This document shows, one piece after another, positions 1 through 64,000 of a stretch of 64,000 nt of DNA. Made by a program: the position numbers and the translations under genes. The stretch is taken from positions 1,612,001 through 1,676,000 of the forward strand of contig NZ_CP124681.1 in NCBI RefSeq assembly GCF_029961765.1. The letters are read 5' to 3'. How positions within the stretch are numbered: position 1 is the stretch's first letter; each line of letters opens with the position of its first letter. Origin of the DNA: Nocardioides sp. QY071. Its GTDB lineage: Bacteria; Actinomycetota; Actinomycetes; Propionibacteriales; Nocardioidaceae. The notes under the pieces were generated by a model that did no database searches, was not told the origin of the DNA, and worked only from the letters and a program-made list of their open reading frames with translations.

Positions 1-187
1 GCACCACGACGAAGTGTGCCCGGTGGTGGCGGCGGCGAACCGGCTGCTCGCACCGGCGGGTGTCGTCGTGGTCGTCGTCGAGGAGGGGACCGACGACTGC
101 CCGCTGGTTGCGCTGCCGGTCGATCGCCACGCGGCAGTGGTGGCGGCAGGCGAGGCGGTCGACGTGTGGGTGAGGAAACCCGACTGA
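1..187 (+). CDS. C-terminal end of an unidentified protein (partial)
   Basis: A reading frame enters from the left edge and stops at the TGA at 185-187, so only about 61 C-terminal residues are visible. They include a hydrophobic valine run (APAGVVVVVVEEG) and end WVRKPD. The bases look coding, with G/C at third positions. I do not recognise the family. It runs in the same direction as the FMN reductase 54 bases downstream, but a promoter-like sequence in that gap suggests separate transcription. Confidence 0.5.
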   Translation, partial: HHDEVCPVVAAANRLLAPAGVVVVVVEEGTDDCPLVALPVDRHAAVVAAGEAVDVWVRKPD

Positions 188-216
188 AGAAACTTCTCTC
201 ACCCCGGGAATGGAAG

Positions 217-236
217 CGGACCACGGTCCGTTTAGA
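217..236 (+). promoter_or_regulatory. Possible promoter/operator of the FMN reductase gene
   Basis: CGGACC-AC-GGTCCG (217-230) is an inverted repeat with 6-bp arms. TTTAGA (231-236), a plausible -10 box, ends five bases before the ATG at 242. No ribosome-binding site is visible, so a leaderless transcript with a repressor site over the promoter is a reasonable reading. No clear -35 is seen. Confidence 0.3.
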
Positions 237-241
237 CCTCC

Positions 242-799
242 ATGACTGACACCCAGAGCACCCGCGTCGCCGTCCTCGTCGGATCCCTGCGGGCCGACTC
301 CCTCAACCGCAAGCTCGCCGAGATCCTGCGCGACGAGGCGCCCGCCGGCGTCACGCTGGACATCGTCGAGGGTCTCGACCAGGTCCCGTTCTACAACGAG
401 GACCTCGACGGCGCGACCGCGCCGGCCGCCGCCGTCGCGCTGCGCGAGCGCGTCGCCTCCGCCGACCGCGTCCTGGCCGTCACCCCCGAGTACAACGGCA
501 CCATGCCGGCCGTCCTCAACAACGCCATCGACTGGATCTCGCGCCCCTACGGCGCCGGCGCCATGGTCGGCAAGCCGTTCGGCGTCATCGGCGCCACCCC
601 CACGCCGTACGGCGGCAAGTGGGCCCACGGCGACACCGCCCGCTCCGCCGGCATCGCCGGTGCGATCGTGGTCGAGGACGTCACCGTCTCGCAGCCGGCC
701 GTCGACGTCGACCCGACCACCGACCCCGAGGTCCGCGCCAAGCTGCTCGCCGCGCTCGGCACCCTGGTCGAGTTCGCCCCGGAGGTGAGCGCGGCCTGA
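242..799 (+). CDS. NADPH-dependent FMN reductase family protein
   Basis: Cytoplasmic flavodoxin-fold NAD(P)H:FMN or quinone reductase of about 185 residues, the usual family length. The FMN phosphate loop is visible as GSLRADSLNRKL (residues 14-25), and the family motif PEYNGTMPAVLNNAIDW begins at about residue 82. Members transfer hydride from NAD(P)H to FMN, quinones or azo compounds; the substrate cannot be told from sequence. The ATG at 242 lacks a Shine-Dalgarno sequence but sits just after a -10-like box. The gene stands alone and is closed by a strong hairpin terminator. Confidence 0.9.
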   Translation: MTDTQSTRVAVLVGSLRADSLNRKLAEILRDEAPAGVTLDIVEGLDQVPFYNEDLDGATAPAAAVALRERVASADRVLAVTPEYNGTMPAVLNNAIDWISRPYGAGAMVGKPFGVIGATPTPYGGKWAHGDTARSAGIAGAIVVEDVTVSQPAVDVDPTTDPEVRAKLLAALGTLVEFAPEVSAA

Positions 800-815
800 C
801 CCCGCCCTCGCCCGA

Positions 816-856
816 CGCCGCTGCCGCACGCCCTCTGCGTGCGGCAGCGGCGTTTT
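816..856 (+). terminator. Rho-independent terminator after the FMN reductase
   Basis: A perfect 16-bp stem (816-831 with 837-852) and a 5-base loop are followed by TTTT (853-856). It lies 17 bases after the stop codon. Confidence 0.9.
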
Positions 857-987
857 GGCGAGCCGTCTTAGCAGTAACAGCGTGTGACAACAAGAGTTGA
901 TCTTCTGGTGACGCTTTGGCTGGATGGGACCGGCGGGAGGGCTCGGACCCCGTCGCATCCCCCCACCCCCTGCTCCCAGGAGAGAAC

Positions 988-1830
988 ATGACGCTGCTCC
1001 CGTGCCGTCGCTCCCGTGCCCGCCTCGCCGCCCTGGTCGCGGCGGTCGCCCTCCCCGCCGCCGCGCTGGTCCCGACCGCCCCGGTGGCCCACGCCGCCGA
1101 CGAGCCGCACCCGTTCGAGGTCTTCCGCAACTGCCCCGCAGCGCAGATGCTGGCCGAGGCCGACGACGCCTCGACGTCCTGCGTGACCGCCGTGGTCACG
1201 GGTGGCACCTTCGTGATCGGCAACGGCACCGTCCCCGTGACCGCGCAGTCGGTGCTCTCGCTCGGCATCGCGAGCGTCGGCGCGGGGGAGAAGACCTTCG
1301 GCACGCCCGGCAAGGTCTTCACCTCCGGCCCGATGCAGGTCCCCGGAGGGCTGCTCGGCGTGCCCGGCCTCGAGCGGCTGCTGCCCGGTCTCACCGACGT
1401 GACCGCGACCGTCGAGCTCGCCACGACCGAGCTCCCGCAGATCGACATCCTGGCCTCGATCTACGGCGGCGAGGTGGTCGCCCTGCCCGTGAAGATCCGG
1501 CTCAAGAACGCCCTGCTCGGCACAAACTGCTACATCGGCTCCAATGCGAACCCGATCGTGCTGCACCTGGCCATGGAGAAGGCCGGGTCCTTCGAGTTCG
1601 TGCCGGTCGGCGAGGCCGGCAGCCTGATCCACGCCCGTGGGGGTGTCGTCGTCGACAGGTCCTTCGCCGTCCCGGCGGCCACCGGGTGCGGGGTGGGCGG
1701 GCTCCTCAACGGGGTCGTCAACTCCCGCCAGGGCCTGCCGTCGCCGGCCGGCAAGAACAGTGCGGTCCTCGACCAGGACGCCTACCTGGGCGGGCCGGCC
1801 TCCCAGGTCCTGGCCTTCCAGCAGGGCTGA
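988..1830 (+). CDS. Secreted protein of unknown function
   Basis: About 280 residues. The ATG at 988 is preceded by AGGAGA at good spacing, and it opens a clear Sec signal peptide: basic start (CRRSRARL), Ala/Val/Leu core, and a likely cleavage site at AHA-AD near residue 37. The mature part has four to five cysteines (NCPAAQ, STSCVT, GTNCY, ATGCGVG), consistent with disulfides outside the cell. I recognise no catalytic motif. A longer in-frame start at 916 would hide the signal peptide and lacks an RBS. The gene is not obviously coupled to the amidase that follows. Confidence 0.8.
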   Translation: MTLLPCRRSRARLAALVAAVALPAAALVPTAPVAHAADEPHPFEVFRNCPAAQMLAEADDASTSCVTAVVTGGTFVIGNGTVPVTAQSVLSLGIASVGAGEKTFGTPGKVFTSGPMQVPGGLLGVPGLERLLPGLTDVTATVELATTELPQIDILASIYGGEVVALPVKIRLKNALLGTNCYIGSNANPIVLHLAMEKAGSFEFVPVGEAGSLIHARGGVVVDRSFAVPAATGCGVGGLLNGVVNSRQGLPSPAGKNSAVLDQDAYLGGPASQVLAFQQG

Positions 1831-1852
1831 GCACGATGGGTAGGGTCGGGTC

Positions 1853-3277
1853 GTGGCCGAACTCCACGACCTGACCGCCCTCGAGCAGGGGGCGCTGATC
1901 CGCTCCGGCGAGATCAGCCCCGTCGAGCTCACCGAGCACTACCTCGAACGCGCCGCGCGACTCCCGCAGGAGTACGTCGACGGCGCGTTCGTGCTCCGCG
2001 ACCCGGATGCCGCGCGGCGCCGGGCCCGGGAGGTCGCCGCGGTCGGACCGGTCGGGGACGGCGCGTCCCCGCTGGCCGGCGTACCGACGGCGATCAAGGA
2101 CCTCAACCTCACCCGCGGCGTACCGACCGCCTTCGGGTCGCCGGTGTTCGCGGGCTACGTCCCTGAGCTGTCCGACAGCGTGGCCCTGGCGATCGAGGAC
2201 GCCGGGATGGTCAGCCTCGGGAAGACGAGCACGCCCGAGTTCGGATCGCCCTGCTACACCGAGCCAGAGGGCCGTCCGCCGGCCGTCACGCCGTGGGACA
2301 CCACCCGGATGGCCGGCGGCTCCTCGGGTGGCGCGGCCTCGGCGGTGGCCGCCGGGCTGGTGCCCGTCGCCCAGGGCTCCGACGGCGGGGGCTCGATCCG
2401 CATCCCCGCCTCGTGCTGCGGCCTGGTCGGGCTCAAGCCCAGCCGTGGCCGGGTCAGCGGCTTCCCGATGTACGGCGACCCGATCGGGCTCGCCGTCTCC
2501 GGCCCGATCGCCCGCACGGTCGCGGATGCCGCCGCGCTGCTCGACGTGCTCGCGGGCCGTCGCGCGGGCGACCCCACGTGGGCGCCGGCTCCGGGCGGCA
2601 CCTTCCTCGAGGCCGCCGGGCGCGAGCCCGGCCGGTTGCGGATCGCGCGCTTCGACCGGCCGGTCATCGCGGACGTCGAGGTGCACCCCGAGGTCCAGCA
2701 GGCGTACGACGACGCGTCGCGCCTGCTCGCCTCCCTCGGCCACGTGATCGAGGACGTGCAGGTGCCGCTGCCGCCTGAGGCCGTCGGCGTCTTCGAGACC
2801 TGCTGGGCGGTGCTCACCGCGCTGTCGACCGTCCCGCTCGAGCCGGCCCAGCGGGCGCAGGTCCGGCCGCTGACCCGGTGGCTGGGCGAGCGTGGCGAGG
2901 CGGTGTCGGGCCCGGAGTTCGGCCTGGCGATCGGGGCGATGCGCCGCCATGCCGCCGACGCGCTGGTCGCGCTGGCGCCGTACGACATCGTGCTCACGCC
3001 GACCCTCGCCAGCCCGCCGCTCCCGGTCGGCGCGATCCGCGACGACGCCGACCCGGCGGCCGACTTCGAGGCGCAGAAGCGCTTCACGCCGTGGACCTCC
3101 GCGTGGAACGTCACCGGCATGCCGGCCATCTCGCTGCCGCTGCACCAGACACCCGACGGACTCCCGGTCGGCGTCATGCTCGCCGCCCGGCCCGCCGAGG
3201 AGGAGCTGCTCCTCTCGCTGGCCGCACAGGTCGAGGCCGCGGCTCCGTGGAAGGACCGTCACCCACCCCTGTGGTGA
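1853..3277 (+). CDS. Amidase signature (AS) family amidohydrolase
   Basis: Hydrolyses an amide; substrates of this family range from aliphatic and aryl amides to 6-aminohexanoate cyclic dimer. The Ser-cisSer-Lys triad can be placed: Lys82 in IKDLN, Ser157 in GGSSGG and nucleophile Ser181 in GSDGGGSIR, with the usual 24-residue spacing between the two serines. The length of 474 residues is typical, and no signal peptide is seen. The GTG start at 1853 lies just after a TAGGGT -10-like box (1840-1845) with no RBS, so the mRNA is probably leaderless. It converges on the biotin operon. Confidence 0.92.
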   Translation: MAELHDLTALEQGALIRSGEISPVELTEHYLERAARLPQEYVDGAFVLRDPDAARRRAREVAAVGPVGDGASPLAGVPTAIKDLNLTRGVPTAFGSPVFAGYVPELSDSVALAIEDAGMVSLGKTSTPEFGSPCYTEPEGRPPAVTPWDTTRMAGGSSGGAASAVAAGLVPVAQGSDGGGSIRIPASCCGLVGLKPSRGRVSGFPMYGDPIGLAVSGPIARTVADAAALLDVLAGRRAGDPTWAPAPGGTFLEAAGREPGRLRIARFDRPVIADVEVHPEVQQAYDDASRLLASLGHVIEDVQVPLPPEAVGVFETCWAVLTALSTVPLEPAQRAQVRPLTRWLGERGEAVSGPEFGLAIGAMRRHAADALVALAPYDIVLTPTLASPPLPVGAIRDDADPAADFEAQKRFTPWTSAWNVTGMPAISLPLHQTPDGLPVGVMLAARPAEEELLLSLAAQVEAAAPWKDRHPPLW

Positions 3278-3291
3278 GGCTGTGCTGAGGC

Positions 3292-3951
3292 TCAGCCGAA
3301 CCAGGTCGACACCTGCTCCCGGAACCCGCCGGGAGCAAGGGATCCAGCGCCGTCGGGGATGACGGCGAGGACGGGTACGCCGGTCACCCGGGGCAGGTCC
3401 GTGCGGTTGCACGTCTCGGCGAGCCCGGGCTCGGACGGCCAGGCGCCGATCACCAGGCCCGCCGGCTCGACGCCGCGCGAGCGCAGCGCCGCGACGGTGA
3501 GCTCGGTGTGGTTGAGCGTGCCGAGCCCGGCCCGGGCGACGACGACCACCTCGGCGCCGAGCGCGACGGCGAGGTCGAGCAGGGTGCCCCCGTCGAGGTC
3601 GAGCCGGACCAGCAGCCCGCCGGCGCCCTCGACGATCACGACGTCGTACGACGCCGCGAGGTCGCGGATCCGCGCGGCGTGCTCGGCGACCGTCGGCAGG
3701 CTCTCGCCCTGGCGGCGCGCGGCGGTGTCGGGGGCCAGCGGCTCGTCGAGCGCGGCCAGCTGGACGGCCTCGCAGCCCGCGAGGGTGCGCACGGTGTCGA
3801 CGTCGGGGACGTCCGGGTCGGCGCCGCCGACGCCGGTCTGCACCGGCTTGACGACGAGCACCCGCCCGGGCGTGGTCGCGGCGAGGGCCGCGGTGGCGAC
3901 GGTCTTCCCGACCCCGGTGTCGGTGCCCGTCACCACGACGACCCGGGTCAC
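3292..3951 (-). CDS. bioD: Dethiobiotin synthetase BioD
   Basis: ATP-dependent carboxylase that closes the ureido ring, turning 7,8-diaminopelargonate and CO2 into dethiobiotin, the penultimate biotin step. The P-loop GTDTGVGKT is near residues 9-17, and VEGAGGLLVRL is the conserved catalytic region. About 219 residues. I place the start at the GTG at 3949-3951 because it overlaps the bioF TGA by four bases (GTGA); a longer frame would run deep into bioF. It is the last gene of bioB-A-F-D and should be controlled by the operator upstream of bioB. Confidence 0.95.
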   Translation of the reverse strand: MTRVVVVTGTDTGVGKTVATAALAATTPGRVLVVKPVQTGVGGADPDVPDVDTVRTLAGCEAVQLAALDEPLAPDTAARRQGESLPTVAEHAARIRDLAASYDVVIVEGAGGLLVRLDLDGGTLLDLAVALGAEVVVVARAGLGTLNHTELTVAALRSRGVEPAGLVIGAWPSEPGLAETCNRTDLPRVTGVPVLAVIPDGAGSLAPGGFREQVSTWFG

Positions 3952-5087
3952 TGGTGCTCCTTCACGAGCTCGACGAGGACCGCGACCGCGCGGTCCCATC
4001 GGTCCGCGGGAACCCCGGCCGTGACGGTGATCCGCAGCCGGGAGATGCCGTCGGGCACCGACGGCGGGCGGAAGCAGCCCACCCGCAACCCGGACTCGAG
4101 CGCGGCGGCCTGGGCGGCGACGGCGGCCTGTGGCGAGGACATCGGCACCGACAGGACGGCGCCGGCGGGGGCCACGACGCCGAGGGTGTCGGCGAGCGCA
4201 GAGACCCGCGTCCGCACGGTCGCGCCCAGCTCGGGGCGCGCCCGGATCGCCCGCAGTGCGGCCAACGCCCCCGCGGTCGGGGCCGGGGCGAGGCCGGTGT
4301 CGAAGATGAACGGCCGGGCCCGGTTGACCAGGTGCTCGCGCAGCGCGGGGGAGCCGAGGACCGCCCCGCCCTGGGCGCCGAGCGACTTCGACAAGGTGGC
4401 GGTGACGACGACGTGCGGGCGTCCGGCGAGGCCGAGCGTGGCCACGAGCCCCGGCCCGTGGACCCCGACGGCGTGCGCCTCGTCGACGACCAGGAGGGCG
4501 TCGTACTGCTCGCAGAGGGCGCTCAGCTCGACCAGCGGCGCCGCGTCGCCGAGCACGGAGTAGACCGACTCGACGAGCACCATCGCCCGCTCTCCGGCTT
4601 CCGCTGCAGCGGTGAGACCGGCCCGGACGGCGTCGACGTCGCTGTGCGGTACGACGCTCAGCCGGGACCGCGAGAGCCGGACCCCGTCGATGAGCGAGGC
4701 ATGGACGTGGGCGTCCGAGAGCACCCGGGTCGTGCGGTCAGCGAGTGCCGCCACGACGGCCAGGTTGGCGTGGTAGCCGGTCGAGAACACCAGGGCCGCG
4801 GGCTGCCCGAGGTAGTCGGCGAGCTCCCGCTCCAGCTCCTCGTGCAGCGCGAAGGTGCCGGTGACCAGGCGCGAGGCGCTGGCGCTGGATCCCCACGTCC
4901 ATGCGGCGTCCGCGGCCGCCCGCCGTACGTCGGGGTCCCGGGCCAGGCCGAGGTAGTCGTTGCCGGCCAGGTCGATCGTGCTGTCGTCGGCCGCCCGCGC
5001 CCGCAGGCGCCGGGTGAGGCCGGCGGCCTCGCGCTCCTCGGCCTGCGCCGCGAGCCAGCTCTCCCAGCTGCTCGGGTCCCGGGTCAT
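3948..5087 (-). CDS. bioF: 8-amino-7-oxononanoate synthase BioF
   Basis: PLP enzyme that condenses pimeloyl-ACP/CoA with L-alanine to give 8-amino-7-oxononanoate. Family signatures are visible: [35 protein letters not shown], and the PLP lysine in [13 protein letters not shown]. About 379 residues. The ATG (5085-5087) overlaps the bioA stop as ATGA and the stop overlaps bioD as GTGA, so all three genes are translationally coupled. A much longer open frame extends upstream but overlaps bioA and is not used. Confidence 0.95.
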
Positions 5088-6379
5088 CCTGCCTTCACCG
5101 CCTCCGCGATGCCGCTGACGATCCGGTCGATCGCGTCCGGTCCGGCGACGTACGGCGGCATCGCGTACACCAGGTCGCGGAACGGTCGCAGCCACACGCC
5201 CGCGGCGAGCGCCGCGTCGGTCGCGGCGACCACGTCGACGGGGTGGTCGAGCTGGACGACGCCGACGGCGCCGATCGTGCGGACGTCGACGACGCCCGGG
5301 AGCGAGCGCAGGGGAGCGAGCCCGGTCGTGAGCCGCTCGCCGATCGCGGTGACCGTCGCCGCCCAGTCCGAGGAGAGCAGCAGGTCGATCGACGCGCTCG
5401 CGACCGCGCAGGCCAGCGGGTTGCCCATGAACGTCGGGCCGTGCATGACGACGCCCGCCTCGCTGCCGGAGATCCCGCGGGCGACCGCGTCGGTGGTGAG
5501 GACGGCGGCGAGGGTGAGGTACCCGCCGGTCAGCGCTTTGCCCAAGCACAGCACGTCGGGGGTCACCAGCTCGCTGACGAACAGGTGGCCGGTGCGGCCG
5601 AAGCCGGTGGCGATCTCGTCGAACACCAGCAGCAGGCCGTGCTCGTCGGCGACCTCGCGCAGCACCCGCAGGCACTCCACCGGGTAGGGCCACATGCCAC
5701 CCGCACCCTGCAGCAGCGGCTCCACGATGATGCCGGCGAGCTCGCGCGCGTGGCGGGCGGCGAGGTCGCGCACCGCGTCGGCCCAGTGGGCGATCGCGGC
5801 CGGAGCGGCGTCGTACGACGGCGGCCGGGGCGCGAAGACCTGCTCCGGCAGCAGCCCCGCCCACAGCGAGTGCATCCCGCCGACCGGGTCGGTGACGCTC
5901 ATGCAGTCGAAGGTGTCACCGTGGTAGCCACCGAGGACGGTGAGCATCCGGGTGCGCCCAGAGGGGTGATCAGTGCGGCCGGCACCGCGCTGGTACTGCA
6001 GCACCATCTTCATCGCGACCTCGACGCTCACCGAGCCCGAGTCGGCCAGGAAGACCCGCTCCAGCGGCTCGGGGGTGATCTCGACGAGGCGCCGGCCCAG
6101 CTCCACCGCGGGCTCGTGGGTGAGGCCGCCGAACATGACGTGACTGAACCGACCGGCCTGCTCGGCGACGGCGGCGTCGAGCACGGGGTGCCGGTAGCCG
6201 TGGATCGCCGACCACCACGACGACATCGCGTCGACCACCCAGCGGCCGTCGACCTCGAGCTCGCAGCCGCGGGCGGCCGTGACCAGCCGGACCGGGGTCG
6301 GCTCGGTCATCGACGTGTAGGGGTGCCAGAGGTGCTCGCGGTCGAAGGCGAGCAGGTCGACGGCCTCGGAGACGGTCAT
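5084..6379 (-). CDS. bioA: Adenosylmethionine-8-amino-7-oxononanoate aminotransferase BioA
   Basis: PLP class-III aminotransferase that makes 7,8-diaminononanoate using S-adenosylmethionine as amino donor. Diagnostic regions are HLWHPYTSM near the N-terminus, [26 protein letters not shown], and the PLP lysine in [11 protein letters not shown]. Full length at 431 residues. The ATG at 6377-6379 lies three bases after the bioB stop. Its stop overlaps bioF. Confidence 0.95.
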
Positions 6380-6382
6380 CGC

Positions 6383-7516
6383 TCAGGCGTTGGCCGGGAC
6401 CTCGGTGCCCGCACCACGGGTGCGGATCTGCGGCCCGCAGGCACCGCCGGACGCACACCCGCCGCACGCGTCGCCGCAGCCGTGCGCCGCGACCGGGCGG
6501 TCGTGGGCCGCGATCAGCTCGTCGAACGCGTCGGCGTCGAGGCCGAGGATCGTGAAGCCGTTGTCGCGCAGCATCTCCAGGTCGGCCTTGGCGTCCTGGC
6601 CCTCGGAGGTGAGGTAGTCGCCGAGGAAGATCGAGTTCGCGACCTGCAGCGCCGTGGCCTGCAGGGTGCGCAGGTGCATCTCGCGCCCGCCGGCGATGCG
6701 GATCTCCTTGTCGGGGCACACGAAGCGCGCCATGGCCAGGATCTTCACGCAGCGGAGGGGGGAGAGCTCCCAGGTGTTCTCGTACGGCGTTCCGTCGAAC
6801 GGCATCAGGAAGTTCACCGGGATCGAGTCGGTGTCCAGTGCCTTCAACGCGAACAGCGCCTCGACCAGCTGCTCGTCGGTCTCGCCGAGACCCGCGATCA
6901 GGCCCGAGCACGGTGACAGGCCGGCGTCCTTGGCCTTGCCGATGGTGTCCACGCGGTCGTCGTACGTGTGCGTCTGGACGATGTTGTCGTGGTGCGACTC
7001 GGCGGTGTTGATGTTGTGGTTGTAGGCGTCGACGCCCGCCGCCTTCAGCCGCGCGGCCTGCCCGTCCTTGAGCAGGCCGAGGCAGGCGCAGACCTCGACG
7101 CCGTCGTACTCGTCCTTGAGGGCCTCGGTCATCTCGACGACCTTGTCGATGTCGCGCTCGGACGGACCGCGGCCCGAGGACACCATGCAGACCCGGGTCG
7201 CGCCGCCGCGCAGCCCGGCGCCGGCCTGCTTGAGGGTCTCCTCCTTGGAGAGCCAGGAGTACTTGAGGATCGGCGCCTCCGAGCCCATCGCCTGCGAGCA
7301 GTAGTTGCAGTTCTCGGGGCACAGGCCGGACTTGAGGTTGACCAGGTAGTTGACCTTGACCGTGTTGCCGAAGTGCGCGCGCCGCAGCCGCCCGCCGGCG
7401 GCCACGACGTCCATCAGGTTGCTGTCGGGCGCCTGGAGTACGGCGAGCGCGTCGGCCTCGGTGGCCGCGCCCCCGCCGAGGATGCGGGTGGCGAGCTCGT
7501 CGAAGTTGGTGGTCAT
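6383..7516 (-). CDS. bioB: Biotin synthase BioB
   Basis: Radical-SAM enzyme that inserts sulfur into dethiobiotin. The [4Fe-4S] motif [10 protein letters not shown] (CxxxCxxC) follows VNLKSGL. About 377 residues. The C-terminus carries an unusual cysteine-rich tail, [15 protein letters not shown], seen in some actinobacterial BioBs; whether it holds a cluster is unknown. The start is the ATG at 7514-7516, followed downstream by [11 protein letters not shown]; the frame stays open further upstream across the promoter and operator and into the end of bioN, which is not credible coding. It is the first gene of the operon, with a putative BioQ site 32 bases upstream of the start. Confidence 0.95.
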
Positions 7517-7547
7517 GGTGCTCCTCGTGCGGTCCTGGGTGCCGAAC

Positions 7548-7574
7548 TGAACGGTGTTCAGGTTGCTCAGGATA
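7548..7574 (-). promoter_or_regulatory. bioB promoter with BioQ-type operator
   Basis: TGAACGGTGTTCA (7548-7560) is an inverted repeat with 5-bp arms around GGT, extending to CTGAAC/GTTCAG. On the minus strand a TATCCT -10 box (7569-7574) lies 8 bases upstream, so a bound protein would cover the transcription start. The identical 13 bases recur before bioY. BioQ of corynebacteria and mycobacteria is known to bind a TGAAC-N3-GTTnn palindrome; assignment here is by that similarity and by context. Confidence 0.8.
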
Positions 7575-7623
7575 GCCGGGATCCGCGGCTTTGTGGAGAG
7601 GCGACCAAGCTGGCCGGTCGAGA

Positions 7624-8235
7624 TCACTCGTCGCCGAGGCCGCGCGCGTGCAGCGCGTCCCCGGTGGCCCGGGCGTGCGCGACGACGCGGATCACGAGCG
7701 GCGTGAGATAGGCGCGAGGGTTCCGTTCGAGTCCCCGCGCCCGCGCGGCGTCGCGGGTCTCGCCGGCGATGGCGAGGGTGAGCGGGATGCCGCGGATCAT
7801 CAGCGAGAACGCGAGCGCGACCAGCTCCGGGTTGACCCCGAAGCGGCGGAACGGCCCCAGCCAGCGGGTGATCGCATCGACCATCCGCTCGACGGAGGTG
7901 GTCGTGGTGAACACGGTCGCGAGCAGCAGGAGTGCCACCAGGGCGCCCACGACGACGAAGGCGTGCTCGGCACCCCTCTGCCAGGTCTGGTACGCCGCCA
8001 GCAGGGTCATCGCGACCACGACGCCACGCAGCGCGCGCACCGCCCGGCCCAGCCGGACGCCGGCGACCACGCAGCACAGCGCCGCCAGCACGAGCAGCCC
8101 GGCCGTCGTCGGGACACCCCGGAACGCCACCGCGACCACGCTGAGCACCAGCAGGCCGAGCAGCTTCGCGCCGACCGGCAGCCGGTGGAAGACGGACCTG
8201 CCCGGCTGGTAGTCGCCGAGCGGGCCGGCGGTCAC
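7624..8235 (-). CDS. bioN: Energy-coupling factor transporter T component, biotin type (BioN)
   Basis: Membrane scaffold (EcfT) that joins the ATPase to the biotin-binding S component. About 203 residues with several hydrophobic helices in the first two thirds. The cytoplasmic coupling helices carry the Ala-Arg-Gly motifs typical of EcfT (ARARGLER and HARGLG). The GTG start (8233-8235) overlaps the bioM stop as GTGA. It is the last gene of bioY-bioM-bioN and ends just inside the bioB upstream region. Confidence 0.9.
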
Positions 8236-8933
8236 CCGGCGCTCGCGCGGTAGTGGGCGACGACCTCGGCGGGCGCACCGTCCGCGACGACGGTGCCGTC
8301 CTCGACCAGCAGCGCCCGGTCGCAGTGCAGCGCCAGGTCGAGGTCGTGGGTCGCGAGCACCAGCTGCTGCGGGAGGCCGAACAGCAGGTCGCCGATCAGC
8401 CGGGCGTTGCGCAGGTCGAGCAGCGTGGTCGGCTCGTCGGCGACCAGGATCGCGGGGTCGGTGGCGAGCACGCCGGCCAGCGCGAGCAGCTGCCGCTGGC
8501 CGCCGGAGAGGGTGTGCACACTGCGGTCGGCCAGCTCCTCGAGCCCGTACGACGCCAGCACCGCCCGCGCGGCTACGGCCCGCTCCTCGCGCCCGCGCAC
8601 CTGGTGGCGCAACGACAGCGCGACGTCCTCCACGACGGTCGGCATGACCAGCTGGGCGCTGGGGTCGGTGAACACGAACCCGACCCGGCGTCGCACCTCC
8701 CGGCCCTTCTTCGCGACATCGAGCCCGTCGACGGTGACGCGGCCGGAGGTGGGCTCGACCAGTCCGTTGACCAGCCGGGCGAGGGTCGACTTGCCCGAGC
8801 CGTTGGGGCCGATCAGCGCGATCCGCTGCTCGGTGAGGTCGAGCGAGGTCTCCCGCACGACGGTGACCTCGGGGACCGGTCCTCCGGGCGTCGCGGCCCG
8901 GACCACGACCCGGTCGAGCTCGACCCGGCTCAC
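8232..8933 (-). CDS. bioM: Biotin ECF transporter ATPase (BioM)
   Basis: ABC-type ATPase that powers biotin uptake. Walker [10 protein letters not shown], signature LSGGQRQ, Walker [13 protein letters not shown] and the switch histidine in LATHDLD are all intact. About 233 residues. The start is the GTG at 8931-8933, which overlaps the bioY TGA (GTGA); the frame is open further upstream only because bioY is GC-rich. Translationally coupled on both sides. Confidence 0.93.
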
Positions 8934-9520
8934 GCCGCGGAGGTCTCCTCGACCTCGGCGGGGCGCCTGCGGGCGGCGAGGTCGGGGAACGCCTTGTGCA
9001 CGGCGGTCGCGACCAGCGCCATCACGACGTTCTTGGCGATGTCGCCGGGGAAGTAGGCGGCGTCGAAGCTGAACGCCTCCTTGAGGCTGAGGTCCGCACG
9101 CCAGGCGAGGTTGAGCGGCCCGAGGGTGTGCACGACGAGGAAGCTGCTGAGCAGGCCGCAGGTGAACACGAACGCGAACTGCGTGGCGTTGTTGCGGTTG
9201 CGGTAGACGAGGAAGCCGCACAGCGCGGCCGCGATCGGGAACGCGACGAGGTAGCCGGCGGTCACGCCGCTGTAGTGCGAGATGCCGGACGCGCCGCCGG
9301 AGTAGATCGGCAGCACCAGGCCGGCGACCAGGTAGAGCACCACGCACAGGAATCCGCGCACCGGCCCGAGGACGGCGCCCGCGAGCAGCACGCCGAAGGT
9401 CTGCAGCGAGTACGGCACGCCGATGCCGGTCTTGATGTCCGGCAGGATGGCACACACCGCGATGAGCGCGGCGAAGCCGGCGATCAGGGCGACGTCGGTG
9501 GTGGGGGTACGGCGATTCAT
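8930..9520 (-). CDS. bioY: Biotin transporter S component BioY
   Basis: Integral membrane substrate-binding component of the biotin ECF importer, about 196 residues with six predicted helices. The BioY fingerprint is clear: KTGIGVPYSLQTFGVLLAG at residues 30-48 and GYLVAFPIAAALCG further on. The ATG start lies about 40 bases from the divergent operator at 9562. First gene of the bioYMN operon, so de novo synthesis and uptake are apparently controlled by the same regulator. Confidence 0.95.
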   Translation of the reverse strand: MNRRTPTTDVALIAGFAALIAVCAILPDIKTGIGVPYSLQTFGVLLAGAVLGPVRGFLCVVLYLVAGLVLPIYSGGASGISHYSGVTAGYLVAFPIAAALCGFLVYRNRNNATQFAFVFTCGLLSSFLVVHTLGPLNLAWRADLSLKEAFSFDAAYFPGDIAKNVVMALVATAVHKAFPDLAARRRPAEVEETSAA

Positions 9521-9561
9521 CGGGTCACTCTCGGTTCCGGGGGAGCGCGGCAGCGCGCAGT

Positions 9562-9583
9562 TGAACGGTGTTCAGGTTAGGCT
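9562..9583. promoter_or_regulatory. Divergent bioY/TetR promoter region with BioQ-type operator
   Basis: TGAACGGTGTTCA (9562-9574) is identical to the bioB site. Two -10-like boxes overlap back to back beside it: TAACCT for bioY on the minus strand (plus-strand 9574-9579) and TAGGCT for the TetR gene (9578-9583). A repressor here could shut both bioYMN and its own gene. Confidence 0.75.
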
Positions 9584-9636
9584 GGCGCTCGCACCCGGGT
9601 CAACGCGGCCCGGGGGACGAGACGAGGAGAGCCAGG

Positions 9637-10137
9637 GTGCGCTACCGGAGGGACGACGTGGTCGCGCGCGCGATCGAGGTGCTCGACGCCCACGGCCTCG
9701 ACGCGCTCTCCATGCGGCGCCTCGCCGGCGACCTCGGCGTCCAGCCCGGCGCGCTCTACCACCACTTCACCAACAAGGACGCGCTGCTGGCGGCGATCGC
9801 CGACGAGATCCTGCGCCGCGGCCGCCGCCCCGCCGAGATCATGGCCTGGGACGCCGAGGTCCAGCTGCTCTGCCTCGGCCTGCGCGACGCGATGCGCCGC
9901 CACCGCGACGGCGCGGTCCTCATCGCCCGGGTCAACCGCGCCGACGCCGAGGGCCTGGAGCGGCCGCTGCGCGCGGCGCTGGAGCGCGCCGGGGCCGACA
10001 CCGGCCTCGCCCGGATCGCAGCCCGCACCCTGCTCCGGTACGTCCTGTCCCACGAGGACGACTCCGACTCCGACTTCGCCCTCGGCCTGGAGCTCGTGCT
10101 CGACGGCCTGCGCCGGCGGCTCAGCCCGTCCGCGTGA
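9637..10137 (+). CDS. bioQ: TetR-family regulator, probable biotin repressor BioQ
   Basis: About 166 residues. The N-terminal TetR helix-turn-helix reads SMRRLAGDLGVQPGALYHHFTNKDALL; the rest is a helical domain. I chose the GTG at 9637 because GAGGAG lies at 9624-9629; an earlier frame start at 9568 falls inside the operator. It is divergent from bioYMN and shares the TGAAC-N3-GTTCA operator with bioB. BioQ is the known actinobacterial TetR biotin regulator, so the function is inferred from family, site and neighbours. Its last 17 bases overlap the 3' end of the convergent membrane-protein gene. Confidence 0.8.
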   Translation: MRYRRDDVVARAIEVLDAHGLDALSMRRLAGDLGVQPGALYHHFTNKDALLAAIADEILRRGRRPAEIMAWDAEVQLLCLGLRDAMRRHRDGAVLIARVNRADAEGLERPLRAALERAGADTGLARIAARTLLRYVLSHEDDSDSDFALGLELVLDGLRRRLSPSA

Positions 10138-10933
10138 AGGTGATGCTCGCGGGCGTCTGAGGGCCCCGGTCGAGGGCGTCCTTGCTGCAGCCCCAGCAGT
10201 TCTGCTGGACGACGACGCGTCGGCCGTCGACGTCGAGGATCCACCAGTGGCCGGTGTAGGGGGCGGGGCCGCTGACGGCGGTGTCGGGGTTGCCGGGGAG
10301 CTGGATGGCGCTGCCGTCGCACTTGGTGTCGTCGTAGCCGGCGGGGATGCGGGCTTCGAGGTAGGTGCCGTGTGCGCCGCCGAGGTCGACGGGTTGCGGG
10401 GGCGAGACCTGGTAGGCCGGCAGTGTGGTGAGGGCTTGGACGAGGTCGTCGACCGTGGGTCCGGTGGGGACGATGGTCTGGTCGGTGCAGGGGTCGCGGG
10501 GGACGCCGTACTGGTCGCCGGCGAGCTCGGTCTTGAGGATGAAGCTGTCGGTGGCGAGGAAGAGGCCGTCGTCGTGGGCGGAGGTGTCGGTGGGGAGGTC
10601 GACGTCGAAGGCGAGGGAGTCGTCGAGCGGGATGCGGTAGCGGCCTGCTGCGAGGCTAACGGGGTTCTCGTCCGGCCCGTGTGGCGGCAGCGGGAGCACG
10701 CCCGCCGGCAGGTCGGAGGGCGAGGTCGGCGGTGCCTTCGCCGGCTGGATGGCACCGCCGTGGTCATCGACGGTCGACACGACGATGCCTCCGCCGACGA
10801 GGAGGAGTGCGGTCACCGCGCCGACCGCGATCCCGGTGCGGCGCTGTCGTCGGCGCGCGGTGCTCACCAACGAGTCGAAGTCGGGCGGCACCACACGCTG
10901 CGCGAGGTCTCGGAGCGGTTCCCAGTCAGCCAT
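10121..10933 (-). CDS. Single-pass membrane protein, putative anti-sigma factor with a duplicated sensor domain
   Basis: About 270 residues: a cytoplasmic N-terminus (MADWEPLRDLAQRVVPPDF), a basic stretch RRRQRR, one transmembrane helix at about 35-55, and an extracytoplasmic domain with cysteine pairs (DPCTDQ, TKCDGS, NCWGCS). From SLAAGRYRIPL to QNCWGCSK this domain is identical to the lipoprotein encoded at 11464-12204. The start overlaps the sigma-factor stop by eight bases, the usual arrangement for a sigma/anti-sigma pair. No anti-sigma zinc motif is visible, so the anti-sigma role is inference. Confidence 0.7.
   Translation of the reverse strand: MADWEPLRDLAQRVVPPDFDSLVSTARRRQRRTGIAVGAVTALLLVGGGIVVSTVDDHGGAIQPAKAPPTSPSDLPAGVLPLPPHGPDENPVSLAAGRYRIPLDDSLAFDVDLPTDTSAHDDGLFLATDSFILKTELAGDQYGVPRDPCTDQTIVPTGPTVDDLVQALTTLPAYQVSPPQPVDLGGAHGTYLEARIPAGYDDTKCDGSAIQLPGNPDTAVSGPAPYTGHWWILDVDGRRVVVQQNCWGCSKDALDRGPQTPASITFTRTG
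10181..10654. repeat. 474-bp near-identical direct repeat, copy A
   Basis: Matches 11524-11997 without gaps and, by eye, with one difference (T at 10373, C at 11716). It encodes the shared extracytoplasmic domain of the putative anti-sigma protein. Outside these limits the two genes diverge sharply. Confidence 0.9.
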
Positions 10934-11453
10934 GGCTCGGCTCCTCCTTGTCCGTCAACAGCACACCGAGCCGCTGTCGTCCTCTGCCCAGTCGTGACTT
11001 CACGGTGCCCTCCGGAACCTGCAGCTGCTCGGCGATCTCCGCCACCGAGAGGTCGGCGAGGTGGTGCAGCACCACCACCTCGCGCTGGGCCGGGTCCAGG
11101 AGCGCGAGCGCACTGACCAGTGCGACGTGCTCAGGACCGACCGCGACCGCCGGCTCGGGGCCGCGGTCCAGGGCCTGGTGTCGGCGTACCACCGCGAGGT
11201 GGCGCCAGCCGCGGTGCAGCCGGCGTAGTGCGACGGTACGGATCCATGCTTCGGGGTTGTCGACCGAGCGCAGCGTCCTGCGCTTGCGGATCGCGGTGAT
11301 GAACGCGTCCTGCACGGCGTCCTCCGCGTCGGTGAGATCACCGCAGATCGCGTACATCTGGACGACGAGCCGGCGGTACGACGCGGCGTACAGCGCGTCG
11401 ATGTCCTCCGCCTGCTCCGTACCGTCCATCAGCGCCTCCACCATCTCGCTCAA
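10926..11453 (-). CDS. ECF-type RNA polymerase sigma factor
   Basis: About 175 residues of the SigE/RpoE type. Region 2 is YAASYRRLVVQMYAICGD followed by DAEDAVQDAF; region 4 is LLDPAQREVVVLHHL then VAEIAEQLQVPEGTVKSRL, a clear helix-turn-helix. It directs transcription of an unknown regulon. It sits between a lipoprotein gene (10-base gap) and a putative membrane anti-sigma gene (8-base overlap), so the three form one operon. The flanking 474-bp direct repeats bracket this gene. Confidence 0.93.
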   Translation of the reverse strand: MSEMVEALMDGTEQAEDIDALYAASYRRLVVQMYAICGDLTDAEDAVQDAFITAIRKRRTLRSVDNPEAWIRTVALRRLHRGWRHLAVVRRHQALDRGPEPAVAVGPEHVALVSALALLDPAQREVVVLHHLADLSVAEIAEQLQVPEGTVKSRLGRGRQRLGVLLTDKEEPSHG

Positions 11454-11463
11454 CCGTCCCGCA

Positions 11464-12204
11464 TCACGGGGCCGGTGTGAAGGTGATGCTCTGCGGCGCC
11501 TCGGGGGCGCGGGCGAACTCCTTCTTGCTGCAGCCCCAGCAGTTCTGCTGGACGACGACGCGTCGGCCGTCGACGTCGAGGATCCACCAGTGGCCGGTGT
11601 AGGGGGCGGGGCCGCTGACGGCGGTGTCGGGGTTGCCGGGGAGCTGGATGGCGCTGCCGTCGCACTTGGTGTCGTCGTAGCCGGCGGGGATGCGGGCTTC
11701 GAGGTAGGTGCCGTGCGCGCCGCCGAGGTCGACGGGTTGCGGGGGCGAGACCTGGTAGGCCGGCAGTGTGGTGAGGGCTTGGACGAGGTCGTCGACCGTG
11801 GGTCCGGTGGGGACGATGGTCTGGTCGGTGCAGGGGTCGCGGGGGACGCCGTACTGGTCGCCGGCGAGCTCGGTCTTGAGGATGAAGCTGTCGGTGGCGA
11901 GGAAGAGGCCGTCGTCGTGGGCGGAGGTGTCGGTGGGGAGGTCGACGTCGAAGGCGAGGGAGTCGTCGAGCGGGATGCGGTAGCGGCCTGCTGCGAGACT
12001 CACGGAGTCCTCGCCCGGCCCGCGCGCGGGGAGCGCGAGGATCCCCTCCGGAAGGTCGGCGGCAGGAGCCGAGGATCGATCGGCGGCCACGGACGGACCA
12101 TCCTGCTGGGTCGCCTCCGCGGGCTCGTCGTCGGAGCAGCCGGCGGCCAGCGGCAGGAGAGCCGCGGCGAGGGCCACGCGGGCCGCGATCGTTCGTGATG
12201 ACAT
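11464..12204 (-). CDS. Lipoprotein sharing the sensor domain of the sigma-linked membrane protein
   Basis: About 246 residues. The N-terminus is a lipoprotein signal with lipobox LAAGC (Cys23), followed by an acidic linker and then the same 158-residue domain as the protein encoded at 10121-10933; only the last ~20 residues differ (KKEFARAPEAPQ). The ATG at 12202-12204 has a GAGGAG ribosome-binding site six bases away. It is the first gene of the lipoprotein-sigma-membrane protein operon. It may compete for, or present, the signal sensed by the putative anti-sigma factor; that is inference. Confidence 0.8.
   Translation of the reverse strand: MSSRTIAARVALAAALLPLAAGCSDDEPAEATQQDGPSVAADRSSAPAADLPEGILALPARGPGEDSVSLAAGRYRIPLDDSLAFDVDLPTDTSAHDDGLFLATDSFILKTELAGDQYGVPRDPCTDQTIVPTGPTVDDLVQALTTLPAYQVSPPQPVDLGGAHGTYLEARIPAGYDDTKCDGSAIQLPGNPDTAVSGPAPYTGHWWILDVDGRRVVVQQNCWGCSKKEFARAPEAPQSITFTPAP
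11524..11997. repeat. 474-bp near-identical direct repeat, copy B
   Basis: Second copy of the segment at 10181-10654, in the same orientation and 1343 bases away, inside the lipoprotein gene. Confidence 0.9.
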
Positions 12205-12358
12205 CGAGGTCTCCTCGGTGGAAGGTGGCGGACGCCGAGTCGCCCCTGATGCACCCACGAGGTCCGAGTCCGCCACCGGGTTCCCGGCGCGCGCGGGTCT
12301 TTGCCCGGCCGTCGTCGTACGCCGCTCGTTATCGTGGCCGTAACGACGAGGAGGCAGA

Positions 12359-13816
12359 GTGGACGACATGGCACCGAAGACCCAGAAGCCCGTGACGGTC
12401 GTGCTCTTCGGCGCGACGGGAGACCTCGCCCGCCGCAAGCTGCTGCCGGGGATGCTGCACCTGTTCGAGACCGGGCTGCTGCCCCAGCTGCAGATCATCG
12501 GTACGTCGCTCGACGAGCACACCACCGAGTCCTTCGTGCAGTTCGTGCACGAGGCGGTCCAGGAGTTCTCCGGCGACGACGGCGACATGGCGGCCTGGCC
12601 GGAGTTCGCGAAGCTGCTGCACTGGGCCCCCGGCAGCGAGGGGCCGGCGGGCCTGCGTGCCGCGGTCGAGAAGGCCGAGTCCGAGTGGTCGGGGGACCGG
12701 GTCCGGCTGCACTACCTGAGCGTCCCGCCGAAGGCCGCGCTGTCGGTGGTGAAGACCCTCGACGACGCCGGCCTGGCCGAGGGCAGCCGGATCATCATGG
12801 AGAAGCCGTTCGGGGTCGACCTCGCCTCGGCGAAGGCGCTCAACGCCGAGCTGCACAAGACCTTCGACGAGTCGCAGATCTACCGGATCGACCACTTCCT
12901 CGGGAAGGAGGCCGCGCAGAACATCCTCGCCTTCCGCTTCGCCAACGGCCTGTTCGAGCCGATCTGGCACCGCAACAACATCGACCACGTGCAGATCGAC
13001 GTGCCCGAGGAGCTCGGGCTCGAGCAGCGCGCCAACTTCTACGAGTCCACCGGCGCCTACAAGGACATGGTGGTCACCCACCTGTTCCAGGTCCTCGCGT
13101 TCACCGCGATGGAGCCGCCCACGTCGCTGCACCCCGACGCGATCCGCGAGGAGAAGAACAAGGTCTTCCGCTCGATGATGCCGATCGACCCGGCGAACGT
13201 CGTACGCGGTCAGTACCAGGGCTACCGTGACATCGAGGGCGTGGCGCCCGAGTCGGAGACCGAGACCTTCATCGCGCTCAAGTGCTTCGTCGACAACTGG
13301 CGCTGGGCCGGCGTCCCGTTCTACCTGCGCACCGGCAAGCGGATGGCCGAGGGTGCCCGGATCATCTCGATCGCGTTCAAGGAGCCGCCGCGCTCGATGT
13401 TCCCGAAGAACTCCGGCGTCGGCGACCACGGCCCCGACCACCTGACCTTCGACCTGGCCGACAAGGCCAAGATGTCGCTGTCCTTCTACGGAAAGCGGCC
13501 CGGTCCGGGCATGAAGCTCGACAAGCTCTCGATGCAGTTCGCGATGGGCGACACCACCTGGGCCGGCTCCGTGCTCGAGGCCTACGAGCGGCTGATCTAC
13601 GACGCCGCGCGCGGCGACCAGACCCTGTTCACCTCCGCCGAGGGCATCGAGCGGCTGTGGGAGGTCTCCGAGCCGCTGCTCGAGAATCCGCCCGTCGTCC
13701 GGCCCTACCGGCAGGGCAGCTGGGGCCCGAACCAGATCCACCAGCTGGTGGCGCCGTACGCCTGGCGGCTGCCGTTCGAGCGGCAGTGGCGCAACCCCAA
13801 CGCCATGGGCGGCTGA
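12359..13816 (+). CDS. zwf: Glucose-6-phosphate 1-dehydrogenase
   Basis: Oxidises glucose 6-phosphate to 6-phosphogluconolactone with NAD(P)+, the entry to the pentose phosphate pathway. The nucleotide loop GATGDLARRK and the active-site signature RIDHFLGKE (catalytic His) are present. 485 residues, full length. I use the GTG at 12359, which has GAGGAG at suitable distance; the ATG at 12368 would be 14 bases away. It stands alone: no opcA, tal or tkt is next to it. It diverges from the lipoprotein-sigma operon. Confidence 0.95.
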   Translation: MDDMAPKTQKPVTVVLFGATGDLARRKLLPGMLHLFETGLLPQLQIIGTSLDEHTTESFVQFVHEAVQEFSGDDGDMAAWPEFAKLLHWAPGSEGPAGLRAAVEKAESEWSGDRVRLHYLSVPPKAALSVVKTLDDAGLAEGSRIIMEKPFGVDLASAKALNAELHKTFDESQIYRIDHFLGKEAAQNILAFRFANGLFEPIWHRNNIDHVQIDVPEELGLEQRANFYESTGAYKDMVVTHLFQVLAFTAMEPPTSLHPDAIREEKNKVFRSMMPIDPANVVRGQYQGYRDIEGVAPESETETFIALKCFVDNWRWAGVPFYLRTGKRMAEGARIISIAFKEPPRSMFPKNSGVGDHGPDHLTFDLADKAKMSLSFYGKRPGPGMKLDKLSMQFAMGDTTWAGSVLEAYERLIYDAARGDQTLFTSAEGIERLWEVSEPLLENPPVVRPYRQGSWGPNQIHQLVAPYAWRLPFERQWRNPNAMGG

Positions 13817-13821
13817 CCCGG

Positions 13822-14700
13822 CTAGCGCACGACCACGTCGCTGTAGCCGACCGGCCCGCCGAGCAGGTCGCGCCGGGAGACCGGCGTGCGGCCGTCGACG
13901 TCGCTCACCCCGAGCTCGCTCGCCAGCTCGGCACCGATCAGCGCCCGCCCGGTCTTCTCCCGCTTGACTCCGGCCGGGCCGCCGGCGAGCGCCGCGATCA
14001 CCCGCCCGGTCAGCTCAGGGTGCTCCATGATCGGCAGCGAGGCGGCGTACAGGTCCGGGTCGGCGTCGACGACCCGCATCGTCCGCTCGGTGCGCAGCAG
14101 CCCCGGCCACAGGGCCACGACGCTGACCCCGGTGTCGGCCAGGTCGACGGCCATGTCGTGGGTCATCTTGTCGACGCCCGCCTTCACCGCGCCGTACGCC
14201 GGACCGTGCAGGTAGCAGACCGCGCCGAAGCCGGAGATGTTGACGACCAGCGGTGCCCGCTGCGCCGACTCCAGCAGCAGGGGAGTGGCGTGCCAGGTCG
14301 TCGTGTACGTCGAGCGCAGCCCGACGTCGAACATCATCACCGCGTCGAGCGGCTTCTCCCAGAACCCGCCGCCCGCGGTGACCTCGTCGGGTACGGCGAA
14401 CGCGTTGTTGACCAGCAGGTCCAGGTGTCCCTGCTCGCGCCGTACCTGCTCGACGAGGGCCGCGACCGCCCCGTCGTCGCGGTGGTCGCACGCCACCGCC
14501 ACCCCGGTCCCACCGCGCTCGGTGACCTGCTCGGCGGTCTCGCCGATGGTGCCGCCGAGGTCGTGTGACCCGGGTGCGACGCTGCGGCCGGTGACGTAGA
14601 CGGTGTAGCCGGCCTCGCCCAGGGCGAGGGCGATCCCCTTGCCCAGCCCACGGCTGGCTCCGGTGACGACGGCGACGCGGCGGTCCTGCTGCTGTGGCAC
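13822..14700 (-). CDS. SDR-family NAD(P)-dependent oxidoreductase (DHRS1-like)
   Basis: Short-chain dehydrogenase of about 292 residues: VVTGASRGLGKGIA (cofactor loop, TGxxxGxG), LLVNNAFA, and the catalytic pair in YGAVKAG (YxxxK). The C-terminal extension resembles DHRS1-type SDRs. The GTG at 14698-14700 is preceded by AGGAG about 7 bases away and begins after the CoA-transferase stop, so I prefer it to a longer overlapping start. It is the last gene of the catabolic operon that starts at 21441. Substrate unknown. Confidence 0.85.
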   Translation of the reverse strand: MPQQQDRRVAVVTGASRGLGKGIALALGEAGYTVYVTGRSVAPGSHDLGGTIGETAEQVTERGGTGVAVACDHRDDGAVAALVEQVRREQGHLDLLVNNAFAVPDEVTAGGGFWEKPLDAVMMFDVGLRSTYTTTWHATPLLLESAQRAPLVVNISGFGAVCYLHGPAYGAVKAGVDKMTHDMAVDLADTGVSVVALWPGLLRTERTMRVVDADPDLYAASLPIMEHPELTGRVIAALAGGPAGVKREKTGRALIGAELASELGVSDVDGRTPVSRRDLLGGPVGYSDVVVR

Positions 14701-14710
14701 TGCTGGGCTC

Positions 14711-15934
14711 CTAGATGACACCGGCACGGCGCAGCGAGGCTACCCGGTCCTCGGCGTACCCGAGCTCGGCGAGCACCGCTTCGGTGTCCGCGCCGACCTC
14801 GGGCGCGCGCCGGGGCGGGCGGCGCTGCTCGCCGACGACGTTGACCGGTGTCGGCAGCAGGTCGGCGCCGTGCTCGGCCGCGGGCCACCAGGGCATGCGG
14901 TGCGCGAACTGGGGGTCGCGGCCGATCCCGGCGGCGTCGTTGACCGGCGCGATGGGGCAGTCGATCGCCAGCCCGAGCTCGACCCAGTCCGCGGTGGTCC
15001 GGGTCGCGAAGAGTGCGCGCAGCTCGGCACGCAGGTCCCGGTCGCCGGTCGCGTGGTCGCCGTACTGCTGGCCCTCGCGTCCCTCGAAGAGATCGAGCCG
15101 GTCGCAGGCGACGCAGAAGTTGCGCCAGAACTCCTGCTCGGACGCCTGGAAGAGGACGTGCCCGTCGGCGGAGCGGTAGTACTGGTAGCGCACCGCCTCC
15201 TCCATGCCGCCCGGACCCGGCCGCCGCCGGGCCCCACCGTCGGCCGGGTTGCCGGTCACCTCGGGCTCCGGCCGCTCGTAGGCCCGGTGCCCCTCGATCG
15301 GCAGCCAGTTGCTGAAGGCGGCCGCGTCGCTCTGGGAGATGTCGAGGTGGCACCCGACGCCGGTACGACGGGCGCGGAGCACGGCGGACACCGCCGCGAG
15401 CGCTCCCCACAGCGGGCCGACCTTGGTCCCGGTGCCCGTGTGCTCGGGGATGTAGGTGAACCCCTGCTCGTCGACGGCCGGCGCGGCGAGGCCGGCCCAC
15501 GCGTCGAAGCCGACGCCGTGCGACGGCAGGTCGCGGTAGGGCCCGTCGATGCCGAACCCGGACAGCGAGCAGAGCACGATCGCCGGGTTGACCCCGCGAA
15601 GCCGGTCGAAGCCGAGGCCGCGGCGCTCCAGGGCGCCGGGCCGCATGCCCTCGACCACGATGTCGGCCCCGGCGACGAGGTCGAGGAACACCTCGGGGCC
15701 GCCCGGCGAGCGCAGGTCGAGGCGGATCGACCGCTTGCCGCGGTTGACGTGCCAGTGCAGCAGCGAGCTCCCCTCGACGATCGGCCAGCCGAGCCGGCGG
15801 ATGTAGTCGCCGCCCGGGGGTTCGACCTTGATGACCTCGGCGCCGAGGTCGCCGAGGGTCATGCCCAGGGCGCCGGGCTCCAGCAGCGTGCACTCGACGA
15901 CGCGGATGCCGTCGAGCAGGGGTGGGTGGGTCAC
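14711..15934 (-). CDS. CaiB/BaiF-type (family III) CoA transferase
   Basis: Moves CoA between carboxylic acids through an aspartyl-CoA thioester. Family hallmarks: MTLGDLGAEVIKVEPPGGD at the N-terminus, NRGKRSIRLDL, and DIVVEGMRPGALERRGLG. 407 residues, typical length. In the catabolic operon it lies between the alpha-beta-barrel protein and the SDR. With the ADP-forming CoA synthetase of the same operon it points to CoA activation of an imported acid. Confidence 0.88.
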   Translation of the reverse strand: MTHPPLLDGIRVVECTLLEPGALGMTLGDLGAEVIKVEPPGGDYIRRLGWPIVEGSSLLHWHVNRGKRSIRLDLRSPGGPEVFLDLVAGADIVVEGMRPGALERRGLGFDRLRGVNPAIVLCSLSGFGIDGPYRDLPSHGVGFDAWAGLAAPAVDEQGFTYIPEHTGTGTKVGPLWGALAAVSAVLRARRTGVGCHLDISQSDAAAFSNWLPIEGHRAYERPEPEVTGNPADGGARRRPGPGGMEEAVRYQYYRSADGHVLFQASEQEFWRNFCVACDRLDLFEGREGQQYGDHATGDRDLRAELRALFATRTTADWVELGLAIDCPIAPVNDAAGIGRDPQFAHRMPWWPAAEHGADLLPTPVNVVGEQRRPPRRAPEVGADTEAVLAELGYAEDRVASLRRAGVI

Positions 15935-15953
15935 GGAGGATTCCTCTCGAGGG

Positions 15954-16655
15954 TCAGGGCTGGCGGCCGGTGCGCAGGGGCGACTTCGGAGCGGCGCACA
16001 GCAGGGTGCGTCGGTCGGACAGGACGAGGCCGGCGGTGCGCTCGCGCCACCGGTCGACGGCGGGATCGTGGTCGAGGAGCTCCTCGACCTGCGCCCAGTG
16101 GTCCCAGTCCGGGACCGACCACACGACGATCACCTCGCTGTCGGAGACCATCGCGGTCCGGTAGGCGCCGGTGAGCCGGAGTCCCGCGGCGAGCGCTGTG
16201 TCCAGCCATTGGTCGGCCAGGAGCGAGAGGTACTCGCGCGCTGATCCCCGTGCTACCGCCACCACCTCGTGGAGGTGGCAGGCGGCGGGCGGCAGGTCCG
16301 CGCACAGTGCCTCGATGCTCGGGCTGTAGTCGGCCGGCAGCAGGATGCGGTCGCGCCCGCCGGAGCGGAGCTCGGCGGCCGCGGACCACCACCTGGCCAG
16401 CGTGGGGTCCTGGAGCGAGTCGTGCGAGAGCTCGTGGGCGAAGTTGGCCGCGAGTCCCTTCCAGCCGTCCAGCTCCCACATGTTGACGACGCTCGGCCAG
16501 CGGCCGGTGCTGCCGACCGTCGCCCAGACCCCGAAGCAGCGCATCCCGCGCTCGGCGCGCGCGGCGGCGTCCCAGCCCGACGTCATGTGCTCCATGTAGT
16601 CGGCGCGGCGGGCCCCGATGATGTCGATCTCCTCGTGGATGTAGATCGCGCTCAC
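15954..16655 (-). CDS. Dimeric alpha-beta-barrel-like protein, function unknown
   Basis: 233 residues that look like two ferredoxin-like alpha-beta units in tandem: the first contains YIHEEIDIIGARRADYMEHM and VVNMWELDGWKGL, the second contains LHEVVAVARGSAREYL and VVWSVPDWDHW. This resembles NIPSNAP/ABM proteins, which include monooxygenases and isomerases, but I see no catalytic residue that settles it. The gene lies 8 bases from the substrate-binding-protein stop and 19 bases before the CoA transferase, so it is part of the pathway operon. Confidence 0.6.
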   Translation of the reverse strand: MSAIYIHEEIDIIGARRADYMEHMTSGWDAAARAERGMRCFGVWATVGSTGRWPSVVNMWELDGWKGLAANFAHELSHDSLQDPTLARWWSAAAELRSGGRDRILLPADYSPSIEALCADLPPAACHLHEVVAVARGSAREYLSLLADQWLDTALAAGLRLTGAYRTAMVSDSEVIVVWSVPDWDHWAQVEELLDHDPAVDRWRERTAGLVLSDRRTLLCAAPKSPLRTGRQP

Positions 16656-16662
16656 CGGGCGG

Positions 16663-17652
16663 CTACTTGGCGAGGTTGGCGTCGATGACCTCGTCCTCGG
16701 TGAGCGGGTCGGAGTAGACCAGCACGCCGTCCTGCCGGGCGTAGGTCGCCTGGTAGCGGTCGGTGAGGCCGTCCGGGTAGGCCAGGTCGGGCGGGAAGAC
16801 GAGCTCGGGCAGCTTGTCGAGCTGGTCGTCGGAGATCTCGAGCTGCTTCACCAGCGCGGCGCGGACCTCGGGGTCGTCGTGGTAGGCGCCCTGGAGGTGA
16901 TCGGCGACGACGCTGCGCATGCCGGCCAGGAGGCGCTTGCCCTTGTCCCGGTCCTTCTCCAGCAGGTTGGGGCCGAAGAGCACCGCGCCCATGGTGATGT
17001 CCTCCGGCTGGCCGAACGCGAAGGCGAGGTCGGCGGACTTCTCCGCCTCGAGCCACACCGGGTCGGAGAGCCAGCCGGCCTTGACCGCGCCGCTCTCGAG
17101 GGCGACGAGGATGTCCGTGGCACCCATCGTCTGGAACTCCACGTCACTCGCGGAGATGCCGCTGCGCTCGAGCTCCTCCTCCAGCACCATCGAGACCGGC
17201 GCACCGGCGCCGACGGCGGTCGCGACGGTCTGGCCGCGCAGCTTCGCGGGGTCGAAGGTGCCGTTCGGTGCGAGGTCCTTGCTGACCCACAGGCCGGATC
17301 GGCTGTTCGGCGGCGGGAACATGCCGGGTGCCACGATCTTGATGGGCGAGCCGCCGGACACCGCGTTGAAGAAGGCCGCGCTCGGCGCGCTGAACACGGC
17401 GTCCACCTCGCCGGTGGCGAGCAGGACCATCGCGTCGCTGGGTGCGGCGGTGACGATCTCGACGTCGATGTCCTGGTCGGCATAGCTTCCGAGCTCCATG
17501 CCGACCAACAGCGGCGCGAAGGCCTCGAGCTTGGCGGAGATGGCGACCTTGACGGTCTTCTTGTCGGCGGCGTCGTCCGACGAGCCGCAGGCGGCGAGCA
17601 GGACGCTGCCGAGGAGCCCGGCGAGGAGCAGGGCGAGCTTTCGGGTCAACAC
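16663..17652 (-). CDS. ABC transporter substrate-binding lipoprotein (SsuA/TauA/NMT1-like)
   Basis: Extracytoplasmic binding protein of about 329 residues. The GTG start gives a lipoprotein signal with lipobox LLAACGSS (Cys22). The body has the periplasmic-binding fold of the sulfonate/nitrate/thiamine-precursor class (VATAVGAGAPVSMVLEEEL, GAVKAGWLSDPVWLEAE). The ligand is unknown; neighbours that activate acids with CoA suggest a carboxylate or aromatic acid. It follows the permease by 38 bases. Confidence 0.85.
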   Translation of the reverse strand: MLTRKLALLLAGLLGSVLLAACGSSDDAADKKTVKVAISAKLEAFAPLLVGMELGSYADQDIDVEIVTAAPSDAMVLLATGEVDAVFSAPSAAFFNAVSGGSPIKIVAPGMFPPPNSRSGLWVSKDLAPNGTFDPAKLRGQTVATAVGAGAPVSMVLEEELERSGISASDVEFQTMGATDILVALESGAVKAGWLSDPVWLEAEKSADLAFAFGQPEDITMGAVLFGPNLLEKDRDKGKRLLAGMRSVVADHLQGAYHDDPEVRAALVKQLEISDDQLDKLPELVFPPDLAYPDGLTDRYQATYARQDGVLVYSDPLTEDEVIDANLAK

Positions 17653-17690
17653 GTGGGTTCCTTTGCTGGGGTCGTGGTGGGGTGGCGCGG

Positions 17691-18521
17691 TCACCGGCGG
17701 TTCGCCGGCTGCGCCCAGGGGAGGAGCCGCCGTCCTAGGGCGGTCACCAAGGTCGTGCAGAGCAACCCGAGAAGAGCGATGACGCAGATGCCGACGTACA
17801 TCGGCCGGGCCTGGAAGAGCGACCAGCTGTGCCAGATCCGGAAGCCGACGCCGCTGTTGCCCTGGACGAACTCGGCGCCGACGATGACGAGGATGGCGAC
17901 GCCCACCGAGAGCCGCAGGGCGACGAACAGCTGCGGGAGGAAGGCCGGCCACAGCACGTGGCGGAACATGTCCCAGCGGCTCGCGCCGAAGGCGCGGGCC
18001 GCCTCGCGGTAGCCCTCCGGGATGGCGGTCACGCCGGCCATGCAGGTGATCCACGTGGGGAAGAAGACGGACAGCGCGACCAGCAGGACGAGGGGCGTCT
18101 CGCCGAGCCCGAAGATCAGCAGGAGCAGTGGCAGGAGCGCGAGCTTCGGCACGGTGTAGAGCGCCGAGAGGAACGGGTCGAGCGCCGCGCGGACGAGTCC
18201 GGACAGCCCGAGCGCGAGGCCGGCCCCGGCACCGGCCGCAGAACCGGCGACGAACCCGACCACCACGCGGCGCAGGGTCGCGCCGAGGTCGTCGAGCAGC
18301 ACGCCACTGCGGATCATCTCGCCGGCGGTCGACAGGATCATCGTCGGTGCGGGGAAGAAGCGCACCGGGATGGCGTCCGTGCGCGCCGCGACCTCCCAGG
18401 CGACGAGCACGACCATCGGCGTCAGTACGGCGAGCGACCGCTCCAGCCGCCGGCGCCGGCGGGCCGTCCGGACCGGGTCGATCTCCGCGGCCGTCGGCCG
18501 GACCGCCACCGTGGCGCTCAC
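17691..18521 (-). CDS. ABC transporter permease (SsuC-like)
   Basis: Inner-membrane permease of about 276 residues with six hydrophobic segments and the EAA loop EAARAFGASRWDMFRHVLWP that contacts the ATPase. The GTG (18519-18521) overlaps the ATPase stop as GTGA. A single permease gene implies a homodimer, as in SsuABC importers. Confidence 0.9.
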   Translation of the reverse strand: MSATVAVRPTAAEIDPVRTARRRRRLERSLAVLTPMVVLVAWEVAARTDAIPVRFFPAPTMILSTAGEMIRSGVLLDDLGATLRRVVVGFVAGSAAGAGAGLALGLSGLVRAALDPFLSALYTVPKLALLPLLLLIFGLGETPLVLLVALSVFFPTWITCMAGVTAIPEGYREAARAFGASRWDMFRHVLWPAFLPQLFVALRLSVGVAILVIVGAEFVQGNSGVGFRIWHSWSLFQARPMYVGICVIALLGLLCTTLVTALGRRLLPWAQPANRR

Positions 18522-19351
18522 GAGGCCCTCCCGCCCTCGAAGGTGCGGGAGACCTCGTCGCGCAGGAGTGACCAGAGCTGCTGCTCCAGGGCCGCGAACG
18601 CGGGCTCGCCCCGGGTCTCGGCCGAGCGCGGCCGGTCGAGCGGCACGGGGAGATCGGCGAGGATCCGGCCCGGACGGGCGGACATGACGACGACACGGTC
18701 GCCGAGCAGGATGGCCTCCTCCAGGCTGTGGGTCACGAAGACGACCGTGCGCCGGTCGCTCTGCCACAGCGCGAGGAGCTCCTCCTGGAGCACGGTGCGC
18801 AGCTGGGCGTCGAGCGCCGCGAACGGCTCGTCGAGCAGGAGCACCTCGGGCTCGACGGCGAGCGCCCGGGCGATGGAGACGCGCTGGCGCATGCCGCCCG
18901 AGAGGGTCGCCGGGAAGGCGTCGGCGAAGTCGGCCAGGCCCAGGCGGGACAGCCACGTGTCGACGGTCCGGGTCGCCTGGGCACGCGGCACGCCCGCGAC
19001 GTCGAGGCCGAACCGGACGTTGGCCCGCACCGACTTCCACGGGAAGATCCCGTAGTCCTGGAACACCATCGCCGTCGGCGTGCGGCCGGTGGCCTCGTGG
19101 TGGACCAGGACCTCGCCCTCACTGGGTCGGTGGAGCCCGGCCATCATCCGCAGCAGGGTCGACTTGCCGCAGCCGGACGGCCCGACCAGGCAGACGAACT
19201 CGCCCTGGCGCACCGTGAGGTCGACGCCGTCGAGGGCGACGACGGCGTCACGGGTGCCGTACCTCTTGCCGACGCCGCGCACCTCGATAGCGGCGGTGCC
19301 CGTCGTGGCGGGCTCGGTGGTGGGGGACAAGGTGGCTCCTGGGATGTTCAT
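18518..19351 (-). CDS. ABC transporter ATP-binding protein (SsuB-like)
   Basis: 277 residues with complete motifs: Walker A GPSGCGKST, signature LSGGMRQR, Walker B VLLLDEPFAALD, and the switch His in VTHSLEEA. The ATG (19349-19351) overlaps the upstream CoA-synthetase stop as ATGA, tying uptake to activation at translation. Confidence 0.92.
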   Translation of the reverse strand: MNIPGATLSPTTEPATTGTAAIEVRGVGKRYGTRDAVVALDGVDLTVRQGEFVCLVGPSGCGKSTLLRMMAGLHRPSEGEVLVHHEATGRTPTAMVFQDYGIFPWKSVRANVRFGLDVAGVPRAQATRTVDTWLSRLGLADFADAFPATLSGGMRQRVSIARALAVEPEVLLLDEPFAALDAQLRTVLQEELLALWQSDRRTVVFVTHSLEEAILLGDRVVVMSARPGRILADLPVPLDRPRSAETRGEPAFAALEQQLWSLLRDEVSRTFEGGRAS

Positions 19352-21441
19352 GCGACGGCTCCGGCGTTCTGGTGCTGGTCGGGGATCGAGGCGAGTGCGT
19401 CGACGGCGACGACGCGCTCGGGCAGGACGATGAGCGGATTGATGTCGAGCTCGGTGACGACCCCGTCGGCGGCCAGGCGCTGCACGGCCATGACGACGTC
19501 GACGAGCGGCTCCAGGTCGACCGGCGGTGAGCCGCGGAACCCGGTGAGCAGGGCCGATCCGGTGAGGTTCGCGATCATCCGGTGCACCTCGGACCGGTCG
19601 AAAGGCGGAACCCGGAAGGACACGTCGCGGTAGATCTCCACCGCCACCCCGCCGACGCCGAGCATCACGGTCGGACCGAACACCGGGTCGGGAGCGATGC
19701 CGACGACCATCTCGACGCCGCCGTCGACCTGCTCACTGACCAGGACGCCGGCGAGCTCGCTGTCAGGGAGATCCGCGACGATCCGCTCGAAGTCGGCGAC
19801 GACGGCGCGTCCCGCCACGGCATCGGTGATCCCGAGCCGGACCAGCCCGAGGTCGGACTTGTGGGCGAGCCCGTCGACCACCGCCTTGAGCACGACGGCG
19901 CCGCCGTGGCGCTCGATCGCCCGGGCCACCTCGTCGGCGTCCGCGCACAGCACGTCGCGCGAGACCGGTACGCCGTGCTCGGCGAGCAGGCTCTTCGCGT
20001 CGAGCTCGGTGAGCTGGCGCCCGGCAGCGGCGTCGGTCCGCGGCGGGTCGGGGACCTCGGGCAGCTCGTGTGCCCGTTGCCGGAACTCGAGGTGGTCGGC
20101 GAGCGCGCGGATCGCGGCGACGCAGTTGCCGAACGTGCGGAAGACGGGGAGCCGGGAGCCGAGCAGCACCCGGCGGTAGGCGTCCTCGGTGCCGGAGGGG
20201 GATCCCCAGATGACGCAGATCGGCTTGTCGGTCGTCTCGGCGACGGCGACCAGGTCGGCGACGAGCGTGTCGCTCATCGGCGGGAAGGCGCCGGTGATGG
20301 GGACGACCAGGATGCCGACGGCGGGGTCGGCCAGGATCGTCTCGAGGATGCGCCGGCCGCGCCAGTCGCCCACCGGGTGGCCACCGTTGTCGACGGGGTT
20401 GCTCACCCGCAGGTAGTCGGGGATCCACTGGCGCAGCGTGGTGACGGTCTCCGGGCTGAGCTCGGGGAGCTCGAGCCCGGCCGCGCCGAGCAGGTCGGCC
20501 ATGTGGGCACTCGTCCCGCCGCTGATCGCGTAGACGCAGACGCCCGCGTGCGGCGGGTCGCCGGCCCGGGCGAAGAGGGCCGCGGTGTCGAGGAGCTCGT
20601 CGAGCCCGTCGACCCTGGCGACGCCGTACTGGCGCAGCACGGCCGACGCAACGTCGTCCGCGCCGGCCAGGTGCCCGGTGTGCGACATCGCCCAGGAGCG
20701 ACCGAGCTCGGTCCGGCCCACCTTGACCGCGACCAGCGGGACGCCGCGGCGGGCGGCGGCGCGGGCGGCCCGCCGGAACGCCGTCCCGTCGGCGAAGCCC
20801 TCGAGGTAGAGCGCGATCGCGCCGGTGTCCTCCTCGTGTGCGAAGTAGTCGACGAAGTGTGCGGCGTTCAGGTCGGCCTCGTTGCCGGTCGGCGCCCAGT
20901 GGCTGAACCGGATGCCCAGCTCCTGCCCCTGGAAGACGGGGCGGCCCTGGTGGCCGCTCTGGGTGATGAGCGCGATCGGCCGCCCGGGCAGGTCGGTGCG
21001 GAACTCCTCGAAGAGGTTCATGTTGGTGTTCGGCCCGAGCGCGCGGACGCCGGCCGCCCGCAGCGAGCGGACCAGCTCGGCCTGCCGCTGCTCGCCGGCC
21101 GGGCCGGTCTCGGCGTACCCGGCCGCGAAGAGGACCACGAAGCCCACCCCCTTCGCGGCGATGCCGGGCAGCACCGAGTCGACGTCGCCGATGAGCACGA
21201 TCGCGACGTCGACCTTGCCGGGGACGTCCTCGACGCTGCGGTAGGCGGTCATGCCGTCGATGACCTCGCGGCGGGGGTGGACGGGCACCGCCTCGGCGCC
21301 GACGCGCGCGGCCCACGCGGCGACCCGGCGCCAGTTGAGGGTCGTCGGCCGCCCCTCGGCGTTCGAGGCCCCGATCACCGCCACCCGCTCGGGTCGGAAC
21401 AGGGCGTCGAGGTCGACGCTCGCGCGGTCGATGTGGTCCAT
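19348..21441 (-). CDS. Acyl-CoA synthetase, ADP-forming (fused alpha-beta)
   Basis: 697 residues: a CoA-binding Rossmann domain (VAVIGASNAEGRP), a succinyl-CoA-synthetase-like domain with the likely phosphohistidine region MSHTGHLAGADD, and a C-terminal ATP-grasp domain (VVLKAVVDGLAHKSDLGLV, TELDINPLIVLP). It makes an acyl-CoA from acid, CoA and ATP. In this family the phosphate passes through a histidine; substrate is unknown. It is the first gene of the operon, facing the TetR gene over a palindromic operator. Confidence 0.87.
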   Translation of the reverse strand: MDHIDRASVDLDALFRPERVAVIGASNAEGRPTTLNWRRVAAWAARVGAEAVPVHPRREVIDGMTAYRSVEDVPGKVDVAIVLIGDVDSVLPGIAAKGVGFVVLFAAGYAETGPAGEQRQAELVRSLRAAGVRALGPNTNMNLFEEFRTDLPGRPIALITQSGHQGRPVFQGQELGIRFSHWAPTGNEADLNAAHFVDYFAHEEDTGAIALYLEGFADGTAFRRAARAAARRGVPLVAVKVGRTELGRSWAMSHTGHLAGADDVASAVLRQYGVARVDGLDELLDTAALFARAGDPPHAGVCVYAISGGTSAHMADLLGAAGLELPELSPETVTTLRQWIPDYLRVSNPVDNGGHPVGDWRGRRILETILADPAVGILVVPITGAFPPMSDTLVADLVAVAETTDKPICVIWGSPSGTEDAYRRVLLGSRLPVFRTFGNCVAAIRALADHLEFRQRAHELPEVPDPPRTDAAAGRQLTELDAKSLLAEHGVPVSRDVLCADADEVARAIERHGGAVVLKAVVDGLAHKSDLGLVRLGITDAVAGRAVVADFERIVADLPDSELAGVLVSEQVDGGVEMVVGIAPDPVFGPTVMLGVGGVAVEIYRDVSFRVPPFDRSEVHRMIANLTGSALLTGFRGSPPVDLEPLVDVVMAVQRLAADGVVTELDINPLIVLPERVVAVDALASIPDQHQNAGAVA

Positions 21442-21494
21442 CCAACACTCCTTGGGCGAAGCAAATGCTTGGTTCGGGGGGAGTGTCAGGTTTT

Positions 21495-21510
21495 ACTAAC
21501 GATCGTTAGT
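21495..21510. promoter_or_regulatory. Perfect 16-bp palindromic operator between the catabolic operon and its TetR gene
   Basis: ACTAACGATCGTTAGT reads the same on both strands. It lies 54 bases from the CoA-synthetase start and 28 bases from the TetR start, and just upstream of a TAGGAT -10-like box (21522-21527) for the TetR gene. Position and symmetry fit TetR autoregulation. Confidence 0.8.
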
Positions 21511-21537
21511 CTGTCAAGGCCTAGGATGCGGAGTCCC

Positions 21538-22173
21538 ATGAACGACGACACGACACGACGGCGCGGCCGGCCGCGCGGCAGGCCGGGGACGAACCCGGCC
21601 GAGCGGATCCTCGACGCCGCCGCGGAGTCCTTCGCGACCCACGGCCTGCGCGGCGCCTCGATGCGCACGATCGCCGATGCCGCCGGCATGCGGGCGCCGT
21701 CGATCTACAACCACTTCGCGAGCAAGGACGAGCTGCTGATCGCCGTCGGCAAGCGCTACTTCGCGGCGCTCGTCCCAGAGCTGCAGGCCGCCTCACACAA
21801 GCCCGGCACCGGCGTCGCCCGCCTCGAGAACCTGATCCGGGCCGCCACCGCGGTCGCCACGGAGCACCCCTTCGACCACCTCACGATGGTCCGCGAGCTC
21901 ATGCAGGTGCGGCGCGAGCCCGGCGCGGAGTCCCTGGTCGCCGACGGCCAGCGCTGCATCGCGATCTGGCACATGGTCATCCGCCGCGGCCAGGGCGACG
22001 GGTCGCTGCGCGCCGACATCTCACCGGCCGGCATGACCTGGCTCATCTTCACCGCCATCACCGGTCTCGCGGACCCGGGCCGGCGGGCCGACATCCTGGG
22101 CGATCCCACGACGCGCAACGTCGACACACTGTGTGCGGTCCTGATCGACGGGGCGCGACCGGTCAGTCGATGA
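21538..22173 (+). CDS. TetR-family regulator of the adjacent CoA/ABC operon
   Basis: About 211 residues. After a basic tail (RRRGRPRGRPG), the helix-turn-helix is SMRTIADAAGMRAPSIYNHFASKDELL. Two in-frame ATGs exist; at 21538 a TAGGAT box lies ten bases upstream (leaderless) and GGAG is also close, while 21526 would fall inside the -10. The C-terminal domain should bind a small effector, perhaps an acyl-CoA of the pathway. It overlaps the convergent LuxR gene by 11 bases. Confidence 0.85.
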   Translation: MNDDTTRRRGRPRGRPGTNPAERILDAAAESFATHGLRGASMRTIADAAGMRAPSIYNHFASKDELLIAVGKRYFAALVPELQAASHKPGTGVARLENLIRAATAVATEHPFDHLTMVRELMQVRREPGAESLVADGQRCIAIWHMVIRRGQGDGSLRADISPAGMTWLIFTAITGLADPGRRADILGDPTTRNVDTLCAVLIDGARPVSR

Positions 22174-23014
22174 CGCCGGCCTCCCGCGCCAGCCGTACGG
22201 CGTGGACGCGGTTGGTCGCGTGCAGCTTGCGCATCGCGTTCTTGAGGTACGACTTCACGGTGCTCTCGACGATCCCGAGTGAGTCCGCGACCTCGCGGTT
22301 GCTCTGGCCGAGCGCGACGTGGGCGAGCACGTCGACCTCACGGGCGGCCAGGCCCGTCGGCACCTCGTCGCCCGTACGACGAGCAGCAGGCCCCGCGGGG
22401 GATCGGCCGTGGTCCACGCGGCTGCGGACCTCCTCGAGGCGGGCGCGCAGGGCCTCGTCCTGGACCAGCGAGGCGAGGTCGGCGAGCTCGTCGGAGATGT
22501 CGCGCAGGTCGGCGCGGGTCAGCGCCACGTCGGGGGTGGTGCGCTGGGCGACGGGTTCGAGCCCGGCGAGCCGGCGCCGGACCTCGTCGTCGACCGCGAG
22601 CTCGCGCTCGACGCGGCGCACGAGTGGCAGGAAGGCGTCGTACCAGACGTCGCCGAGGTGGACCTGGGTCCGGTGGCCGATGTAGACGACCATCCGCGGC
22701 GCCCGGTCGACCATGATCGGCAGCGCCGTGACCGTCTCCAGCTCCTCGGCCCGCACCGGGACGTCGTACTGGTGGGTGATGCCGCGGGCGTCGTAGTAGT
22801 TGGTGACCGACGCGGGCCGGCCCAGCAGGAGTGCCTTGCCGCCCAGGCCGTAGCCGGAGCGGACCCGCAGGCCCCGCAGCGAGCCGGTCTTGGCGCCGTG
22901 GAGCGCGGTGACGTGGATCGCCGCGCCGCCGGTCGTGACCGGTCCGCCGAAGGCCATGTCGCCACGCCCGGCGGCGTGGAACTCCGCCACGGTGCGCGCG
23001 AGGTCGAGGGCCAT
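22163..23014 (-). CDS. GAF-like/LuxR-type transcriptional regulator
   Basis: About 283 residues. The N-terminal half reads as a GAF-like sensor (VTALHGAKTGSLRGLRV, GRPASVTNYYDARGI), resembling activators of actinobacterial catabolic operons. The C-terminal LuxR helix-turn-helix is LAAREVDVLAHVALGQSNRE then VESTVKSYLKNAM. I take the ATG at 23012-23014; an upstream in-frame start at 23059 extends into the intergenic repeats. It diverges from the MFS gene. Confidence 0.8.
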   Translation of the reverse strand: MALDLARTVAEFHAAGRGDMAFGGPVTTGGAAIHVTALHGAKTGSLRGLRVRSGYGLGGKALLLGRPASVTNYYDARGITHQYDVPVRAEELETVTALPIMVDRAPRMVVYIGHRTQVHLGDVWYDAFLPLVRRVERELAVDDEVRRRLAGLEPVAQRTTPDVALTRADLRDISDELADLASLVQDEALRARLEEVRSRVDHGRSPAGPAARRTGDEVPTGLAAREVDVLAHVALGQSNREVADSLGIVESTVKSYLKNAMRKLHATNRVHAVRLAREAGVID

Positions 23015-23059
23015 GTCTCCACGGTAGGTGACTGCGGTCACAGGCGGCAACGACAGCAC

Positions 23060-23092
23060 CCTCCTTGGGGGGTAGTACCTCCTTCGAGGGGT
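23060..23092. repeat. Two direct repeats in the LuxR/MFS intergenic region
   Basis: CCTCCTTGGGGGGT (23060-23073) and CCTCCTTCGAGGGGT (23078-23092) are imperfect direct repeats 18 bases apart, between the divergent starts. They could be tandem activator sites for the LuxR protein; no experiment or known motif backs this. Confidence 0.4.
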
Positions 23093-23154
23093 TCGGGGGC
23101 GGTGTGGCCCGGCTCACACTCCCGGCGATCGACCGAACCCGAGGAGTGGAATCC

Positions 23155-24477
23155 ATGTCCGAACGACCGACCCCGATGCGACGGGTGGCCTTCGCGAGCT
23201 GCGCGGGCACGACCATCGAGTTCTACGACTTCTTCATCTACGGCACCGCCGCCGCGCTGGTGTTCCCGACGGTGTTCTTCCCGGCGCTGGGGGACTCCGC
23301 CGCGAGCGTGGCCTCCTTCGCCACCTTCGCCGTCGCGTTCATCGCCCGGCCGCTGGGCGCGATCGGCTTCGGGCACTTCGGTGACCGGCTCGGCCGCAAG
23401 AGGACGCTGATCAGCACGCTGCTGCTCATGGGCGCGGCCACCGTGGCGATCGGCCTGCTGCCGGGCGCCGCGAGCATCGGCGTCGCCGCGCCGATCCTGC
23501 TGGTCGCCCTGCGGTTCCTGCAGGGCCTGGCCGTCGGCGGCGAGTGGGCGGGCGCGACGCTGCTGGCGGCGGAGTACGCGCCGGCGCACAAGCGCGGCCT
23601 GTACGGCGCCTTCCCGCAGATGGGCCCCGCCCTCGCGTTCGCGCTGTCCAGCGGCACCTTCCTCCTCGTCAACCGCGTGGTCGGCGACGCCAGCCCGGCC
23701 TTCCTCGACTGGGGCTGGCGGCTGCCGTTCATCGCGAGCTCGCTGCTCGTGGCCGTCGGCCTCTACGTGCGGCTGAAGGTCGAGGAGACCCCGATGTTCC
23801 AGGAGAACGCCCGCACCCGCGCCTCGACCCAGGGCCCGCTCGCCTCGGCGCTGCGCCACCAGTGGAAGGAGATCCTCCTCGGTGGCGGCTCGCTCGCCAT
23901 GCTGTTCGCGTTCTTCTACGTCGGCACGGCCTTCCTGACCTCGTACGGCGCTACGACGCTCGGCCTGTCCCGGCCGACCGTGCTCACCATCGGTGTCGCC
24001 GCCGCCTTCGTGTTCGGCTCGATCACGCTGCTCTCGGCCGTCTTCAGCGACCGGATCGGCCGCAAGAAGGTGGTCCTCGGCTCCTGCCTCGTCGCGATCC
24101 CGTGGGGCTTCGCGCTGTTCCCGATCCTCGACCACGGCACCACCGCGGCCTTCGCGATCGGCCTGTTCGGCACGCTCGCCATCTTCGCGATCTCCTACGG
24201 CCCGGCCGGCGCGATGCTGCCCGAGATGTTCCGCACCGAGTACCGCTACACGGGCGCCGGCATGGCCTACAACCTCGCCGGCGTGATCGGCGGCGGCACG
24301 GCGCCGTACCTCGCCTCCGACTTCGCGGAGGCGGGCAACACCTCGGCGATCGGCTGGATGCTCGCGGTCTTCGCCCTCGGCAGCGTGGTGTGCGTGCTGC
24401 TCATGCCGGAGACCCGGCACCGGGCGATGACCCGTCAGGACGCCGAGGCCGAGATCCTCGCGCCGGTGAACGTGTAG
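23155..24477 (+). CDS. MFS transporter, metabolite:H+ symporter (MHS) type
   Basis: Twelve-helix inner-membrane symporter, about 440 residues. MHS-type signatures are seen: GTTIEFYDFFIYGTAAAL near the start, then GFGHFGDRLGRKRTL between helices 2 and 3, and the second-half repeat SDRIGRKKVVLG. Relatives move shikimate, proline/betaine, alpha-ketoglutarate or aromatic acids. The ATG at 23155 follows GAGGAG at good spacing. Its 3' end overlaps the convergent monooxygenase gene by 43 bases. Its regulator may be the divergent LuxR protein. Confidence 0.9.
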   Translation: MSERPTPMRRVAFASCAGTTIEFYDFFIYGTAAALVFPTVFFPALGDSAASVASFATFAVAFIARPLGAIGFGHFGDRLGRKRTLISTLLLMGAATVAIGLLPGAASIGVAAPILLVALRFLQGLAVGGEWAGATLLAAEYAPAHKRGLYGAFPQMGPALAFALSSGTFLLVNRVVGDASPAFLDWGWRLPFIASSLLVAVGLYVRLKVEETPMFQENARTRASTQGPLASALRHQWKEILLGGGSLAMLFAFFYVGTAFLTSYGATTLGLSRPTVLTIGVAAAFVFGSITLLSAVFSDRIGRKKVVLGSCLVAIPWGFALFPILDHGTTAAFAIGLFGTLAIFAISYGPAGAMLPEMFRTEYRYTGAGMAYNLAGVIGGGTAPYLASDFAEAGNTSAIGWMLAVFALGSVVCVLLMPETRHRAMTRQDAEAEILAPVNV

Positions 24478-25943
24478 TCGTCCAGCGGGAAGCGGGTGGC
24501 CTCGCGTGCTGCGCTCAACGTCGACGTCGGGCGCAGCAGCACCGCCTCGCCATGCTGGTTGAAGTAGTAGCTGCGGGCGGTGGCGCAGCTGCCGGCGTTG
24601 AACACGGAGTTGTCGAGGAGGCCGGTCATCCGGTCCAGGAACCGGTCGTTGGCCTCCTCGGTGACCTCCACGACGTCGGCGCTGCGCTTCCGCATCGCCC
24701 GCAGCACCCGCCCCAGGTGGGCCATCTGCGTCTCGATCGTCGTGAAGTACGACAGCCCGGAGTAGGAGTAGGGGCTGTTGAGCGAGAAGAAGTTCGGGAA
24801 CCTCGGGATCGTGATGCCCTCGTAGGCGCAGAACCGGTTGGCCCGCCACCAGGCGCCGAGGTCGCGGCCCTCGCGCCCGACGATCCGGATCGCCGGGAAG
24901 TTCACGTCCCACAGGTTGAATCCCGTGGCGAGCACGAGGACGTCGAGGTCGACCCGGTTGCCGTCGGCGGTGACGATGCCGCCCGCGTCGACGTGGTCGA
25001 TGCTCGTCGTCTCGAGGTCGACGTGCGGCTTGGTGAACGTCGGGTAGTAGGTGTTGGAGAACGTCGGCCGCTTGCAGCCGAAGTCGTAGTCGGGAGTGAG
25101 CTTGGCCCGCAGCTCCGGGTCCTTCACCTGCCGCCTGAGATGGGCCTCGCAGACCCGCTTGCCGGCGGCGTTGGCCCAGGGCAGGTCGCGGAAGTGCAGC
25201 ACGCCGGCGACCATCATCACCTCGAGGATCGACGTACCGACCAGGCGCGTGACCCTCTGCGTGAGCGGCACCTTCGCGAACGCGCCGCGCACGATGCCCG
25301 GCACCGGGCCGTCCATCTTCGGGCTGACGTAGATCGGCGTGCGCTGGTAGACGGTGAGGTGGTCGGCGACCTTCGCGAGCTCGGGGATCAGCTGGACGGC
25401 GGTCGCGCCGGTCCCGATGATGCCGACCCGCTTGCCGGTGAGCTCGACGTCGTCGTCCCACCGCGTCGTGTGCATGACGGTGCCCGCGAAGTCCGCCACG
25501 CCGGGGATGTCCGGCAGCCTGGGCTGGGAGAGGAAGCCGGTCGCGGTCAGCAGGAAGCGGCCGCGGACCACCTCGCCGCCGGCGATCGTCACCTCCCACG
25601 CGGAGGACTCCTCGTCCCAGCGGGCGTCCTCGACGACGGTGCCGAAGCGCATGTGGTGGCGCAGGTCGTACTTGTCGGCGACGTGCAGCGCGTACCTCTT
25701 GAGCTCCGGCCCGGGCGCGAACAGCCGCGACCAGTGCGGGTTCGGCTCGAAGGAGTAGGAGTACGTCGAGCTCGGGATGTCGACCGCGAGGCCGGGGTAG
25801 CGGTTGACGTGCCAGGTGCCGCCGAGGTCGTCCTCGCGCTCGAGGATCACCAGGTCGTCGTACCCCTGGCGCTTCAGCTCGATGGCGGCGCCCATGCCGC
25901 CGAAGCCCGCGCCGACGATGACCGCGTCGTGGAGGGTGCTCAT
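24435..25943 (-). CDS. Flavin-containing Baeyer-Villiger-type monooxygenase
   Basis: 502 residues, FAD- and NADPH-dependent. Two Rossmann loops are visible: VGAGFGGMGAA near the start and IGTGATAVQLIPEL. Between them FAGTVMHTTRWDDD fits the Baeyer-Villiger fingerprint FxGxxxHxxxW[P/D]. It would insert oxygen next to a ketone to make an ester or lactone. The ATG overlaps the SDR stop as ATGA. It is the third gene of the patatin-SDR-BVMO operon, so a route alcohol to ketone (SDR), ester (BVMO) and hydrolysis (patatin) is plausible. Confidence 0.88.
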   Translation of the reverse strand: MSTLHDAVIVGAGFGGMGAAIELKRQGYDDLVILEREDDLGGTWHVNRYPGLAVDIPSSTYSYSFEPNPHWSRLFAPGPELKRYALHVADKYDLRHHMRFGTVVEDARWDEESSAWEVTIAGGEVVRGRFLLTATGFLSQPRLPDIPGVADFAGTVMHTTRWDDDVELTGKRVGIIGTGATAVQLIPELAKVADHLTVYQRTPIYVSPKMDGPVPGIVRGAFAKVPLTQRVTRLVGTSILEVMMVAGVLHFRDLPWANAAGKRVCEAHLRRQVKDPELRAKLTPDYDFGCKRPTFSNTYYPTFTKPHVDLETTSIDHVDAGGIVTADGNRVDLDVLVLATGFNLWDVNFPAIRIVGREGRDLGAWWRANRFCAYEGITIPRFPNFFSLNSPYSYSGLSYFTTIETQMAHLGRVLRAMRKRSADVVEVTEEANDRFLDRMTGLLDNSVFNAGSCATARSYYFNQHGEAVLLRPTSTLSAAREATRFPLDDYTFTGARISASAS

Positions 25944-26788
25944 CGGGTGGTCCTCTCGGTGGCGGCGTCGTTGAGACGCGCGGTGTAGCCGGCTCGCTCG
26001 GTGGTGTCGGTGTGCAGCGCCCGGTCGTCGCGGACGACCCTGCGGACGCGATCGAGCACGCCGGTGGGGATCAGGGTGGTCGTGGCGGCCAGCGCGCCGA
26101 CGTACCGGGGCACGGCGATCTCGGCCTCGCGGCCGCGGACCGAGCCGACCACGGCATCGGCGATCCGCTGCGGGGTGACCTTGGGGATCGGCCTCATGTC
26201 GAGGCCGGAGGCGAGGTCGGTGTCGACCGCGGACGGCAGGACGGCGGTGAGGGTGACGCCGTGGGGCGCCATCTCCAGCCGGGTCGCGGCGGTCAGCCCG
26301 ACGACCGCGAACTTGCTGGCGTTGTAGACCGCGAGCCCCGGGATCGGGAACTTGCCCGCGAGCGAGGCCACGTTGACGACGTGGCCGCGGCGGCGCTCGA
26401 CCATGCCGGGCAGCACCCGGCGCATGCCGTGCAGCACGCCGTGGACGTTGACCTCCATCATCAGCCGGTCCAGCGCGGGATCCATGTCCAGGAACGCGCC
26501 GTTCGGCATCACGCCGGCGTTGTTGACCAGCACGTCGACCGGGCCGTGCTCGGCCTCGGCAGCCGTCACGAAGGCGTCGTACGACGACCGGTCGGCCACG
26601 TCGAGGTGGTGGGCGCTCGCGCCGACCTCGTCGGCGGTCGCCTTCGCGAGGTCGAGGTCGAGGTCGCCGAGGGAGACCTCGGACCCGCGGGCGAGGAAGG
26701 CCTCGACGGTGGCGCGGCCGATGCCGCGGGCGCCGCCGGTGACGACGACGTGCGCGCCGGCCAGGTCGATCGGGGTGGGGCGGGTCAT
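25940..26788 (-). CDS. SDR-family oxidoreductase
   Basis: Classical short-chain dehydrogenase of about 282 residues: VVTGGARGIGRA, LVNNAGVMPNG, active-site VYNASKFAV (YxxxK). A C-terminal extension (VLDRVRRVVRDDRALH) is typical of a group of actinobacterial lipid/steroid-type SDRs. ATGA overlaps tie it to patatin upstream and BVMO downstream. The start is the ATG at 26786-26788; longer reading upstream overlaps patatin and is rejected. Confidence 0.87.
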   Translation of the reverse strand: MTRPTPIDLAGAHVVVTGGARGIGRATVEAFLARGSEVSLGDLDLDLAKATADEVGASAHHLDVADRSSYDAFVTAAEAEHGPVDVLVNNAGVMPNGAFLDMDPALDRLMMEVNVHGVLHGMRRVLPGMVERRRGHVVNVASLAGKFPIPGLAVYNASKFAVVGLTAATRLEMAPHGVTLTAVLPSAVDTDLASGLDMRPIPKVTPQRIADAVVGSVRGREAEIAVPRYVGALAATTTLIPTGVLDRVRRVVRDDRALHTDTTERAGYTARLNDAATERTTR

Positions 26789-27684
26789 CGGCGGACCTCC
26801 TGCTGGGAGACGAGGGTGCGGGCGGTGCGGGCGGCGGTCTCGCGGACCCGGGGGAGGCGGGAGCCGGCCATGAAGTTGGGGCCCATCGCCTCGAGGTCGG
26901 CGGCGGTGGGCTCGATGCGGAGGACCCGGGCGCCGGCGGCGCGCAGCAGTGCGACCTCGCGGTCGACGCGGCCGGTCATCGGCCGGCGCAGCAGCCGCTC
27001 GGCGCGGGTCAGGCCGCGGGCGGGAGCTCCGCCACGGCTGGACATCGGGGCCACGACGACCACCTCGTCGATGCTGCCGTCCTGCACGTGGGGGAGCAGC
27101 AGGTCGGCGGAGGTGGGGGAGACGGCGCCGCCGTCGAGGAAGGAGCGGTCGCCGACCCGGACCGGCGGGAACCAGCCCGGGATCGCCCACGAGGCCGCGA
27201 TCGCCTGTCCCAGTGCGGCCTTCGGCGCATCCGGGTGTCCGAAGGCGACCCGCTCGCCGGTGCGTACGTCGGCCGCGACCAGCCAGGTGCGCGGGTGCTC
27301 GACCCACCGGGTGCCGGGCGCGGCCAGCCGCTCGCCCAGGTCGAGGAGCCACTGCGGGTCGCCGCCGCCGCGGGGCAGCAGCCCGGCCAGGCCGGCCAGC
27401 AGGTCCGCACGTCCGCTCAGCGCGGCCCGGGTCAGGCCGAGTCCCGGCAGTCCCGGCCGGGGGAGCAGCGGCAGCGCGGGCGGCGGGTCGCCGCCGTCGT
27501 CCTGCAGGGCGGCGGCGGACATCCCGGCGCCGAGGCGGGCGACGAGCTCGGCACCGGCCGACGTACCGACGAGGACGTCGGCGGCCCTCGGGTCCCAGCC
27601 CTGTCGTTCCAGCTCGGCGAGCACGGCGGCGGTCCAGGCATAGCCCAGCGTGCCGCCGCATCCGATGACCAGTGCGCGCCCCAT
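26785..27684 (-). CDS. Patatin-like phospholipase/esterase
   Basis: Ser-Asp dyad hydrolase, 299 residues. The glycine-rich oxyanion loop is GCGGTLGYAW, the nucleophile Ser lies in GTSAG, and the Asp is in LDGGAVSPTSA (DGG motif). It is the first gene of the operon, with the divergent TetR gene 86 bases away. It may cleave the ester made by the monooxygenase or release a lipid substrate; that is inference. Confidence 0.87.
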   Translation of the reverse strand: MGRALVIGCGGTLGYAWTAAVLAELERQGWDPRAADVLVGTSAGAELVARLGAGMSAAALQDDGGDPPPALPLLPRPGLPGLGLTRAALSGRADLLAGLAGLLPRGGGDPQWLLDLGERLAAPGTRWVEHPRTWLVAADVRTGERVAFGHPDAPKAALGQAIAASWAIPGWFPPVRVGDRSFLDGGAVSPTSADLLLPHVQDGSIDEVVVVAPMSSRGGAPARGLTRAERLLRRPMTGRVDREVALLRAAGARVLRIEPTAADLEAMGPNFMAGSRLPRVRETAARTARTLVSQQEVRR

Positions 27685-27770
27685 GCGACCACCTCAGAAC
27701 CACAAACGGAATGGAATGTCAGTTTCGGAACGTATCGTCAGATCTGGGCGATTGCAATAGGCTCAGCACC

Positions 27771-28400
27771 ATGACGGCGACCACGGAGGGGCTCTCGCGG
27801 CTGGAGCGGCGCAAGGCCGAGACCCGGCGCGAGATCATCGAAGCCGCCTTCACCTGCTTCGCCGAGCAGGGCTACCACGCCACCGGGATCGCCGACATCG
27901 CCGCGCGACTGGGCATCGGGCACGGCACCTTCTACCGCTACTTCGAGAACAAGCGGGACATCGTCGAGCACGTCATCGACGACCTGATCGGCCGGATCGT
28001 GGAGGCGCTCGGCGCCGAGAACGCGCCGGACGCGGTGAGCACGCTGGAGGACTACCGCGCCCAGACCGCGCGGATCGGCACCGCGCTCGCGCAGATCTTC
28101 AGCGAGGACCCGCGGGTGGCCCAGCTGCTGCTGTCGGCGGCCGGCATCGACGACGCCATGCGGGAGCGGATGCTCGACCTGTTCGCGATGACCACGCCGC
28201 TCACCGCGGCCTACCTCGAGCACGGCGTCCGGCTCGGCTACCTGCGCGCGGACCTCGACGTCGAGCCGACCGCGCAGTCGATCAACGGCATGATCCTCGG
28301 CTCGGTGCTGGTCGGCATGCGCGACCCCGCGCCCGCGCAGCAGGAACGACTCAGCGCCGCGATCCGCGCCGTGATGTACGACGGGATCGCGGCGCGCTGA
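27771..28400 (+). CDS. TetR-family regulator of the patatin-SDR-BVMO operon
   Basis: About 209 residues; the helix-turn-helix is GIADIAARLGIGHGTFYRYFENKRDIV. The ATG at 27771 follows a TAGGCT -10-like box by seven bases with no RBS, so the transcript is probably leaderless. The 86-base gap to patatin holds AT-richer sequence with GGAAT/GGAAC half-sites, but no clean palindrome. It probably represses the divergent operon. An inverted repeat follows the stop. Confidence 0.85.
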   Translation: MTATTEGLSRLERRKAETRREIIEAAFTCFAEQGYHATGIADIAARLGIGHGTFYRYFENKRDIVEHVIDDLIGRIVEALGAENAPDAVSTLEDYRAQTARIGTALAQIFSEDPRVAQLLLSAAGIDDAMRERMLDLFAMTTPLTAAYLEHGVRLGYLRADLDVEPTAQSINGMILGSVLVGMRDPAPAQQERLSAAIRAVMYDGIAAR

Positions 28401-28407
28401 GTTGAGC

Positions 28408-28466
28408 GCACCCCCTACGAATTGGTCGTCATCTCGGCAGATCTGCGACCAATTCGTAGGGGGTGC
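28408..28466. repeat. Inverted repeat with perfect 21-bp arms
   Basis: 28408-28428 and 28446-28466 are exact reverse complements around 17 bases. Arms begin GCACCCCCTACGAATTGG. There is no T-run, so this may be a REP-like palindrome or a terminator-like stem between the TetR gene and the target-gene remnant. Confidence 0.85.
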
Positions 28467-28504
28467 GGGGCAGGGCCGGCGGCGAAGCCCGGCATGAGAG
28501 CGCG

Positions 28505-28777
28505 CTACTGAGCGACGGCGAGCAGTCGCTCGCACTCCTCGACCAGCCGCGCCCGCAACGGCGCACCCCGCTCGCTGAACCCGCGCTGCGCCTCGACGTA
28601 CGCCGCCTTTCCCTCGGCCGTCTCGATCCGCACCGGCTCGAAGCCCAGGTCCGCGAGGTCGTACGGCGCCGCGCGCATGTCCAGCACCCGGATGTCCCAG
28701 GCGAGCTCGAAGCAGTCGGCCACCAGGTCGGAGCACACCAACGGGGAGAGCCGGAAGGCGTGCTTGTAGAGGTCCAT
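28505..28777 (-). pseudogene. Displaced native 3' end of the integration target gene
   Basis: About 91 codons from MDLYKHAFRLSP to ECERLLAVAQ and a TAG at 28505-28507. They match the C-terminus of the intact gene at 35634-36506 (shared runs such as [31 protein letters not shown]), but without its first two thirds. Homologues usually continue MDLYK-x-A, like this fragment and unlike the current intact gene, so this is the original C-terminus cut off by the element. Confidence 0.85.
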
Positions 28778-28794
28778 CAACACTAGGATTGCAG
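28766..28794. other. Left attachment site (attL)
   Basis: The core GTAGAGGTCCAT (28766-28777) joins chromosomal sequence on the left to element sequence on the right; TTGCAG at 28789-28794 is the right arm of the reconstructed attP. Confidence 0.75.
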
Positions 28795-28816
28795 GCATCT
28801 AGTGGAAGGTGCCGCG

Positions 28817-30277
28817 GTGAAGGTCTCGCTCTATGTCCGACTCTCGGAGGACGCGCATGGCAACGAGCTCGGTGTCGAGCGCCAGATCAATGAGTGCCGA
28901 GAGTACGCCGAGACTCGTGGATGGTCGGTGGGCGAGGTCTTCATCGACAACGACCTCTCGGCGACCACTGGCGTCGAGCGGCCGGAGTTCGAGAGGTTGC
29001 TGGCGAGCCAGCCGGAGTCGATCCTGTGCTGGCACCTCGACCGCCTGCTTCGTGTCTCGAGCGATCTGGAACGTGTCATCGCGCTGAACGTCAACGTCTT
29101 CTCGAAGGAGGCTGGCTGGTTCGACCTCAGCACACCGGCTGGCCGTGCCGTCGCCAGAACGGTCACCGCTTGGAGCACCTACGAGGGTGAGCAGAAGGCG
29201 GCTCGACAGAAGGCCGCTCACCGGCAGCGTGTCGACGCTGGCGGAATGACCGCGACCGGCAGGCCGTGGTGGCCGACCAGGCCGCTCGGCTTCAACCTCG
29301 ATGGCACCCATCACGACGAGGAAGCACCGGCTCTTCGAGAGGTCTACGACCACATCCTCCGAGGGGGCACGCTCGCAGGATCGGTTCGCTACTTGGACGA
29401 ACTCGGCATCGTCACTCAGCGAAGTCTTGACCTCGACGCCAAGGCAGCAGCGGAGGAAGGTCGAGAGCCGGTCGGGAGGCCCTGGCGGGCTTCCAGTCTT
29501 CGCCCGGTACTCCTCAACGCTCGCAATGCCGGCATCTACGTCTACAACGGCGAGGAGATTGGTGAAGCGGCTTGGGAGCCGATCGTCACGGAGGAGGTGT
29601 TCCGGGCCGTCGTACGGATCGTGACCAATCCGGCCAGGAGGCTCAATGGCGAGGCCTCGGGTGGCTTCGGGCACCGGACCAACCTGCTGACCGGACTTGC
29701 GTCCTGCTCGCTCTGCGGCCACACCGTGCGTGCAGCGTGGCGGCGAAATGCTGCGGGGGAGCGGGCGTACAAGGTCTACCAGTGCGGCGGATGCAAGAAG
29801 GTAACGCTGCGAGCGGAATGGGCCGACTCAGTCGTCACCCGCGAAGTGATCGAACGCGTGGAGCAATGGCAGGACGAACTCCCCAAGCCGGACCAGGCAC
29901 CGATCGATGTAGCCAGCCTGCACACTCAGTTGAAGGCACTCGACGCGAGCAAGCAGGAACTCGCAGAGGACCGCGCTCTTGGGTTGATCGACCGCGAACA
30001 ACTCCGACTTGGTACCGCTCGTGCAAACGAGGAGATCGCCAAGATCACGGACCAACTGGCCGAGCACGGCACGGGTGACGATGGGCCACTGTTCTGGGAC
30101 CCGGACACCCTGTGGCAGTGGACGGGCGACGAGGCGGGGGAGGGGTACGACGTGGAGAGATTGACGCCGATCATCAAGCGCGTCTGCAGGTCGATCGTTC
30201 TCACCGGGCCCGGAAAGGGCCGAAAAGACTTGCTGTACGGCCAGCATCTGGTGATCGAGTTCCACGAACCGACCTAG
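28817..30277 (+). CDS. Large serine recombinase (site-specific integrase)
   Basis: About 486 residues. The N-terminal resolvase domain begins VSLYVRLSED with catalytic Ser10; conserved arginines follow in HLDRLLR. Next come the recombinase domain (RPWRASSLRPVLLNARNAGIYVY) and a zinc-ribbon (CSLCGHTV then CGGCKK) with a coiled-coil region after it. The GTG at 28817 has GGAAGG seven bases upstream; the earlier start at 28802 has none. It sits 40 bases inside the left attachment site, as integrases usually do. No excisionase-like recombination directionality factor is recognised. Confidence 0.95.
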   Translation: MKVSLYVRLSEDAHGNELGVERQINECREYAETRGWSVGEVFIDNDLSATTGVERPEFERLLASQPESILCWHLDRLLRVSSDLERVIALNVNVFSKEAGWFDLSTPAGRAVARTVTAWSTYEGEQKAARQKAAHRQRVDAGGMTATGRPWWPTRPLGFNLDGTHHDEEAPALREVYDHILRGGTLAGSVRYLDELGIVTQRSLDLDAKAAAEEGREPVGRPWRASSLRPVLLNARNAGIYVYNGEEIGEAAWEPIVTEEVFRAVVRIVTNPARRLNGEASGGFGHRTNLLTGLASCSLCGHTVRAAWRRNAAGERAYKVYQCGGCKKVTLRAEWADSVVTREVIERVEQWQDELPKPDQAPIDVASLHTQLKALDASKQELAEDRALGLIDREQLRLGTARANEEIAKITDQLAEHGTGDDGPLFWDPDTLWQWTGDEAGEGYDVERLTPIIKRVCRSIVLTGPGKGRKDLLYGQHLVIEFHEPT

Positions 30278-30424
30278 GGTCGGTAGATGCGAGTGTCACC
30301 ACGTTCGCACGCTTCACCGGACGTTGTGCGAGGTGCTCGGCAAGGATGACGGTGTGAGGGTTGATCTGTTCGACATCAGTTCTGGTGGGTATGGCGGAAT
30401 CCGACCGCGGACGGACTGGCGGTC

Positions 30425-31366
30425 GTGACGACGACGCTGCGGCTGGGTTTGGGCTACCTGCGGTCAGACATGCAGCCGGGAGTGGACGTCTCGCTGATCT
30501 GGGTTCACGACTTCACCTTGGAGCAGCACCAAGAGTTCGAACAGCACCTCAAGACGATCAAAGAAGCGTCGCGGCGCCCGATGCTGGAGATCGTGGAGGT
30601 CGCATCAGCGACCCTCGCGGCAGCCCTTGATCGGTTCGCAGATGACCGGAAATCCGCGGTCGCTGCCAAGCGGTCGGTCGAGCTTGATCAGGAAGCGAGG
30701 ATTGCCGCATTCGCAACCGTGAATGCCGCCTACGCGTTCCAGGAACATGCTAAGGCTACGGCCATCCGAGCGGGCGGAGAACGACTGTGGAACGAGGTAA
30801 ACGCCGTCTTCGCCAACGTGTATCACGAGAACGTCTGCTACTTGGTCGCATACAAACTGAGGCAACTCTTCGTTCACGACGCGATCGGGGCTGTCCGGGT
30901 GAATAGTCAATCCAAGCGCGAAGCGGACGGCGTCGTGGATTCTGTCGACTGCTATGTCGATCGCTCATACCTCAAAGCGAGGCTGACCGGGCGTGCTGGG
31001 CAGTGGGTGATCGATCGTGAGGCCGATCTGAGCGTCGCTGATCTGATGGGAGGGACGCTTGCGGGGATGGAGGAAGTGTTTCGCCGTACGCGCGCGATGC
31101 TCTTTCCTGAACTGACCGAGTCGCTGGCGTTCTTCGACCCGTGGCGACCCGAGCTGCTCAACGCGGAGTATGCGCTGTGTCTCACTCGCGTCACGCTCAC
31201 TGACAGCGGAGAGATCGGCCCAATGAAGTTCAAGCAGGTGCGTCCAGACGACCTGCTGAACGCCGGCATGGCGCCACTTACGGCACAGGAGTTGGCATCA
31301 TCCTCTGAGTTGGCGCTGAACCGTATCTGCAGGGCAGCAGACGGAGCTCTTGACGAGGAATCCTAG
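30425..31366 (+). CDS. Hypothetical protein of the integrated element
   Basis: About 313 residues, GTG start with no obvious RBS. It contains a long helical segment rich in Ala and charged residues (about 45-100) and then a mixed part with KLRQLFVHDAIGAVRVNS and LLNAEYALCLTRVTL. No catalytic or DNA-binding motif is recognised and no membrane segment is seen. It follows the recombinase by 147 bases in the same direction. Base use is AT-richer than in flanking chromosome. Function unknown. Confidence 0.65.
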   Translation: MTTTLRLGLGYLRSDMQPGVDVSLIWVHDFTLEQHQEFEQHLKTIKEASRRPMLEIVEVASATLAAALDRFADDRKSAVAAKRSVELDQEARIAAFATVNAAYAFQEHAKATAIRAGGERLWNEVNAVFANVYHENVCYLVAYKLRQLFVHDAIGAVRVNSQSKREADGVVDSVDCYVDRSYLKARLTGRAGQWVIDREADLSVADLMGGTLAGMEEVFRRTRAMLFPELTESLAFFDPWRPELLNAEYALCLTRVTLTDSGEIGPMKFKQVRPDDLLNAGMAPLTAQELASSSELALNRICRAADGALDEES

Positions 31367-31533
31367 ATCCGGCGGCTGACCGCCAGCAGATGCCGACGTA
31401 ACCGCCAAGACCAATGGGCGTGGAGAGATTCTGGCTACGTAGGTGATTCAGTTTGGTTGCGAATGGGCTCTGATCGTCCACCGTCGGGGCGAATGGCAAC
31501 GTCCAGTTGCCTACAGACGTGCCTTTGGACGGT

Positions 31534-31833
31534 CTAGCCGTCCCGACGCTCAGCCGCTCGTTGACGAGCCTGCAGGCGCGAAAGACTCCCGCTCATGCGG
31601 TCCTGCTCAGAGCCAGCCAGGCCGGCCTCATCGGCATCCCATCCGACGTACTCGGCCAGGAGACGACGCACCACGTCGCTTCGGGTCTCCCCGTTGGCTT
31701 CAGCTACCTCGGCAACGCGATCCCAGAGCGCGTCTGAGACGCGGATGCCTTTGACCTTCGTGGAGCCTCGGTCGGTGTTCCTCGGTGCTGCCATAGGTGC
31801 ATCTTCTCGCGTGGCGAGTGCCGAGCGCGTCAC
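31534..31833 (-). CDS. Ribbon-helix-helix-like DNA-binding protein
   Basis: About 99 residues. The middle, STKVKGIRVSDALWDRVAEV then TRSDVVRRLLAEYV, has the beta-strand plus two-helix pattern of the CopG/RHH fold. The GTG start (31831-31833) overlaps the stop of the gene upstream as GTGA; an internal ATG at MAAPRNTDRG is an alternative. It may control the element's minus-strand operon or the opposing genes. Confidence 0.7.
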   Translation of the reverse strand: MTRSALATREDAPMAAPRNTDRGSTKVKGIRVSDALWDRVAEVAEANGETRSDVVRRLLAEYVGWDADEAGLAGSEQDRMSGSLSRLQARQRAAERRDG

Positions 31834-32174
31834 GCCAGCCCTTTCATGAGGTCGAGCAAGGCGAGCTTGTACCTGAACTCGTCCTCATGGCTGATCGGCT
31901 CGTTGTCCTCGTGCGCCGGATAGAGACCGTGCGCCACACTTCCGTTAGGCAGGTAGCCGATCTCGACAGGAAGATCCCATTCGTCGGCGTAGAACGTCCA
32001 TCCGTCGGCGATTAGTCGCCGAGTGATGCTGTCCCAGTCGGCAGCGTGCAGACCATCACCACCACCGAGCGTGATGTCGGTGGACGGGTCAGGGGTGACC
32101 AACACTCCTGCACCGCGAAGCGCGTCGAGCACCGCCACGTGTGCTCCGCTCTCGATCCGCACCGGCTGAGTCAT
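31830..32174 (-). CDS. Hypothetical small protein of the integrated element
   Basis: About 114 residues from the ATG at 32172-32174, preceded by GAGGGA. Features: AVLDALRGAGVLVTPDPS, WDSITRRLIADGWTFYADEWDLPVEIGYLPNG. Acidic and aromatic-rich; no known domain. It is translationally coupled to the RHH gene (GTGA). A two-gene operon with a DNA-binding protein recalls regulatory or toxin-antitoxin pairs, but no toxin motif is visible. Confidence 0.6.
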   Translation of the reverse strand: MTQPVRIESGAHVAVLDALRGAGVLVTPDPSTDITLGGGDGLHAADWDSITRRLIADGWTFYADEWDLPVEIGYLPNGSVAHGLYPAHEDNEPISHEDEFRYKLALLDLMKGLA

Positions 32175-32280
32175 GTCTTCGTCCCTCTCATTCGCAATGA
32201 GAACAGCGTCTCTTGCCGTTCTTGTACCTGCCACGGGCTCGCACCGTGGCGCCTGCTTGTCAGGCTTCTCAGATTGGCCG

Positions 32281-32341
32281 CTGTGGTGGGTGTGACCGAT
32301 CCCAGGTCTCAATGGTCCCCGGCCTGTCACACCCACCACAG
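32281..32341. repeat. 15-bp inverted repeat between the two minus-strand element genes
   Basis: CTGTGGTGGGTGTGA (32281-32295) and its exact complement (32327-32341) surround 31 bases. It lies in the 195-base gap between genes and could be a terminator, an operator or a replication/packaging site. There is no T-run. Confidence 0.8.
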
Positions 32342-32369
32342 AGCGTCATACGGCGCCTACGGCGCCTGT

Positions 32370-32660
32370 TTAGGCAGTCAGGAGCTCACAGAGCGAGTCG
32401 AGCCAGACGAGCAGCGCGCCACGGTCGTCAGGGTGCTTGATCTCCCTGCGGATCTCGTCGGCGAGCTCGTCTGTGTCGAACGGTCGGCCGCGGCTGAGCG
32501 CCGTGATGTTCGAGCACGAACCGTCGTACCAGTGCCACCAACTCGCAATGGTGCGAGCGCTCTGGTCAGAGATCGGGTCTCCCGTCTCTGCCGAGCTCCA
32601 TACGTCGTCGCACGTTTCTTCGCTCGTGCCGAGCCTGTAGGTACTGACGTGCGCATACAT
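32370..32660 (-). CDS. Hypothetical small protein of the integrated element
   Basis: About 96 residues from the ATG at 32658-32660 (GAGAGG about nine bases upstream). Trp-rich centre (ASWWHWYDGSCS) and an acidic C-terminal half (DTDELADEIRREIKHPDD). No known motif. Adjacent small frames upstream on this strand are possible but unsupported. Confidence 0.5.
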   Translation of the reverse strand: MYAHVSTYRLGTSEETCDDVWSSAETGDPISDQSARTIASWWHWYDGSCSNITALSRGRPFDTDELADEIRREIKHPDDRGALLVWLDSLCELLTA

Positions 32661-32816
32661 GTCAGGCGACCTCTCGCTCAAAGTGATGCACGGCAGCGGC
32701 ACGGAGTCGGCCCGAGGGCGAGAGCGGATCAGGTCCAAACCGCTCAATCTTGAAGAGTCCGAGCGTGCTCGTCTTCGTCGTCACCATCACGAAGTCGGCG
32801 GTTGCGGTCGGCGTGA

Positions 32817-33101
32817 AGCTCCCGCTACGAGCAGATCGGCCTGTGCTCCGTTTGCGCTGCCCAGGCGGCCTACGGCCACCAACACGGCTTCGCGGTCGTC
32901 CGCCGGCCTTGCTTCGACTGCGCTTCGATCCTCGCCCGCCTGCCGAAGGAAGAGCATGGTTGCTGGCGCTCAATGTCGGTCGGCAGCCGAGCCGCCGTAG
33001 AGCGCGTGAAGGCAGGCCTGACAGTGAGCCGGACCGAGACTCCCGCCAACGGTCACACCTACCTCAGCGGCCCGTCTAGGGGCATTCTGGAGGCCGCATG
33101 A
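32817..33101 (+). CDS. Zinc-ribbon protein reading frame without a canonical start
   Basis: After an in-frame TGA at 32814 the frame reads SSRYEQIGLCSVCAAQAAY then, 14 residues later, CFDCASILARL. The paired CxxC motifs and phrase AAYGHQ-GF recall small zinc-ribbon proteins common on actinobacterial mobile elements. The stop overlaps the next gene as ATGA, the same coupling used by the next pair, which supports real translation. No ATG, GTG or TTG precedes the first CxxC; CTG at 32841, or a one-base frameshift in a longer gene, would explain it. Confidence 0.6.
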   Translation, partial: SSRYEQIGLCSVCAAQAAYGHQHGFAVVRRPCFDCASILARLPKEEHGCWRSMSVGSRAAVERVKAGLTVSRTETPANGHTYLSGPSRGILEAA

Positions 33102-33379
33102 CCGGCGCGACTCTCGTTGGCATGCTCGTCCACCACGGCATAGAGCCGGCCAAGGCCATACGCCTAGTGAATCTCATTGCAGAAATGGAATCGAGCACCG
33201 ACTCCCGGCTCGTTACCGACCATCTGCTGTCAACGGTCGATGCACTTGTTAAGAGCGGGGTGCCCCGGTACGACGTATTTGCCGCGCTTCTCTGTCATCC
33301 CAGCGCCCACGACACAGCACAACAGCGCTACCGCGCCATTGGCGCGAAGACCCTCAAAGAGATGGAGCGCACACCATGA
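33098..33379 (+). CDS. Hypothetical small helical protein of the integrated element
   Basis: 93 residues, ATG at 33098 with GGAGG four bases upstream. Mostly helical (VGMLVHHGIEPAKAIRLVNLIAEME); no known domain. ATGA overlaps join it to the zinc-ribbon frame upstream and the TerS-like gene downstream, so the three are one coupled unit. Confidence 0.75.
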   Translation: MTGATLVGMLVHHGIEPAKAIRLVNLIAEMESSTDSRLVTDHLLSTVDALVKSGVPRYDVFAALLCHPSAHDTAQQRYRAIGAKTLKEMERTP

Positions 33380-33807
33380 GTGGCCCCATGCCCAACCGCT
33401 CCGGAGAACTCACCCCAGCCGCCGAGCGTCAGCGCAAGTCGCGAGGCACCACCGCCGTTCGCGGTAAGTCGAACCCGGCCACGATCCCCGACCCGGACCC
33501 CGACTGGTGCCACGCGGCAAGGCTCATGTGGGACTCTGCCTGCGAGAGCGGAGGAGCCGCCTTCTACGAGTCCAGCGACTACGCGACCCTCTGGCTTCTC
33601 TGCGACCAGATCGACTACCTCTATCGGACCAACAAGGACGGCGAGGCCAAGCCACGCTCACCAGAGATGTTCAAGGCCGTTCTCACCGGCCTCGGCAACC
33701 TGCTCGTCTCCGAAGGAGACCGACGCAAACTCCACATTGAGCTCGAGAAGGCCCCCGACGACAACCCGGACTTCCTCAACGACCTGAACGAACTGCTCGA
33801 CAACTGA
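33376..33807 (+). CDS. Putative phage terminase small subunit (TerS-like)
   Basis: 143 residues. The layout matches small terminases of actinophages: basic N-terminal tail, PDPDPDW, a tryptophan-containing helix, CESGGAAFYESSDYATLWLL, then LLVSEGDRRKLHIELEK. TerS selects DNA for packaging. The assignment rests on recalled family resemblance, not a search. No large terminase or structural gene accompanies it. This combination is characteristic of phage-inducible islands that redirect a helper phage's packaging. It ends the coupled trio and is followed by a terminator. Confidence 0.7.
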   Translation: MSGPMPNRSGELTPAAERQRKSRGTTAVRGKSNPATIPDPDPDWCHAARLMWDSACESGGAAFYESSDYATLWLLCDQIDYLYRTNKDGEAKPRSPEMFKAVLTGLGNLLVSEGDRRKLHIELEKAPDDNPDFLNDLNELLDN

Positions 33808-33820
33808 GCAGGCGGAAGCC

Positions 33821-33868
33821 AGCCCCTCCCCGCTTCCAGCACCTTGGAAGTCGGTGAGGGGCTCTTTT
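33821..33868 (+). terminator. Terminator after the TerS-like gene
   Basis: AGCCCCTC (33821-33828) pairs with GAGGGGCT (33856-33863); GCTTCCA/TTGGAAG-like bases add an inner stem, and TTTT follows at 33865-33868. Confidence 0.75.
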
Positions 33869-33924
33869 CTGCTTTTGCAGGCATTCCCCGGTTTGCGTCG
33901 GCAGTTGGTCGTAGCCTCCGGAAC

Positions 33925-35490
33925 ATGGCTGAGGAGACCTGGCACGCAGCACGCCTGATCCCCACCTCAGGGATCTCGGGAGCAGAAGAGCAGGAGCGAC
34001 GAGCGACTTCCGCGTTCCTTGCTGTGCTCACAGCAGTGAAGGAGTTCGGCCGCGCCGTCCTCGGGCCGCTCGGAGCACCGGCAGGCAACGTGGAGACCTA
34101 CATCGAGGTCCCTTTCAAACTGGGCGAGAAGGACTGGCGACCTGATGGGCTCATCCGGGTATCACGCGGATCGAAGAGTTGGGTCGCGCTCGTAGAGGTC
34201 AAGACCGGCAAGAACTCGCTGGCGACTGAGCAGTTGGAGGCCTATCTCGACATTGCTCGGGAGCAGGGCTTCGACGCGGTCGTCACGATCTCCAACGAGA
34301 TCCCACCGAGCGCTGACCAACACCCGACCCACGTCGACAAGCGGAAGCTCCGCAAAATCGCCCTGTGCCACCTGTCGTGGGCCGACGTACTCAGCACAGC
34401 CGTGCTCCAGAAGGAGCACCGTGGAGTGTCCGACCCCGACCAGGCTTGGATTCTCGGCGAGCTGATCCGCTACCTGGAGCACCCGAAGTCGGGAGCGCTG
34501 GAGTTCGACGACATGGGATCCGATTGGGTCGGCGTACGCGAGGCCGTCAGCGCAGGCACTCTGCGCGCCACCGACAAGACGATCGCCGATGTGGTCGCCC
34601 GCTTCGACGCCCTTCTTCGTTACGCGTCACTGCACCTAGGCCGGCGACTCGGAACGGACGTGACCTTGCAGTTGAACCGCAAGGAGCGAGCGGAGCCAGC
34701 GCTCCGAGCGCAGGCACTACGAGCACTGCTCGTGGACACCGGCACGCTGAGCGGAAGCATCCGCATCCCCGACACTGTTGCCGACATCAAGATCACCGCC
34801 GACCTGCGGTCGAGCAAGGTCACCTGCGAGCTCGTCGTGGATGCTCCGAAGACTGGCCGCCCGACGACCCGGGTCAACTGGCTCGCACGGCAGTTGAAGG
34901 ATGCCCCCGGCTCGCTCAGGATCGAAGCCTCGGCGCTCAACCAGCGCGGGCCAGGCGCCGCTGAACTGCTCAGCGTCGTCAGAGAGGACCCGGCCCTGCT
35001 CGTGTCCGACCCCACTAGGGAGTTGCGTTCCTTCACGGTCGCGCAGAGCGTTTCGATGGGCACCAAGCGCGGCCGCGGCCGCGGGGCATTCATCGACTCC
35101 GTCATCGACGCTGTGGACAACTTCTACGAGACAGTCGTTCAGAACATCAAGGCATGGTCTGCCGCTCCTCCCAAGTTCCGCGAAGAGGTCGAGCCTCCCA
35201 GGGAGGAGCGCTCGGCCTTGTCTTCGACGGCGCTCTCCTCACAGGACGGCGCTGAGCCTGTCGAGCGACCCGCCCCGACCGTTGTTGAGGAACGGAAGGT
35301 CGGAGATGGCGACGCGTCCGAGCGTCCGGACGATGAGGCCGACTCGTTCTCCGACGATGCTGTCGACCCGGCTCCGCCCCCCGAAGTTGCCGACACCACC
35401 GAATCGAGCGTTGCAGTCGATCGGGAGGACGAGCCGACGCCCTTCGCTCCAGTCAGGATCTACTCGATGCCTGTCTCCGAAGACTCCTGA
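33925..35490 (+). CDS. PD-(D/E)XK nuclease-like protein with acidic disordered tail
   Basis: About 521 residues from the ATG at 33925. Residues 58-110 show a restriction-endonuclease-like core: Glu61, Asp74 in WRPDG, EVK at 91-93, then QLEAY at 103-107, which fits the order D-x(n)-ExK-Q. The middle (about 170-390) is unassigned, and residues beyond 420 are Pro/Glu/Asp-rich and probably disordered. The gene stands alone between terminators at the right end of the element, the usual place for accessory or defence cargo. Function (anti-phage, housekeeping for the element, or other) is unproven. Confidence 0.75.
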   Translation: MAEETWHAARLIPTSGISGAEEQERRATSAFLAVLTAVKEFGRAVLGPLGAPAGNVETYIEVPFKLGEKDWRPDGLIRVSRGSKSWVALVEVKTGKNSLATEQLEAYLDIAREQGFDAVVTISNEIPPSADQHPTHVDKRKLRKIALCHLSWADVLSTAVLQKEHRGVSDPDQAWILGELIRYLEHPKSGALEFDDMGSDWVGVREAVSAGTLRATDKTIADVVARFDALLRYASLHLGRRLGTDVTLQLNRKERAEPALRAQALRALLVDTGTLSGSIRIPDTVADIKITADLRSSKVTCELVVDAPKTGRPTTRVNWLARQLKDAPGSLRIEASALNQRGPGAAELLSVVREDPALLVSDPTRELRSFTVAQSVSMGTKRGRGRGAFIDSVIDAVDNFYETVVQNIKAWSAAPPKFREEVEPPREERSALSSTALSSQDGAEPVERPAPTVVEERKVGDGDASERPDDEADSFSDDAVDPAPPPEVADTTESSVAVDREDEPTPFAPVRIYSMPVSEDS

Positions 35491-35575
35491 CGGACCGATT
35501 CACCGTGAATCGCCTGTGGTGGGCGACGAGCCATGAACCGTCACAAGTCCCCGTGCTGTGGTGGCCGGGGACACG

Positions 35576-35611
35576 CGAACCCCTCCTGGAACGTATGCCG
35601 GGAGGGGTTCG
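35576..35611. terminator. Hairpin between the nuclease-like gene and the target gene
   Basis: CGAACCCCTCC (35576-35586) and its exact complement (35601-35611) enclose 14 bases. It lies between two convergent genes and may serve both; the T-content after it is weak. Confidence 0.7.
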
Positions 35612-35633
35612 TGCTTCGCGGTTGCGATCCGGC

Positions 35634-36506
35634 TCAGTTCCTGACGCTGAGCAGGCGCTCGCACTCTTCGATGAGCCGCTGACGGATGGGCGCGCCTCGC
35701 TCTGCGAACATGCGTTGAGCCTCGGCGTACTCCCGCTTACCCTCCGGAGTTTCAATCCGGATGGGTGACCATTCCTCGCCGCCGAGGTCCAGGCCGGACA
35801 GGTCATACGGTGCTGCCTGCATGTCCATGACCCTGATGTCCCAAGCGAGTTCGAAGGCGTCGGCAACGAGGTCGGACGAGATCATCGGAGACAACCTGAC
35901 TGCAACCTTGCCGTAGAGGTCCATGCCGGCGTGCAGACAGCCGGGCTGCTCGAAGTCGGGGCGGTCGTCGCGGCCCGGGACGAGCGTGTTCAGCGGGCGG
36001 GCCGGGGGAGTGAAGAAGCGGTAGGCGTCGAAGTGCGAGCACGCGATCCGGTGGCCCTCGACGACCTCGTCGGTGCCGGCGGGACCGAGGCGGAGCGGCC
36101 AGTCGGCGTGCCGGGTCTCGTCCTCGGTGAGGCGGTAGACCATGGCCCACTCGTGCAGGCCGAAGCAGCCGAAGTGCGGGGCGCGGCCGGCGGTGGCGGT
36201 GAGCAGCGCGTGAATCGAGGCGACGAGGGGCCGCTGCGCGATGACGTACGACGAAGCGACGCTCACGCCGCCCGCGACCGCGTCGTACCCCTTGAGTCCC
36301 TCCAGCCCGGACCCCGGCGGCGCGACCACCCCGAAGCCCGGGTGCCAGCGGCGCAGCTGGGCGGGCCGGTAGGAGTAGTAGGTGAAGAGGAAGTCGAAGA
36401 CCGGGTGCTTCACCGCCGCCCCGCGGCGGGCGAGGTGCGGGGCGACGTAGCGATCGATGCGGGCGGCGTGGTCCGCAGCCCGCCGACGCCATTCCTCCGC
36501 ATTCAC
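35634..36506 (-). CDS. Integration target gene with element-supplied 3' end; 3-methyladenine-DNA-glycosylase-annotated family
   Basis: About 290 residues. Homologues in actinobacteria are commonly labelled 3-methyladenine DNA glycosylase, though I see no proof of that activity. Conserved landmarks: [45 protein letters not shown]. The part before the attachment core (35913-35924) is native; everything after it comes from the element and reads GKVAVRLSP where the native remnant reads KHAFRLSP. The GTG at 36504-36506 fits a leaderless start after TACGCT; a TTG at 36515 is the alternative. Confidence 0.85.
35900..35924. other. Right attachment site (attR)
   Basis: Core GTAGAGGTCCAT at 35913-35924, with CTGCAA (35900-35905) as the left arm of the reconstructed attP. 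Confidence 0.75.
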
Positions 36507-36538
36507 GACGACCAAGCGTAGGTCGATAGGCTCACCGG

Positions 36539-37351
36539 GTGCGCATCGTCAGATTCACGACAGGCGAGGAGCCGTCGTACGGCGTCCTGACCGGCGACCT
36601 CGACGAGTACGGCCAGCCCGGGGACGACGCGGTGATCGTCGGTCTCGTCGGCGACCCGCTGTACCAGGGGATCAAGCTGCTCGAGAAGGAGTACCGGCTC
36701 GAGGACGTGCGCCTCCTGGCGCCGGTCCTGCCGCGCAGCAAGGTCGTCGGGATCGGCCGCAACTACGCGGCCCACGCGGCCGAGCTCGGCAACGACGTGC
36801 CTTCGGAGCCCTTGATGTTCCTCAAGCCGAACACCAGTGTGATCGGCCCGGGCGACGCGATCCTCTACCCGCGCCAGACCCAGGACCTGCACTACGAGGG
36901 CGAGCTCGCCGTGGTCATCGGCCGCATCTGCCGCGACGTGCCGGCCGACCAGGCCACGGACGTCATCCACGGCTACACGCTCGCCAACGACGTGACCGCC
37001 CGCGACCTGCAGCGCTCCGACGGGCAGTTCACCCGCGCCAAGGGCTTCGACACGTTCTGCCCGCTGGGGCCGTGGATCGAGACCGACCTCGACCCCCACG
37101 ACTTCAGCGAGGGGCGGCGGGTCCAGACCTTCCTCAACGGCGACGTCGTCCAGGACGGTACGACGGCCGACATGGTCTTCGACGTGCCTGCGCTGATCGC
37201 CCACGTCTCCAGCGTGATGACCCTGCTGCCCGGCGACGTCATCCTCACCGGCACCCCCGAGGGTGTCGGGCCCATGCAGGTCGGCGACGAGGTGGAGATC
37301 TCGATCGACGGCCTCGGAACCCTCACGAACAAGGTGGAAGCACGATCATGA
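36539..37351 (+). CDS. Fumarylacetoacetate hydrolase family protein
   Basis: 270 residues. Metal-binding FAH-fold enzyme: [30 protein letters not shown], the acidic metal ligands in [10 protein letters not shown], and [15 protein letters not shown]. Relatives hydrolyse acylpyruvates or decarboxylate oxaloacetate. The GTG at 36539 follows a TAGGCT box by seven bases and probably begins a leaderless message. It overlaps gltX as ATGA, a common actinobacterial pairing. Confidence 0.92.
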
Positions 37352-38811
37352 GCAACGTACGAGTCCGGATGGCGCCGTCCCCGACGGGCAGCCCCCACGT
37401 CGGCATGATCCGCACCGCCCTGTTCAACTGGGCGTTCGCGCGCCACCACGGCGGCACCTTCGTGTTCCGCATCGAGGACACCGACAAGGAGCGCAGCACC
37501 GACGAGTCGCTCGACTCGATCCTCGACCTGATGCGCTGGCTGGGCCTCGACTGGGACGAGGGCCCGGGCGTGGGCGGCCCGTTCGCGCCGTACAAGCAGA
37601 GCGAGCGCGGCGACCTGTACGCCGACGCGCTGGCCCGGCTCAAGGACAGCAGCTTCACCTACGACTGCTACTGCACCAACGAGGAGGCCGCCGCGCGCCG
37701 CAAGGCCGCCGGCTCCAAGGTGCAGGGGTACGACGGCTTCTGCCGCGAGCTGAGCGCCGAGCAGGTGGCGGCGTTCGAGGCCGAGGGCCGCAATCCGGTC
37801 GTGCGCTTCCGGATGCCCGACGGCTCGATCACGTGGAAGGACCTGGTCCGCGGCGAGGTCACCTTCGAGACGGAGTTCGTGCCGGACTTCGCGCTGTGTC
37901 GCGCCAACGGCGACCCGCTCTACACGCTGGTCAACCCGGTCGACGACGCGCTGATGGAGATCACCCACGTGCTCCGCGGCGAGGACCTCCTGTCGAGCAC
38001 CCCGCGCCAGATCGCCCTCTACGAGGCGCTCAAGGAGGTCGGCATCGCCAAGGCGACGCCGGAGTTCGGCCACCTGCCCTATGTCATGGGCGAGGGCAAC
38101 AAGAAGCTCTCCAAGCGCGACCCCGAGGCGCACGCGCTGGCCTATCGCGACCAGGGCTACCTGCCCGAGGGGCTGCTCAACTACCTCGCCCTGCTGGGCT
38201 GGGCGATCGCGGCCGACCGCGACATCTTCAGCCTCGAGGAGATGGTCGAGGCGTTCGACATCACTGACGTCGTCGCCAACCCGGCGCGCTTCGACCTGAA
38301 GAAGTGCGACGCCATCAACACCGCCCACATGCGGCTGCTGTCGACCGACGAGATCACCCACCGGGTGCTGCCGTTCCTCAAGCGCGACGGTGTCGTCAGC
38401 GACCCGGTCACCGACGCCGACGCCCAGCTGCTCGAGCTCGCGATGCCGTTGGTCGCCGAGCGGATCAACAAGCTCGCCGAGGCCAGCTCGATGCTGGGCT
38501 TCCTCTTCGTCTCCGAGGACGCCTTCGAGGTCGACCCCGACGACGCGGCCAAGCAGATCGGGGAGGCCGGCATCCCGGTCCTGCAGGCGTCGTACGACGC
38601 CCTCACGGCGCTCCCGACCTGGTCGACCGACGCGATCCAGACCGCCCTGCAGGGCGCCCTGGTCGACGGGCTCGGCCTCAAGCCGCGCAACGCGTTCGGC
38701 CCGGTCCGCGTCGCCGTCACCGGCCGCCGGATCTCGCCGCCGCTCTTCGAGTCGATGGAGCTCCTCGGCCGCGACCGCAGCCTCGGGCGGTTGCAGCGTG
38801 CCCTCGGCTGA
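37348..38811 (+). CDS. gltX: Glutamyl-tRNA synthetase
   Basis: Class I aminoacyl-tRNA synthetase, about 487 residues, charging tRNA-Glu. The HIGH-type motif is [10 protein letters not shown], the KMSKS-type motif is KKLSKRD, and [11 protein letters not shown] is the Glu-binding region. ATG at 37348 overlaps the FAH stop. A cognate tRNA-Glu gene lies 1.2 kb downstream. Whether it is discriminating cannot be judged; in many actinobacteria it also mischarges tRNA-Gln for GatCAB. Confidence 0.96.
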
Positions 38812-39778
38812 CCCAGCCGGACTGAGGTACGACGAGCTCCAGCGGCGCGGTCCGGCGGGCGCCTGGCGCCCGCTGGCGGGGATCCCGCTGCTGCTGGTGA
38901 TCTTCTTCGCCGGCCAGCTCGTACTGAGCATCGTGGTCACGCTGGTGCTCGTCGCCGGTGGGGACAGCTCCAGCGAGGCCGTCGACAAGCTCTCGGGCGA
39001 CGTGGTGACGCCGTCCTTCCTGGCGCTGGTCAACCTGGGCTGGGCCGCCGCGATCCCCGCGGTCTGGCTGGTCGCCCGGCTGCTGCACGGGCAGACCCCG
39101 GGCTGGGTCACCTCGGTGGCGGGCGCCCTGCGCTGGCGCTGGTTCGCGGTCTGCCTCGGCCTCGCCGTGCTCGCTCTCGGCCTCACCCTGGTCGCGTCCG
39201 GCGTACTGCCCGACCAGGGTGCCGGCTCGCTCGACACCAGCGGCGGTGCGAACCCGTGGACCTCGACCGTGCGCGACTTCCTGCTGGTGATCGTGCTGCT
39301 GACGCCCTTGCAGGCCGCGGGGGAGGAGTACGTGTTCCGCGGCTACCTCGCGCAGGCCTTCGGCGGGCTCGCCGCCCGCGCGGGGTCACGCGGCGGCGCG
39401 GCGGTCGCGGTCGTCGTACCCGCGCTCTTGTTCGCGCTCGCCCACGGCCTCGGCCAGGACGTGCCGATCTTCTTCGACCGGTTCGCGTTCGGCCTGGTCG
39501 CGGGGCTGCTCGTCATCCTCACCGGCGGTCTCGAGGCGGGCATCGCGATGCACGTGCTCAACAACTTCCTGGCCTTCGGGCTGGCGCTCGCGTTCAGCGA
39601 CATGACCGAGGCGCTCAACCCCACCGGTGGCAGCTGGTGGTCGATCCCGGTGACCCTCGTCCAGTCCGTCGGCTACCTGCTGCTGGCCGTCTGGGCGGCC
39701 CGCCGGCTCGGGGTCCAGGCCCGCACCGGGACGTCGGGAGGCGGGGCCATTTTGGAGGCCGAGCCGGCCGACGGGTAA
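38798..39778 (+). CDS. CPBP-family intramembrane metalloprotease
   Basis: About 326 residues, multi-spanning membrane protein. The three zinc-ligand motifs are present: GEEYVFRG (EExxxR), FALAHGLG (FxxxH) and HVLNN (HxxxN). Members cleave prenylated or signal-derived peptides or act in bacteriocin immunity; the role here is unknown. The GTG at 38798 overlaps the gltX end by 14 bases, so it is in the same operon. Confidence 0.87.
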
Positions 39779-39821
39779 GGTAGGTCTCCGGTTCGCCGGC
39801 CTCGGCCGGGGATCGAAACCA

Positions 39822-39893
39822 TGGGATATGGTGTAATTGGCAACACAGCTGATTCTGGTTCAGTCGTTCTAGGTTCGAGTCCTAGTATCCCAG
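39822..39893 (+). tRNA. tRNA-Gln (CTG)
   Basis: 72 bases; acceptor TGGGATA pairs with TATCCCA, anticodon loop TTCTGGT gives CTG, T-arm CTAGGTTCGAGTCCTAG. CCA is not encoded. Confidence 0.95.
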
Positions 39894-39997
39894 CGAGGCT
39901 CTCGCGAGAGACAGGTCACGCAGTCACGATTTGGCTGGTCAGGCCAAGAATCGCTAGAGTTCACGCCGTTGTCACGGAGCGATCCGGACAGCAAATG

Positions 39998-40070
39998 CCC
40001 CCGTTGTGTAGCGGCCTAGCACGCCTGCCTCTCACGTAGGTAGCGCCGGTTCGAATCCGGTCGGGGGTAC
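39998..40070 (+). tRNA. tRNA-Glu (CTC)
   Basis: 73 bases; acceptor GCCCCCG pairs with CGGGGGT, anticodon loop CTCTCAC gives CTC, T-arm GCCGGTTCGAATCCGGT. CCA is not encoded. Confidence 0.95.
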
Positions 40071-40076
40071 AGCTTC

Positions 40077-40116
40077 GGGCCCGGTCCACCAGGACCGGGC
40101 CCGACTGCATTTCTGC
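40077..40116 (+). terminator. Terminator after tRNA-Glu
   Basis: A perfect 12-bp stem (40077-40088 with 40093-40104) and 4-base loop begin seven bases after the tRNA; a short T-rich stretch follows. Confidence 0.85.
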
Positions 40117-40128
40117 GAGGATGCCGCG

Positions 40129-40704
40129 GTGAGCTACGACATCACGCTGGCCGCCCGGGCGCCCGGCCAGGACTGGGACGACGTCCTCGACGCGCTCGAG
40201 CAGTCCGCGCTCGACGACGACGTGCTCCCGGCCGAGCGCCGGGCCGAGCTGGTCGCCGTACTGGACCGGATCGAGGGGCGCCTCGACGGCCTGCTCGGCG
40301 GTTGGAGCCGGTTCACGCCGACCGATGACGGCACCCTGGCCGGCGAGCTCAGCTCCGCCGAGGGTGGGGTCCAGGTCAGCCTGCACGACGACAGCGCGTT
40401 CGTGACCTACCCCTACTGGGAGCAGCAGGACCCCGCGGCCTTCCACGCCGCGGTCGCCGAGGTCGTGCGGGTCGTCGCCGACCAGACCGGGTACGACGCC
40501 TACGACCCCCAGCGGGGCGACAGCTTCGACGGCACCTTCGACGACGGCTCCGGGCTCGACGTCGTCCGGCGGATCAACGCCGGCGAGGACCTGGTGGCGG
40601 CGTCGCCGGCGAGCGAGGACCTGCCGCCCAGGACCGGTCGGGCGATCGCGATCGGCTTCGTCGTGGCCGTGGTGATCCTCGTGCTGGTCCTGCTCGTGAG
40701 CTGA
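40129..40704 (+). CDS. Hypothetical tail-anchored membrane protein
   Basis: 191 residues from the GTG at 40129 (MSYDITLAARAPGQDWDD). An acidic soluble domain is followed by one C-terminal hydrophobic helix (AIAIGFVVAVVILVLVLLVS) that ends the protein, so it is probably anchored with its body in the cytoplasm. Family not recognised. It converges with the 146-residue protein with two bases between stops. Confidence 0.75.
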   Translation: MSYDITLAARAPGQDWDDVLDALEQSALDDDVLPAERRAELVAVLDRIEGRLDGLLGGWSRFTPTDDGTLAGELSSAEGGVQVSLHDDSAFVTYPYWEQQDPAAFHAAVAEVVRVVADQTGYDAYDPQRGDSFDGTFDDGSGLDVVRRINAGEDLVAASPASEDLPPRTGRAIAIGFVVAVVILVLVLLVS

Positions 40705-40705
40705 C

Positions 40706-41146
40706 TCAGTCGCCCTTGGCCGCGGCCTTCTTGGCCGCCCGCGTCTTCGGCGGCGTCGGCTCGGTGCCGACGATCGCGAAGACCGGCGCGGTCACCTTCT
40801 CCAGCGCCGCGACCGCCTCCGCATGCCGCTCGGCGAGCTTGGCCACGACGCCGGCGAGCTCGGCCTGTGCCTCGGCGAGCGTGTGGACCGTGTCGGCGAG
40901 CTCGCGCTGGCGGACGATGAAGTCCTGCAGCGGCTGCGCGGTCGAGCTCGCCAAGCTGGTGACGGCGCCGGCCATCCCGGCCACGGCGCCCGCGAGGTCG
41001 CCGACCTGACGGGCGAGCTCGTCGGGCTGCGTGACACCTGTGACCGCGGTGTCACGCACGCCCTTGAGGACGTCGGAGGTGAGCCTGAGGGCGATCTGCT
41101 GGGACTTGATCAGCAGGTCGAGGGGATTGATCGGAGCGTCCGCCAT
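40706..41146 (-). CDS. Small helical, phasin-like protein with Lys/Ala tail
   Basis: 146 residues, almost entirely helical with heptad-like Ala/Leu spacing (residues 40-115) and a basic end (RAAKKAAAKGD). This resembles phasins and granule- or DNA-associated proteins of actinobacteria, but no polyhydroxyalkanoate gene is nearby, so the function is open. It diverges from the DNA-repair operon. Confidence 0.7.
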   Translation of the reverse strand: MADAPINPLDLLIKSQQIALRLTSDVLKGVRDTAVTGVTQPDELARQVGDLAGAVAGMAGAVTSLASSTAQPLQDFIVRQRELADTVHTLAEAQAELAGVVAKLAERHAEAVAALEKVTAPVFAIVGTEPTPPKTRAAKKAAAKGD

Positions 41147-41229
41147 GGGAGCAGCGTGGCAGAACCGGCCCGCCCAGGGGCACCGTCATGTCCGATTTCC
41201 GCGAGAGACTGTCGGTGGCGGGCGGCAGG

Positions 41230-42729
41230 ATGGACGACATGGAGAGCACAGTGACCACGCCGGAGCAGCTCGACTTCGAGCGCTGCTACACGGCCGTGCA
41301 GTCGCGCGACCGCCGGTTCGACGGTGTCTTCTACACCGCGGTCCGCTCGACCGGCATCTACTGCCGGCCGTCCTGCCCGGCCCGCACGCCCGCGTCCCGC
41401 AACGTCTCGTTCCACCGCACCGCCGCGGCCGCGCAGGCTGCGGGCTACCGCGCCTGCAAGCGCTGCCTGCCCGACGCGACACCCGGGAGCCCGGACTGGG
41501 ACGTCGCGGCCACCGTCGCCGGCCGGGCGATGCGGCTGATCGCCGACGGCGTCGTCGACCGCGACGGCGTCGAGGGGCTGGCGGCGCGCCTCGGGTACAC
41601 CTCGCGTCACCTCTCCCGACTGCTGACCAGCGAGCTCGGCGCCGGACCCCTCGCGCTCGCGCGCACCCAGCGCGCCCAGACCGCCCGCGCGCTGGTCGAG
41701 AGCACGACGCTGAGCCTCGCCGACGTCGCCTTCGCCGCGGGCTTCTCGAGCGTGCGTCAGTTCAACGAGACGATGCTCGAGGTGTACGACGCCACGCCGA
41801 GCCACTTGCGCGGCCGGCGATCGCCCGCCGGCGGCCAGGTCCCGGGCGCCATCGACCTGCGGATCGCCGTGCGTACACCGTTCCGCGGCTCCGCACTGCT
41901 CCGGTTCCTCGCCGACCGGTCAGTGCCCGGCGTCGAGGTCGCCGAGGTGCGCGAGGACGGCAGCGGCAGCTACGCCCGCACGCTCGACCTGCCCCACGGG
42001 CCCGGCGTGGCGCGGGTCGAGCTCGCCGACCTCGACGGTGCCGGGTCGTCGTACCTGCCGCTGCGGCTGGTCCTCGACGATCTGCGCGACACGACGGCCG
42101 CGCTGGCGAGGATGCGGGCGCTGCTGGACGCCGATGCCGACCCGGTGGCCGTCGATGCCCATCTGGCCGACGATCCCGTGCTGGCGCCGCTGGTCGCCGC
42201 CCGTCCCGGTCTGCGTGTGCCGGGCCATGTCGACGGAGCCGAGGTCGCGGTGCGCGCGGTCCTGGGCCAGCAGGTCACCGTCGTCGCCGCCCGCACCGCC
42301 GCCGCCCGCCTCGTCGCCGCCCACGGACGCCCGGTCGAGGCCGGGATCCCCGGACTGACGCACCTGTTCCCCGACGCGGCCACGGTGGCGGCGCTCCCAC
42401 CCGAGGAGTTCCGGATGCCCCGTGCCCGCGGGCGTGCGCTCGTCGGGCTGTGCGGGGCGATCGCGTCGGGCGAGGTCGTGCTCGACCGCGGCCCGGACCG
42501 CGGCGACGTACGCCGCACGCTCCTCGCGCTTCCCGGCATCGGCCCCTGGACGGCTGACTACATCGCCCTGCGCGCACTCGGCCACCCCGACGTGTGGCTG
42601 CCGACCGACGTGGGCGTGCGCAACGCGCTCGCCCGCCAGCCCGCCGCCGACACCGACATCACCCCCGAGGGATGGGCGCCCTGGCGCTCCTACGCCCTCC
42701 TGCACCTGTGGACCTCGCTGGAAGGATGA
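41230..42729 (+). CDS. Ada-like regulator fused to AlkA (3-methyladenine DNA glycosylase II)
   Basis: About 499 residues in three parts. First a zinc-bound Ada domain with the methyl-acceptor cysteine region STGIYCRPSCPARTP and ACKRCLP; then an AraC-type helix-turn-helix (YTSRHLSRLL, SLADVAFAAGFSSVRQFNE); then an AlkA glycosylase domain with the HhH-GPD region LLALPGIGPWTADYIALRAL and its catalytic Asp in WLPTDVG. It senses methylphosphotriesters, activates repair genes and excises alkylated bases. The ATG could be 41230, 41239 or 41188. It overlaps ogt as ATGA. Confidence 0.93.
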   Translation: MDDMESTVTTPEQLDFERCYTAVQSRDRRFDGVFYTAVRSTGIYCRPSCPARTPASRNVSFHRTAAAAQAAGYRACKRCLPDATPGSPDWDVAATVAGRAMRLIADGVVDRDGVEGLAARLGYTSRHLSRLLTSELGAGPLALARTQRAQTARALVESTTLSLADVAFAAGFSSVRQFNETMLEVYDATPSHLRGRRSPAGGQVPGAIDLRIAVRTPFRGSALLRFLADRSVPGVEVAEVREDGSGSYARTLDLPHGPGVARVELADLDGAGSSYLPLRLVLDDLRDTTAALARMRALLDADADPVAVDAHLADDPVLAPLVAARPGLRVPGHVDGAEVAVRAVLGQQVTVVAARTAAARLVAAHGRPVEAGIPGLTHLFPDAATVAALPPEEFRMPRARGRALVGLCGAIASGEVVLDRGPDRGDVRRTLLALPGIGPWTADYIALRALGHPDVWLPTDVGVRNALARQPAADTDITPEGWAPWRSYALLHLWTSLEG

Positions 42730-43223
42730 GCACTGCCATGTGGACCGTCATCGAATCGCCCATCGGCCCCCTGCGCCTCGTCGAACAGGGTGGCGCGATC
42801 ACCGCGATCGAGTTCTCGCCGTTCCGCGACGGCGTCCGCCCCCTCGGCGCCGAGGGTGCCGACCACCCGGTGCTGGTGGCCGCCGCGCGGCAGCTCGACG
42901 AGTACTTCGCCGGCGACCGCACCGAGTTCGACCTGCCACTCGCGCCCGCGGGCAGCGCGTGGCAGCGCTCCGTGTGGGCACAGCTGCTCGGCATCGGGTA
43001 CGGCGAGACCGCGTCGTACGGTGAGATCGCGGCACGTCTCGGCAAGACCAATGCCGCCTCCCGTGCCGTCGGCACCGCCAACGGAGCGAACCCGATCCCG
43101 ATCGTGATCCCGTGCCACCGGGTGATCGGCGCCAACGGGACCCTCACGGGTTACGCCGGGGGACTGGAGCGCAAGCAGCTCCTGCTCGACCTCGAGCGCG
43201 ACGAGGATGCCGCCCTGTTCTAG
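42726..43223 (+). CDS. ogt: Methylated-DNA--protein-cysteine methyltransferase
   Basis: About 165 residues. The suicide enzyme takes the methyl group from O6-methylguanine onto the cysteine of PCHRV; upstream lie SVWAQLLGIGYGETASYGEIA and NGANPIPIVI. The ATG overlaps the Ada-AlkA stop, so both are induced together. An unusual pair of palindromes follows. Confidence 0.95.
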   Translation: MSTAMWTVIESPIGPLRLVEQGGAITAIEFSPFRDGVRPLGAEGADHPVLVAAARQLDEYFAGDRTEFDLPLAPAGSAWQRSVWAQLLGIGYGETASYGEIAARLGKTNAASRAVGTANGANPIPIVIPCHRVIGANGTLTGYAGGLERKQLLLDLERDEDAALF

Positions 43224-43236
43224 CGGGAGCGGCGCG

Positions 43237-43266
43237 CCAGTTTCACCGGCCGGCCGGTGAAACTGG
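43237..43266. repeat. Perfect 30-nt palindrome
   Basis: The half-site CCAGTTTCACCGGCC (43237-43251) is followed directly by its complement, with no loop. It sits 13 bases after ogt, in the gap between convergent genes. Confidence 0.9.
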
Positions 43267-43270
43267 TGCT

Positions 43271-43294
43271 TGGACGAGGAAGCTTCCTCGTCCA
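43271..43294. repeat. Perfect 24-nt palindrome
   Basis: The half-site TGGACGAGGAAG (43271-43282) is followed directly by its complement, four bases after the 30-nt palindrome. Either can form a stem terminating ogt or the convergent IclR gene. Confidence 0.9.
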
Positions 43295-43337
43295 GGCGCG
43301 AGTTTCGTCGTCCTGGCCGATGCTCCTGGGGCTGGAG

Positions 43338-44060
43338 TTACTCCGCCGCAGCGCGCCGCAGCGACTCGGACAGCCGCTCGGCGGCGGCGAGCACCGCAGG
43401 TGCGTGCATCCGGCCGGGCTGGCGGGACAGGCGCTCGAGCGGTCCGGAGACCGACACGGCCGCGATCACCTTGCCACCGGGGGAGCGGACGGGGGCGGAC
43501 ACCGAGGCCACGCCCTGCTCGCGCTCGCCGACCGACTGCGCCCAGCCACGGCGGCGGATCGCGGACAGCTCGGCCGCCGAGAACGCGGAGTTCTGCAGGC
43601 CGCGGTGGATGCGCTCCGGGTCGTCCCAAGCGAGCAGTACCTGCGCGGCGGAGCCGGCGCGCATGGTCAGCTGGGAGCCGATCGGAATGGTGTCGCGCAG
43701 GCCGGAGGGGCGCTCGGCGGCGGCGACGCACACACGGTGGTCGCCCTGGCGCCGCCACAGCTGGGCGGACTCGCCGGTGATGTCGCGCAGTCGCGCGAGG
43801 ACGGGGCCGGCGGTGGCGAGCAGCCGGTCCTCACCGGCTGCCGCGGAGAGCTCCGCGAGGCGCGGGCCGAGCACGAAGCGGCCCTGCATGTCGCGAGCCA
43901 CGAGGCGGTGGTGCTCGAGGGCGACCGCCAGTCGGTGAGCCGTCGGCCGGGCCAGGCCCGTGCCTGCCACCAGACCCGCCAGGGTGGCCGGGCCGGACTC
44001 CAGTGCGGTGAGCACCAGGGCCGCCTTGTCGAGAACGCCGACGCCGCTCGAGTTGTCCAT
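43338..44060 (-). CDS. IclR-family regulator of leuCD (NdgR/LtbR-like)
   Basis: About 240 residues: N-terminal winged helix ([30 protein letters not shown]) and an IclR effector domain ([19 protein letters not shown]). The ATG at 44058-44060 is 99 bases from divergent leuC. Known homologues NdgR (Streptomyces) and LtbR (Corynebacterium) repress leuCD and other amino-acid genes from the same position, so the target is inferred with confidence. An open frame runs far upstream on this strand through leuCD and is spurious. Confidence 0.92.
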
Positions 44061-44062
44061 AT

Positions 44063-44074
44063 GGCAATACTGCC
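44063..44074. promoter_or_regulatory. Possible IclR-type operator
   Basis: GGCA-ATAC-TGCC is an inverted repeat just before the IclR start in the divergent leuC promoter region. It fits the expected place of an NdgR/LtbR site; the arms are short. Confidence 0.35.
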
Positions 44075-44159
44075 GTCTCGGATCCTGGGATGCAAGAGTA
44101 GGCTGGATCACGGTCGACAGCACAGGCGCGTCGACGACCCGAACGAGGAGGAGCGAGTC

Positions 44160-45572
<1,413 letters not shown>

Positions 45573-45587
45573 GAAGGAGACAGCGAC

Positions 45588-46181
45588 ATGGAGAAGTTCA
45601 CCTCCCACACCGGTACGGCGCTCCCGCTGCGCCGCAGCAACGTCGACACCGACCAGATCATCCCGGCGGTCTACCTCAAGCGCGTGACCCGCACCGGCTT
45701 CGAGGACGGCCTGTTCGCCGCCTGGCGCAACGACCCGGAGTTCGTGGCCAACAAGCCCGAGTACCAGGGCGTCACGATCCTCGTCGCCGGTCCCGACTTC
45801 GGCACCGGGTCGTCGCGCGAGCACGCCGTCTGGGCGCTCATGGACTACGGCTTCAAGGTCGTCCTCTCGAGCCGCTTCGCCGACATCTTCCGCGGCAACT
45901 CGGGCAAGGCCGGACTGCTGTCCGTCCCCGTCGAGCAGGACGTCATCGAGCAGCTGTGGGCGGCGATCGAGGCCGACCCGACCACGCAGATCACCGTCGA
46001 CCTCGAGTCCCGCACGGTCACCTGCGGCGACCTCGTCGCGCCGTTCGACATCGACGACTACACGCGCCACCGCCTGCTCAACGGACTCGACGACATCGGC
46101 ATCACGCTGGGCAACGAGGCCGACATCGCGGCGTACGAGAGTGGCCGACCGAGCTGGAAGCCGGTCACCCAGCACGCCTGA
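45588..46181 (+). CDS. leuD: 3-isopropylmalate dehydratase small subunit
   Basis: 197 residues, swivel domain partner of LeuC. Signatures: [16 protein letters not shown] near the start and [17 protein letters not shown]. It begins 15 bases after leuC with AAGGAG upstream, and is closed by a terminator. Confidence 0.96.
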
Positions 46182-46205
46182 GAACACGCTGAAAACCGCT
46201 CTACG

Positions 46206-46240
46206 ACGGGCCGATCCGCGACTTTCGCGGGTCGGCCCGT
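46206..46240 (+). terminator. Terminator after leuCD
   Basis: A 15-bp stem with one G-T pair (46206-46220 with 46226-46240) and 5-base loop; CGGCTTTCCC follows. Confidence 0.85.
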
Positions 46241-46469
46241 CGGCTTTCCCGCATTCGTCGCGATGGCCGCCGAGGGGCGCTCAGGGGCGAAATAGGGCCC
46301 GAAACAGCCGAAATAGCGCTGAAATCGCGAAAAAAGACGTACCAACTTCGGCGTGGTGATTGTGAGTGTGCCTACTAGTGCCTAGCGTTCCCATGAAAGG
46401 ACGGCTGGGCGAGGGCTCGGCCGCATCAGCTCAAGGGACGCCCAGCGCGGCGTTTCGGAAGGACAGGTA
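46241..46469 (+). promoter_or_regulatory. Long AT-richer leader upstream of hup
   Basis: The 229 bases before the HU gene carry no gene. They include several GAAATAG/GAAATCG runs (about 46285-46335) and an AT-rich stretch with TTGTGAG and TACTAGTGCC near 46358-46382 that may be the promoter, which would leave a leader of roughly 80-100 bases. No riboswitch is recognised. Confidence 0.35.
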
Positions 46470-47069
46470 GTGAACAAGTCTCAGTTGATCGACGCGCTGG
46501 CCGACCGCTTCGAAGGAAGCCGCAAGGACGCGGCCCACGCCCTCGACGCGGTTCTCGACACGATCACCCGTCAGGTCGCCAAGGGCGAGAAGGTCGCCAT
46601 CACCGGCTTCGGCTCGTTCGAGAAGGCCGTCCGCAACGCCCGTTGGGTCCGCAACCCGCAGACCGGCGAGCGCGTGAAGACCAAGAAGAAGGCCGTTCCG
46701 AAGTTCAGCGCCGGCGCTGACCTGAAGAACGTCGTCTCCGGTGCCAAGAAGCTGGCCCCGCTGCCGAAGCCGGCCAAGAAGGCCGCTGCTCCGGCCAAGA
46801 AGGCCGCGACCGCCGCGGTCAAGAAGGCCGCTGCGCCGGCCAAGAAGGCCGCCGCCACCGCGAAGAAGGCGGCTCCGGCCAAGAAGGCGGCTCCGGCGAA
46901 GAAGGCGCCTGCCAAGAAGGCTCCGGCCGCGAAGAAGGCGGCTCCGGCCAAGAAGGCCCCCGCCAAGAAGGCTCCCGCCGCGAAGAAGGCGGCTCCGGCC
47001 AAGAAGGCCCCGGCCAAGAAGGCCCCGGCCAAGAAGGCTCCCGCCAAGAAGACCGCGAAGAAGGCCTGA
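46470..47069 (+). CDS. hup: HU-type DNA-binding protein with histone-H1-like tail
   Basis: 199 residues from the GTG at 46470. Residues 1-90 are a complete HU fold ([42 protein letters not shown]). The remaining half is made of repeated Lys-Lys-Ala/Pro units ([13 protein letters not shown]) like eukaryotic histone H1. This is the actinobacterial HupB type; it compacts DNA and the tail affects non-specific and curved-DNA binding. The repeats can change copy number by slippage. Confidence 0.95.
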
Positions 47070-47090
47070 CGCCTCCTTCCCGATCACCCC

Positions 47091-47126
47091 GAACGGGCCG
47101 TACTCCTCACGGAGTGCGGCCCGTTC
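47091..47126. terminator. Bidirectional terminator between hup and cofC
   Basis: GAACGGGCCGTACTCC (47091-47106) pairs with 47111-47126 apart from one wobble, around a 4-base loop. It lies between convergent genes. Confidence 0.85.
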
Positions 47127-47132
47127 GTCGTC

Positions 47133-47783
47133 TCAGGACCCCCGTGGGAGCAGGCCGATCGCGCGCAGCACCGCGGCCGAGGAGTCCCCGACCCCGAGCG
47201 CGATCGCGCCGGCCAGGCTGTCGACGTCGTCGACGTCGCGGCGCAGGGACGCCAGCTCGCCGGCCAGCGCCCGCGCTCCGGAAGCCGCATGGGCAGCGGC
47301 CGATCCCGCTCCGAAGCGCGGCTCGAAGTCGTCGTACGCCGCGCAGTAGAGCGTGGTTCCGGTCGCGTCGGCGTCGCGGACGAAGCACGGCCCGGGGTCG
47401 GACGCCGCATCGGCGAGCGCCGCCGCGAGATCGGCAGCGAGGAGTGATGGCAGGTCGCCGCACAGCGCGACCGGCCGCAGGTCGGGGCGCCGGTCGTGCA
47501 GGTGGGCAGCCGCGTGCCGCAACGCCGCATTGAGGCCGCCGCCCGGATCGGGGCAGGTGGCCGCGCCCCGTGCGGCGAGCGTGGCGGCGAAAGCGGCGTC
47601 GTCACTGACGACCAGCACTCCGGCCACGCCGTCGGTGCTCAGGCACGCGTCGACCACGTCGGTCGCGAAGGCCGCCGCCAGCCGCGCCCGGTCGGCGTCG
47701 CGCAGGGCCGAGAGCCGGGACTTCCCGGTGCCCGGGGACTTCACCGGAAGCAGCACGGCGAAGGAGCCCGGACGGGTGAACAC
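47133..47783 (-). CDS. cofC: 2-phospho-L-lactate (PEP) guanylyltransferase
   Basis: About 216 residues. Step in coenzyme F420 synthesis, making the guanylylated three-carbon precursor from GTP and phosphoenolpyruvate or phospholactate (CofC/FbiD). Signatures: LLPVKSPGTGKSRL at the N-terminus, ALCGDLPSL and DADATGTTLYCA. The GTG start is 68 bases from divergent plsC. Other F420 genes are not in this window. Confidence 0.9.
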   Translation of the reverse strand: MFTRPGSFAVLLPVKSPGTGKSRLSALRDADRARLAAAFATDVVDACLSTDGVAGVLVVSDDAAFAATLAARGAATCPDPGGGLNAALRHAAAHLHDRRPDLRPVALCGDLPSLLAADLAAALADAASDPGPCFVRDADATGTTLYCAAYDDFEPRFGAGSAAAHAASGARALAGELASLRRDVDDVDSLAGAIALGVGDSSAAVLRAIGLLPRGS

Positions 47784-47851
47784 CCCTGAATCCTGACAGG
47801 TGGGTCGTGCCCGGCCGTGGCCGGTGTCACTGACCGGTAACCTGCATTCTC

Positions 47852-48604
47852 GTGAGCGTGCGGAAGCTGCAGGAGAAGCGGGGCTGGGCCTTCAACATCG
47901 CCGTACCCATCATCAAGCCCACGCTCCTGGCCACCACGCGGCGCCGGTGGATCGGCGGCGAGAACATCCCCGAGAGCGGCGGATTCATCATCGCGCTCAA
48001 CCACATCTCCCACGTCGACCCGCTCACTGCCGCGCACCTCGTCTACGACCACGGCTACAAGCCGCGCTACCTCGCCAAGTCCGGCCTGTTCGACAACAAG
48101 GCGCTCGGCTTCTTCCTGCGCAGCGCCGGCCAGATCCCCGTGCGGCGCGAGACGAAGGACGCCGTCGGTGCGTACGCCGCGGCGGTCGACGCCGTGCGCG
48201 ACGGCCAGTGCGTCGTGATCTACCCCGAGGCCACGATCACGCGCGACCCCGACATGTGGCCGATGAAGGGGAAGTCCGGCGCCGCGCGGATCGCCCTCGA
48301 GACCGGCTGCCCGGTCATCCCGGTCGGGCAGTGGGGCGCCCACGAGATCCTGGCGCCGTACACCAAGCGTCCCCATCTCGTCCCTCGTCACGAGGTCGTG
48401 ATGCGCGTCGGAGCGCCCGTCGTGCTCGACGACCTGCGCGCGAAGGAGCGCACCAGCGCGGTCGTCAACGAGGCGACAGCCCGCATCATGGCGGCGATCA
48501 CCCACGAGCTGGAGCTGGTGCGCGGCGAGACCGCGCCGCCCGAGCGCTACGACATGGCCGTGCACGGCGACAGGTTCAAGAAGAACAAGAAGGCGGCGAG
48601 CTGA
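47852..48604 (+). CDS. plsC: 1-acyl-sn-glycerol-3-phosphate acyltransferase
   Basis: 250 residues; the acyltransferase motif is NHISHVD (HX4D), followed by GQIPVRRE and YPEATITRD. Makes phosphatidate at the membrane. The GTG at 47852 follows a TAACCT box by seven bases and is probably leaderless. Its stop shares one base with the gpsA start (TGATG), so the two phospholipid genes are coupled. Confidence 0.9.
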
Positions 48605-49608
48605 TGGGCAACAAGATCGCGGTGCTCGGCGCCGGCTCCTGGGGGACGGCGTTCTCGATCGTGCTGGCCGACGCCGGCAACGACGTGTGCATCTGGGCCC
48701 GCCGCGAGGAGGTCGCGGCCTCCATCAACGAGCGCCACGAGAACGTCGACTACCTCTCCGGCATCGAGCTGCCGCGGCGGATCACCGCGACCCACGACCC
48801 CGAGCAGGCGCTCGCCGGTGCCGATGTCGTCGTGCTCGCCGTACCCTCGCAGTCGCTGCGCGACAACCTGCCGACCTTCCTCCCGTACGTCGAGGACGAC
48901 GCCGTCCTCGTCTCCTTGATGAAGGGCGTCGAGCTCGGCACCCTCAAGCGGATGTCGGAGGTGATCGCGGAGGTCGGCGACATCGGCGCCAGCCGGATCG
49001 CCGTCGTCAGCGGACCCAACCTGGCCCGCGAGATCGCCCGCCGCGAGCCCGCCGCGTCCGTCGTCGCCTGCGCCGACGAGGACGTCGCGACCATGCTCCA
49101 GAACCGGCTCCACTCGCCGGCGTTCCGGCCCTACACCAGCGTCGACGTCCTCGGCTGCGAGTACGGCGGCGCCTACAAGAACGTCGTCGCCCTCTGCGTC
49201 GGCATGGCCGTCGGCCAGGGCTTCGGCGACAACACCACCGCCTCGCTCATCACCCGTGGCCTCGCCGAGACCGCCCGCCTCGCGATGAACCTCGGCGCCA
49301 ACCCGCTCACCCTGATGGGCCTCGCCGGCCTCGGCGACCTCGTCGCCACCTGCTCCTCGCCGCTCTCGCGCAACCGCACCTTCGGCGAGAAGCTCGGCCA
49401 GGGCATGAGCGTCGAGGAGATCTACGCCTCGACCCGCCAGGTCGCCGAGGGCGCCAAGTCCTGCTCCTCGCTGCGCGCGCTCGCCGCGCGCTCAGGTGTC
49501 GACGCCCCGATCGTGGACGCGGTCGACGAGGTGGTGCAGGGGCGGCTCACCACGTCGCAGCTGATGGACGCGTTCATCTCTCGTGACACCAAGGCTGAGT
49601 TGTCCTGA
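48604..49608 (+). CDS. gpsA: Glycerol-3-phosphate dehydrogenase [NAD(P)+]
   Basis: About 334 residues. Makes sn-glycerol 3-phosphate from dihydroxyacetone phosphate. The Rossmann loop [12 protein letters not shown] opens the protein; catalytic lysines lie in LMKGVE and [12 protein letters not shown], and [17 protein letters not shown] is diagnostic. ATG at 48604 overlaps the plsC stop. Confidence 0.95.
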
Positions 49609-49621
49609 CTGGTCGGGTTGT

Positions 49622-49689
49622 CTCGGCCCGATGCGCTGCGTGATGGACTCACGGTGTTTGTTTGGCGCTCGCTTCGCTCGCGCATGTCG
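49622..49689. repeat. REP-like intergenic repeat, left copy
   Basis: About 66 bases containing CGCTCGCTTCGCTCGCG, running downstream of gpsA. Nearly the same sequence occurs in inverted orientation at 51477-51545, downstream of the convergent PLP-enzyme gene. Confidence 0.75.
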
Positions 49690-49772
49690 CGCCGCCTGCC
49701 AACGCCGTTTCTTCCTCCCCCGCTCGCTCGTTCCTCGCTCGCTCCTCCGTCCAGAAACGGCGGGCGGCGCGA
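49687..49772. repeat. Large intergenic hairpin downstream of gpsA
   Basis: TCGCGCCGCC (49687-49696) and CGCCGTTTCT (49703-49712) pair with AGAAACGGCG (49753-49762) and GGCGGCGCGA (49763-49772), a 20-bp stem with a 6-base bulge. Its loop is rich in CGCTCG repeats. Confidence 0.7.
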
Positions 49773-50187
49773 CGGGCTCGGCTGAACGTCGTGCACATGC
49801 GAGTCTCATTCAGCTGAATCCCGTCGGGCGCCCCGCGTGATCTGGACTGATATGTAGGTCTTTCCTGTCAAGTGGCAGGGTGAAGCGCCGCCACGGCTGG
49901 TTGTCGTGGCGGCGCTTCTGTTCTGGCCTGGGGGTGCCGGTTCGTTTTGAGCGGGTCTGTCGACGCACGTGGTCAGACTGATATGCGCGGGTTGGTTACC
50001 GCAGGGCCGCGATTCGGCGGGAGCGCTGCGCTGGTGTCTGAGGTCGAGCGTCACGAACACGGCACGAACAAGGTCGTTGGCCGGTGCGTGGCTCACAGTC
50101 CAGGCGCGGGTCGGCTCCAGCACGTTGCTGTCGACGAGTCGGCGGTCCGGGCCAGAAGCTTCAGGGGCCGGGCGTCAGTCGGGCAGT
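49773..50187. other. Non-coding region between gpsA repeats and the IS110 transposase
   Basis: No credible gene. It holds a strong 11-bp hairpin (49885-49895 with 49905-49915), the 10-base direct repeat GACTGATATG at 49845-49854 and 49976-49985, and a palindrome ATTCAGCTGAAT at 49808-49819. Part of it is probably the 3' end of the insertion sequence, where a guide RNA could lie. Confidence 0.5.
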
Positions 50188-51279
50188 TCAATCGGGCAGG
50201 GTGGCCAGGGACCAGCACCAGCCGGCCAGCTCACGCGCGATCGCGGTGCTCGCCACGGTGTGCTTCTTCTTCCGGGCGCTCATCGTGACCCAGCGCTGGT
50301 GAAGCCGCTGGTTCCCGGCATGGGCACGCGCACGGGCCGCTGCGGGGGCTTGGTCCCAGCGGGCCTGGAGGGTCTTGCCCACCAGATAGCGACGCTGGTG
50401 ATGCCAGGCCGCCTCGACCAGCAGCCGTCGGACGTGGGTGTTGCCGGCCTTGGTGATGCTCCCTTGGCGGCGCGACTGGCCGCTGGAGTGCTCGGACGGC
50501 ACCAGTCCGAGGTAGGCGCCGATGCTGGCACCGGTGAACCGTTCCCAGTCACCGATCTCGACCGCGAGCGCGAACGCGGTCAACGTCGAGACACCGCGCA
50601 GGCACCACAGCTTGCGCACGATCGGTGTGAACTCGGACTCGGTAGCCATCGCGGTGATGGTCGCGTCGAGCCGGTCGCGGCGAGCCACCGCGAACGCGAC
50701 CGCTTCCAGATCGGCCTCATAGGCCGCACGAGTGCCGGCCTGGTGGGGCAGGTCGAACCGGATCCGGCGCAGCCACGCCTCGTGAACGCCGGTCCACGCC
50801 CGCCCGCCGTAGTAGACGTGCCCGTGGCGCAGCAGCAGCTTGGACACCCGGTGCCTGGCCCGGAGCAGGTCGACACGAACGTCTTCGCGTGCCCGGACCA
50901 GGTCACGCGCGGCCTCTTGGGTCACCGTCGGCACCCGCACGCTGGTGATCTGTCCGACCCGCAACAACTGGGCCAGCAACAACGCGTCCTTGGCGTCGGT
51001 CTTGACCCGATCGCCCGAAGGGCGGGTCAGCTTCGAAGGAGCCGCGACCTCGCAGCGGATCCCGGCCGCGGTCAACGCCCGGTACAGCCCGAACCCGGTC
51101 GGGCCGGCCTCGTAGGTGGCTGCGACCGGACCAGGCAGGGTCCGCAACCACTTGATGACTTCCTCCTGGGCTGGCACGAGGGTCGTCTTGAACACCTCGC
51201 CCGTCACCGAGTCCAGACCGGTCGCCACGACCGACCGTGCGTGCACATCGAGCCCAACACTCGTACGCTCAACAATCAC
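50188..51279 (-). CDS. IS110-family transposase
   Basis: About 363 residues. The N-terminal RuvC-like DEDD domain starts VGLDVHARSVVATGLD; DAKDALLLAQLLRVG carries another acidic residue. The C-terminal Tnp20 domain has LRGVSTLTAFALAVEIGDW and GLVPSEHSSGQSRRQGSITKAGN with the catalytic serine region. The GTG at 51277-51279 has GGAGG five bases upstream. Full length, no frameshift, so the element may be active. IS110 recombinases are guided by a structured bridge RNA from their non-coding ends. Confidence 0.95.
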   Translation of the reverse strand: MIVERTSVGLDVHARSVVATGLDSVTGEVFKTTLVPAQEEVIKWLRTLPGPVAATYEAGPTGFGLYRALTAAGIRCEVAAPSKLTRPSGDRVKTDAKDALLLAQLLRVGQITSVRVPTVTQEAARDLVRAREDVRVDLLRARHRVSKLLLRHGHVYYGGRAWTGVHEAWLRRIRFDLPHQAGTRAAYEADLEAVAFAVARRDRLDATITAMATESEFTPIVRKLWCLRGVSTLTAFALAVEIGDWERFTGASIGAYLGLVPSEHSSGQSRRQGSITKAGNTHVRRLLVEAAWHHQRRYLVGKTLQARWDQAPAAARARAHAGNQRLHQRWVTMSARKKKHTVASTAIARELAGWCWSLATLPD

Positions 51280-51306
51280 CGGGGCCTCCTTACGACTGTG
51301 GATAGG

Positions 51307-51329
51307 CCGAGCAGGCGGCCCCTGCTCGG
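51307..51329 (-). ncRNA. Hairpin upstream of the transposase, candidate bridge-RNA part
   Basis: CCGAGCAGG (51307-51315) pairs perfectly with 51321-51329 around CGGCC. It lies 28 bases upstream of the transposase start, the place where IS110-group elements encode the bridge RNA. Only the stem is seen; guide loops are not assigned. Confidence 0.3.
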
Positions 51330-51476
51330 TAACCCACGAACATGCGCAAGAGAGGCCCCGGCCCGCAACCACCTCAAACCGAGGCAGTCACCTCATACGG
51401 TCTGAGCGGAGCGAGCGACCGAGCGCCAGCGAGGAAGCGAGCGCAGCGAGGGAAGATCACGCGTCAAAAGGGCGCC

Positions 51477-51545
51477 CGACATGCGCGAGCGAAGCGAGCG
51501 CCAAACCAACACCGTGAGTCGCTCACGAAGCGCATCGGCCCGAGC
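51477..51545. repeat. REP-like intergenic repeat, right (inverted) copy
   Basis: Inverted copy of 49622-49689, with CGCGAGCGAAGCGAGCG as its core and only a few mismatches. It is 13 bases from the stop of the convergent PLP-enzyme gene. Confidence 0.75.
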
Positions 51546-51557
51546 CCCCGCGTGACC

Positions 51558-52673
51558 TCACGCGTTAATGCGGTCCAGCGCCTGCTTCAGGTCGGCCCAC
51601 AGGTCCTCGACGTCCTCGATCCCGACGGACAGGCGCACCAGCCCCTCGGGGATCGTCGCCGGCTCGAGCTTCCACCGGCGCCGGCGCTCGAAGGTCGACT
51701 CGACGCCACCGAGGGAGGTGGTGTGCACCCACAGCGAGGTGGCGCGGACCAGGAAGTCTCCAGCGTCGGCGCCACCGGCCAGCACGGGTGCGACGATCGC
51801 GCCGAAGCCCGGGTAGCGGACCTCCTCGACGGACGGGTGGTCGGCGAGGCGGCGGGCCAGCTCTGCGGCGTTGGCGGCGGCCCGCTCCAGGCGGACGTGG
51901 AGGGTGCGCAGGCCGCGCAGGGCGAGCCAGGCCTCGAACGGACCCGGTACGGCGCCCGCCAGGTCCCGGCGGCCCTTGAGAGCGCCGTACACCTCGTCGT
52001 CGGTCCCTTCGGACGGCACGACGATCGCGCCCATGAGCACGTCGCTGTGCCCGGCGATGTACTTCGTCGCCGAGTGCACGACGATGTCCGCGCCGAGGGA
52101 CAGCGGCTGCTGGAGCAGGGGAGTGGCGAAGGTGTTGTCGACGACGACGCGGATGCCGAGCTCGTGGGCGGCCGCGGACAGCGCGGGGATGTCGGCGATC
52201 TCCAGGGCGGGGTTGGTGGGGGACTCCAGCCAGAGCAGGCCACAGTCCTCGTCGGCCTCCATCGCGGCGATCACGGCGGCGGTGTCGGTGATGTCGACCA
52301 GGGTCGCCTTCAGTCGGCCCCGGGACTCGGCGTCGGCGAGCGCGGTCACCGAGCCGTTGTAGGCGTGCCGCGGCGCGATGACGCTGCTGCCGATGCCGAC
52401 CAGGTCGAGGATCGTGGTCACCGCGGCCATGCCCGACGAGAACGCCAGTGCCCGGCCGCCCTCCAGCGCGCCGAGAGCGTCCTCGAACGCCGCCCAGGTG
52501 GGGTTGCCGTACCGGCCGTACTCCAGGTCGCCGGTCGCGCCGTACGTCGACGTCATCGTGATCGGCACGTTCATCGGCTCGTCAGGCTCGTGCGGTGGAC
52601 GGCCCGCCGTGACGGCGACTGTCGCGGGGTGGAGCTGGCGGGGCGGGCGGGGTGCGGACTCGGGGCCGGACAT
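51558..52673 (-). CDS. Cystathionine gamma-synthase/lyase family PLP enzyme
   Basis: 371 residues of the Cys/Met-metabolism PLP family. The PLP lysine lies in HSATKYIAGHSDVLMG; other signatures are YGRYGNPTWAAFE, SSGMAAVTTILD and VVVDNTFATPLLQQPL. Whether it is synthase, beta- or gamma-lyase cannot be decided from motifs. The ATG at 52671-52673 is 24 bases from divergent ddl, so the promoters overlap. Confidence 0.88.
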   Translation of the reverse strand: MSGPESAPRPPRQLHPATVAVTAGRPPHEPDEPMNVPITMTSTYGATGDLEYGRYGNPTWAAFEDALGALEGGRALAFSSGMAAVTTILDLVGIGSSVIAPRHAYNGSVTALADAESRGRLKATLVDITDTAAVIAAMEADEDCGLLWLESPTNPALEIADIPALSAAAHELGIRVVVDNTFATPLLQQPLSLGADIVVHSATKYIAGHSDVLMGAIVVPSEGTDDEVYGALKGRRDLAGAVPGPFEAWLALRGLRTLHVRLERAAANAAELARRLADHPSVEEVRYPGFGAIVAPVLAGGADAGDFLVRATSLWVHTTSLGGVESTFERRRRWKLEPATIPEGLVRLSVGIEDVEDLWADLKQALDRINA

Positions 52674-52697
52674 GTCCCAAAGGTAGGGTCATCGCCG

Positions 52698-53822
52698 ATG
52701 AGCTCTCCCACCGGCCGCCGTGTCCGCGTCGCTGTCGTCTTCGGCGGCCGCTCCAGTGAGCACGCCATCTCGTGCGTGACCGCCGGCAGCGTGCTGCAGG
52801 CCATCGACCGCGAGAAGTACGACGTCGTCCCCATCGGCATCGCGACCGACGGGCGCTGGGTGCTGGAGGCCGACGACCCGCAGCGGCACCGGATCACCGG
52901 CCCCGGCCAGCTGCCGTCGGTCGACGGCGACCGCGCGGCCGTCGCGCTCGCCCCCACCAGCGACGGCACCGGGCTCGTCGTCAGCGAGCCGGCCGAGACG
53001 CCGCGGGCCCTCGGCGACGTCGATGTCGTCTTCCCGCTGCTACACGGCCCGTGGGGCGAGGACGGCACCATCCAGGGCCTGTTCGAGATGTCCGACGTCC
53101 GCTACGTCGGCTCCGGCGTACTCGCGTCCGCGGTCAGCATGGACAAGGCGTTCATGAAGGTCGTGCTCAAGGACGCCGGCCTGCCGGTGATGCCCAGCGT
53201 GACGGTGACCGCCCGCGAGTGGAAGGCCGACCCGCAGGCGGTCCGCGACCGCGTCGAGGCGCTCGGGTACCCGCTGTTCGTGAAGCCCGCCCGCGGCGGC
53301 TCCAGCATCGGCATCGCCAAGGCGCACAAGCCGGACGAGATCGACGCGGCGCTCGACGGTGCCCTCGAGCACGACCCGAAGGTCCTCGTCGAGGTCTCCG
53401 CCGAGGGCGCCCGCGAGATCGAGTGCGGCGTCCTGGAGGCCCTCGACGGCGGCGTCGAGACCAGCCTGCCCGCGGAGATCCGGATCACCGGCGAGCACGA
53501 GTTCTACGACTTCGAGGCCAAGTACCTCCCCGAGGAGCACACCGAGCTCGACGTCCCCGCGATCCTGCCCGAGGGGGTCGAGGAGCGGATGCGGGCGATG
53601 GCCGCGGCCGCGTTCACCGCGGTCGGCTGCGAGGGCCTCGCGCGCGTCGACTTCTTCCTGATGCCCGACGGCTCGCTGGTCGTCAACGAGCTCAACACGA
53701 TGCCCGGCTTCACGCCGCTGTCGATGTTCCCGCAGATGTGGGCCGCGACCGGGGTGTCGTACGGCGAGCTGGTCGACCGACTGCTCACGCTGGCCCTGCA
53801 GCGCGACACCGGCCTGCGCTAG
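52698..53822 (+). CDS. ddl: D-alanine--D-alanine ligase
   Basis: ATP-grasp ligase for peptidoglycan precursor synthesis, about 374 residues. Signatures: FGGRSSEHAISCVTAGSV, LLHGPWGEDGTIQGLFE, and VVNELNTMPGFTPLSMFP. The ATG at 52698 follows TAGGGT by eight bases without an RBS, so it is probably leaderless. A longer open frame upstream overlaps the PLP gene and is rejected. Confidence 0.95.
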   Translation: MSSPTGRRVRVAVVFGGRSSEHAISCVTAGSVLQAIDREKYDVVPIGIATDGRWVLEADDPQRHRITGPGQLPSVDGDRAAVALAPTSDGTGLVVSEPAETPRALGDVDVVFPLLHGPWGEDGTIQGLFEMSDVRYVGSGVLASAVSMDKAFMKVVLKDAGLPVMPSVTVTAREWKADPQAVRDRVEALGYPLFVKPARGGSSIGIAKAHKPDEIDAALDGALEHDPKVLVEVSAEGAREIECGVLEALDGGVETSLPAEIRITGEHEFYDFEAKYLPEEHTELDVPAILPEGVEERMRAMAAAAFTAVGCEGLARVDFFLMPDGSLVVNELNTMPGFTPLSMFPQMWAATGVSYGELVDRLLTLALQRDTGLR

Positions 53823-53841
53823 ACACCGCCCACGGGCTGCC

Positions 53842-54330
53842 CTAGTTGCAGTCGTCGACCAGCGTCAGGTGCTTCTTGATCAGCGGCGCCAGCACCGCCA
53901 TCGCGGCCGGCCCGGCATTCGGCCGGTAGCGCGCGGGGATGCTCACCTCGACCCGTGGCCGGTAGCCGGCGGCGGTCAGGGTGAGGTCGAGGTCCTGGTC
54001 GTCGTACTGCTCGTCGGGGATGTAGTAGCCCACGCCGTCGGCCGACTCGCAGGACGCGGTCAGGTCGAAGCCCTTCGGCTTCCCGACACCGCAGCGGACC
54101 ACGATCGCCGGATCGCCGTACGCCGCCGCGGGGGCGTCGGCCGGCTCGATGTCGACGCGCTCCTCGTCGTAGAGGGTCGCGGGCAGCTCAGCGGCGAACG
54201 CGTCGCAGGCGGCCCGGTCCGCATCGGACAGCGTGGGTACGTCGACCCGCACCGGCCCGCCGCACCCGGCCACCAGCACGGCGAGGGGCAGGGCGAGTCC
54301 CGCGAGCCTCAGATGTGGACGACGGGGCAC
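53842..54330 (-). CDS. DUF3515-family lipoprotein
   Basis: 162 residues with lipobox LVAGC (Cys23), then a soluble domain with spaced cysteines (AACDAF, VVRCGVGKP, TASCESADG, DDCN). It matches the DUF3515 proteins that neighbour ddl and thiL in actinobacteria; function unknown. The GTG start at 54328-54330 overlaps the end of the Lrp-like gene by 22 bases, so the two are cotranscribed. Confidence 0.85.
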   Translation of the reverse strand: MPRRPHLRLAGLALPLAVLVAGCGGPVRVDVPTLSDADRAACDAFAAELPATLYDEERVDIEPADAPAAAYGDPAIVVRCGVGKPKGFDLTASCESADGVGYYIPDEQYDDQDLDLTLTAAGYRPRVEVSIPARYRPNAGPAAMAVLAPLIKKHLTLVDDCN

Positions 54331-54545
54331 GTGAGCGTGCGGGTGATGCCCTCGAGGTTCTGCACCTTGGACACCACGAGCTTGCCCAGCTCGTCGACGT
54401 TGCGGGCCTCGGCGCGCACGATCACGTCGTACGGACCGGTGACGTCCTCGGCCAGCGTGACGCCGGCGATCCCGCCGACCTCGCGGGCGACCTCGGCCGC
54501 CTTGCCGACGTCGGTCTGGATCAGGATGTAGGCCTGCACCGTCAT
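54309..54545 (-). CDS. Stand-alone Lrp/AsnC ligand-binding (RAM) domain protein
   Basis: 78 residues: VQAYILIQTDVGKAAEVARE, VTGPYDVIVRAEARNVDEL, LEGITRTLTCPVV. This is the effector domain of Lrp/AsnC regulators without a helix-turn-helix, as in SraA-type proteins. It probably forms ring oligomers that bind amino acids. The ATG at 54543-54545 is chosen; a short upstream extension is unconvincing. It is divergent from thiL. Confidence 0.88.
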   Translation of the reverse strand: MTVQAYILIQTDVGKAAEVAREVGGIAGVTLAEDVTGPYDVIVRAEARNVDELGKLVVSKVQNLEGITRTLTCPVVHI

Positions 54546-54664
54546 GGGGTCACGCTCCCGCCGGATTGGTGTGGTGGAACGCCTCAACCTACCGCGCGCC
54601 CCCGGCGGAACAGAACTCGCGAGCCGAGGAACCTACCCGTGGGTACGTCTGGTGGGATGGGGGC

Positions 54665-55636
54665 ATGGCTGACGCGCTCGACCCGGACACGACGCTGGCG
54701 GACCTCGGGGAGTTCGGGCTGATCGCCCGGATCGGCGAGCTGGTCGCCGCCACCGCGCCCGGTGAGGACGTGCTGCTGGGTCCGGGGGACGATGCAGCCG
54801 TGCTCCGGGTCCGCAAGGGCCACGTCGTCGTGTCGACCGACGTACTGGTCGAGGGGCGGCACTTCCGGCGCGACTGGGTCGACGCGTACGACGTCGGGCG
54901 CCGGGCCGCCGCGCAGAACCTCTCCGATATCAACGCCATGGGCGGCCGGGCCCAGTGGCTCACCGTCGGCCTGGCCGCACCCGCGGACCTGCCGGCCCAG
55001 TGGGCACTGGACTTCACCCGCGGCTTCGCCGAGGAGTGCGCCCTCGTGGGCGCCGGGCTCGTGGGCGGCGACGTCACCCGCGCCGACCAGGTCGTCGTCT
55101 CGGTCACCGCCCTCGGCGCCTGCACGGTCTCTCCGGTGCTGCGCTCCGGCGCGGCGCCCGGTGACGTGCTCGCGCTGTGCGGGCGCCAGGGCTGGTCGGC
55201 CGGCGGCCTCGCCGTCCTGGGGCGCGGGTTCCGCTCGCCGCGGGTGCTCGTCGAGGCCTACCGCCGCCCCGAGCCGCCGTACGACGCCGGGCCGGTCGCC
55301 GCGCAGGCCGGCGCGACCGCGATGATCGACGTGTCCGACGGCCTGCTCGCCGAGGCGCGCCACCTCGCCGACGACTCCGGCGTCAGCATCGATGTCGAGA
55401 CCGCCGCCTTCGACGTACCTGAGCCGCTGCTCGCCGTCGGCCAGGCGACCGGCGCCGACCCGCTGCAGTTCATCCTCGGCGGGGGAGAGGACCACCCCCT
55501 GCTCGCGACCTTCCCGCCCGACGTCGCCCTGCCCGACGGCTGGACCCGGATCGGGTCGGTCAGCGCCCGCGGCGACCTCCCGGTCACCGTCGACGGTGGT
55601 GCCTACGACGGCCCGACCGGCTGGACCCACTTCTGA
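54665..55636 (+). CDS. thiL: Thiamine-monophosphate kinase
   Basis: About 323 residues. Phosphorylates thiamine monophosphate to the active diphosphate. Signatures: GEFGLIARI, GPGDDAAVLR, TDVLVEGRHFRRDW, MIDVSDGLLAEARHLA, and ILGGGEDHPLLATF near the C-terminus. ATG at 54665 is the first good start after GATGGGGGC. The gene is followed directly by the 32-nt repeat array. Confidence 0.93.
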   Translation: MADALDPDTTLADLGEFGLIARIGELVAATAPGEDVLLGPGDDAAVLRVRKGHVVVSTDVLVEGRHFRRDWVDAYDVGRRAAAQNLSDINAMGGRAQWLTVGLAAPADLPAQWALDFTRGFAEECALVGAGLVGGDVTRADQVVVSVTALGACTVSPVLRSGAAPGDVLALCGRQGWSAGGLAVLGRGFRSPRVLVEAYRRPEPPYDAGPVAAQAGATAMIDVSDGLLAEARHLADDSGVSIDVETAAFDVPEPLLAVGQATGADPLQFILGGGEDHPLLATFPPDVALPDGWTRIGSVSARGDLPVTVDGGAYDGPTGWTHF

Positions 55637-55637
55637 G

Positions 55638-55856
55638 CGACCCGGCGCGAAGTGGCTCCTGAATCACGCCGACCCGGCAGAAAGTAGCGTCCGCGTCACC
55701 CCGACCCGGCGCGAAGTGGCTCCCGGATCGCGTCGACCCGGCAGAAAGTGGCCGACAGCGCCGGTGCGCCCCGCCACTTTCTGCCGGGTCAGCGCAATCT
55801 GCGCACCACTTCGCGCCGGGTCAGCGCAATTCGGGTGGCACTTCGCGCCGGGTCGG
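55638..55856. repeat. Array of seven 32-nt-period repeats, four direct and three inverted
   Basis: Units begin with CGACCCGGC at 55638, 55670, 55702 and 55734, exactly 32 apart. Two core types alternate, GACCCGGCGCGAAGTGGC and GACCCGGCAGAAAGTGGC. The inverted units end GCCGGGTC plus one base at 55791, 55823 and 55855, again 32 apart. About 19 bases of each unit are conserved and about 13 vary. The whole can fold into one large hairpin. No gene is present. Confidence 0.9.
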
Positions 55857-55857
55857 C

Positions 55858-55898
55858 CAAAAACACATCGGCCCGCCGCAGATCGCGGCGGGCCGATG
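55858..55898 (-). terminator. Terminator of rpmB
   Basis: A perfect 14-bp stem (55866-55879 with 55885-55898) is followed on the minus strand by TGTTTTTGG. It lies 15 bases beyond the rpmB stop. Confidence 0.9.
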
Positions 55899-55913
55899 GG
55901 GAAAGAGCTCAGG

Positions 55914-56099
55914 TCAGCGGGAGACCTTGCCGGCCTTCAGGCAGCCGGTGCACACGTTCATGCGCTTGGGGGTGCCGTTGACGACCGCGCGGACGCGCTG
56001 GATGTTGGGGTTGAAGCGGCGCTTGGTGATCTTGCGCGACCACGGCCGGTTGTTGCCGAAGCTCGGCTTCTTGTCGCAGATGTCGCACACGGCGGCCAT
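55914..56099 (-). CDS. rpmB: 50S ribosomal protein L28
   Basis: 61 residues. Starts AAVCDICDKKPSFGNN and has CTGCLKAGKVSR at the end; the two CxxC pairs make this the zinc-binding form. The ATG at 56097-56099 has AGGAG eight bases upstream. Many actinobacteria also keep a zinc-free paralogue elsewhere. It diverges from the DAK2 gene. Confidence 0.96.
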   Translation of the reverse strand: MAAVCDICDKKPSFGNNRPWSRKITKRRFNPNIQRVRAVVNGTPKRMNVCTGCLKAGKVSR

Positions 56100-56245
56100 G
56101 GTTGTCACTCCTGGATCGCGGATCTAAGGTTCACGGGCAGCCCGCGCGCTCAGAAGGCGCTTCGGGCAACCGGAAGAGAATAGCCGACACGGTCGCACCG
56201 GCCGAAATCGGCGAGGTTCCTCCCCGCCCGGCTAGGGTGACCCCG

Positions 56246-57946
56246 ATGGACGAGCGGACGGCGCCCGGGGAGGGGCGGAGCGGGATTGCGCTCTCGTCCG
56301 TGGTCCGGTTCGTCGACATCGCGGTGGACGCCCTGGCGGTTGCGCGCGAGGAGGTCGACGCCCTCAACGTCTACCCGGTGCCCGACGGCGACACCGGCAC
56401 GAACATGTACCTCACCGTCGTCGCCGCCCGCGACGCGATCCGCACGGCCCTCGGCGAGCACGCCGACCACCCGGACGACGCGACCGACGCGGACGGGCCG
56501 CTCGCTGCTCTGGCCCGCGGCGCGCTCCTCGGCGCCCGCGGCAACTCGGGGGTGATCCTCAGCGAGATGCTCGGTGCGGCCGCCCGCCGGATCGCCGCGG
56601 CCGACCCCGGCGAGCGCAACGCCGTGGTGATGTCCGAGGCGCTGCAGGAGGCGTCGACCGCGAGCTATGCCGCGGTGGGGGAGCCGGTCGAGGGCACGAT
56701 GCTGACCGTGATGCGCGCCGCCGCCGACGCAGGTACGACGGCCGCCACCGACCCCGGCGCCCGCAGCAGCGACGTGCTCACCGCCGCGGCGGCCGCCGCC
56801 CGTGAGGCGCTCGGCCACACGCCGGAGCAGCTCGACGTCCTCGCGCAGGCCGGCGTGGTCGACGCGGGCGGGCGCGGGGTGTCGGTGATCCTCGACGCCG
56901 CCGAGACCGTGCTGACCGGGCGCCGCCCGATCGCCGTGACCGCGCCCCTCGGCAGCCACGTCATCCCGGTGCCCCACGTCGAGCACGCGGGCGACGAGCT
57001 GAGCGCGGACGGCCCGGCGTACGAGGTGATGTACCTCCTCGACACCGGCGACGACCTGGCCCCGCGGCTGCGCGAGCGCCTCGGCGAGCTCGGCGACTCG
57101 GTCGTCGTGGTCGGGCGCGACGGGCTGTGGAACGTGCACGTCCACACCGACGACGTCGGCGCCACGATCGAGGCCGGGATGGAGATCGGGCGTCCGCACC
57201 GGATCCGGGTCACCCACTTCGCCGAGCAGATCGCCGCCCAGACCGAGCCCCACCAGGAGCACCCGGCCCCGCTCGTCGGTCGGCGGGTGGTCGCGGTCGC
57301 GGCGGGCCCGGGCCTGGCGAAGCTCTTCGAGGAGGCGGGCGCGGAGGTGGTCCGCGGTGGACCCGGACGGCGTCCCTCGACCGGCGAGCTGCTCGAGGCG
57401 ATCACGGCCTGCGGCGCCCGTGAGGTCGTCGTCCTGCCCAACGACGAGCCGACCATCCGCGCGGCCCTGGCCGCCGCGAGCACCGCCGAGGCCGACCACG
57501 GCGCCCACGGCCTGCGGGTCGCGGTGATCCCGACCCACACGCAGGTGCAGGGTCTCGCCGCGGTGGCGGTGCACGAGCCGGGCCGCGCCTTCGACCAGGA
57601 CGTCACCGAGATGACCGCGACCGCCCGTCACGTGCGCCACGGCGCGGTGACCATCGCCGCCCGCCAGGCGATGACGATGGCCGGACCCTGCGAGCCCGGC
57701 GACGCGCTCGGCGTCATCGCCGGCGACTTCGCCGTGGTCGGCGACGAGCTCGGCGCGGTCGCGCTCATCGTCCTGGCCCACCTGCTGGCCGCCGGCGGCG
57801 AGCTGGTCACGATCGTCAGCGGCGTCGACGGCGAGGGCCTGGCCGAGCGCGCGACCGCCTGGGTCGAGGAGTTCCACCCCCATGTCGACGTCGTGGTGTA
57901 CGACGGTGGCCAGGAGCGCTACCCGCTCCTGATGTCCGTCGAATGA
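56246..57946 (+). CDS. DAK2/DegV-fusion protein (YloV/FakA-like)
   Basis: About 566 residues. The N-terminal DhaL-like domain binds ADP/Mg: NVYPVPDGDTGTNMYLTV, GARGNSGVILSEML and QAGVVDAGGRGVSVIL. The C-terminal half resembles the FakA middle and C-terminal parts (VHVHTDDVGATIEAG, VVLPNDEPTIRAA). FakA phosphorylates fatty acids held by FakB; a FakB partner is not nearby. TAGGGT lies seven bases before the ATG at 56246 (leaderless). It is next to recG, a conserved pairing. Confidence 0.9.
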   Translation: MDERTAPGEGRSGIALSSVVRFVDIAVDALAVAREEVDALNVYPVPDGDTGTNMYLTVVAARDAIRTALGEHADHPDDATDADGPLAALARGALLGARGNSGVILSEMLGAAARRIAAADPGERNAVVMSEALQEASTASYAAVGEPVEGTMLTVMRAAADAGTTAATDPGARSSDVLTAAAAAAREALGHTPEQLDVLAQAGVVDAGGRGVSVILDAAETVLTGRRPIAVTAPLGSHVIPVPHVEHAGDELSADGPAYEVMYLLDTGDDLAPRLRERLGELGDSVVVVGRDGLWNVHVHTDDVGATIEAGMEIGRPHRIRVTHFAEQIAAQTEPHQEHPAPLVGRRVVAVAAGPGLAKLFEEAGAEVVRGGPGRRPSTGELLEAITACGAREVVVLPNDEPTIRAALAAASTAEADHGAHGLRVAVIPTHTQVQGLAAVAVHEPGRAFDQDVTEMTATARHVRHGAVTIAARQAMTMAGPCEPGDALGVIAGDFAVVGDELGAVALIVLAHLLAAGGELVTIVSGVDGEGLAERATAWVEEFHPHVDVVVYDGGQERYPLLMSVE

Positions 57947-57959
57947 GAGAGCAGCATCC

Positions 57960-60212
57960 GTGGCGATCACCCTCGACTCCCCGCTGACCGCCGTCCTCGG
58001 CGCGGCGACACCGGCCAAGCGCAAGCGGTTCGCCGAAGGACTCGGCCTGCAGACGGTCGGCGACCTGATGCGCCACTTCCCGCGGCGCTACCTCGAGACC
58101 GGGTCGCTGACCCGGATCGACAACCTGCGGATCGGCCAGCTGCTCTGCGTCGTCGGCGAGATCGCCGAGTGCGAGATCAAGAACTACCGCGACCGCCGCA
58201 CCGGCCGCACGGCGTACCGCGTCGAGGCGGTGCTGCGCACCGGCGGCCCGCCCCTGAAGATGACCTTCTTCGCCAAGAACCAGGGCACCGCCGGCTGGCA
58301 GGCGCGCCGCGTCGCCGTCGGCAACCGCGGCGTCTTCCTCGGCAAGGCCGACCGGTTCCGCGACCAGTGGCAGCTGGTCAACCCGGCGATGACGATCTTC
58401 GGGATGGGCGACGAGGCCGAGGGGGAGGGCGACGGCGTCGAGGACGTGCTCGACTTCGGTCCGCTGTTCCCGATCTACCCGCTCACCAAGGGCGTCGAGA
58501 CCTGGGACATCGCCCGCGCCGTCACCTTCGCCCGCCAGGTGCTCGAACCCGTGGCCGAGCTGCTGCCCGACGCCCTGCGCGAGGAGTACGACGTCCTCGG
58601 GATCCAGCAGGCCTACGACTGGGTGCACCAGCCCGACGACAGGGACCAGGTCGCGCAGGCACACCACCGGTTCCGGTTCGAGGAGGCGCTGGTCACCCAG
58701 CTGGTCCTCGGACGACGTCGGCGGGCTCGTCGGGCCGAGGGCGCGACCGCGCGGACCGGGGGAGTGAGCGAGGTCCTCGCGGCCTTCGACGCCCGGCTGC
58801 CGTTCGAGCTCACCGCCGGCCAGGCGTCGGTGGGCAAGGAGATCGAGCACGACCTGGCCCAGCCGCACCCGATGAACCGGCTGCTCCAAGGTGAGGTCGG
58901 CTCCGGCAAGACCCTGGTCGCGCTGCGGGCGATGCTCCGCGTCGTCGACTCCGGCGGCCAGGCCGCACTGCTCGCGCCGACCGAGGTGCTCGCCCAGCAG
59001 CACTACCGCTCCATCGCCGCGATGCTCGGCGACCTCGGGGAGGGCGGCACCATCTTCGGCTCGGGGGAGGGCACTCGCGTCGAGCTGCTCACCGGCTCGA
59101 TGACCAAGACCCAGCGCACCGGCCCGCTGTCCCGGATCGCCAGTGGCGAGGCGGGCATCGTGATCGGCACCCATGCCCTGCTCCAGGACCAGGTGATGTT
59201 CGCCGACCTCGGTCTGGTCGTGGTCGACGAGCAGCACCGCTTCGGCGTCGAGCAGCGCGCCGCGCTCACCGACAAGGCCGCTGCGCCGCCGCACCTGCTC
59301 GTGATGACCGCGACGCCCATCCCGCGCACCGTCGCGATGACGGTCTTCGGCGACCTCGAGACCTCGACGTTGACCGAGCTGCCCGCCGGCCGGGCCCCGA
59401 TCCAGACCAATGTCGTCCCGCTCGCCGAGCAGCCGGGCTGGATCGGCCGGGTGTGGGAGCGGGTGCGCGAGGAGGTGGGCAAGGGGCACCAGGTCTACGT
59501 CGTGTGCCCCCGCATCGCCGGCGACGAGCACGAGGCCGGCCAGGTCGACGCGGTCGACGTCCGTGATGAGGACGCGCCGGTCGAGGAGGCCCCGCGCCCT
59601 CCCGCCGCGGCCGTCGAGGAGGTGGTGGGCCGGCTCGCCCAGGGGCCACTGTCCGGCATCCGGGTGACCGGGCTGCACGGCCGGCTCCCCGCCGACGAGA
59701 AGGACGCCACCATGCGCGCCTTCGCCGCCGGTGAGGTCGACGTCCTGGTCTCCACGACCGTGATCGAGGTCGGCGTCGACGTCGCCAACGCGACCACGAT
59801 GGTGATCCTCGACGCCGACCGGTTCGGCATCTCCCAGCTCCACCAGCTGCGCGGCCGGGTCGGCCGTGGCGGCCTGCCGGGACTGTGCCTCCTGGTCAGC
59901 CACACCGAGGCCGGCTCGCCGTCGCGCGAGCGGCTGGAGGCGGTCGCGTCCACCACCGACGGCTTCGTGCTCAGCCGCATCGACCTCGAGATGCGGCGCG
60001 AGGGCGACGTCCTCGGCGCCTCCCAGGCCGGTGGTCGCTCCAGCCTGGAGAACCTGCGCGTGCTGCGCGACGAGGACACCATCGTCACGGCCCGCCAGGC
60101 CGCCGAGGGGCTGCTCGACACCGACGTGGAGCTGGGCCAGGCGCCGGACCTCGCGGCCGCCGTCCGTGACCTCGAGCAGTCCCAGCTCGCCGAGTTCGTC
60201 GACAAGTCCTGA
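57960..60212 (+). CDS. recG: ATP-dependent DNA helicase RecG
   Basis: 750 residues. Branch-migration helicase that remodels stalled forks and Holliday junctions. An N-terminal wedge domain precedes the helicase motifs: GEVGSGKTLVAL (I), DEQHRFGVEQR (II), TATPIPRT (III), and QLRGRVGRGG (VI). The GTG at 57960 is 13 bases after the DAK2 stop. Full length. Confidence 0.95.
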   Translation: MAITLDSPLTAVLGAATPAKRKRFAEGLGLQTVGDLMRHFPRRYLETGSLTRIDNLRIGQLLCVVGEIAECEIKNYRDRRTGRTAYRVEAVLRTGGPPLKMTFFAKNQGTAGWQARRVAVGNRGVFLGKADRFRDQWQLVNPAMTIFGMGDEAEGEGDGVEDVLDFGPLFPIYPLTKGVETWDIARAVTFARQVLEPVAELLPDALREEYDVLGIQQAYDWVHQPDDRDQVAQAHHRFRFEEALVTQLVLGRRRRARRAEGATARTGGVSEVLAAFDARLPFELTAGQASVGKEIEHDLAQPHPMNRLLQGEVGSGKTLVALRAMLRVVDSGGQAALLAPTEVLAQQHYRSIAAMLGDLGEGGTIFGSGEGTRVELLTGSMTKTQRTGPLSRIASGEAGIVIGTHALLQDQVMFADLGLVVVDEQHRFGVEQRAALTDKAAAPPHLLVMTATPIPRTVAMTVFGDLETSTLTELPAGRAPIQTNVVPLAEQPGWIGRVWERVREEVGKGHQVYVVCPRIAGDEHEAGQVDAVDVRDEDAPVEEAPRPPAAAVEEVVGRLAQGPLSGIRVTGLHGRLPADEKDATMRAFAAGEVDVLVSTTVIEVGVDVANATTMVILDADRFGISQLHQLRGRVGRGGLPGLCLLVSHTEAGSPSRERLEAVASTTDGFVLSRIDLEMRREGDVLGASQAGGRSSLENLRVLRDEDTIVTARQAAEGLLDTDVELGQAPDLAAAVRDLEQSQLAEFVDKS

Positions 60213-60221
60213 GGAAGGCCG

Positions 60222-60815
60222 ATGACCCGCATCATCGCCGGCCGCGCCGGCGGCCGCCGGCTGCAGACCCCCAAGGGCGACCAGACCCGCCCCACCAGCG
60301 ACCGGGTGCGCGAGGCGCTGTTCTCCGCGATCGAGGCCTGGGCCGGCTCGCTCCACGACCTGCGCTTCCTGGACCTGTACGCCGGCTCCGGCGCGATCGG
60401 CCTCGAGGCCTGGTCCCGCGGCGCCGCGGCCGTGACCCTCGTCGAGGCCGATCGCCGCACGGCTGACCTGATCCGCGCCAACGCCCGCAGCATCGGGTGC
60501 GACGTCGCCGAGGTGGTGGCCCGCTCGGTGGCCACCGTGCTCGCCGAGCCGGCCCGGGCGTCGTACGACCTGGTGTTCAGCGACCCGCCCTACCCGCTGT
60601 CCGACGAGGCGGTCGCCACCGACCTCGCGCTCCTCGCCGAGCACGGCTGGCTCGCCGAGGGCGCCTTGGTGGTCGCCGAGCGCTCGCGCCGCAGCCCGGA
60701 GCCGGTGTGGCCCACCGGACTGCAGCCGCTGCCCGGCAAGCGCCGCCTCAAGAAGTACGGCGAGACGAACCTCTGGCTCGCCGAGGCCGGCCCGGCCGAT
60801 AGCCTCGCCCCATGA
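60222..60815 (+). CDS. rsmD: 16S rRNA (guanine(966)-N(2))-methyltransferase
   Basis: 197 residues: RIIAGRAGGRRLQTPKG at the start, SAM-binding FLDLYAGSGAIGLEA, and catalytic SDPPYPL (DPPY). ATG at 60222 follows AGGAAGG. It overlaps coaD by four bases (ATGA). Confidence 0.95.
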   Translation: MTRIIAGRAGGRRLQTPKGDQTRPTSDRVREALFSAIEAWAGSLHDLRFLDLYAGSGAIGLEAWSRGAAAVTLVEADRRTADLIRANARSIGCDVAEVVARSVATVLAEPARASYDLVFSDPPYPLSDEAVATDLALLAEHGWLAEGALVVAERSRRSPEPVWPTGLQPLPGKRRLKKYGETNLWLAEAGPADSLAP

Positions 60816-61297
60816 CCCGCGCGGTGTGCCCCGGCTCCTTCGACCCGGTCACGTACGGCCATCTCGACATCTTCCGTCGTACCGCCGGACTCTTCGACGA
60901 GCTCGTCGTCGCGACCGGCACCAACATCTCCAAGTCGCGACTCTTCGACCCCGACGAGCGCCTGGAGATGCTGCGCGAGGCGTGTGCGGACCTGCCGAAC
61001 GTGACGGTGATGGGCTTCACCGGCCTGATCGTCGACTTCTGCCGCGAGATCGACGCCCACGCCATCGTCAAGGGCCTGCGCGGCGGCAACGACTACGAGT
61101 ACGAACTGCCGATGGCGCAGATGAACGCTCACCTCACCGGCATCGAGACCATCTTCGTGCCGACGACCGCGAGCCTGGGCTACGTGTCGTCCAGCCTGGT
61201 CAAGGAGGTCGCCTCCCTGGGTGGCGACGTGTCCGAGTTCGTGACCCCCGCGGTGCACGAGCGACTGACCGCGAAGCTCGCCGCACGTCAGGCCTGA
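60812..61297 (+). CDS. coaD: Phosphopantetheine adenylyltransferase
   Basis: 161 residues. Penultimate step of coenzyme A synthesis. Signatures: CPGSFDPVTYGHLDI (TxGH nucleotidyl-transfer motif), VKGLRGGNDYEYE, and SSSLVKEVA. Coupled to rsmD. Confidence 0.96.
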   Translation: MTRAVCPGSFDPVTYGHLDIFRRTAGLFDELVVATGTNISKSRLFDPDERLEMLREACADLPNVTVMGFTGLIVDFCREIDAHAIVKGLRGGNDYEYELPMAQMNAHLTGIETIFVPTTASLGYVSSSLVKEVASLGGDVSEFVTPAVHERLTAKLAARQA

Positions 61298-61342
61298 TTT
61301 GGCCGCCTTCGGCCTGCACCACTAACATCGACCTGATCTGTT

Positions 61343-61921
61343 GTGCCCGGACCTGGAAGTGAACCCCTGAACACCCTGGACCCGAGAGCGCCGCTCGTGC
61401 TCGACACTCGCGAGCTCGGCCGCCGCCCGGGGTCCCAGCGTCAGGTGTCGCGGACAGTTCCGGCACCAGCAGATCTGGGCATCGAAGTCCTCTCCGTCCC
61501 CGAGGGCGCGCCGGTCGAGCTCGACCTGCGCCTGGAGGCGGTCATGGAAGGCGTGCTCGTCACCGGGACGGCCTCGGCCGTGCTGGAGGGTGAGTGCGTG
61601 CGGTGCCTGGAGCCGATCCACGACGAGTTCGAGGTGCGGTTCCAGGAGCTGTTCGTCTACGACGACATCCGTGACTCCGAGGGAGCAGAAGAGGACGACG
61701 AGGTCAGCATGCTCCAGGACGACCTGCTCGACCTGGAGACCGTGCTGCGGGACGCGGTGGTGCTCGCACTGCCGTTCCAGCCCTTGTGCCAGGACGACTG
61801 TCCCGGGTTGTGCCCCGAGTGCGGGGTGCGACTCATCGACGAGCCGGACCACACGCACGAGGCTGCGATCGACCCGCGGTGGGCGGCGCTGACCGAGCTC
61901 AAGCAAGACCCAACGGACTGA
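61343..61921 (+). CDS. YceD/DUF177 family protein
   Basis: 192 residues: [20 protein letters not shown] and, near the end, [16 protein letters not shown], four cysteines likely to bind zinc. YceD is conserved next to rpmF and is linked to 23S rRNA metabolism. The GTG at 61343 is about 15 bases after TAACAT, consistent with a short or absent leader; no RBS is seen, so the true start may be a little different. Confidence 0.88.
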
Positions 61922-61963
61922 AGAGGCGCTCGCCCCGAGCGCACCCGAACCAAGGAGAAGACA

Positions 61964-62149
61964 GTGGCTGTTCCGAAGCGGAAGATGTCGCGCAGCAACA
62001 CGCGGCACCGTCGCTCGCAGTGGAAGGCTGTCGCCCCGTCGCTGGTGACCTGCGCCAACCCGGCCTGCGGCGCCAAGCACCTCCCGCACCGTGCCTGCGG
62101 CACCTGCGGCCAGTACGGCGCGCGCGCCGACCGTCGCCAGGTCCTCTGA
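61964..62149 (+). CDS. rpmF: 50S ribosomal protein L32
   Basis: 61 residues, [16 protein letters not shown] at the start; CANPACG and CGTCGQYG form the zinc site. GTG at 61964 has AAGGAGA upstream. Followed at once by rnc. Confidence 0.96.
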
Positions 62150-62916
62150 CCCGCCCGGTCGATCCAGGCCAGTCGAGTCAGGCCAGCGGCATCACCAACT
62201 ACGTCGAGCTGCGTCGAGCGCTCGGGGATCCGACTCTGGACCCCGAGCTGCTCGAGCGCGCGATGACGCATCGCTCCTTCGCCTACGAGAACGGTGGTCT
62301 TCCGACCAACGAGAGGCTGGAGTTCCTCGGCGACTCGGTGCTCGGCGTCGTGGTGACCGAGACTCTCTACCTGGCGCACCCGGACCTCTCCGAGGGCCGG
62401 CTCGCCAAGCTGCGCGCGGCCGTCGTCAACGCCCGCGCGCTCGCCGGCGTCGCCCGTGACATCGGGCTCGGCGCCCACATCAAGCTGGGACGCGGCGAGG
62501 AGGCGACCGGCGGTCGCGACAAGGCCTCGATCCTGTCCGACACGGTCGAGGCCGTCATCGGCGCGATCCACCTCAGCGGCGGCATCGACGTGTCCGCGAC
62601 CGTCGTCCACCTGCTGTTCGACCCGCTCATCGAGGCTGCGTCCGCGCTCGGGGCCGGTCTCGACTGGAAGACCTCGCTGCAGGAGCTGGCGGCCGACCAG
62701 TCGCTCGGCGTGCCCGAGTACGTCATCGAGGACGACGGCCCCGACCACATGAAGACCTTCACCGCGCAGGTCCGGGTCGGCGACAAGCTCTACGGCAACG
62801 GCACCGGCCGCTCCAAGAAGGAGGCCGAGCAGGGCGCCGCCGAGACGGCGTACGGCGAGATCTCCGCCTCCCTCGGTCTCGACGCCGACGGCCGTCCGAT
62901 CACCTCCGGCAGCTGA
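62146..62916 (+). CDS. rnc: Ribonuclease III (start codon uncertain)
   Basis: Processes double-stranded RNA such as pre-rRNA. The signature [16 protein letters not shown] is complete, and a C-terminal dsRBD follows ([32 protein letters not shown]). The domain begins by [16 protein letters not shown], yet no ATG, GTG or TTG lies in frame between that point and a GTG at 62020 inside rpmF. I list a CTG at 62146 that overlaps the rpmF stop; the ATG at 62263 would remove the first helix. Next gene is mutM. Confidence 0.85.
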
Positions 62917-62935
62917 CCGCGGCGGATCCAGCCCG

Positions 62936-63802
62936 ATGCCCGAGCTCCCCGAGGTCGAGGTCGTCCGCGCCGGCCTCGAGCGTCACGTCACCGGCGCCAC
63001 CATCGCCGCGGTCGACGTCCTCCACGACCGCCCGGTACGCCGCCACCCGACCGGCGCGTCCGGCTTCGCCGCCGCGCTGACCGGCCGCCGGATCGAGGGC
63101 GCTCGCCGCCGCGGCAAGTACCTCTGGCTCCCGCTCGACGACGGCAACGCGATCCTCGGCCACCTCGGCATGAGCGGCCAGATGCTGGTCCAGCCCGTCG
63201 ACGCCCCCGCCGAGCGGCACCTCCGGGTGCGCTTCGCCCTCACCGGCACCGACCACGGCCGCGAGCTGCGCTTCGTCGACCAGCGCATGTTCGGCGGCCT
63301 GTCGGTCTCGCTCGACGGCGCCGACCTGCCGCCCGAGATCGCCCACATCGCCCGCGACCCCCTCGACCCGGAGTTCGACGACGACCTGTTCGTCGCCCGG
63401 CTGCGCAAGCGCACCTCCGGCGTCAAGCGGCTGCTGCTCGACCAGGGCCTGATCTCCGGCGTCGGCAACATCTATGCCGACGAGTCCCTGTGGCGCGCCC
63501 GCCTGCACGGCGAGCGTCCCGGTGACCGGCTCAGCCGCGCGAAGGCCGTCGAGCTGCTCGGCCACGCCCGCGACGTGATGAACGCGGCGCTGGCCCAGGG
63601 CGGCACGTCCTTCGACGCGCTCTACGTCAACGTCAACGGCGAGTCGGGCTACTTCGACCGCTCGCTGCACGCCTACGGCCGCGAGGGCGAGCCCTGCGAC
63701 CGGTGCGGTACGGCGATCCGCCGGGTCGCGTTCATGAACCGGTCGTCGTACTACTGCCCGCGCTGCCAGTCGGCTCCCCGCTCGGCGAGGTCGAGGGCGT
63801 AG
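62936..63802 (+). CDS. mutM: Formamidopyrimidine-DNA glycosylase
   Basis: 288 residues. Removes 8-oxoguanine and formamidopyrimidines. N-terminal [14 protein letters not shown] holds the catalytic proline and glutamate. [21 protein letters not shown] is the helix-two-turns-helix region, and the zinc finger is [10 protein letters not shown] with CPRC. 19 bases after rnc. Confidence 0.95.
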
Positions 63803-64000
63803 GCGTAGGCGTCGACGGCGGCGGGGTCTTCGGGATCCGCGGCACCCGCACCGTGATCCACCGCTGGACGGCGGTGTGGCTGGAGGTGCGCAGCACCCTG
63901 ACCTGGACGCGCACCCGGCCGGTGAGCTCCGACAGGTCGTAGCTGGCATTGCCCTGGTCGTCGAGGCGCCGGATCCCGATCCGCACCAGGCGGCCGTCGG
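63732..64000 (-). CDS. C-terminal part of an unidentified protein (partial)
   Basis: Reading frame entering from the right edge: [34 protein letters not shown], then a Thr/Pro/Ser-rich tail ([18 protein letters not shown]). The tail is of the kind seen on exported or wall proteins. It overlaps the mutM 3' end by 71 bases, which weakens the case; the part beyond 63803 looks coding. Confidence 0.5.

Follow-up and report, generated by a model that had tools for sequence, protein, structure and literature searches.

An in-frame replacement gene end accompanies a large-serine-recombinase element at one codon in Nocardioides

An integrated element of Nocardioides sp. QY071 that encodes a large serine recombinase (LSR) most probably entered a protein-coding gene at its Met-Asp-Leu-Tyr (MDLY) codons and replaced, in frame, the last ~95 codons of this ~290-codon gene with an end of its own (probability about 0.92). 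The window analyzed here is a 64,000-nucleotide stretch of contig NZ_CP124681.1, to which all positions refer unless another locus is named. We propose that the LSR would recombine the attachment site of the circular element with a single GA dinucleotide, part of the Asp codon in MDLY, and that the element site would lead, with the reading frame kept, into a diverged homolog of the gene end. Integration would join the host N-terminal part and the element C-terminal part into one open frame, with the native C-terminal part shifted 7 kb downstream as a start-less remnant, and excision would return the gene to its native form. Because the new coding sequence would include the element's inner recognition arm, this arm would be translated, giving GKVAV instead of KHAF.

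Results and Discussion

Occupied and Empty Sites

Both open reading frames described in a sequence-only reading of this DNA were recovered: a full-length target frame that is cut at its MDLY codons and continued by a diverged, element-supplied end, and a displaced remnant of the native end on the minus strand at 28505-28777, 7.1 kb from the end of the target gene and on the same strand (Table 1). The remnant repeats the last 90 codons; it had been given as 91, and counting from MDLY yields 90 codons and a stop. Identity between the in-frame and displaced ends is 74% at the nucleotide level (272 nt aligned) and likewise 74% at the protein level (90 aa aligned). A 97-aa open reading frame at the displaced end has its start codon in element DNA. 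The inserted element itself is real, although the span first quoted for it (28505-36506) was too long.

The empty site was found in G132, a genome of the same species. When the window flanks were joined by script at the crossover, they matched G132 end to end over 1854 nt at 99.46% identity (9 mismatches, 1 gap), which is exactly the join that had been predicted; BLAST returned the host N-terminal part followed by the displaced side at 99.5%. G132 carries one uninterrupted gene with the native end alone, not both ends in place without an element, and this end is identical to the displaced copy of the window in 90 of 90 amino acids. Since the single native end of G132 equals the displaced copy, the window represents the occupied state, and its in-frame end came with the element.

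The target gene was present in 210 of 215 Nocardioides genomes. Its protein matched no Pfam, NCBIfam or PDB family of note, and the name 3-methyladenine DNA glycosylase was rejected as merely the label on one annotated plasmid homolog. Between the displaced end and the upstream regulator gene, the window also contains a 22-nt inverted repeat, free of mismatches, around a 17-nt loop (28407-28467).

Table 1. Positions of the target gene, the integrated element and the attachment sites in the window.
Feature	Position	Strand	Remarks
Target ORF	35634-36506	minus	open frame, 290 codons
Host-derived N-terminal part of target gene	35922-36506	minus	99% aa identity to N-terminal part of G132; GC 74%
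Element-borne C-terminal part	35634-35919	minus	in frame with host part, own stop; GC 62%
Displaced native C-terminal part	28505-28772	minus	start-less; protein equals the gene end of G132
Integrated element	28773-35921		crossover to crossover, 7147 bp; G132 empty site and both junctions read
LSR, 491 aa	28802-30277	plus	Pfam Resolvase and Recombinase, PHROGs integrase; exact start codon unsure
Element ORF, 313 aa	30425-31366	plus	no Pfam, NCBIfam, PHROGs or PADLOC match
Ribbon-helix-helix (CopG/Arc-like) regulator	31534-31797	minus	Pfam RHH_1; PHROGs Arc-like repressor
Phage terminase small-subunit-like protein	33376-33807	plus	Pfam Terminase_7, 1.7e-25
521-aa element protein	33925-35490	plus	no Pfam, NCBIfam, PHROGs or PADLOC match; PD-(D/E)XK-like motif by eye only
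Junction core attR	35913-35924	minus	ATGGACCTCTAC on gene strand; putative crossover dinucleotide GA at 35920-35921
Junction core attL	28766-28777	minus	putative crossover dinucleotide GA at 28773-28774
Putative inner attP arm	35898-35907		GACTGCAACC (plus strand); coding, read V-A-V; dyad about GA
Putative outer attP arm	28787-28796		GATTGCAGGC (plus strand); dyad about GA

The Recombinase and Its Association With the Site

The serine recombinase named in the sequence-only reading lies between the two gene ends and adjoins the displaced copy. Its Pfam Resolvase and Recombinase domains scored over the cut-off and a zinc ribbon under it, and residues R13, S15, D80, R81, L82 and R84 were invariant across four relatives, the residues listed for Bxb1 (PMC12884075) serving as the comparison set. 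With both domains and the conserved catalytic residues, the protein qualifies as a large serine recombinase and is presumably active. Assignment as a Ccr recombinase was rejected (CcrB model, 47 bits vs. a cut-off of 900).

All five LSRs that are at least 49% identical to the window LSR, itself included, adjoin a displaced end of the target gene. Among the 215 genomes, clearly related LSRs occurred only in G077 (67%), G027 (61%) and G007 (54%), the next being at most 42% identical, and each of the three sits beside a displaced end; so does the fifth, from N. agariphilus (L128, 74%). At 32 loci with more distant recombinases (31-43%; 22 viral and 10 genome contigs), searched for the target gene only, no match to it was found (0/32). 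A genome-collection scan with a single recombinase sequence gave no match and one with an alignment of four recombinases gave 13 loci. The replacement end was found in none of 50,697 phage records, a point against the proposed mechanism. The clade of the window LSR is tightly associated with this site.

For the remaining element genes, the Terminase_7 protein is labeled differently, as a minor tail protein, by PHROGs. In a comparison with phage satellites (PICI-like), Terminase_7 was found in the window element and in G027, and no terminase was among 10 tested genes of G077. Direct and inverted copies of a CTGTGGTGGG(Y)G motif occur within the element at 32271-32341, 33050-33077 and 35514-35539, including a perfect 16-nt inverted pair (32281/32326) and a 28-nt pair of 86% identity (32271/33050); these are possibly replication or packaging signals.

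Attachment Site and Crossover

The two junctions are exactly identical over 12 bp only, which on the plus strand read GTAGAGGTCCAT. Read along the gene, the flanks of ATG-GA-CCTCTAC make up an imperfect dyad. With up to 3 bp of asymmetry permitted, the best 12-nt dyad had its exact center at GA in each of the four recombinase-bearing elements for which the two ends were available. Support from 2000 shuffles was good for G077 (8/2000), G027 (6/2000) and G007 (0/2000) and weak for the window element (79/2000). In three units of the small inserts described below, the best dyad was 2 bp off-center and its support weak (118 and 76 of 2000 shuffles) or absent (588 of 2000). The crossover would fall on GA, the putative two-base overlap on which the paired arms are centered in 4/4.

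The putative arms fall into two families, and the inner arm is coding in both: GGC AAG GTT GCA GTC AGG, read G-K-V-A-V-R, in the first, and AAG ACA TCA TAC AGG, read K-T-S-Y-R, in the second. With the putative attP arms centered on one GA, the inner arm of the window element would be translated as GKVAV. Next to the displaced copy, G057 retains an outer arm identical to that of G077.

A search of 126 further genomes of the family, all from other genera, found the gene in 83. In one of them (G340, another genus; L166/L167), this very codon has been split by an unrelated serine recombinase, which is 25% identical to the window LSR along part of the protein. The native sides there overlap in GA only, which independently supports a GA crossover as read from these junctions. 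This insertion brought no replacement end, and the frame stops at MDIHTS-stop. The G340 element also encodes an FtsK-like translocase, recognized by eye.

Recurrence at the Same Codon and Range of Occupants

The window had been singled out as a neat case, but it does not stand alone: 12 of the 210 gene-bearing genomes, its own included, have an occupied site, and G232 adds one in another genus. The occupied genomes, recognized by a displaced C-terminal piece that lies downstream in the orientation of the gene, were G000 (the window genome), G007, G027, G042, G057, G077, G083, G088, G120, G128, G190 and G207. Besides the window genome, 41 genomes were listed with more than one gene match; 11 had a displaced end, and the other 30, most of them with an alignment that splits at about residues 60-90 and some with frame breaks, another complete copy or the end of a contig, were not counted. 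G305 was set aside, its second partial copy starting near residue 118; at this locus (L169) the copy lies ~3.8 kb from the first and represents an event distinct from the MDLY insertions.

The distance from in-frame to displaced end covers a wide range. It is ~0.6 kb in G088, G083 and each of two units of G207; 2.5-4.8 kb in G120, G057, G190, G128 and G042; 7.1 kb in the window; ~13.5 kb in G077 and G027 (islands range from 7 to 13 kb); and 48 kb in G007. The G007 insert is a prophage, with genes for the large terminase subunit, portal, head protease, major head protein and tape measure. The islands of G027 and G077 bear defense genes: beside its Terminase_7 protein, the former encodes a RecD-like helicase and a type III restriction-modification pair, and the latter PIN, IrrE-like (RmrA models) and MazG-like proteins. 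Besides a third protein, the 3-kb insert of G190 (L043) encodes what look by eye like a C5 DNA methyltransferase and a Vsr-like nuclease, and reads as compact restriction-modification cargo. Within the G042 insert, between both ends, a fragment matches residues 1-36 of the target gene (L036, 3154-3252). In G232, of a third genus (L168), a replacement end (MDLYRTSSRL) is in frame, with the displaced end ~0.6 kb downstream and no recombinase match in the gap; GC is 59% in the in-frame end, 74% in the N-terminal part and 67% in the displaced end.

The inserts of 0.6-4.8 kb are without the window-type LSR, and those of G088, G083 and G207 had no recombinase match inside. In G088 and in unit 1 of G207, a small membrane-like ORF (L041 of G088, 2136-2393; L032 of G207, 2691-2954) is the sole gene that we saw separating the displaced copy from the element-type end. 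The insert of G083 has a different small ORF. G207 carries two inserts in tandem, leaving three C-terminal ends in a row, the last of them native and frame-broken. We give an even chance to the reading that these 0.6-kb inserts descend from full elements whose recombinase was deleted, and are not mobile cassettes. Deletion is common in integrated elements, a free form of the 0.6-kb insert was not seen, and the frame-broken native copy of G207 implies that its events are old; yet G088 and G207, distant by their N-terminal parts, share the small ORF in intact form (55% identity over 83 aa) and in the same position and no other of the 215 genomes has it, and the tandem arrangement in G207 likewise argues for cassettes.

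Origin and Selection of the In-Frame Ends

Native junctions nearly all read MDLYKHAF or MDLYKHAY. Non-native junctions read MDLYGKV[AG] in G000, G077, G088, G207 and G076, and MDLYK[AT]SYR in G007 and G027; genus-wide pattern scans gave no further case of either in the target gene (matches in G033 and G152 lay away from it and were not counted). A displaced copy was present in 6 of the 7 genomes with a non-native junction vs. 6 of the 203 others (Fisher p = 6e-8, relatedness ignored). In these six genomes the in-frame end has a GC content of 59-63% vs. 71-77% in the N-terminal part, a drop larger than in any of 50 other genes compared. The seventh, G076, shares the GKV residues, has an end of native GC and no displaced copy within 1.5 kb downstream; its GKV reflects either convergence or a very old event.

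In trees of 56 of the 210 gene-bearing genomes, picked as best-scoring or occupied, one group (100/95 support) united both element-type ends of G207 with those of G000 and G077, the host N-terminal parts being scattered. The eight element-type ends did not form one clade (at least 4 changes, in a poorly resolved tree), which speaks against a single origin. Pairwise dN/dS among the element-borne ends was 0.15-0.26 by a simple method, with dS up to 1.4 in places. At these values the element-borne ends appear to be maintained as protein, under purifying selection.

Six occupied genomes (G042, G057, G083, G120, G128 and G190) have an in-frame end with a native-like start. In G057 this end differs from the genome's own displaced copy at only two positions over ~205 nt; identity then drops sharply to ~60%, and the tail is similar to that of the window element. 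In G128, the two ends are 88-90% identical over the first 90 nt and ~65-80% beyond, with GC falling from 0.68 to 0.57. G083 and G042 likewise show near-identity to the displaced copy and a drop at the tail, while decay of the displaced copies leaves G190 and G120 uninformative. The simplest reading is that the in-frame end was converted near the junction by the displaced native copy. Such gene conversion would bring back host residues, erase the inner arm and heal the protein. It is rather unlikely that the mosaic ends of G057, G083, G042 and G128 instead arrived ready-made on an element from a close relative: capture from a same-species relative would look alike, and a report on dnaJ2 phages raises a similar idea (PMC6109161), but conversion by a copy a few kb away explains more simply the two mismatches by the junction and the element-type tail in G057.

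Very unlikely is a reading as regulated gene integrity, in which the integrated element breaks the gene until it excises, as in SP-beta or skin, the in-frame end being a decayed, functionless leftover. The G340 element does disrupt the gene at this codon through its unrelated recombinase, but at every occupied site within the genus, that of the window included, the frame runs open as far as the homologous stop, the element-borne ends appear to be under purifying selection, and some displaced ends are themselves frame-broken (G128, G207). The preservation of host gene function claimed in the sequence-only reading is putative, resting on the open frame and the dN/dS of the element-borne ends. 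Least probable of all is a tandem duplication of the gene end with an element inserted afterwards between the copies and no replacement on its attachment site, which would place two homologous ends around the element and fit the 90-95% identity of the copies in G083, G057 and G042, but not the single end of the same-species empty site, an in-frame end that is 26% diverged, low in GC and unlike the host, its clustering with the ends of other elements rather than the host's own, or the abrupt drop of identity toward the tail in G057, G083 and G042.

Comparison With Known Systems

Phage 21 integrates in E. coli icd like e14, with a replacement 3′ end. In published accounts, attP often supplies a replacement that lets the target gene survive, icd and tyrosine integrases being the model, and e14 in icd brings a replacement 3′ end with the native end at the other junction, as here (PMC6379469, PMC10111431). 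The window element shares with these systems the insertion at one site inside a coding gene, empty in relatives, and the missing gene end supplied in frame with the native end moved to the other junction. It differs in that icd systems use a tyrosine integrase and a replacement much closer to the native end, with a long block of attP/attB identity, whereas an LSR acts here, presumably, on 12 bp of identity followed by 74%. The dnaJ2 prophages of Bifidobacterium are alike in their actinobacterial host, the rebuilding of a protein gene and possible gene conversion, but have a tyrosine integrase, a 35-bp common core at the 3′ end of the gene and no swap of a third of the protein (PMC6109161). SP-beta and the skin element of C. 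difficile, both serine-recombinase elements, lie within coding genes that become whole again when the element excises. They split the gene for as long as they are integrated; the window element leaves a frame of 290 codons open, in contrast to the insertion in G340.

SCC elements, mobilized by Ccr serine recombinases, insert at the end of rlmH and leave the gene intact, the last codons alone being involved. They are the nearest serine-recombinase parallel known to us, with a few codons there and a long diverged end here. The nearest named recombinases are the R4 and phiCAM-type serine integrases of Streptomyces phages (~40% identity), and none of 22 related viral contigs on that side had any part of the target gene. 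In the literature as we covered it, incompletely and with few subscription papers, we found no LSR element with a long diverged replacement gene end, and neither the target gene as an integration site nor attachment sites of Nocardioides. Restoration of a gene by attP is thus known; what would set the present case apart, as read from these sequences, is the serine recombinase, the deeply diverged replacement, a putatively coding half-site, a range of occupants that includes very small inserts, and mosaic ends.

Implications

These findings indicate that gene restoration with a deeply diverged replacement is not limited to tyrosine integrases. Tentatively, and at somewhat less than even odds, the codon may be a shared dock for gene-end cassettes with half of the recombination site translated, at which phage, islands and recombinase-less single-gene cassettes (mobilized in trans and stacking in tandem) bring an interchangeable C-terminus, later conversion healing the protein, erasing the half-site and locking the cassette in place. 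If the inner arm is translated, past insertions would leave an amino-acid footprint traceable in ordinary protein alignments, and the hybrid and mosaic ends would form a natural record of integration, stacking and domestication. The recombinase/site pairs may also serve as non-disruptive integration tools in actinobacteria.

Follow-up and report, generated by a model that had tools for sequence, protein, structure and literature searches.

A Nocardioides serine-integrase element that encodes a small terminase and lacks particle genes, a candidate phage satellite

An integrated element and its attachment site

The analysed window, 64,000 nucleotides from Nocardioides sp. QY071, contains an integrated element bounded by two copies of a 12-bp core, GTAGAGGTCCAT, at 28766 and 35913, which delimit 7,147 bp (stretch 28766-35924). 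With an integrase gene and attachment-site repeats it has the general organisation of a satellite, and its GC content of about 61-65% contrasts with the roughly 70-75% of the chromosome. The initial annotation had described a small serine-integrase element here; the description holds, but the element extends beyond the segment then assigned to it. The following features were identified in and around it:

28505-28777, minus strand: 3′ end that originally belonged to the host target gene, displaced by the insertion; 90 codons, GC 71%
28766-28777, plus strand: attL core and start of the element
28820-30277, plus strand: large serine integrase (open reading frame listed from 28802)
30425-31366, plus strand: 313-aa protein, coding score positive, no family match above cut-off
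31534-31791, minus strand: ribbon-helix-helix (Arc/CopG-like) regulator
31830-32174, minus strand: 114-aa protein, conserved in related elements
32370-32660, minus strand: 96-aa protein, called from coding score only
32817-33101, plus strand: zinc-ribbon frame (CxxC...CxxC), probably 5′-truncated
33098-33379, plus strand: 93-aa protein, mostly helical, its translation coupled to that of TerS
33376-33807, plus strand: small terminase, TerS
33821-33863, plus strand: hairpin followed by CTCTTTTCT, probable terminator directly 3′ of TerS
33925-35490, plus strand: 521-aa probable PD-(D/E)XK-type nuclease, cargo
35634-35924, minus strand: replacement 3′ end for the target gene, supplied by the element, with the attR core (35913-35924) at its end
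35634-36515, minus strand: host target gene, about 290 aa, intact as a hybrid

The target gene has an FAA-hydrolase-like gene and gltX as neighbours. In the conspecific genome G216, which has no TerS, the corresponding locus (L069) is an empty site with an intact target gene; its sequence agrees with the left flank of the element as far as 28777 and with the right flank starting at the repeated core. The displaced 3′ end is 100% identical to that of the intact gene in G216, and the replacement end shares 74% amino acid identity with the original; because the element supplies this replacement, the 293-aa host gene stays open after insertion. The site is reused in another species, where it holds an element (L067) with the core TTGTAGAGGTC at 2154 and 15626 and an integrase 58% identical to that of the window element. 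The initial annotation had named a decayed complete prophage in related strains as one finding that would speak against a satellite. A search for one returned an empty site and no prophage in G216, while the same-site comparison in the other species gave a TerS element without a large terminase gene (TerL) rather than a prophage. Just outside attL, after a TetR-like gene, lies a near-perfect inverted repeat, GCACCCCCTACGAATTGGTC ... GACCAATTCGTAGGGGGTGC, at 28402-28467.

The integrase contains resolvase (PF00239) and recombinase (PF07508) domains, both over cut-off, along with a weak PF13408 match and a match to phrog_95 (E 6.7e-77), and its closest phage counterparts are the integrases of phiScoe3, phiCAM, and R4 (~40% identity). 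The ribbon-helix-helix regulator (PF01402 over cut-off; phrog_6506, E 6e-11) has homologues in the related elements L030 and L060, and the 114-aa protein is 56% identical to its counterpart in L030 and 42% identical to that in L060/L097, with a dN/dS of ~0.2. A further relative of the regulator was observed at L024 (G058:C2), positions 2410-2625, close to a Camvirus-like prophage from the same genus that represents a possible helper type.

The 521-aa protein contains a D...EVK motif and a weak match to VRR_NUC (E 0.038). Since its gene is present in 41 of the 211 genomes of the genus, mostly in those without TerS matches, it is regarded as swappable cargo, probably with an anti-phage function. 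PADLOC returned no match on the element. In L067, a restriction helicase and an N6/N4 DNA methylase (type III-like) occupy the place of the nuclease, adjoining attR (L067:10661-15216).

The small terminase and the genes coupled to it

The frame at 33376-33807 encodes 143 aa and had been likened to actinophage small terminases, with a profile search suggested as the check. That search gave strong homology: residues 1-130 match the Pfam family PF25673 (Terminase_7) at 90.1 bits (E 1.7e-25), against a curated cut-off of 27 bits, and the protein also matches phrog_226 at 72 bits. Homologues were found by tblastn in 843 phage records, mainly Mycobacterium and Streptomyces phages, the best matches being Streptomyces phages at ~43% identity, for example the Camvirus phiScoe44. 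The family phrog_226 is named "minor tail protein", yet it matches TerS of the window element and of related elements; the name looks like a mislabel, because the phiScoe44 homologue stands immediately 5′ of the large terminase gene. Structural comparisons were less specific. The TerS model (pLDDT 68) aligns with HK97 TerS at Z 5.4, tied with unrelated helical proteins, its top match in a viral structure library is a terminase small subunit (E 2e-4), and the best match of the TerS profile to PDB sequences has an E-value of 0.29.

Phylogenetic analysis grouped TerS of the window element with those of L059 and L030 in a clade (support 100/98) separate from phage and prophage TerS. L098 attaches to this clade with lower support (86/83), and the position of L067 is unsure because its TerS is too divergent and forms a very long branch. 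Between the window element and L059, TerS has a dN/dS of ~0.28, a value that is approximate as dS is near 1 but indicates purifying selection and thus a maintained function. Directly after TerS, a folded stretch at 33815-33880 (minimum free energy -35.4 kcal/mol, z -4.7) contains a strong hairpin with a T-rich tail, a probable terminator that was missed by a simple terminator pattern scan. A promoter scan found none.

TerS is the last of three frames joined by two 4-base ATGA overlaps, between the zinc-ribbon frame and the 93-aa gene and between the 93-aa gene and TerS, exactly as the initial annotation had described. The zinc-ribbon frame is genuine: its product is conserved and has homologues at four further loci (L030, L059, L060, and L061). 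In the window copy, it has no start codon and an in-frame TGA directly 5′, and the N-terminal stretch common to its relatives is absent; comparison with these relatives revealed no start, and no programmed frameshift is claimed. The gene is probably broken in this copy.

The 93-aa protein is predicted to be all-helical with moderate confidence (pLDDT 69). It is 37% identical to its counterpart in L059 (E 6e-14), related genes occur in L030 and L067, and in all three elements a gene of this type is coupled to TerS. The 93-aa-type proteins form two subgroups that share weak similarity (E 0.0006, probability 29%). Searches of 50,697 phage records with one representative each of the zinc-ribbon protein (a relative's version), the 93-aa protein, and the coiled-coil protein of related elements found no match.

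Related elements, particle genes, and candidate helpers

Relatives were recovered by TerS-profile searches of genomes and kept where TerS occurs without TerL. L030, L059, L067, L098, and L103 each encode TerS and a serine integrase without TerL. L059, L030, and L067 belong to the same genus as the host and have a satellite-only small protein coupled to TerS, together with the zinc-ribbon gene in L059 and L030. L059 combines TerS (61% identity), the 93-aa counterpart, and the zinc-ribbon gene with a 460-aa integrase. L030, recorded in a MAG of a Propionibacteriales bacterium, encodes TerS (45% identity), the zinc-ribbon protein, a 94-aa protein, and the counterpart of the 114-aa protein, and has a weak replication-initiator match that the window element lacks. 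L067 encodes a 109-aa protein followed by a TerS of 159 aa, and a Dda-like helicase. L098 and L103 come from other families and represent more distant actinobacterial elements. A coiled-coil-like protein is encoded upstream in L030, L059, L067, and L098 and is absent from the window element, which at 7.1 kb is the shortest of a group whose other members measure roughly 10-14 kb.

No relatives emerged when viral contigs were scanned with the L059 TerS, a zinc-ribbon homologue, or the 93-aa protein. The scan with a close TerS alignment yielded four TerS homologues, all followed by phage head genes on the same contig, and a genome-contig scan returned a single record, the L030 element again. Weak zinc-ribbon matches also led to L062 and L063, which resemble ordinary chromosome and were set aside. 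L099 and L100, which have the look of remnants, were left out of the count.

Elements with a tape measure gene were also observed. L021 (G000:C1:2350000-2369999, about 3239-15800) is a second candidate satellite in the same host genome. It has no TerL; its genes include one for a tyrosine integrase, one for a distantly related TerS of 120 aa (27.6 bits), and one for a tape measure protein of 1,047 aa (phrog_6090, E 6e-11). Similar TerS and tape-measure elements occur in the genus at L034, L036, and L038 and, composed of less similar parts, at L035 and L102. At L097/L060 (G009:C10, about 548.5-571 kb), the integrase shares 49% identity with the L059 integrase and is accompanied by a zinc-ribbon gene, a ribbon-helix-helix pair, and a 1,353-aa tape measure protein that is 40% identical to that of phiScoe44 over 562 aa; TerS was not found there. 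Both this element and L059 lie near a TetR and a thiolase gene.

Particle genes were surveyed by running tblastn against the elements with 35 phiScoe44 proteins that cover structural, replication, lysis, and other functions. The control prophages L022 and L024 gave matches to HNH, TerS, TerL, portal, MuF, scaffold, capsid, head-tail, and tail genes. On the window element, only TerS and the integrase are matched, and in L030, L059, L067, L098, and L103 only TerS and/or the serine integrase. With these positive controls, no TerL, portal, capsid, or tail gene was detected on the window element, as the initial annotation had maintained, so a packaging function of phage origin is present on an element without particle-making genes. 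Family searches (Pfam/PHROG) recognised no replication initiator on the window copy. No cos or pac site was identified, and no convincing non-coding motif is shared among the related elements: a search for 12-base non-coding words in common yielded nothing beyond scattered short matches.

The TerL_ATPase profile has no match in the host genome and matches three of 14 control genomes; the absence of TerL from the host is based on this controlled profile search and not on an uncontrolled search with a single phage protein. The host search thus revealed neither a prophage with TerL nor a resident helper, and a helper, if any, would be external or have a TerL missed by the profile. Because TerS and integrase share R4/Camvirus relatives, the similarities point to R4/Camvirus-like phages as donors of both genes and make them the probable helpers.

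A likely phage satellite and its place among known systems

Stretch 28766-35924 is, in our view, likely to be a phage satellite residing in the chromosome, with a TerS that would redirect the packaging of a helper. Its single packaging protein, its lack of particle genes, and its membership of a family that recurs across related bacteria together make a phage parasite the most likely reading. The initial annotation's candidate satellite thus gains support from TerS homology, the empty site, the same-site TerS element without TerL, and the recurrence of the module in separate elements with other integrases. The three-gene hijack module that it envisaged fits the family better than the window copy, with its probably broken zinc-ribbon gene.

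In the proposed cycle, the serine integrase inserts the element near the 3′ end of a conserved host gene, and the lost end is replaced by the copy that the element brings, as the sequence of the site shows. Infection by an R4/Camvirus-like siphophage would lead to excision, and TerS would be made from the coupled zinc-ribbon/93-aa/TerS operon. Consistent with TerS biology and the SaPI precedent, satellite TerS would join the large terminase of the helper and shift packaging from helper to satellite DNA. The 93-aa protein would most likely assist satellite TerS or block that of the helper, given its coupling, size, and satellite-only distribution and the analogy with SaPI TerS and Ppi (PMC5052747); the part played by this protein, like that of the zinc-ribbon protein, is conjectural.

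The same genes could have been left by an R4/Camvirus-like temperate phage that lost all but its integrase, TerS, and a few small genes, and the R4/Camvirus relatives of both proteins, the truncated look of the zinc-ribbon frame, and the lack of a replication gene would all follow from such decay. We regard this as improbable: decay would have had to leave an identical residue at least three more times, independently, in elements that differ in integrase and site, the zinc-ribbon, 93-aa, and coiled-coil proteins match no phage record, TerS is under purifying selection, and the site is empty in a genome of the same species. Similarly unlikely, in our judgement, is a defence island in which TerS acts as a decoy or poison against incoming phages and the element itself is not packaged. 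The nuclease-like cargo here and the restriction-modification-like cargo of L067 are in keeping with defence, and anti-phage proteins are known to target TerS, at least as described for Rip1 bound to a phage TerS in PDB entry 9oox. Against this, packaging is the simplest account of a DNA-recognising packaging subunit kept under selection, PADLOC gave no match, and interference and packaging are compatible, both being done by SaPIs (PMC5052747).

A former satellite, now dead, that is neither replicated nor packaged and persists by repairing the interrupted gene and by useful cargo deserves more weight, though we hold it to be somewhat improbable for the window copy. Since the zinc-ribbon N-terminus, the replication gene, and the coiled-coil gene are all absent, a deletion is suggested, and the copy, the shortest of its group, may be defective or decaying. 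The integrase, the 93-aa gene, and TerS are nevertheless intact, coupling and terminator are retained, and satellites as small as ~7 kb have been published, according to PMC13376191. Death of this copy would be compatible with satellite function in the family. For that family, we propose tentatively, with doubt slightly outweighing belief, that the elements are a separate actinobacterial lineage, unrelated by descent to PICIs, that swaps single assembly parts of R4/Camvirus-like siphophages: TerS with a satellite-only 93-aa partner here, the tape measure elsewhere.

Capsid-less satellites based on TerS are best known from staphylococci. The window element is set beside pac-type SaPIs by pattern, but none of their genes were recognised. 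Like pac-type SaPIs and PICIs (PMC5052747), it is integrated, lacks capsid and TerL genes, has a TerS gene of its own within an operon that also encodes small proteins, and has cargo genes and its own att site; pac SaPIs encode a TerS that functions with the large terminase of a phage, as well as Ppi, which binds phage TerS (PMC5052747). It differs in showing no sequence homology to them, in its serine integrase where theirs is usually a tyrosine integrase, in its R4/Camvirus-type TerS and actinobacterial host, and in the lack of a recognised Stl, Pri-Rep, CpmAB, or Ppi homologue; Pfam/PHROG-type searches recognised no known PICI genes on it, and it has satellite-only genes of its own. PICIs are further characterised by a conserved organisation of the replication origin, a unique and specific attachment site, genes exclusive to PICIs, and induction, interference, and packaging that depend on a phage (PMC6092414); here no initiator was recognised on the window copy, and the site is also occupied by L067 in another species.

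Among actinobacterial systems, candidate PICIs of Mycobacterium, including phiRv1/phiRv2 (PMC10654092), are likewise integrated, some with serine integrases, but these, like cf-PICIs, are defined by a major capsid protein gene, which the window element lacks. The Streptomyces satellites MulchRoom and MiniFlayer (PMC10690885) share a TerS gene and an actinobacterial host with it; unlike it, they encode TerL, portal, capsid, and scaffold, one is non-integrating, and their helpers are BE phages rather than R4/Camvirus-like phages, the probable helpers here. PICMI (PMC10803314) are similarly small and without capsid-remodelling genes, but occur in marine Vibrionaceae, and PICMI115 has no terS or ppi homologue. 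The PLE satellite of Vibrio cholerae encodes a tape measure protein, resembling the strategy of the TerS and tape-measure elements, and no other satellites had been reported to do so as of 2026 (PMC12987554); the window element has no tape measure gene, and its genes and host are unrelated to those of PLE.

A literature search for TerS-only satellites in actinobacteria found nothing, a weak result as most subscription journals lie outside its coverage. The actinobacterial satellites described in PMC10654092 and PMC10690885 encode capsids. A family of the TerS-only kind, its donor phages being recognisable, would offer a tractable helper candidate in the R4/Camvirus-like phages, with their well-studied Streptomyces members, would add a novel small protein whose gene is coupled to that of TerS, and, with TerS pairs ~43% identical, would provide a case for probing packaging specificity. 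Such a family would also account for some of the small integrase islands of actinobacterial genomes that a prophage survey has suspected to be satellites (PMC10023795).

Follow-up and report, generated by a model that had tools for sequence, protein, structure and literature searches.

A PD-(D/E)XK nuclease with a chaperone-like domain as plausible anti-phage cargo of a satellite-like element in Nocardioides

A lone gene at the end of a small mobile element raises the question of what its product does, and for whom. In the window, by which we mean the whole 64,000-nucleotide stretch of DNA analysed here, from the soil bacterium Nocardioides sp. QY071, a preliminary description had singled out such a gene as a possible anti-phage nuclease. 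We followed up this proposal by examining the protein, the element that carries it and the family to which it belongs.

The gene and its nuclease core

The gene and the parts of its product are located as follows.

33925..35490 (+): nuclease and YbjN/T3SC-like gene, 521 aa plus stop
33982..34422 (+): PD-(D/E)XK nuclease core, residues 20-166 (AlphaFold2 fold, structural matches, residue invariance)
34144-34146 (+): predicted catalytic D74, invariant in homologues
34195-34197 (+): predicted catalytic E91, invariant in homologues
34201-34203 (+): predicted catalytic K93, invariant in homologues
34231-34233 (+): Q103, invariant in homologues
34243-34245 (+): Y107, invariant in homologues
34507..35160 (+): YbjN/type III secretion chaperone-like domain, residues ~195-412 (fold comparison)
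35161..35487 (+): low-confidence acidic tail, residues 413-521 (sequence, AlphaFold2 confidence)

The coordinates, plus strand and length of 521 aa first given for the gene were borne out on checking the open reading frame, and the start ATG at 33925 agrees with the conserved N-terminus of the homologues, M-x-EE-x-WHxARLIPTSGI. A longer frame opening with TTG at 33844 (548 aa) found no support among homologues and was rejected. The nearest homologue, from Nocardioides insulae, is 83% identical, and the values of dS (1.22) and dN (0.12) between the two genes indicate that the protein is under purifying selection.

The AlphaFold2 model of the whole protein, built from 76 sequences (pLDDT 84, pTM 0.82), displays the alpha-beta-beta-beta-alpha-beta core of the PD-(D/E)XK superfamily (H20-37, E55-60, E75-81, E84-92, H101-114, E118-123), with the D and the (D/E)xK on the sheet. 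The preliminary description had suggested predicting the structure of residues 50-125 as a check, and the nuclease core thus obtained spans residues 20-166. It had also fitted D74, E91-x-K93 and Q103 to a restriction-endonuclease-like site, and these residues were correctly chosen: all four are invariant in 43/43 homologues of the first searches and in 76/76 rows of the genome scan. Y107 is likewise invariant (76/76 aligned homologues) and forms with Q103 a QxxxY motif, as in RecB/Cas4-type nucleases. Such invariance of the five residues implies that the motif did not arise by chance.

Structural comparison of residues ~11-185 retrieved PD-(D/E)XK nucleases as nearly all top matches, among them AF1548 (Z 9.5), FokI (8.0) and AspBHI (7.3), followed by Card1/Can2, McrC, MspJI, VRR_NUC and Hjc, and Foldseek agreed on the nuclease identity of the core. 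The layout D...ExK...QxxxY of the active site is common to the protein and to PD-(D/E)XK nucleases of the VRR_NUC kind or with a RecB/Cas4-like motif. FokI, AspBHI, MspJI, McrC and AF1548 are alike in core fold, but their C-terminal domains are unlike the one found here. Since its active site is intact and under selection, we predict with high confidence that the protein is a working nuclease.

Unlike the PD-(D/E)XK restriction nucleases, the protein has no above-threshold match to a sequence family: searches of Pfam, NCBIfam, PHROGs, PADLOC and PDB sequences returned nothing above threshold, the VRR_NUC profile of Pfam giving a subthreshold match (E 0.038). The preliminary description could not name a defence system, and 0/5027 PADLOC models match at E up to 1. 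Shedu pairs a PD-(D/E)XK nuclease, in a single gene, with another domain that is presumably regulatory. Our protein resembles Shedu and other single-gene nuclease defences in this combination; it differs from SduA, however, in matching neither the Pfam DUF4263 profile nor the corresponding PADLOC model.

The chaperone-like domain and the acidic tail

The middle of the chain, left unassigned in the preliminary description, can now be given a YbjN/T3SC-like fold over residues 195-412, a domain which that description had missed. Modelled alone, it reaches a pLDDT of 92.5, and its top Foldseek match is E. coli YbjN (probability 0.97). By structural comparison its closest relatives are YbjN (Z 7.4), Shigella Spa15 (7.2) and Erwinia AmyR (6.9). 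Of the 26 best-scoring rows (Z 4.8-7.4), about 21 belong to the YbjN family or to the type III secretion chaperones, the remainder being mostly uncharacterised proteins, and clearly unrelated folds appear from Z 4.1.

The fold is that of the TY-chaperones (YbjN, AmyR, Spa15, Deinococcus DR1245, TY-Chap1-3), from which the present domain differs in being larger (about 220 aa with additions) and joined to a nuclease. It has the fold of this superfamily but no Pfam match to the YbjN or type III secretion chaperone families at E up to 1. In view of the middling Z values and of the missing profile match to those families, we call the domain only chaperone-like: the modelled structure resembles a chaperone, a resemblance that is not proof of descent.

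The acidic tail of the preliminary description was confirmed, with 29 D/E against 9 K/R in residues 418-521. It is variable but holds a short motif conserved in the family, LxSTALSSQD, around residues 432-441.

The satellite-like element and its target gene

The gene is the last of an element of ~7.15 kb, next to the att site, and the following features define the element and its surroundings.

28505..28798 (-): original 3' part of the target gene, now displaced (sequence comparison)
28766..28777 (no strand): 12-bp core GTAGAGGTCCAT, left copy, marking the element end (repeat identity)
28802..30277 (+): large serine integrase (profile matches)
30425..31366 (+): 313-aa ORF (ORF call)
31534..31833 (-): ribbon-helix-helix (Arc/CopG-like) regulator (profile matches)
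31830..32339 (-): 169-aa ORF, common to a sibling element (56% identity)
32370..32747 (-): 125-aa ORF (ORF call)
33098..33379 (+): 93-aa ORF overlapping terS (ORF call)
33376..33807 (+): terminase small subunit, terS (Terminase_7, Pfam E 1.7e-25)
~33808..33878 (+): terminator-like hairpin with U-run between terS and the nuclease gene (folding, z -3.0)
~35573..35614 (+): strong terminator-like hairpin without U-run, 3' of the nuclease gene (folding, z -5.4)
35634..36515 (-): target gene; the element supplies its 3' end, 35634-~35912 (sequence comparison)
35913..35924 (no strand): right copy of the 12-bp core GTAGAGGTCCAT (repeat identity)

Mobility is evident from a conspecific genome without the element, in which window positions 27500-28777 (99.5% identity) are joined directly to the stretch from 35643 onward (93% identity). 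On integration, the element replaced the 3' end of its target gene with a diverged one and left the original end stranded at 28505-28798. With an integrase, a regulator and terS, and with no capsid, portal or large terminase gene recognised in profile searches, this discrete mobile unit has the gene content of a PICI-like satellite. It shares with terS-bearing PICI-like satellites the integrase, the small regulator, the absence of capsid genes and the cargo beside att, but differs in its serine integrase, its replacement target 3' end, its size of only ~7.15 kb and the lack of a known helper. Gene content, 12-bp core and conspecific empty site together support the earlier placement of the gene at the cargo end of a satellite-like element. 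The same description had set the gene alone between terminators, and folding indeed gives the two flanking hairpins, both of which were missed by a simple pattern scan for terminators.

Among the smaller frames, the 313-aa ORF was not found in any of the 292 other genomes of the order searched, and the 125-aa and 93-aa ORFs have no family match in profile searches. An open frame at ~32817-33098 (+), in which a start codon was not found, encodes a CxxC plus another pair of Cys residues (GLCSVCAAQAAYGHQHGF...); its match in the sibling element is a small gene located upstream of terS. Outside the element, a long near-perfect inverted repeat at 28409-28466 (GCACCCCCTACGAATTGGTCG...CGACCAATTCGTAGGGGGTGC) lies between convergent genes and is likely a bidirectional terminator.

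Two related elements are informative. In another Nocardioides (G014), a prophage of ~48 kb occupies the same target gene (G014:C2 ~767-815 kb; L192, L208, L193) and carries portal, capsid, terminase and tape-measure genes; its integrase and TerS are 49% and 43% identical to those of the window element. The prophage TerS gene directly precedes those of the terminase large subunit, portal, protease and capsid, and this position of the homologue just upstream of TerL supports our terS call. A search of the viral collection with the TerS of the window element found no relative. PHROG 226, labelled 'minor tail protein', matches both 33376-33807 and L208:837-1295; Pfam and the place before TerL both identify the matching proteins as terminase small subunits, and the label looks wrong.

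The sibling satellite-like element, in a further Nocardioides (G797; L211:2311-9566), has in common terS (45% identical), the ribbon-helix-helix gene and the 169-aa ORF. It lacks the nuclease and carries instead ArdA, a Hypoth_Ymh protein and a GIY-YIG nuclease, from which it follows that the non-core genes are of conflict type and exchangeable. Judging from this comparison of sequences, the nuclease gene appears to occupy an exchangeable cargo position, and it is supported as a self-contained cargo cassette of the element.

Three other genomes (L189, L190, L191) carry the target 3' end two to three times in tandem, in a span of about 1.5 kb. In Nocardioides the target gene has the look of an integration hotspot, its tandem 3' ends resembling scars of past insertions. 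A decayed copy of the nuclease gene, with the Q103 region deleted, was seen in one genome (G195; L188:5315-6445 and 8119-8400), some 1.7 kb beyond another 3' end displaced from this target gene; it is perhaps the remnant of a related element.

The family and its possible functions

Homologues are patchily distributed. They occur in 58/391 genomes of the order-level survey (57/354 good genomes) and in 19/396 of the phylum-level survey (18/301 good genomes), and scanning 84,980 species genomes yielded at least 277 confirmed loci, the best 80 of which, as listed, are all in Actinomycetota. Viral contigs and phage records gave no homologue. Most copies are chromosomal and stand alone, without a conserved neighbour except for synteny at the genus level, e.g. 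in Kribbella. Chromosomal copies lie among ordinary metabolic genes, and in many chromosomes the protein is intact and nearly full-length. More than 100 other homologous loci have no related terS and no related serine integrase next to the gene, and we rejected the notion of a satellite-specific family. The family tree largely follows taxonomy, with family- and genus-level clades, and the window copy falls in a well-supported, taxonomically mixed clade of 12.

A sister branch, which had escaped the preliminary description, carries an N-terminal TerD domain (E 6e-47) and is found on Rhodococcus and Streptomyces plasmids and in several genomes. The C-terminal ~410 aa of these proteins (e.g. WP_159929459.1) are homologous to the window module with 38-48% identity, whereas the TerD domain is absent from the window protein by Pfam, which does not place it in the Ter stress system. 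Of the three Rhodococcus plasmids examined, two have ThiF, Mov34 and DUF6602 genes in the vicinity of the TerD-fused form (L031:14297-18148, L033:4798-8655), which together resemble a ubiquitin-like conflict operon, and one of the two has a SIR2 gene there as well; the third has none of these nearby. Further plasmids revealed no constant partner, with a RES NAD phosphorylase near two TerD-fused forms and ThiF/Mov34 near two.

We consider it plausible, at even confidence, that the gene product is an anti-phage nuclease. On a satellite, use against competing phages is the likeliest one because anti-phage systems are known as satellite cargo (PMC9122126), and because TY-chaperones co-occur with restriction-endonuclease-fold effectors in predicted antiviral systems (PMC9503650). 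The place of the gene, single between terminators and last before the att site, also favours this reading, as do the invariant catalytic residues, the conflict-type genes of the sibling element and the ThiF/Mov34/DUF6602 and SIR2 genes near TerD-fused forms. Against it count the lack of any PADLOC match, of clear defence-gene enrichment and of a viral or phage copy, as well as the largely taxonomy-following tree, which is less usual for defence genes. The PADLOC tallies, in which each family is matched by at most 3 proteins and many redundant kinase models occur, give 92 families over 139 near proteins and 46 over 107 far proteins, no clear excess beside the homologues relative to further genes of the same loci; an association with defence islands was dropped on this ground. 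Of the original proposal of an anti-phage cargo, the nuclease and the satellite cargo are supported; the anti-phage role stays a plausible proposal, as no defence family matches, the neighbours show no clear enrichment and the family is mostly chromosomal, not confined to satellites or phages.

As an anti-phage system, the protein would combine a metal-dependent PD-(D/E)XK nuclease (D74, E91, K93, QxxxY) with the chaperone-like domain and a flexible acidic tail. Most likely it would be made from the integrated element and held quiet until a competing phage infects, when the chaperone-like domain would bind a phage or stress-induced protein. This binding would free the nuclease, and DNA cutting would block the intruder or stop the cell. 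By analogy with its structural relatives, the probable ligand of the chaperone-like domain is a protein or peptide, and the domain may gate nuclease activity, a part that TerD may play in the sister branch. TerD has been interpreted as a sensor within Ter systems, for which a role against superinfecting phages is proposed (PMC7824862; PMC3710099).

The main rival, which we judge possible although rather unlikely, is an actinobacterial stress-response or DNA-repair nuclease related to TerD and acquired by the satellite as a host-fitness gene. Its chaperone-like domain would bind a host repair protein, in the way that the YbjN-like DR1245 of Deinococcus binds the SSB-like DdrB (PMC3575483). The largely vertical tree, the Kribbella synteny, the TerD-fused sisters and the chromosomal copies amid metabolic genes all agree with such a role. 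It fits less well with the patchiness of the family in both surveys, with the absence of a conserved repair or ter gene adjoining its members, or with a GC3 below that of genes further away in 60/73 loci, and the satellite here has no other recognisable host-fitness gene.

It is improbable that the nuclease serves the life cycle of the satellite or interferes with a helper, e.g. by introducing cuts or nicks into helper DNA and so tilting packaging towards the satellite. In its favour, the gene follows terS at a distance of 117 bp and shares its strand, and neither replication nor capsid genes can be recognised in the element; yet a terminator-like hairpin separates the two genes, the nuclease is missing from the sibling element, whose terS belongs to the same family, and the many loci without a related terS or serine integrase argue against such a function. 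Least probable is a toxic or addiction-like effector, which would kill the cell or bring it to arrest and whose antidote would be either its own chaperone-like domain or a factor of the host: restriction-endonuclease-fold effectors do have chaperone-like partners in predicted conflict systems (PMC9503650), but no partner gene is conserved beside the family and the protein persists intact in many chromosomes.

Extending the anti-phage reading to the whole family, we offer only tentatively that these proteins are unnamed, phylum-wide actinobacterial single-gene immune nucleases, in which the T3SC-like domain would sense a phage protein and the TerD branch a nucleotide-like signal, one branch being satellite-borne.

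A family of at least 277 genomic copies, with no match in Pfam (above threshold), NCBIfam or PADLOC, now has an assigned fold and active site, as well as a second domain and a sister architecture, so that its function can be put to a direct test. New here are the chaperone-like domain, the TerD-fused sister form and the finding that the family is not specific to satellites. Should these proteins turn out to be stress or repair nucleases, the present results would offer a biochemical handle on an unexplained conserved gene. Should they be immune, they would join a chaperone-fold sensor to a nuclease and tie the Ter world to the warfare between phages and satellites.
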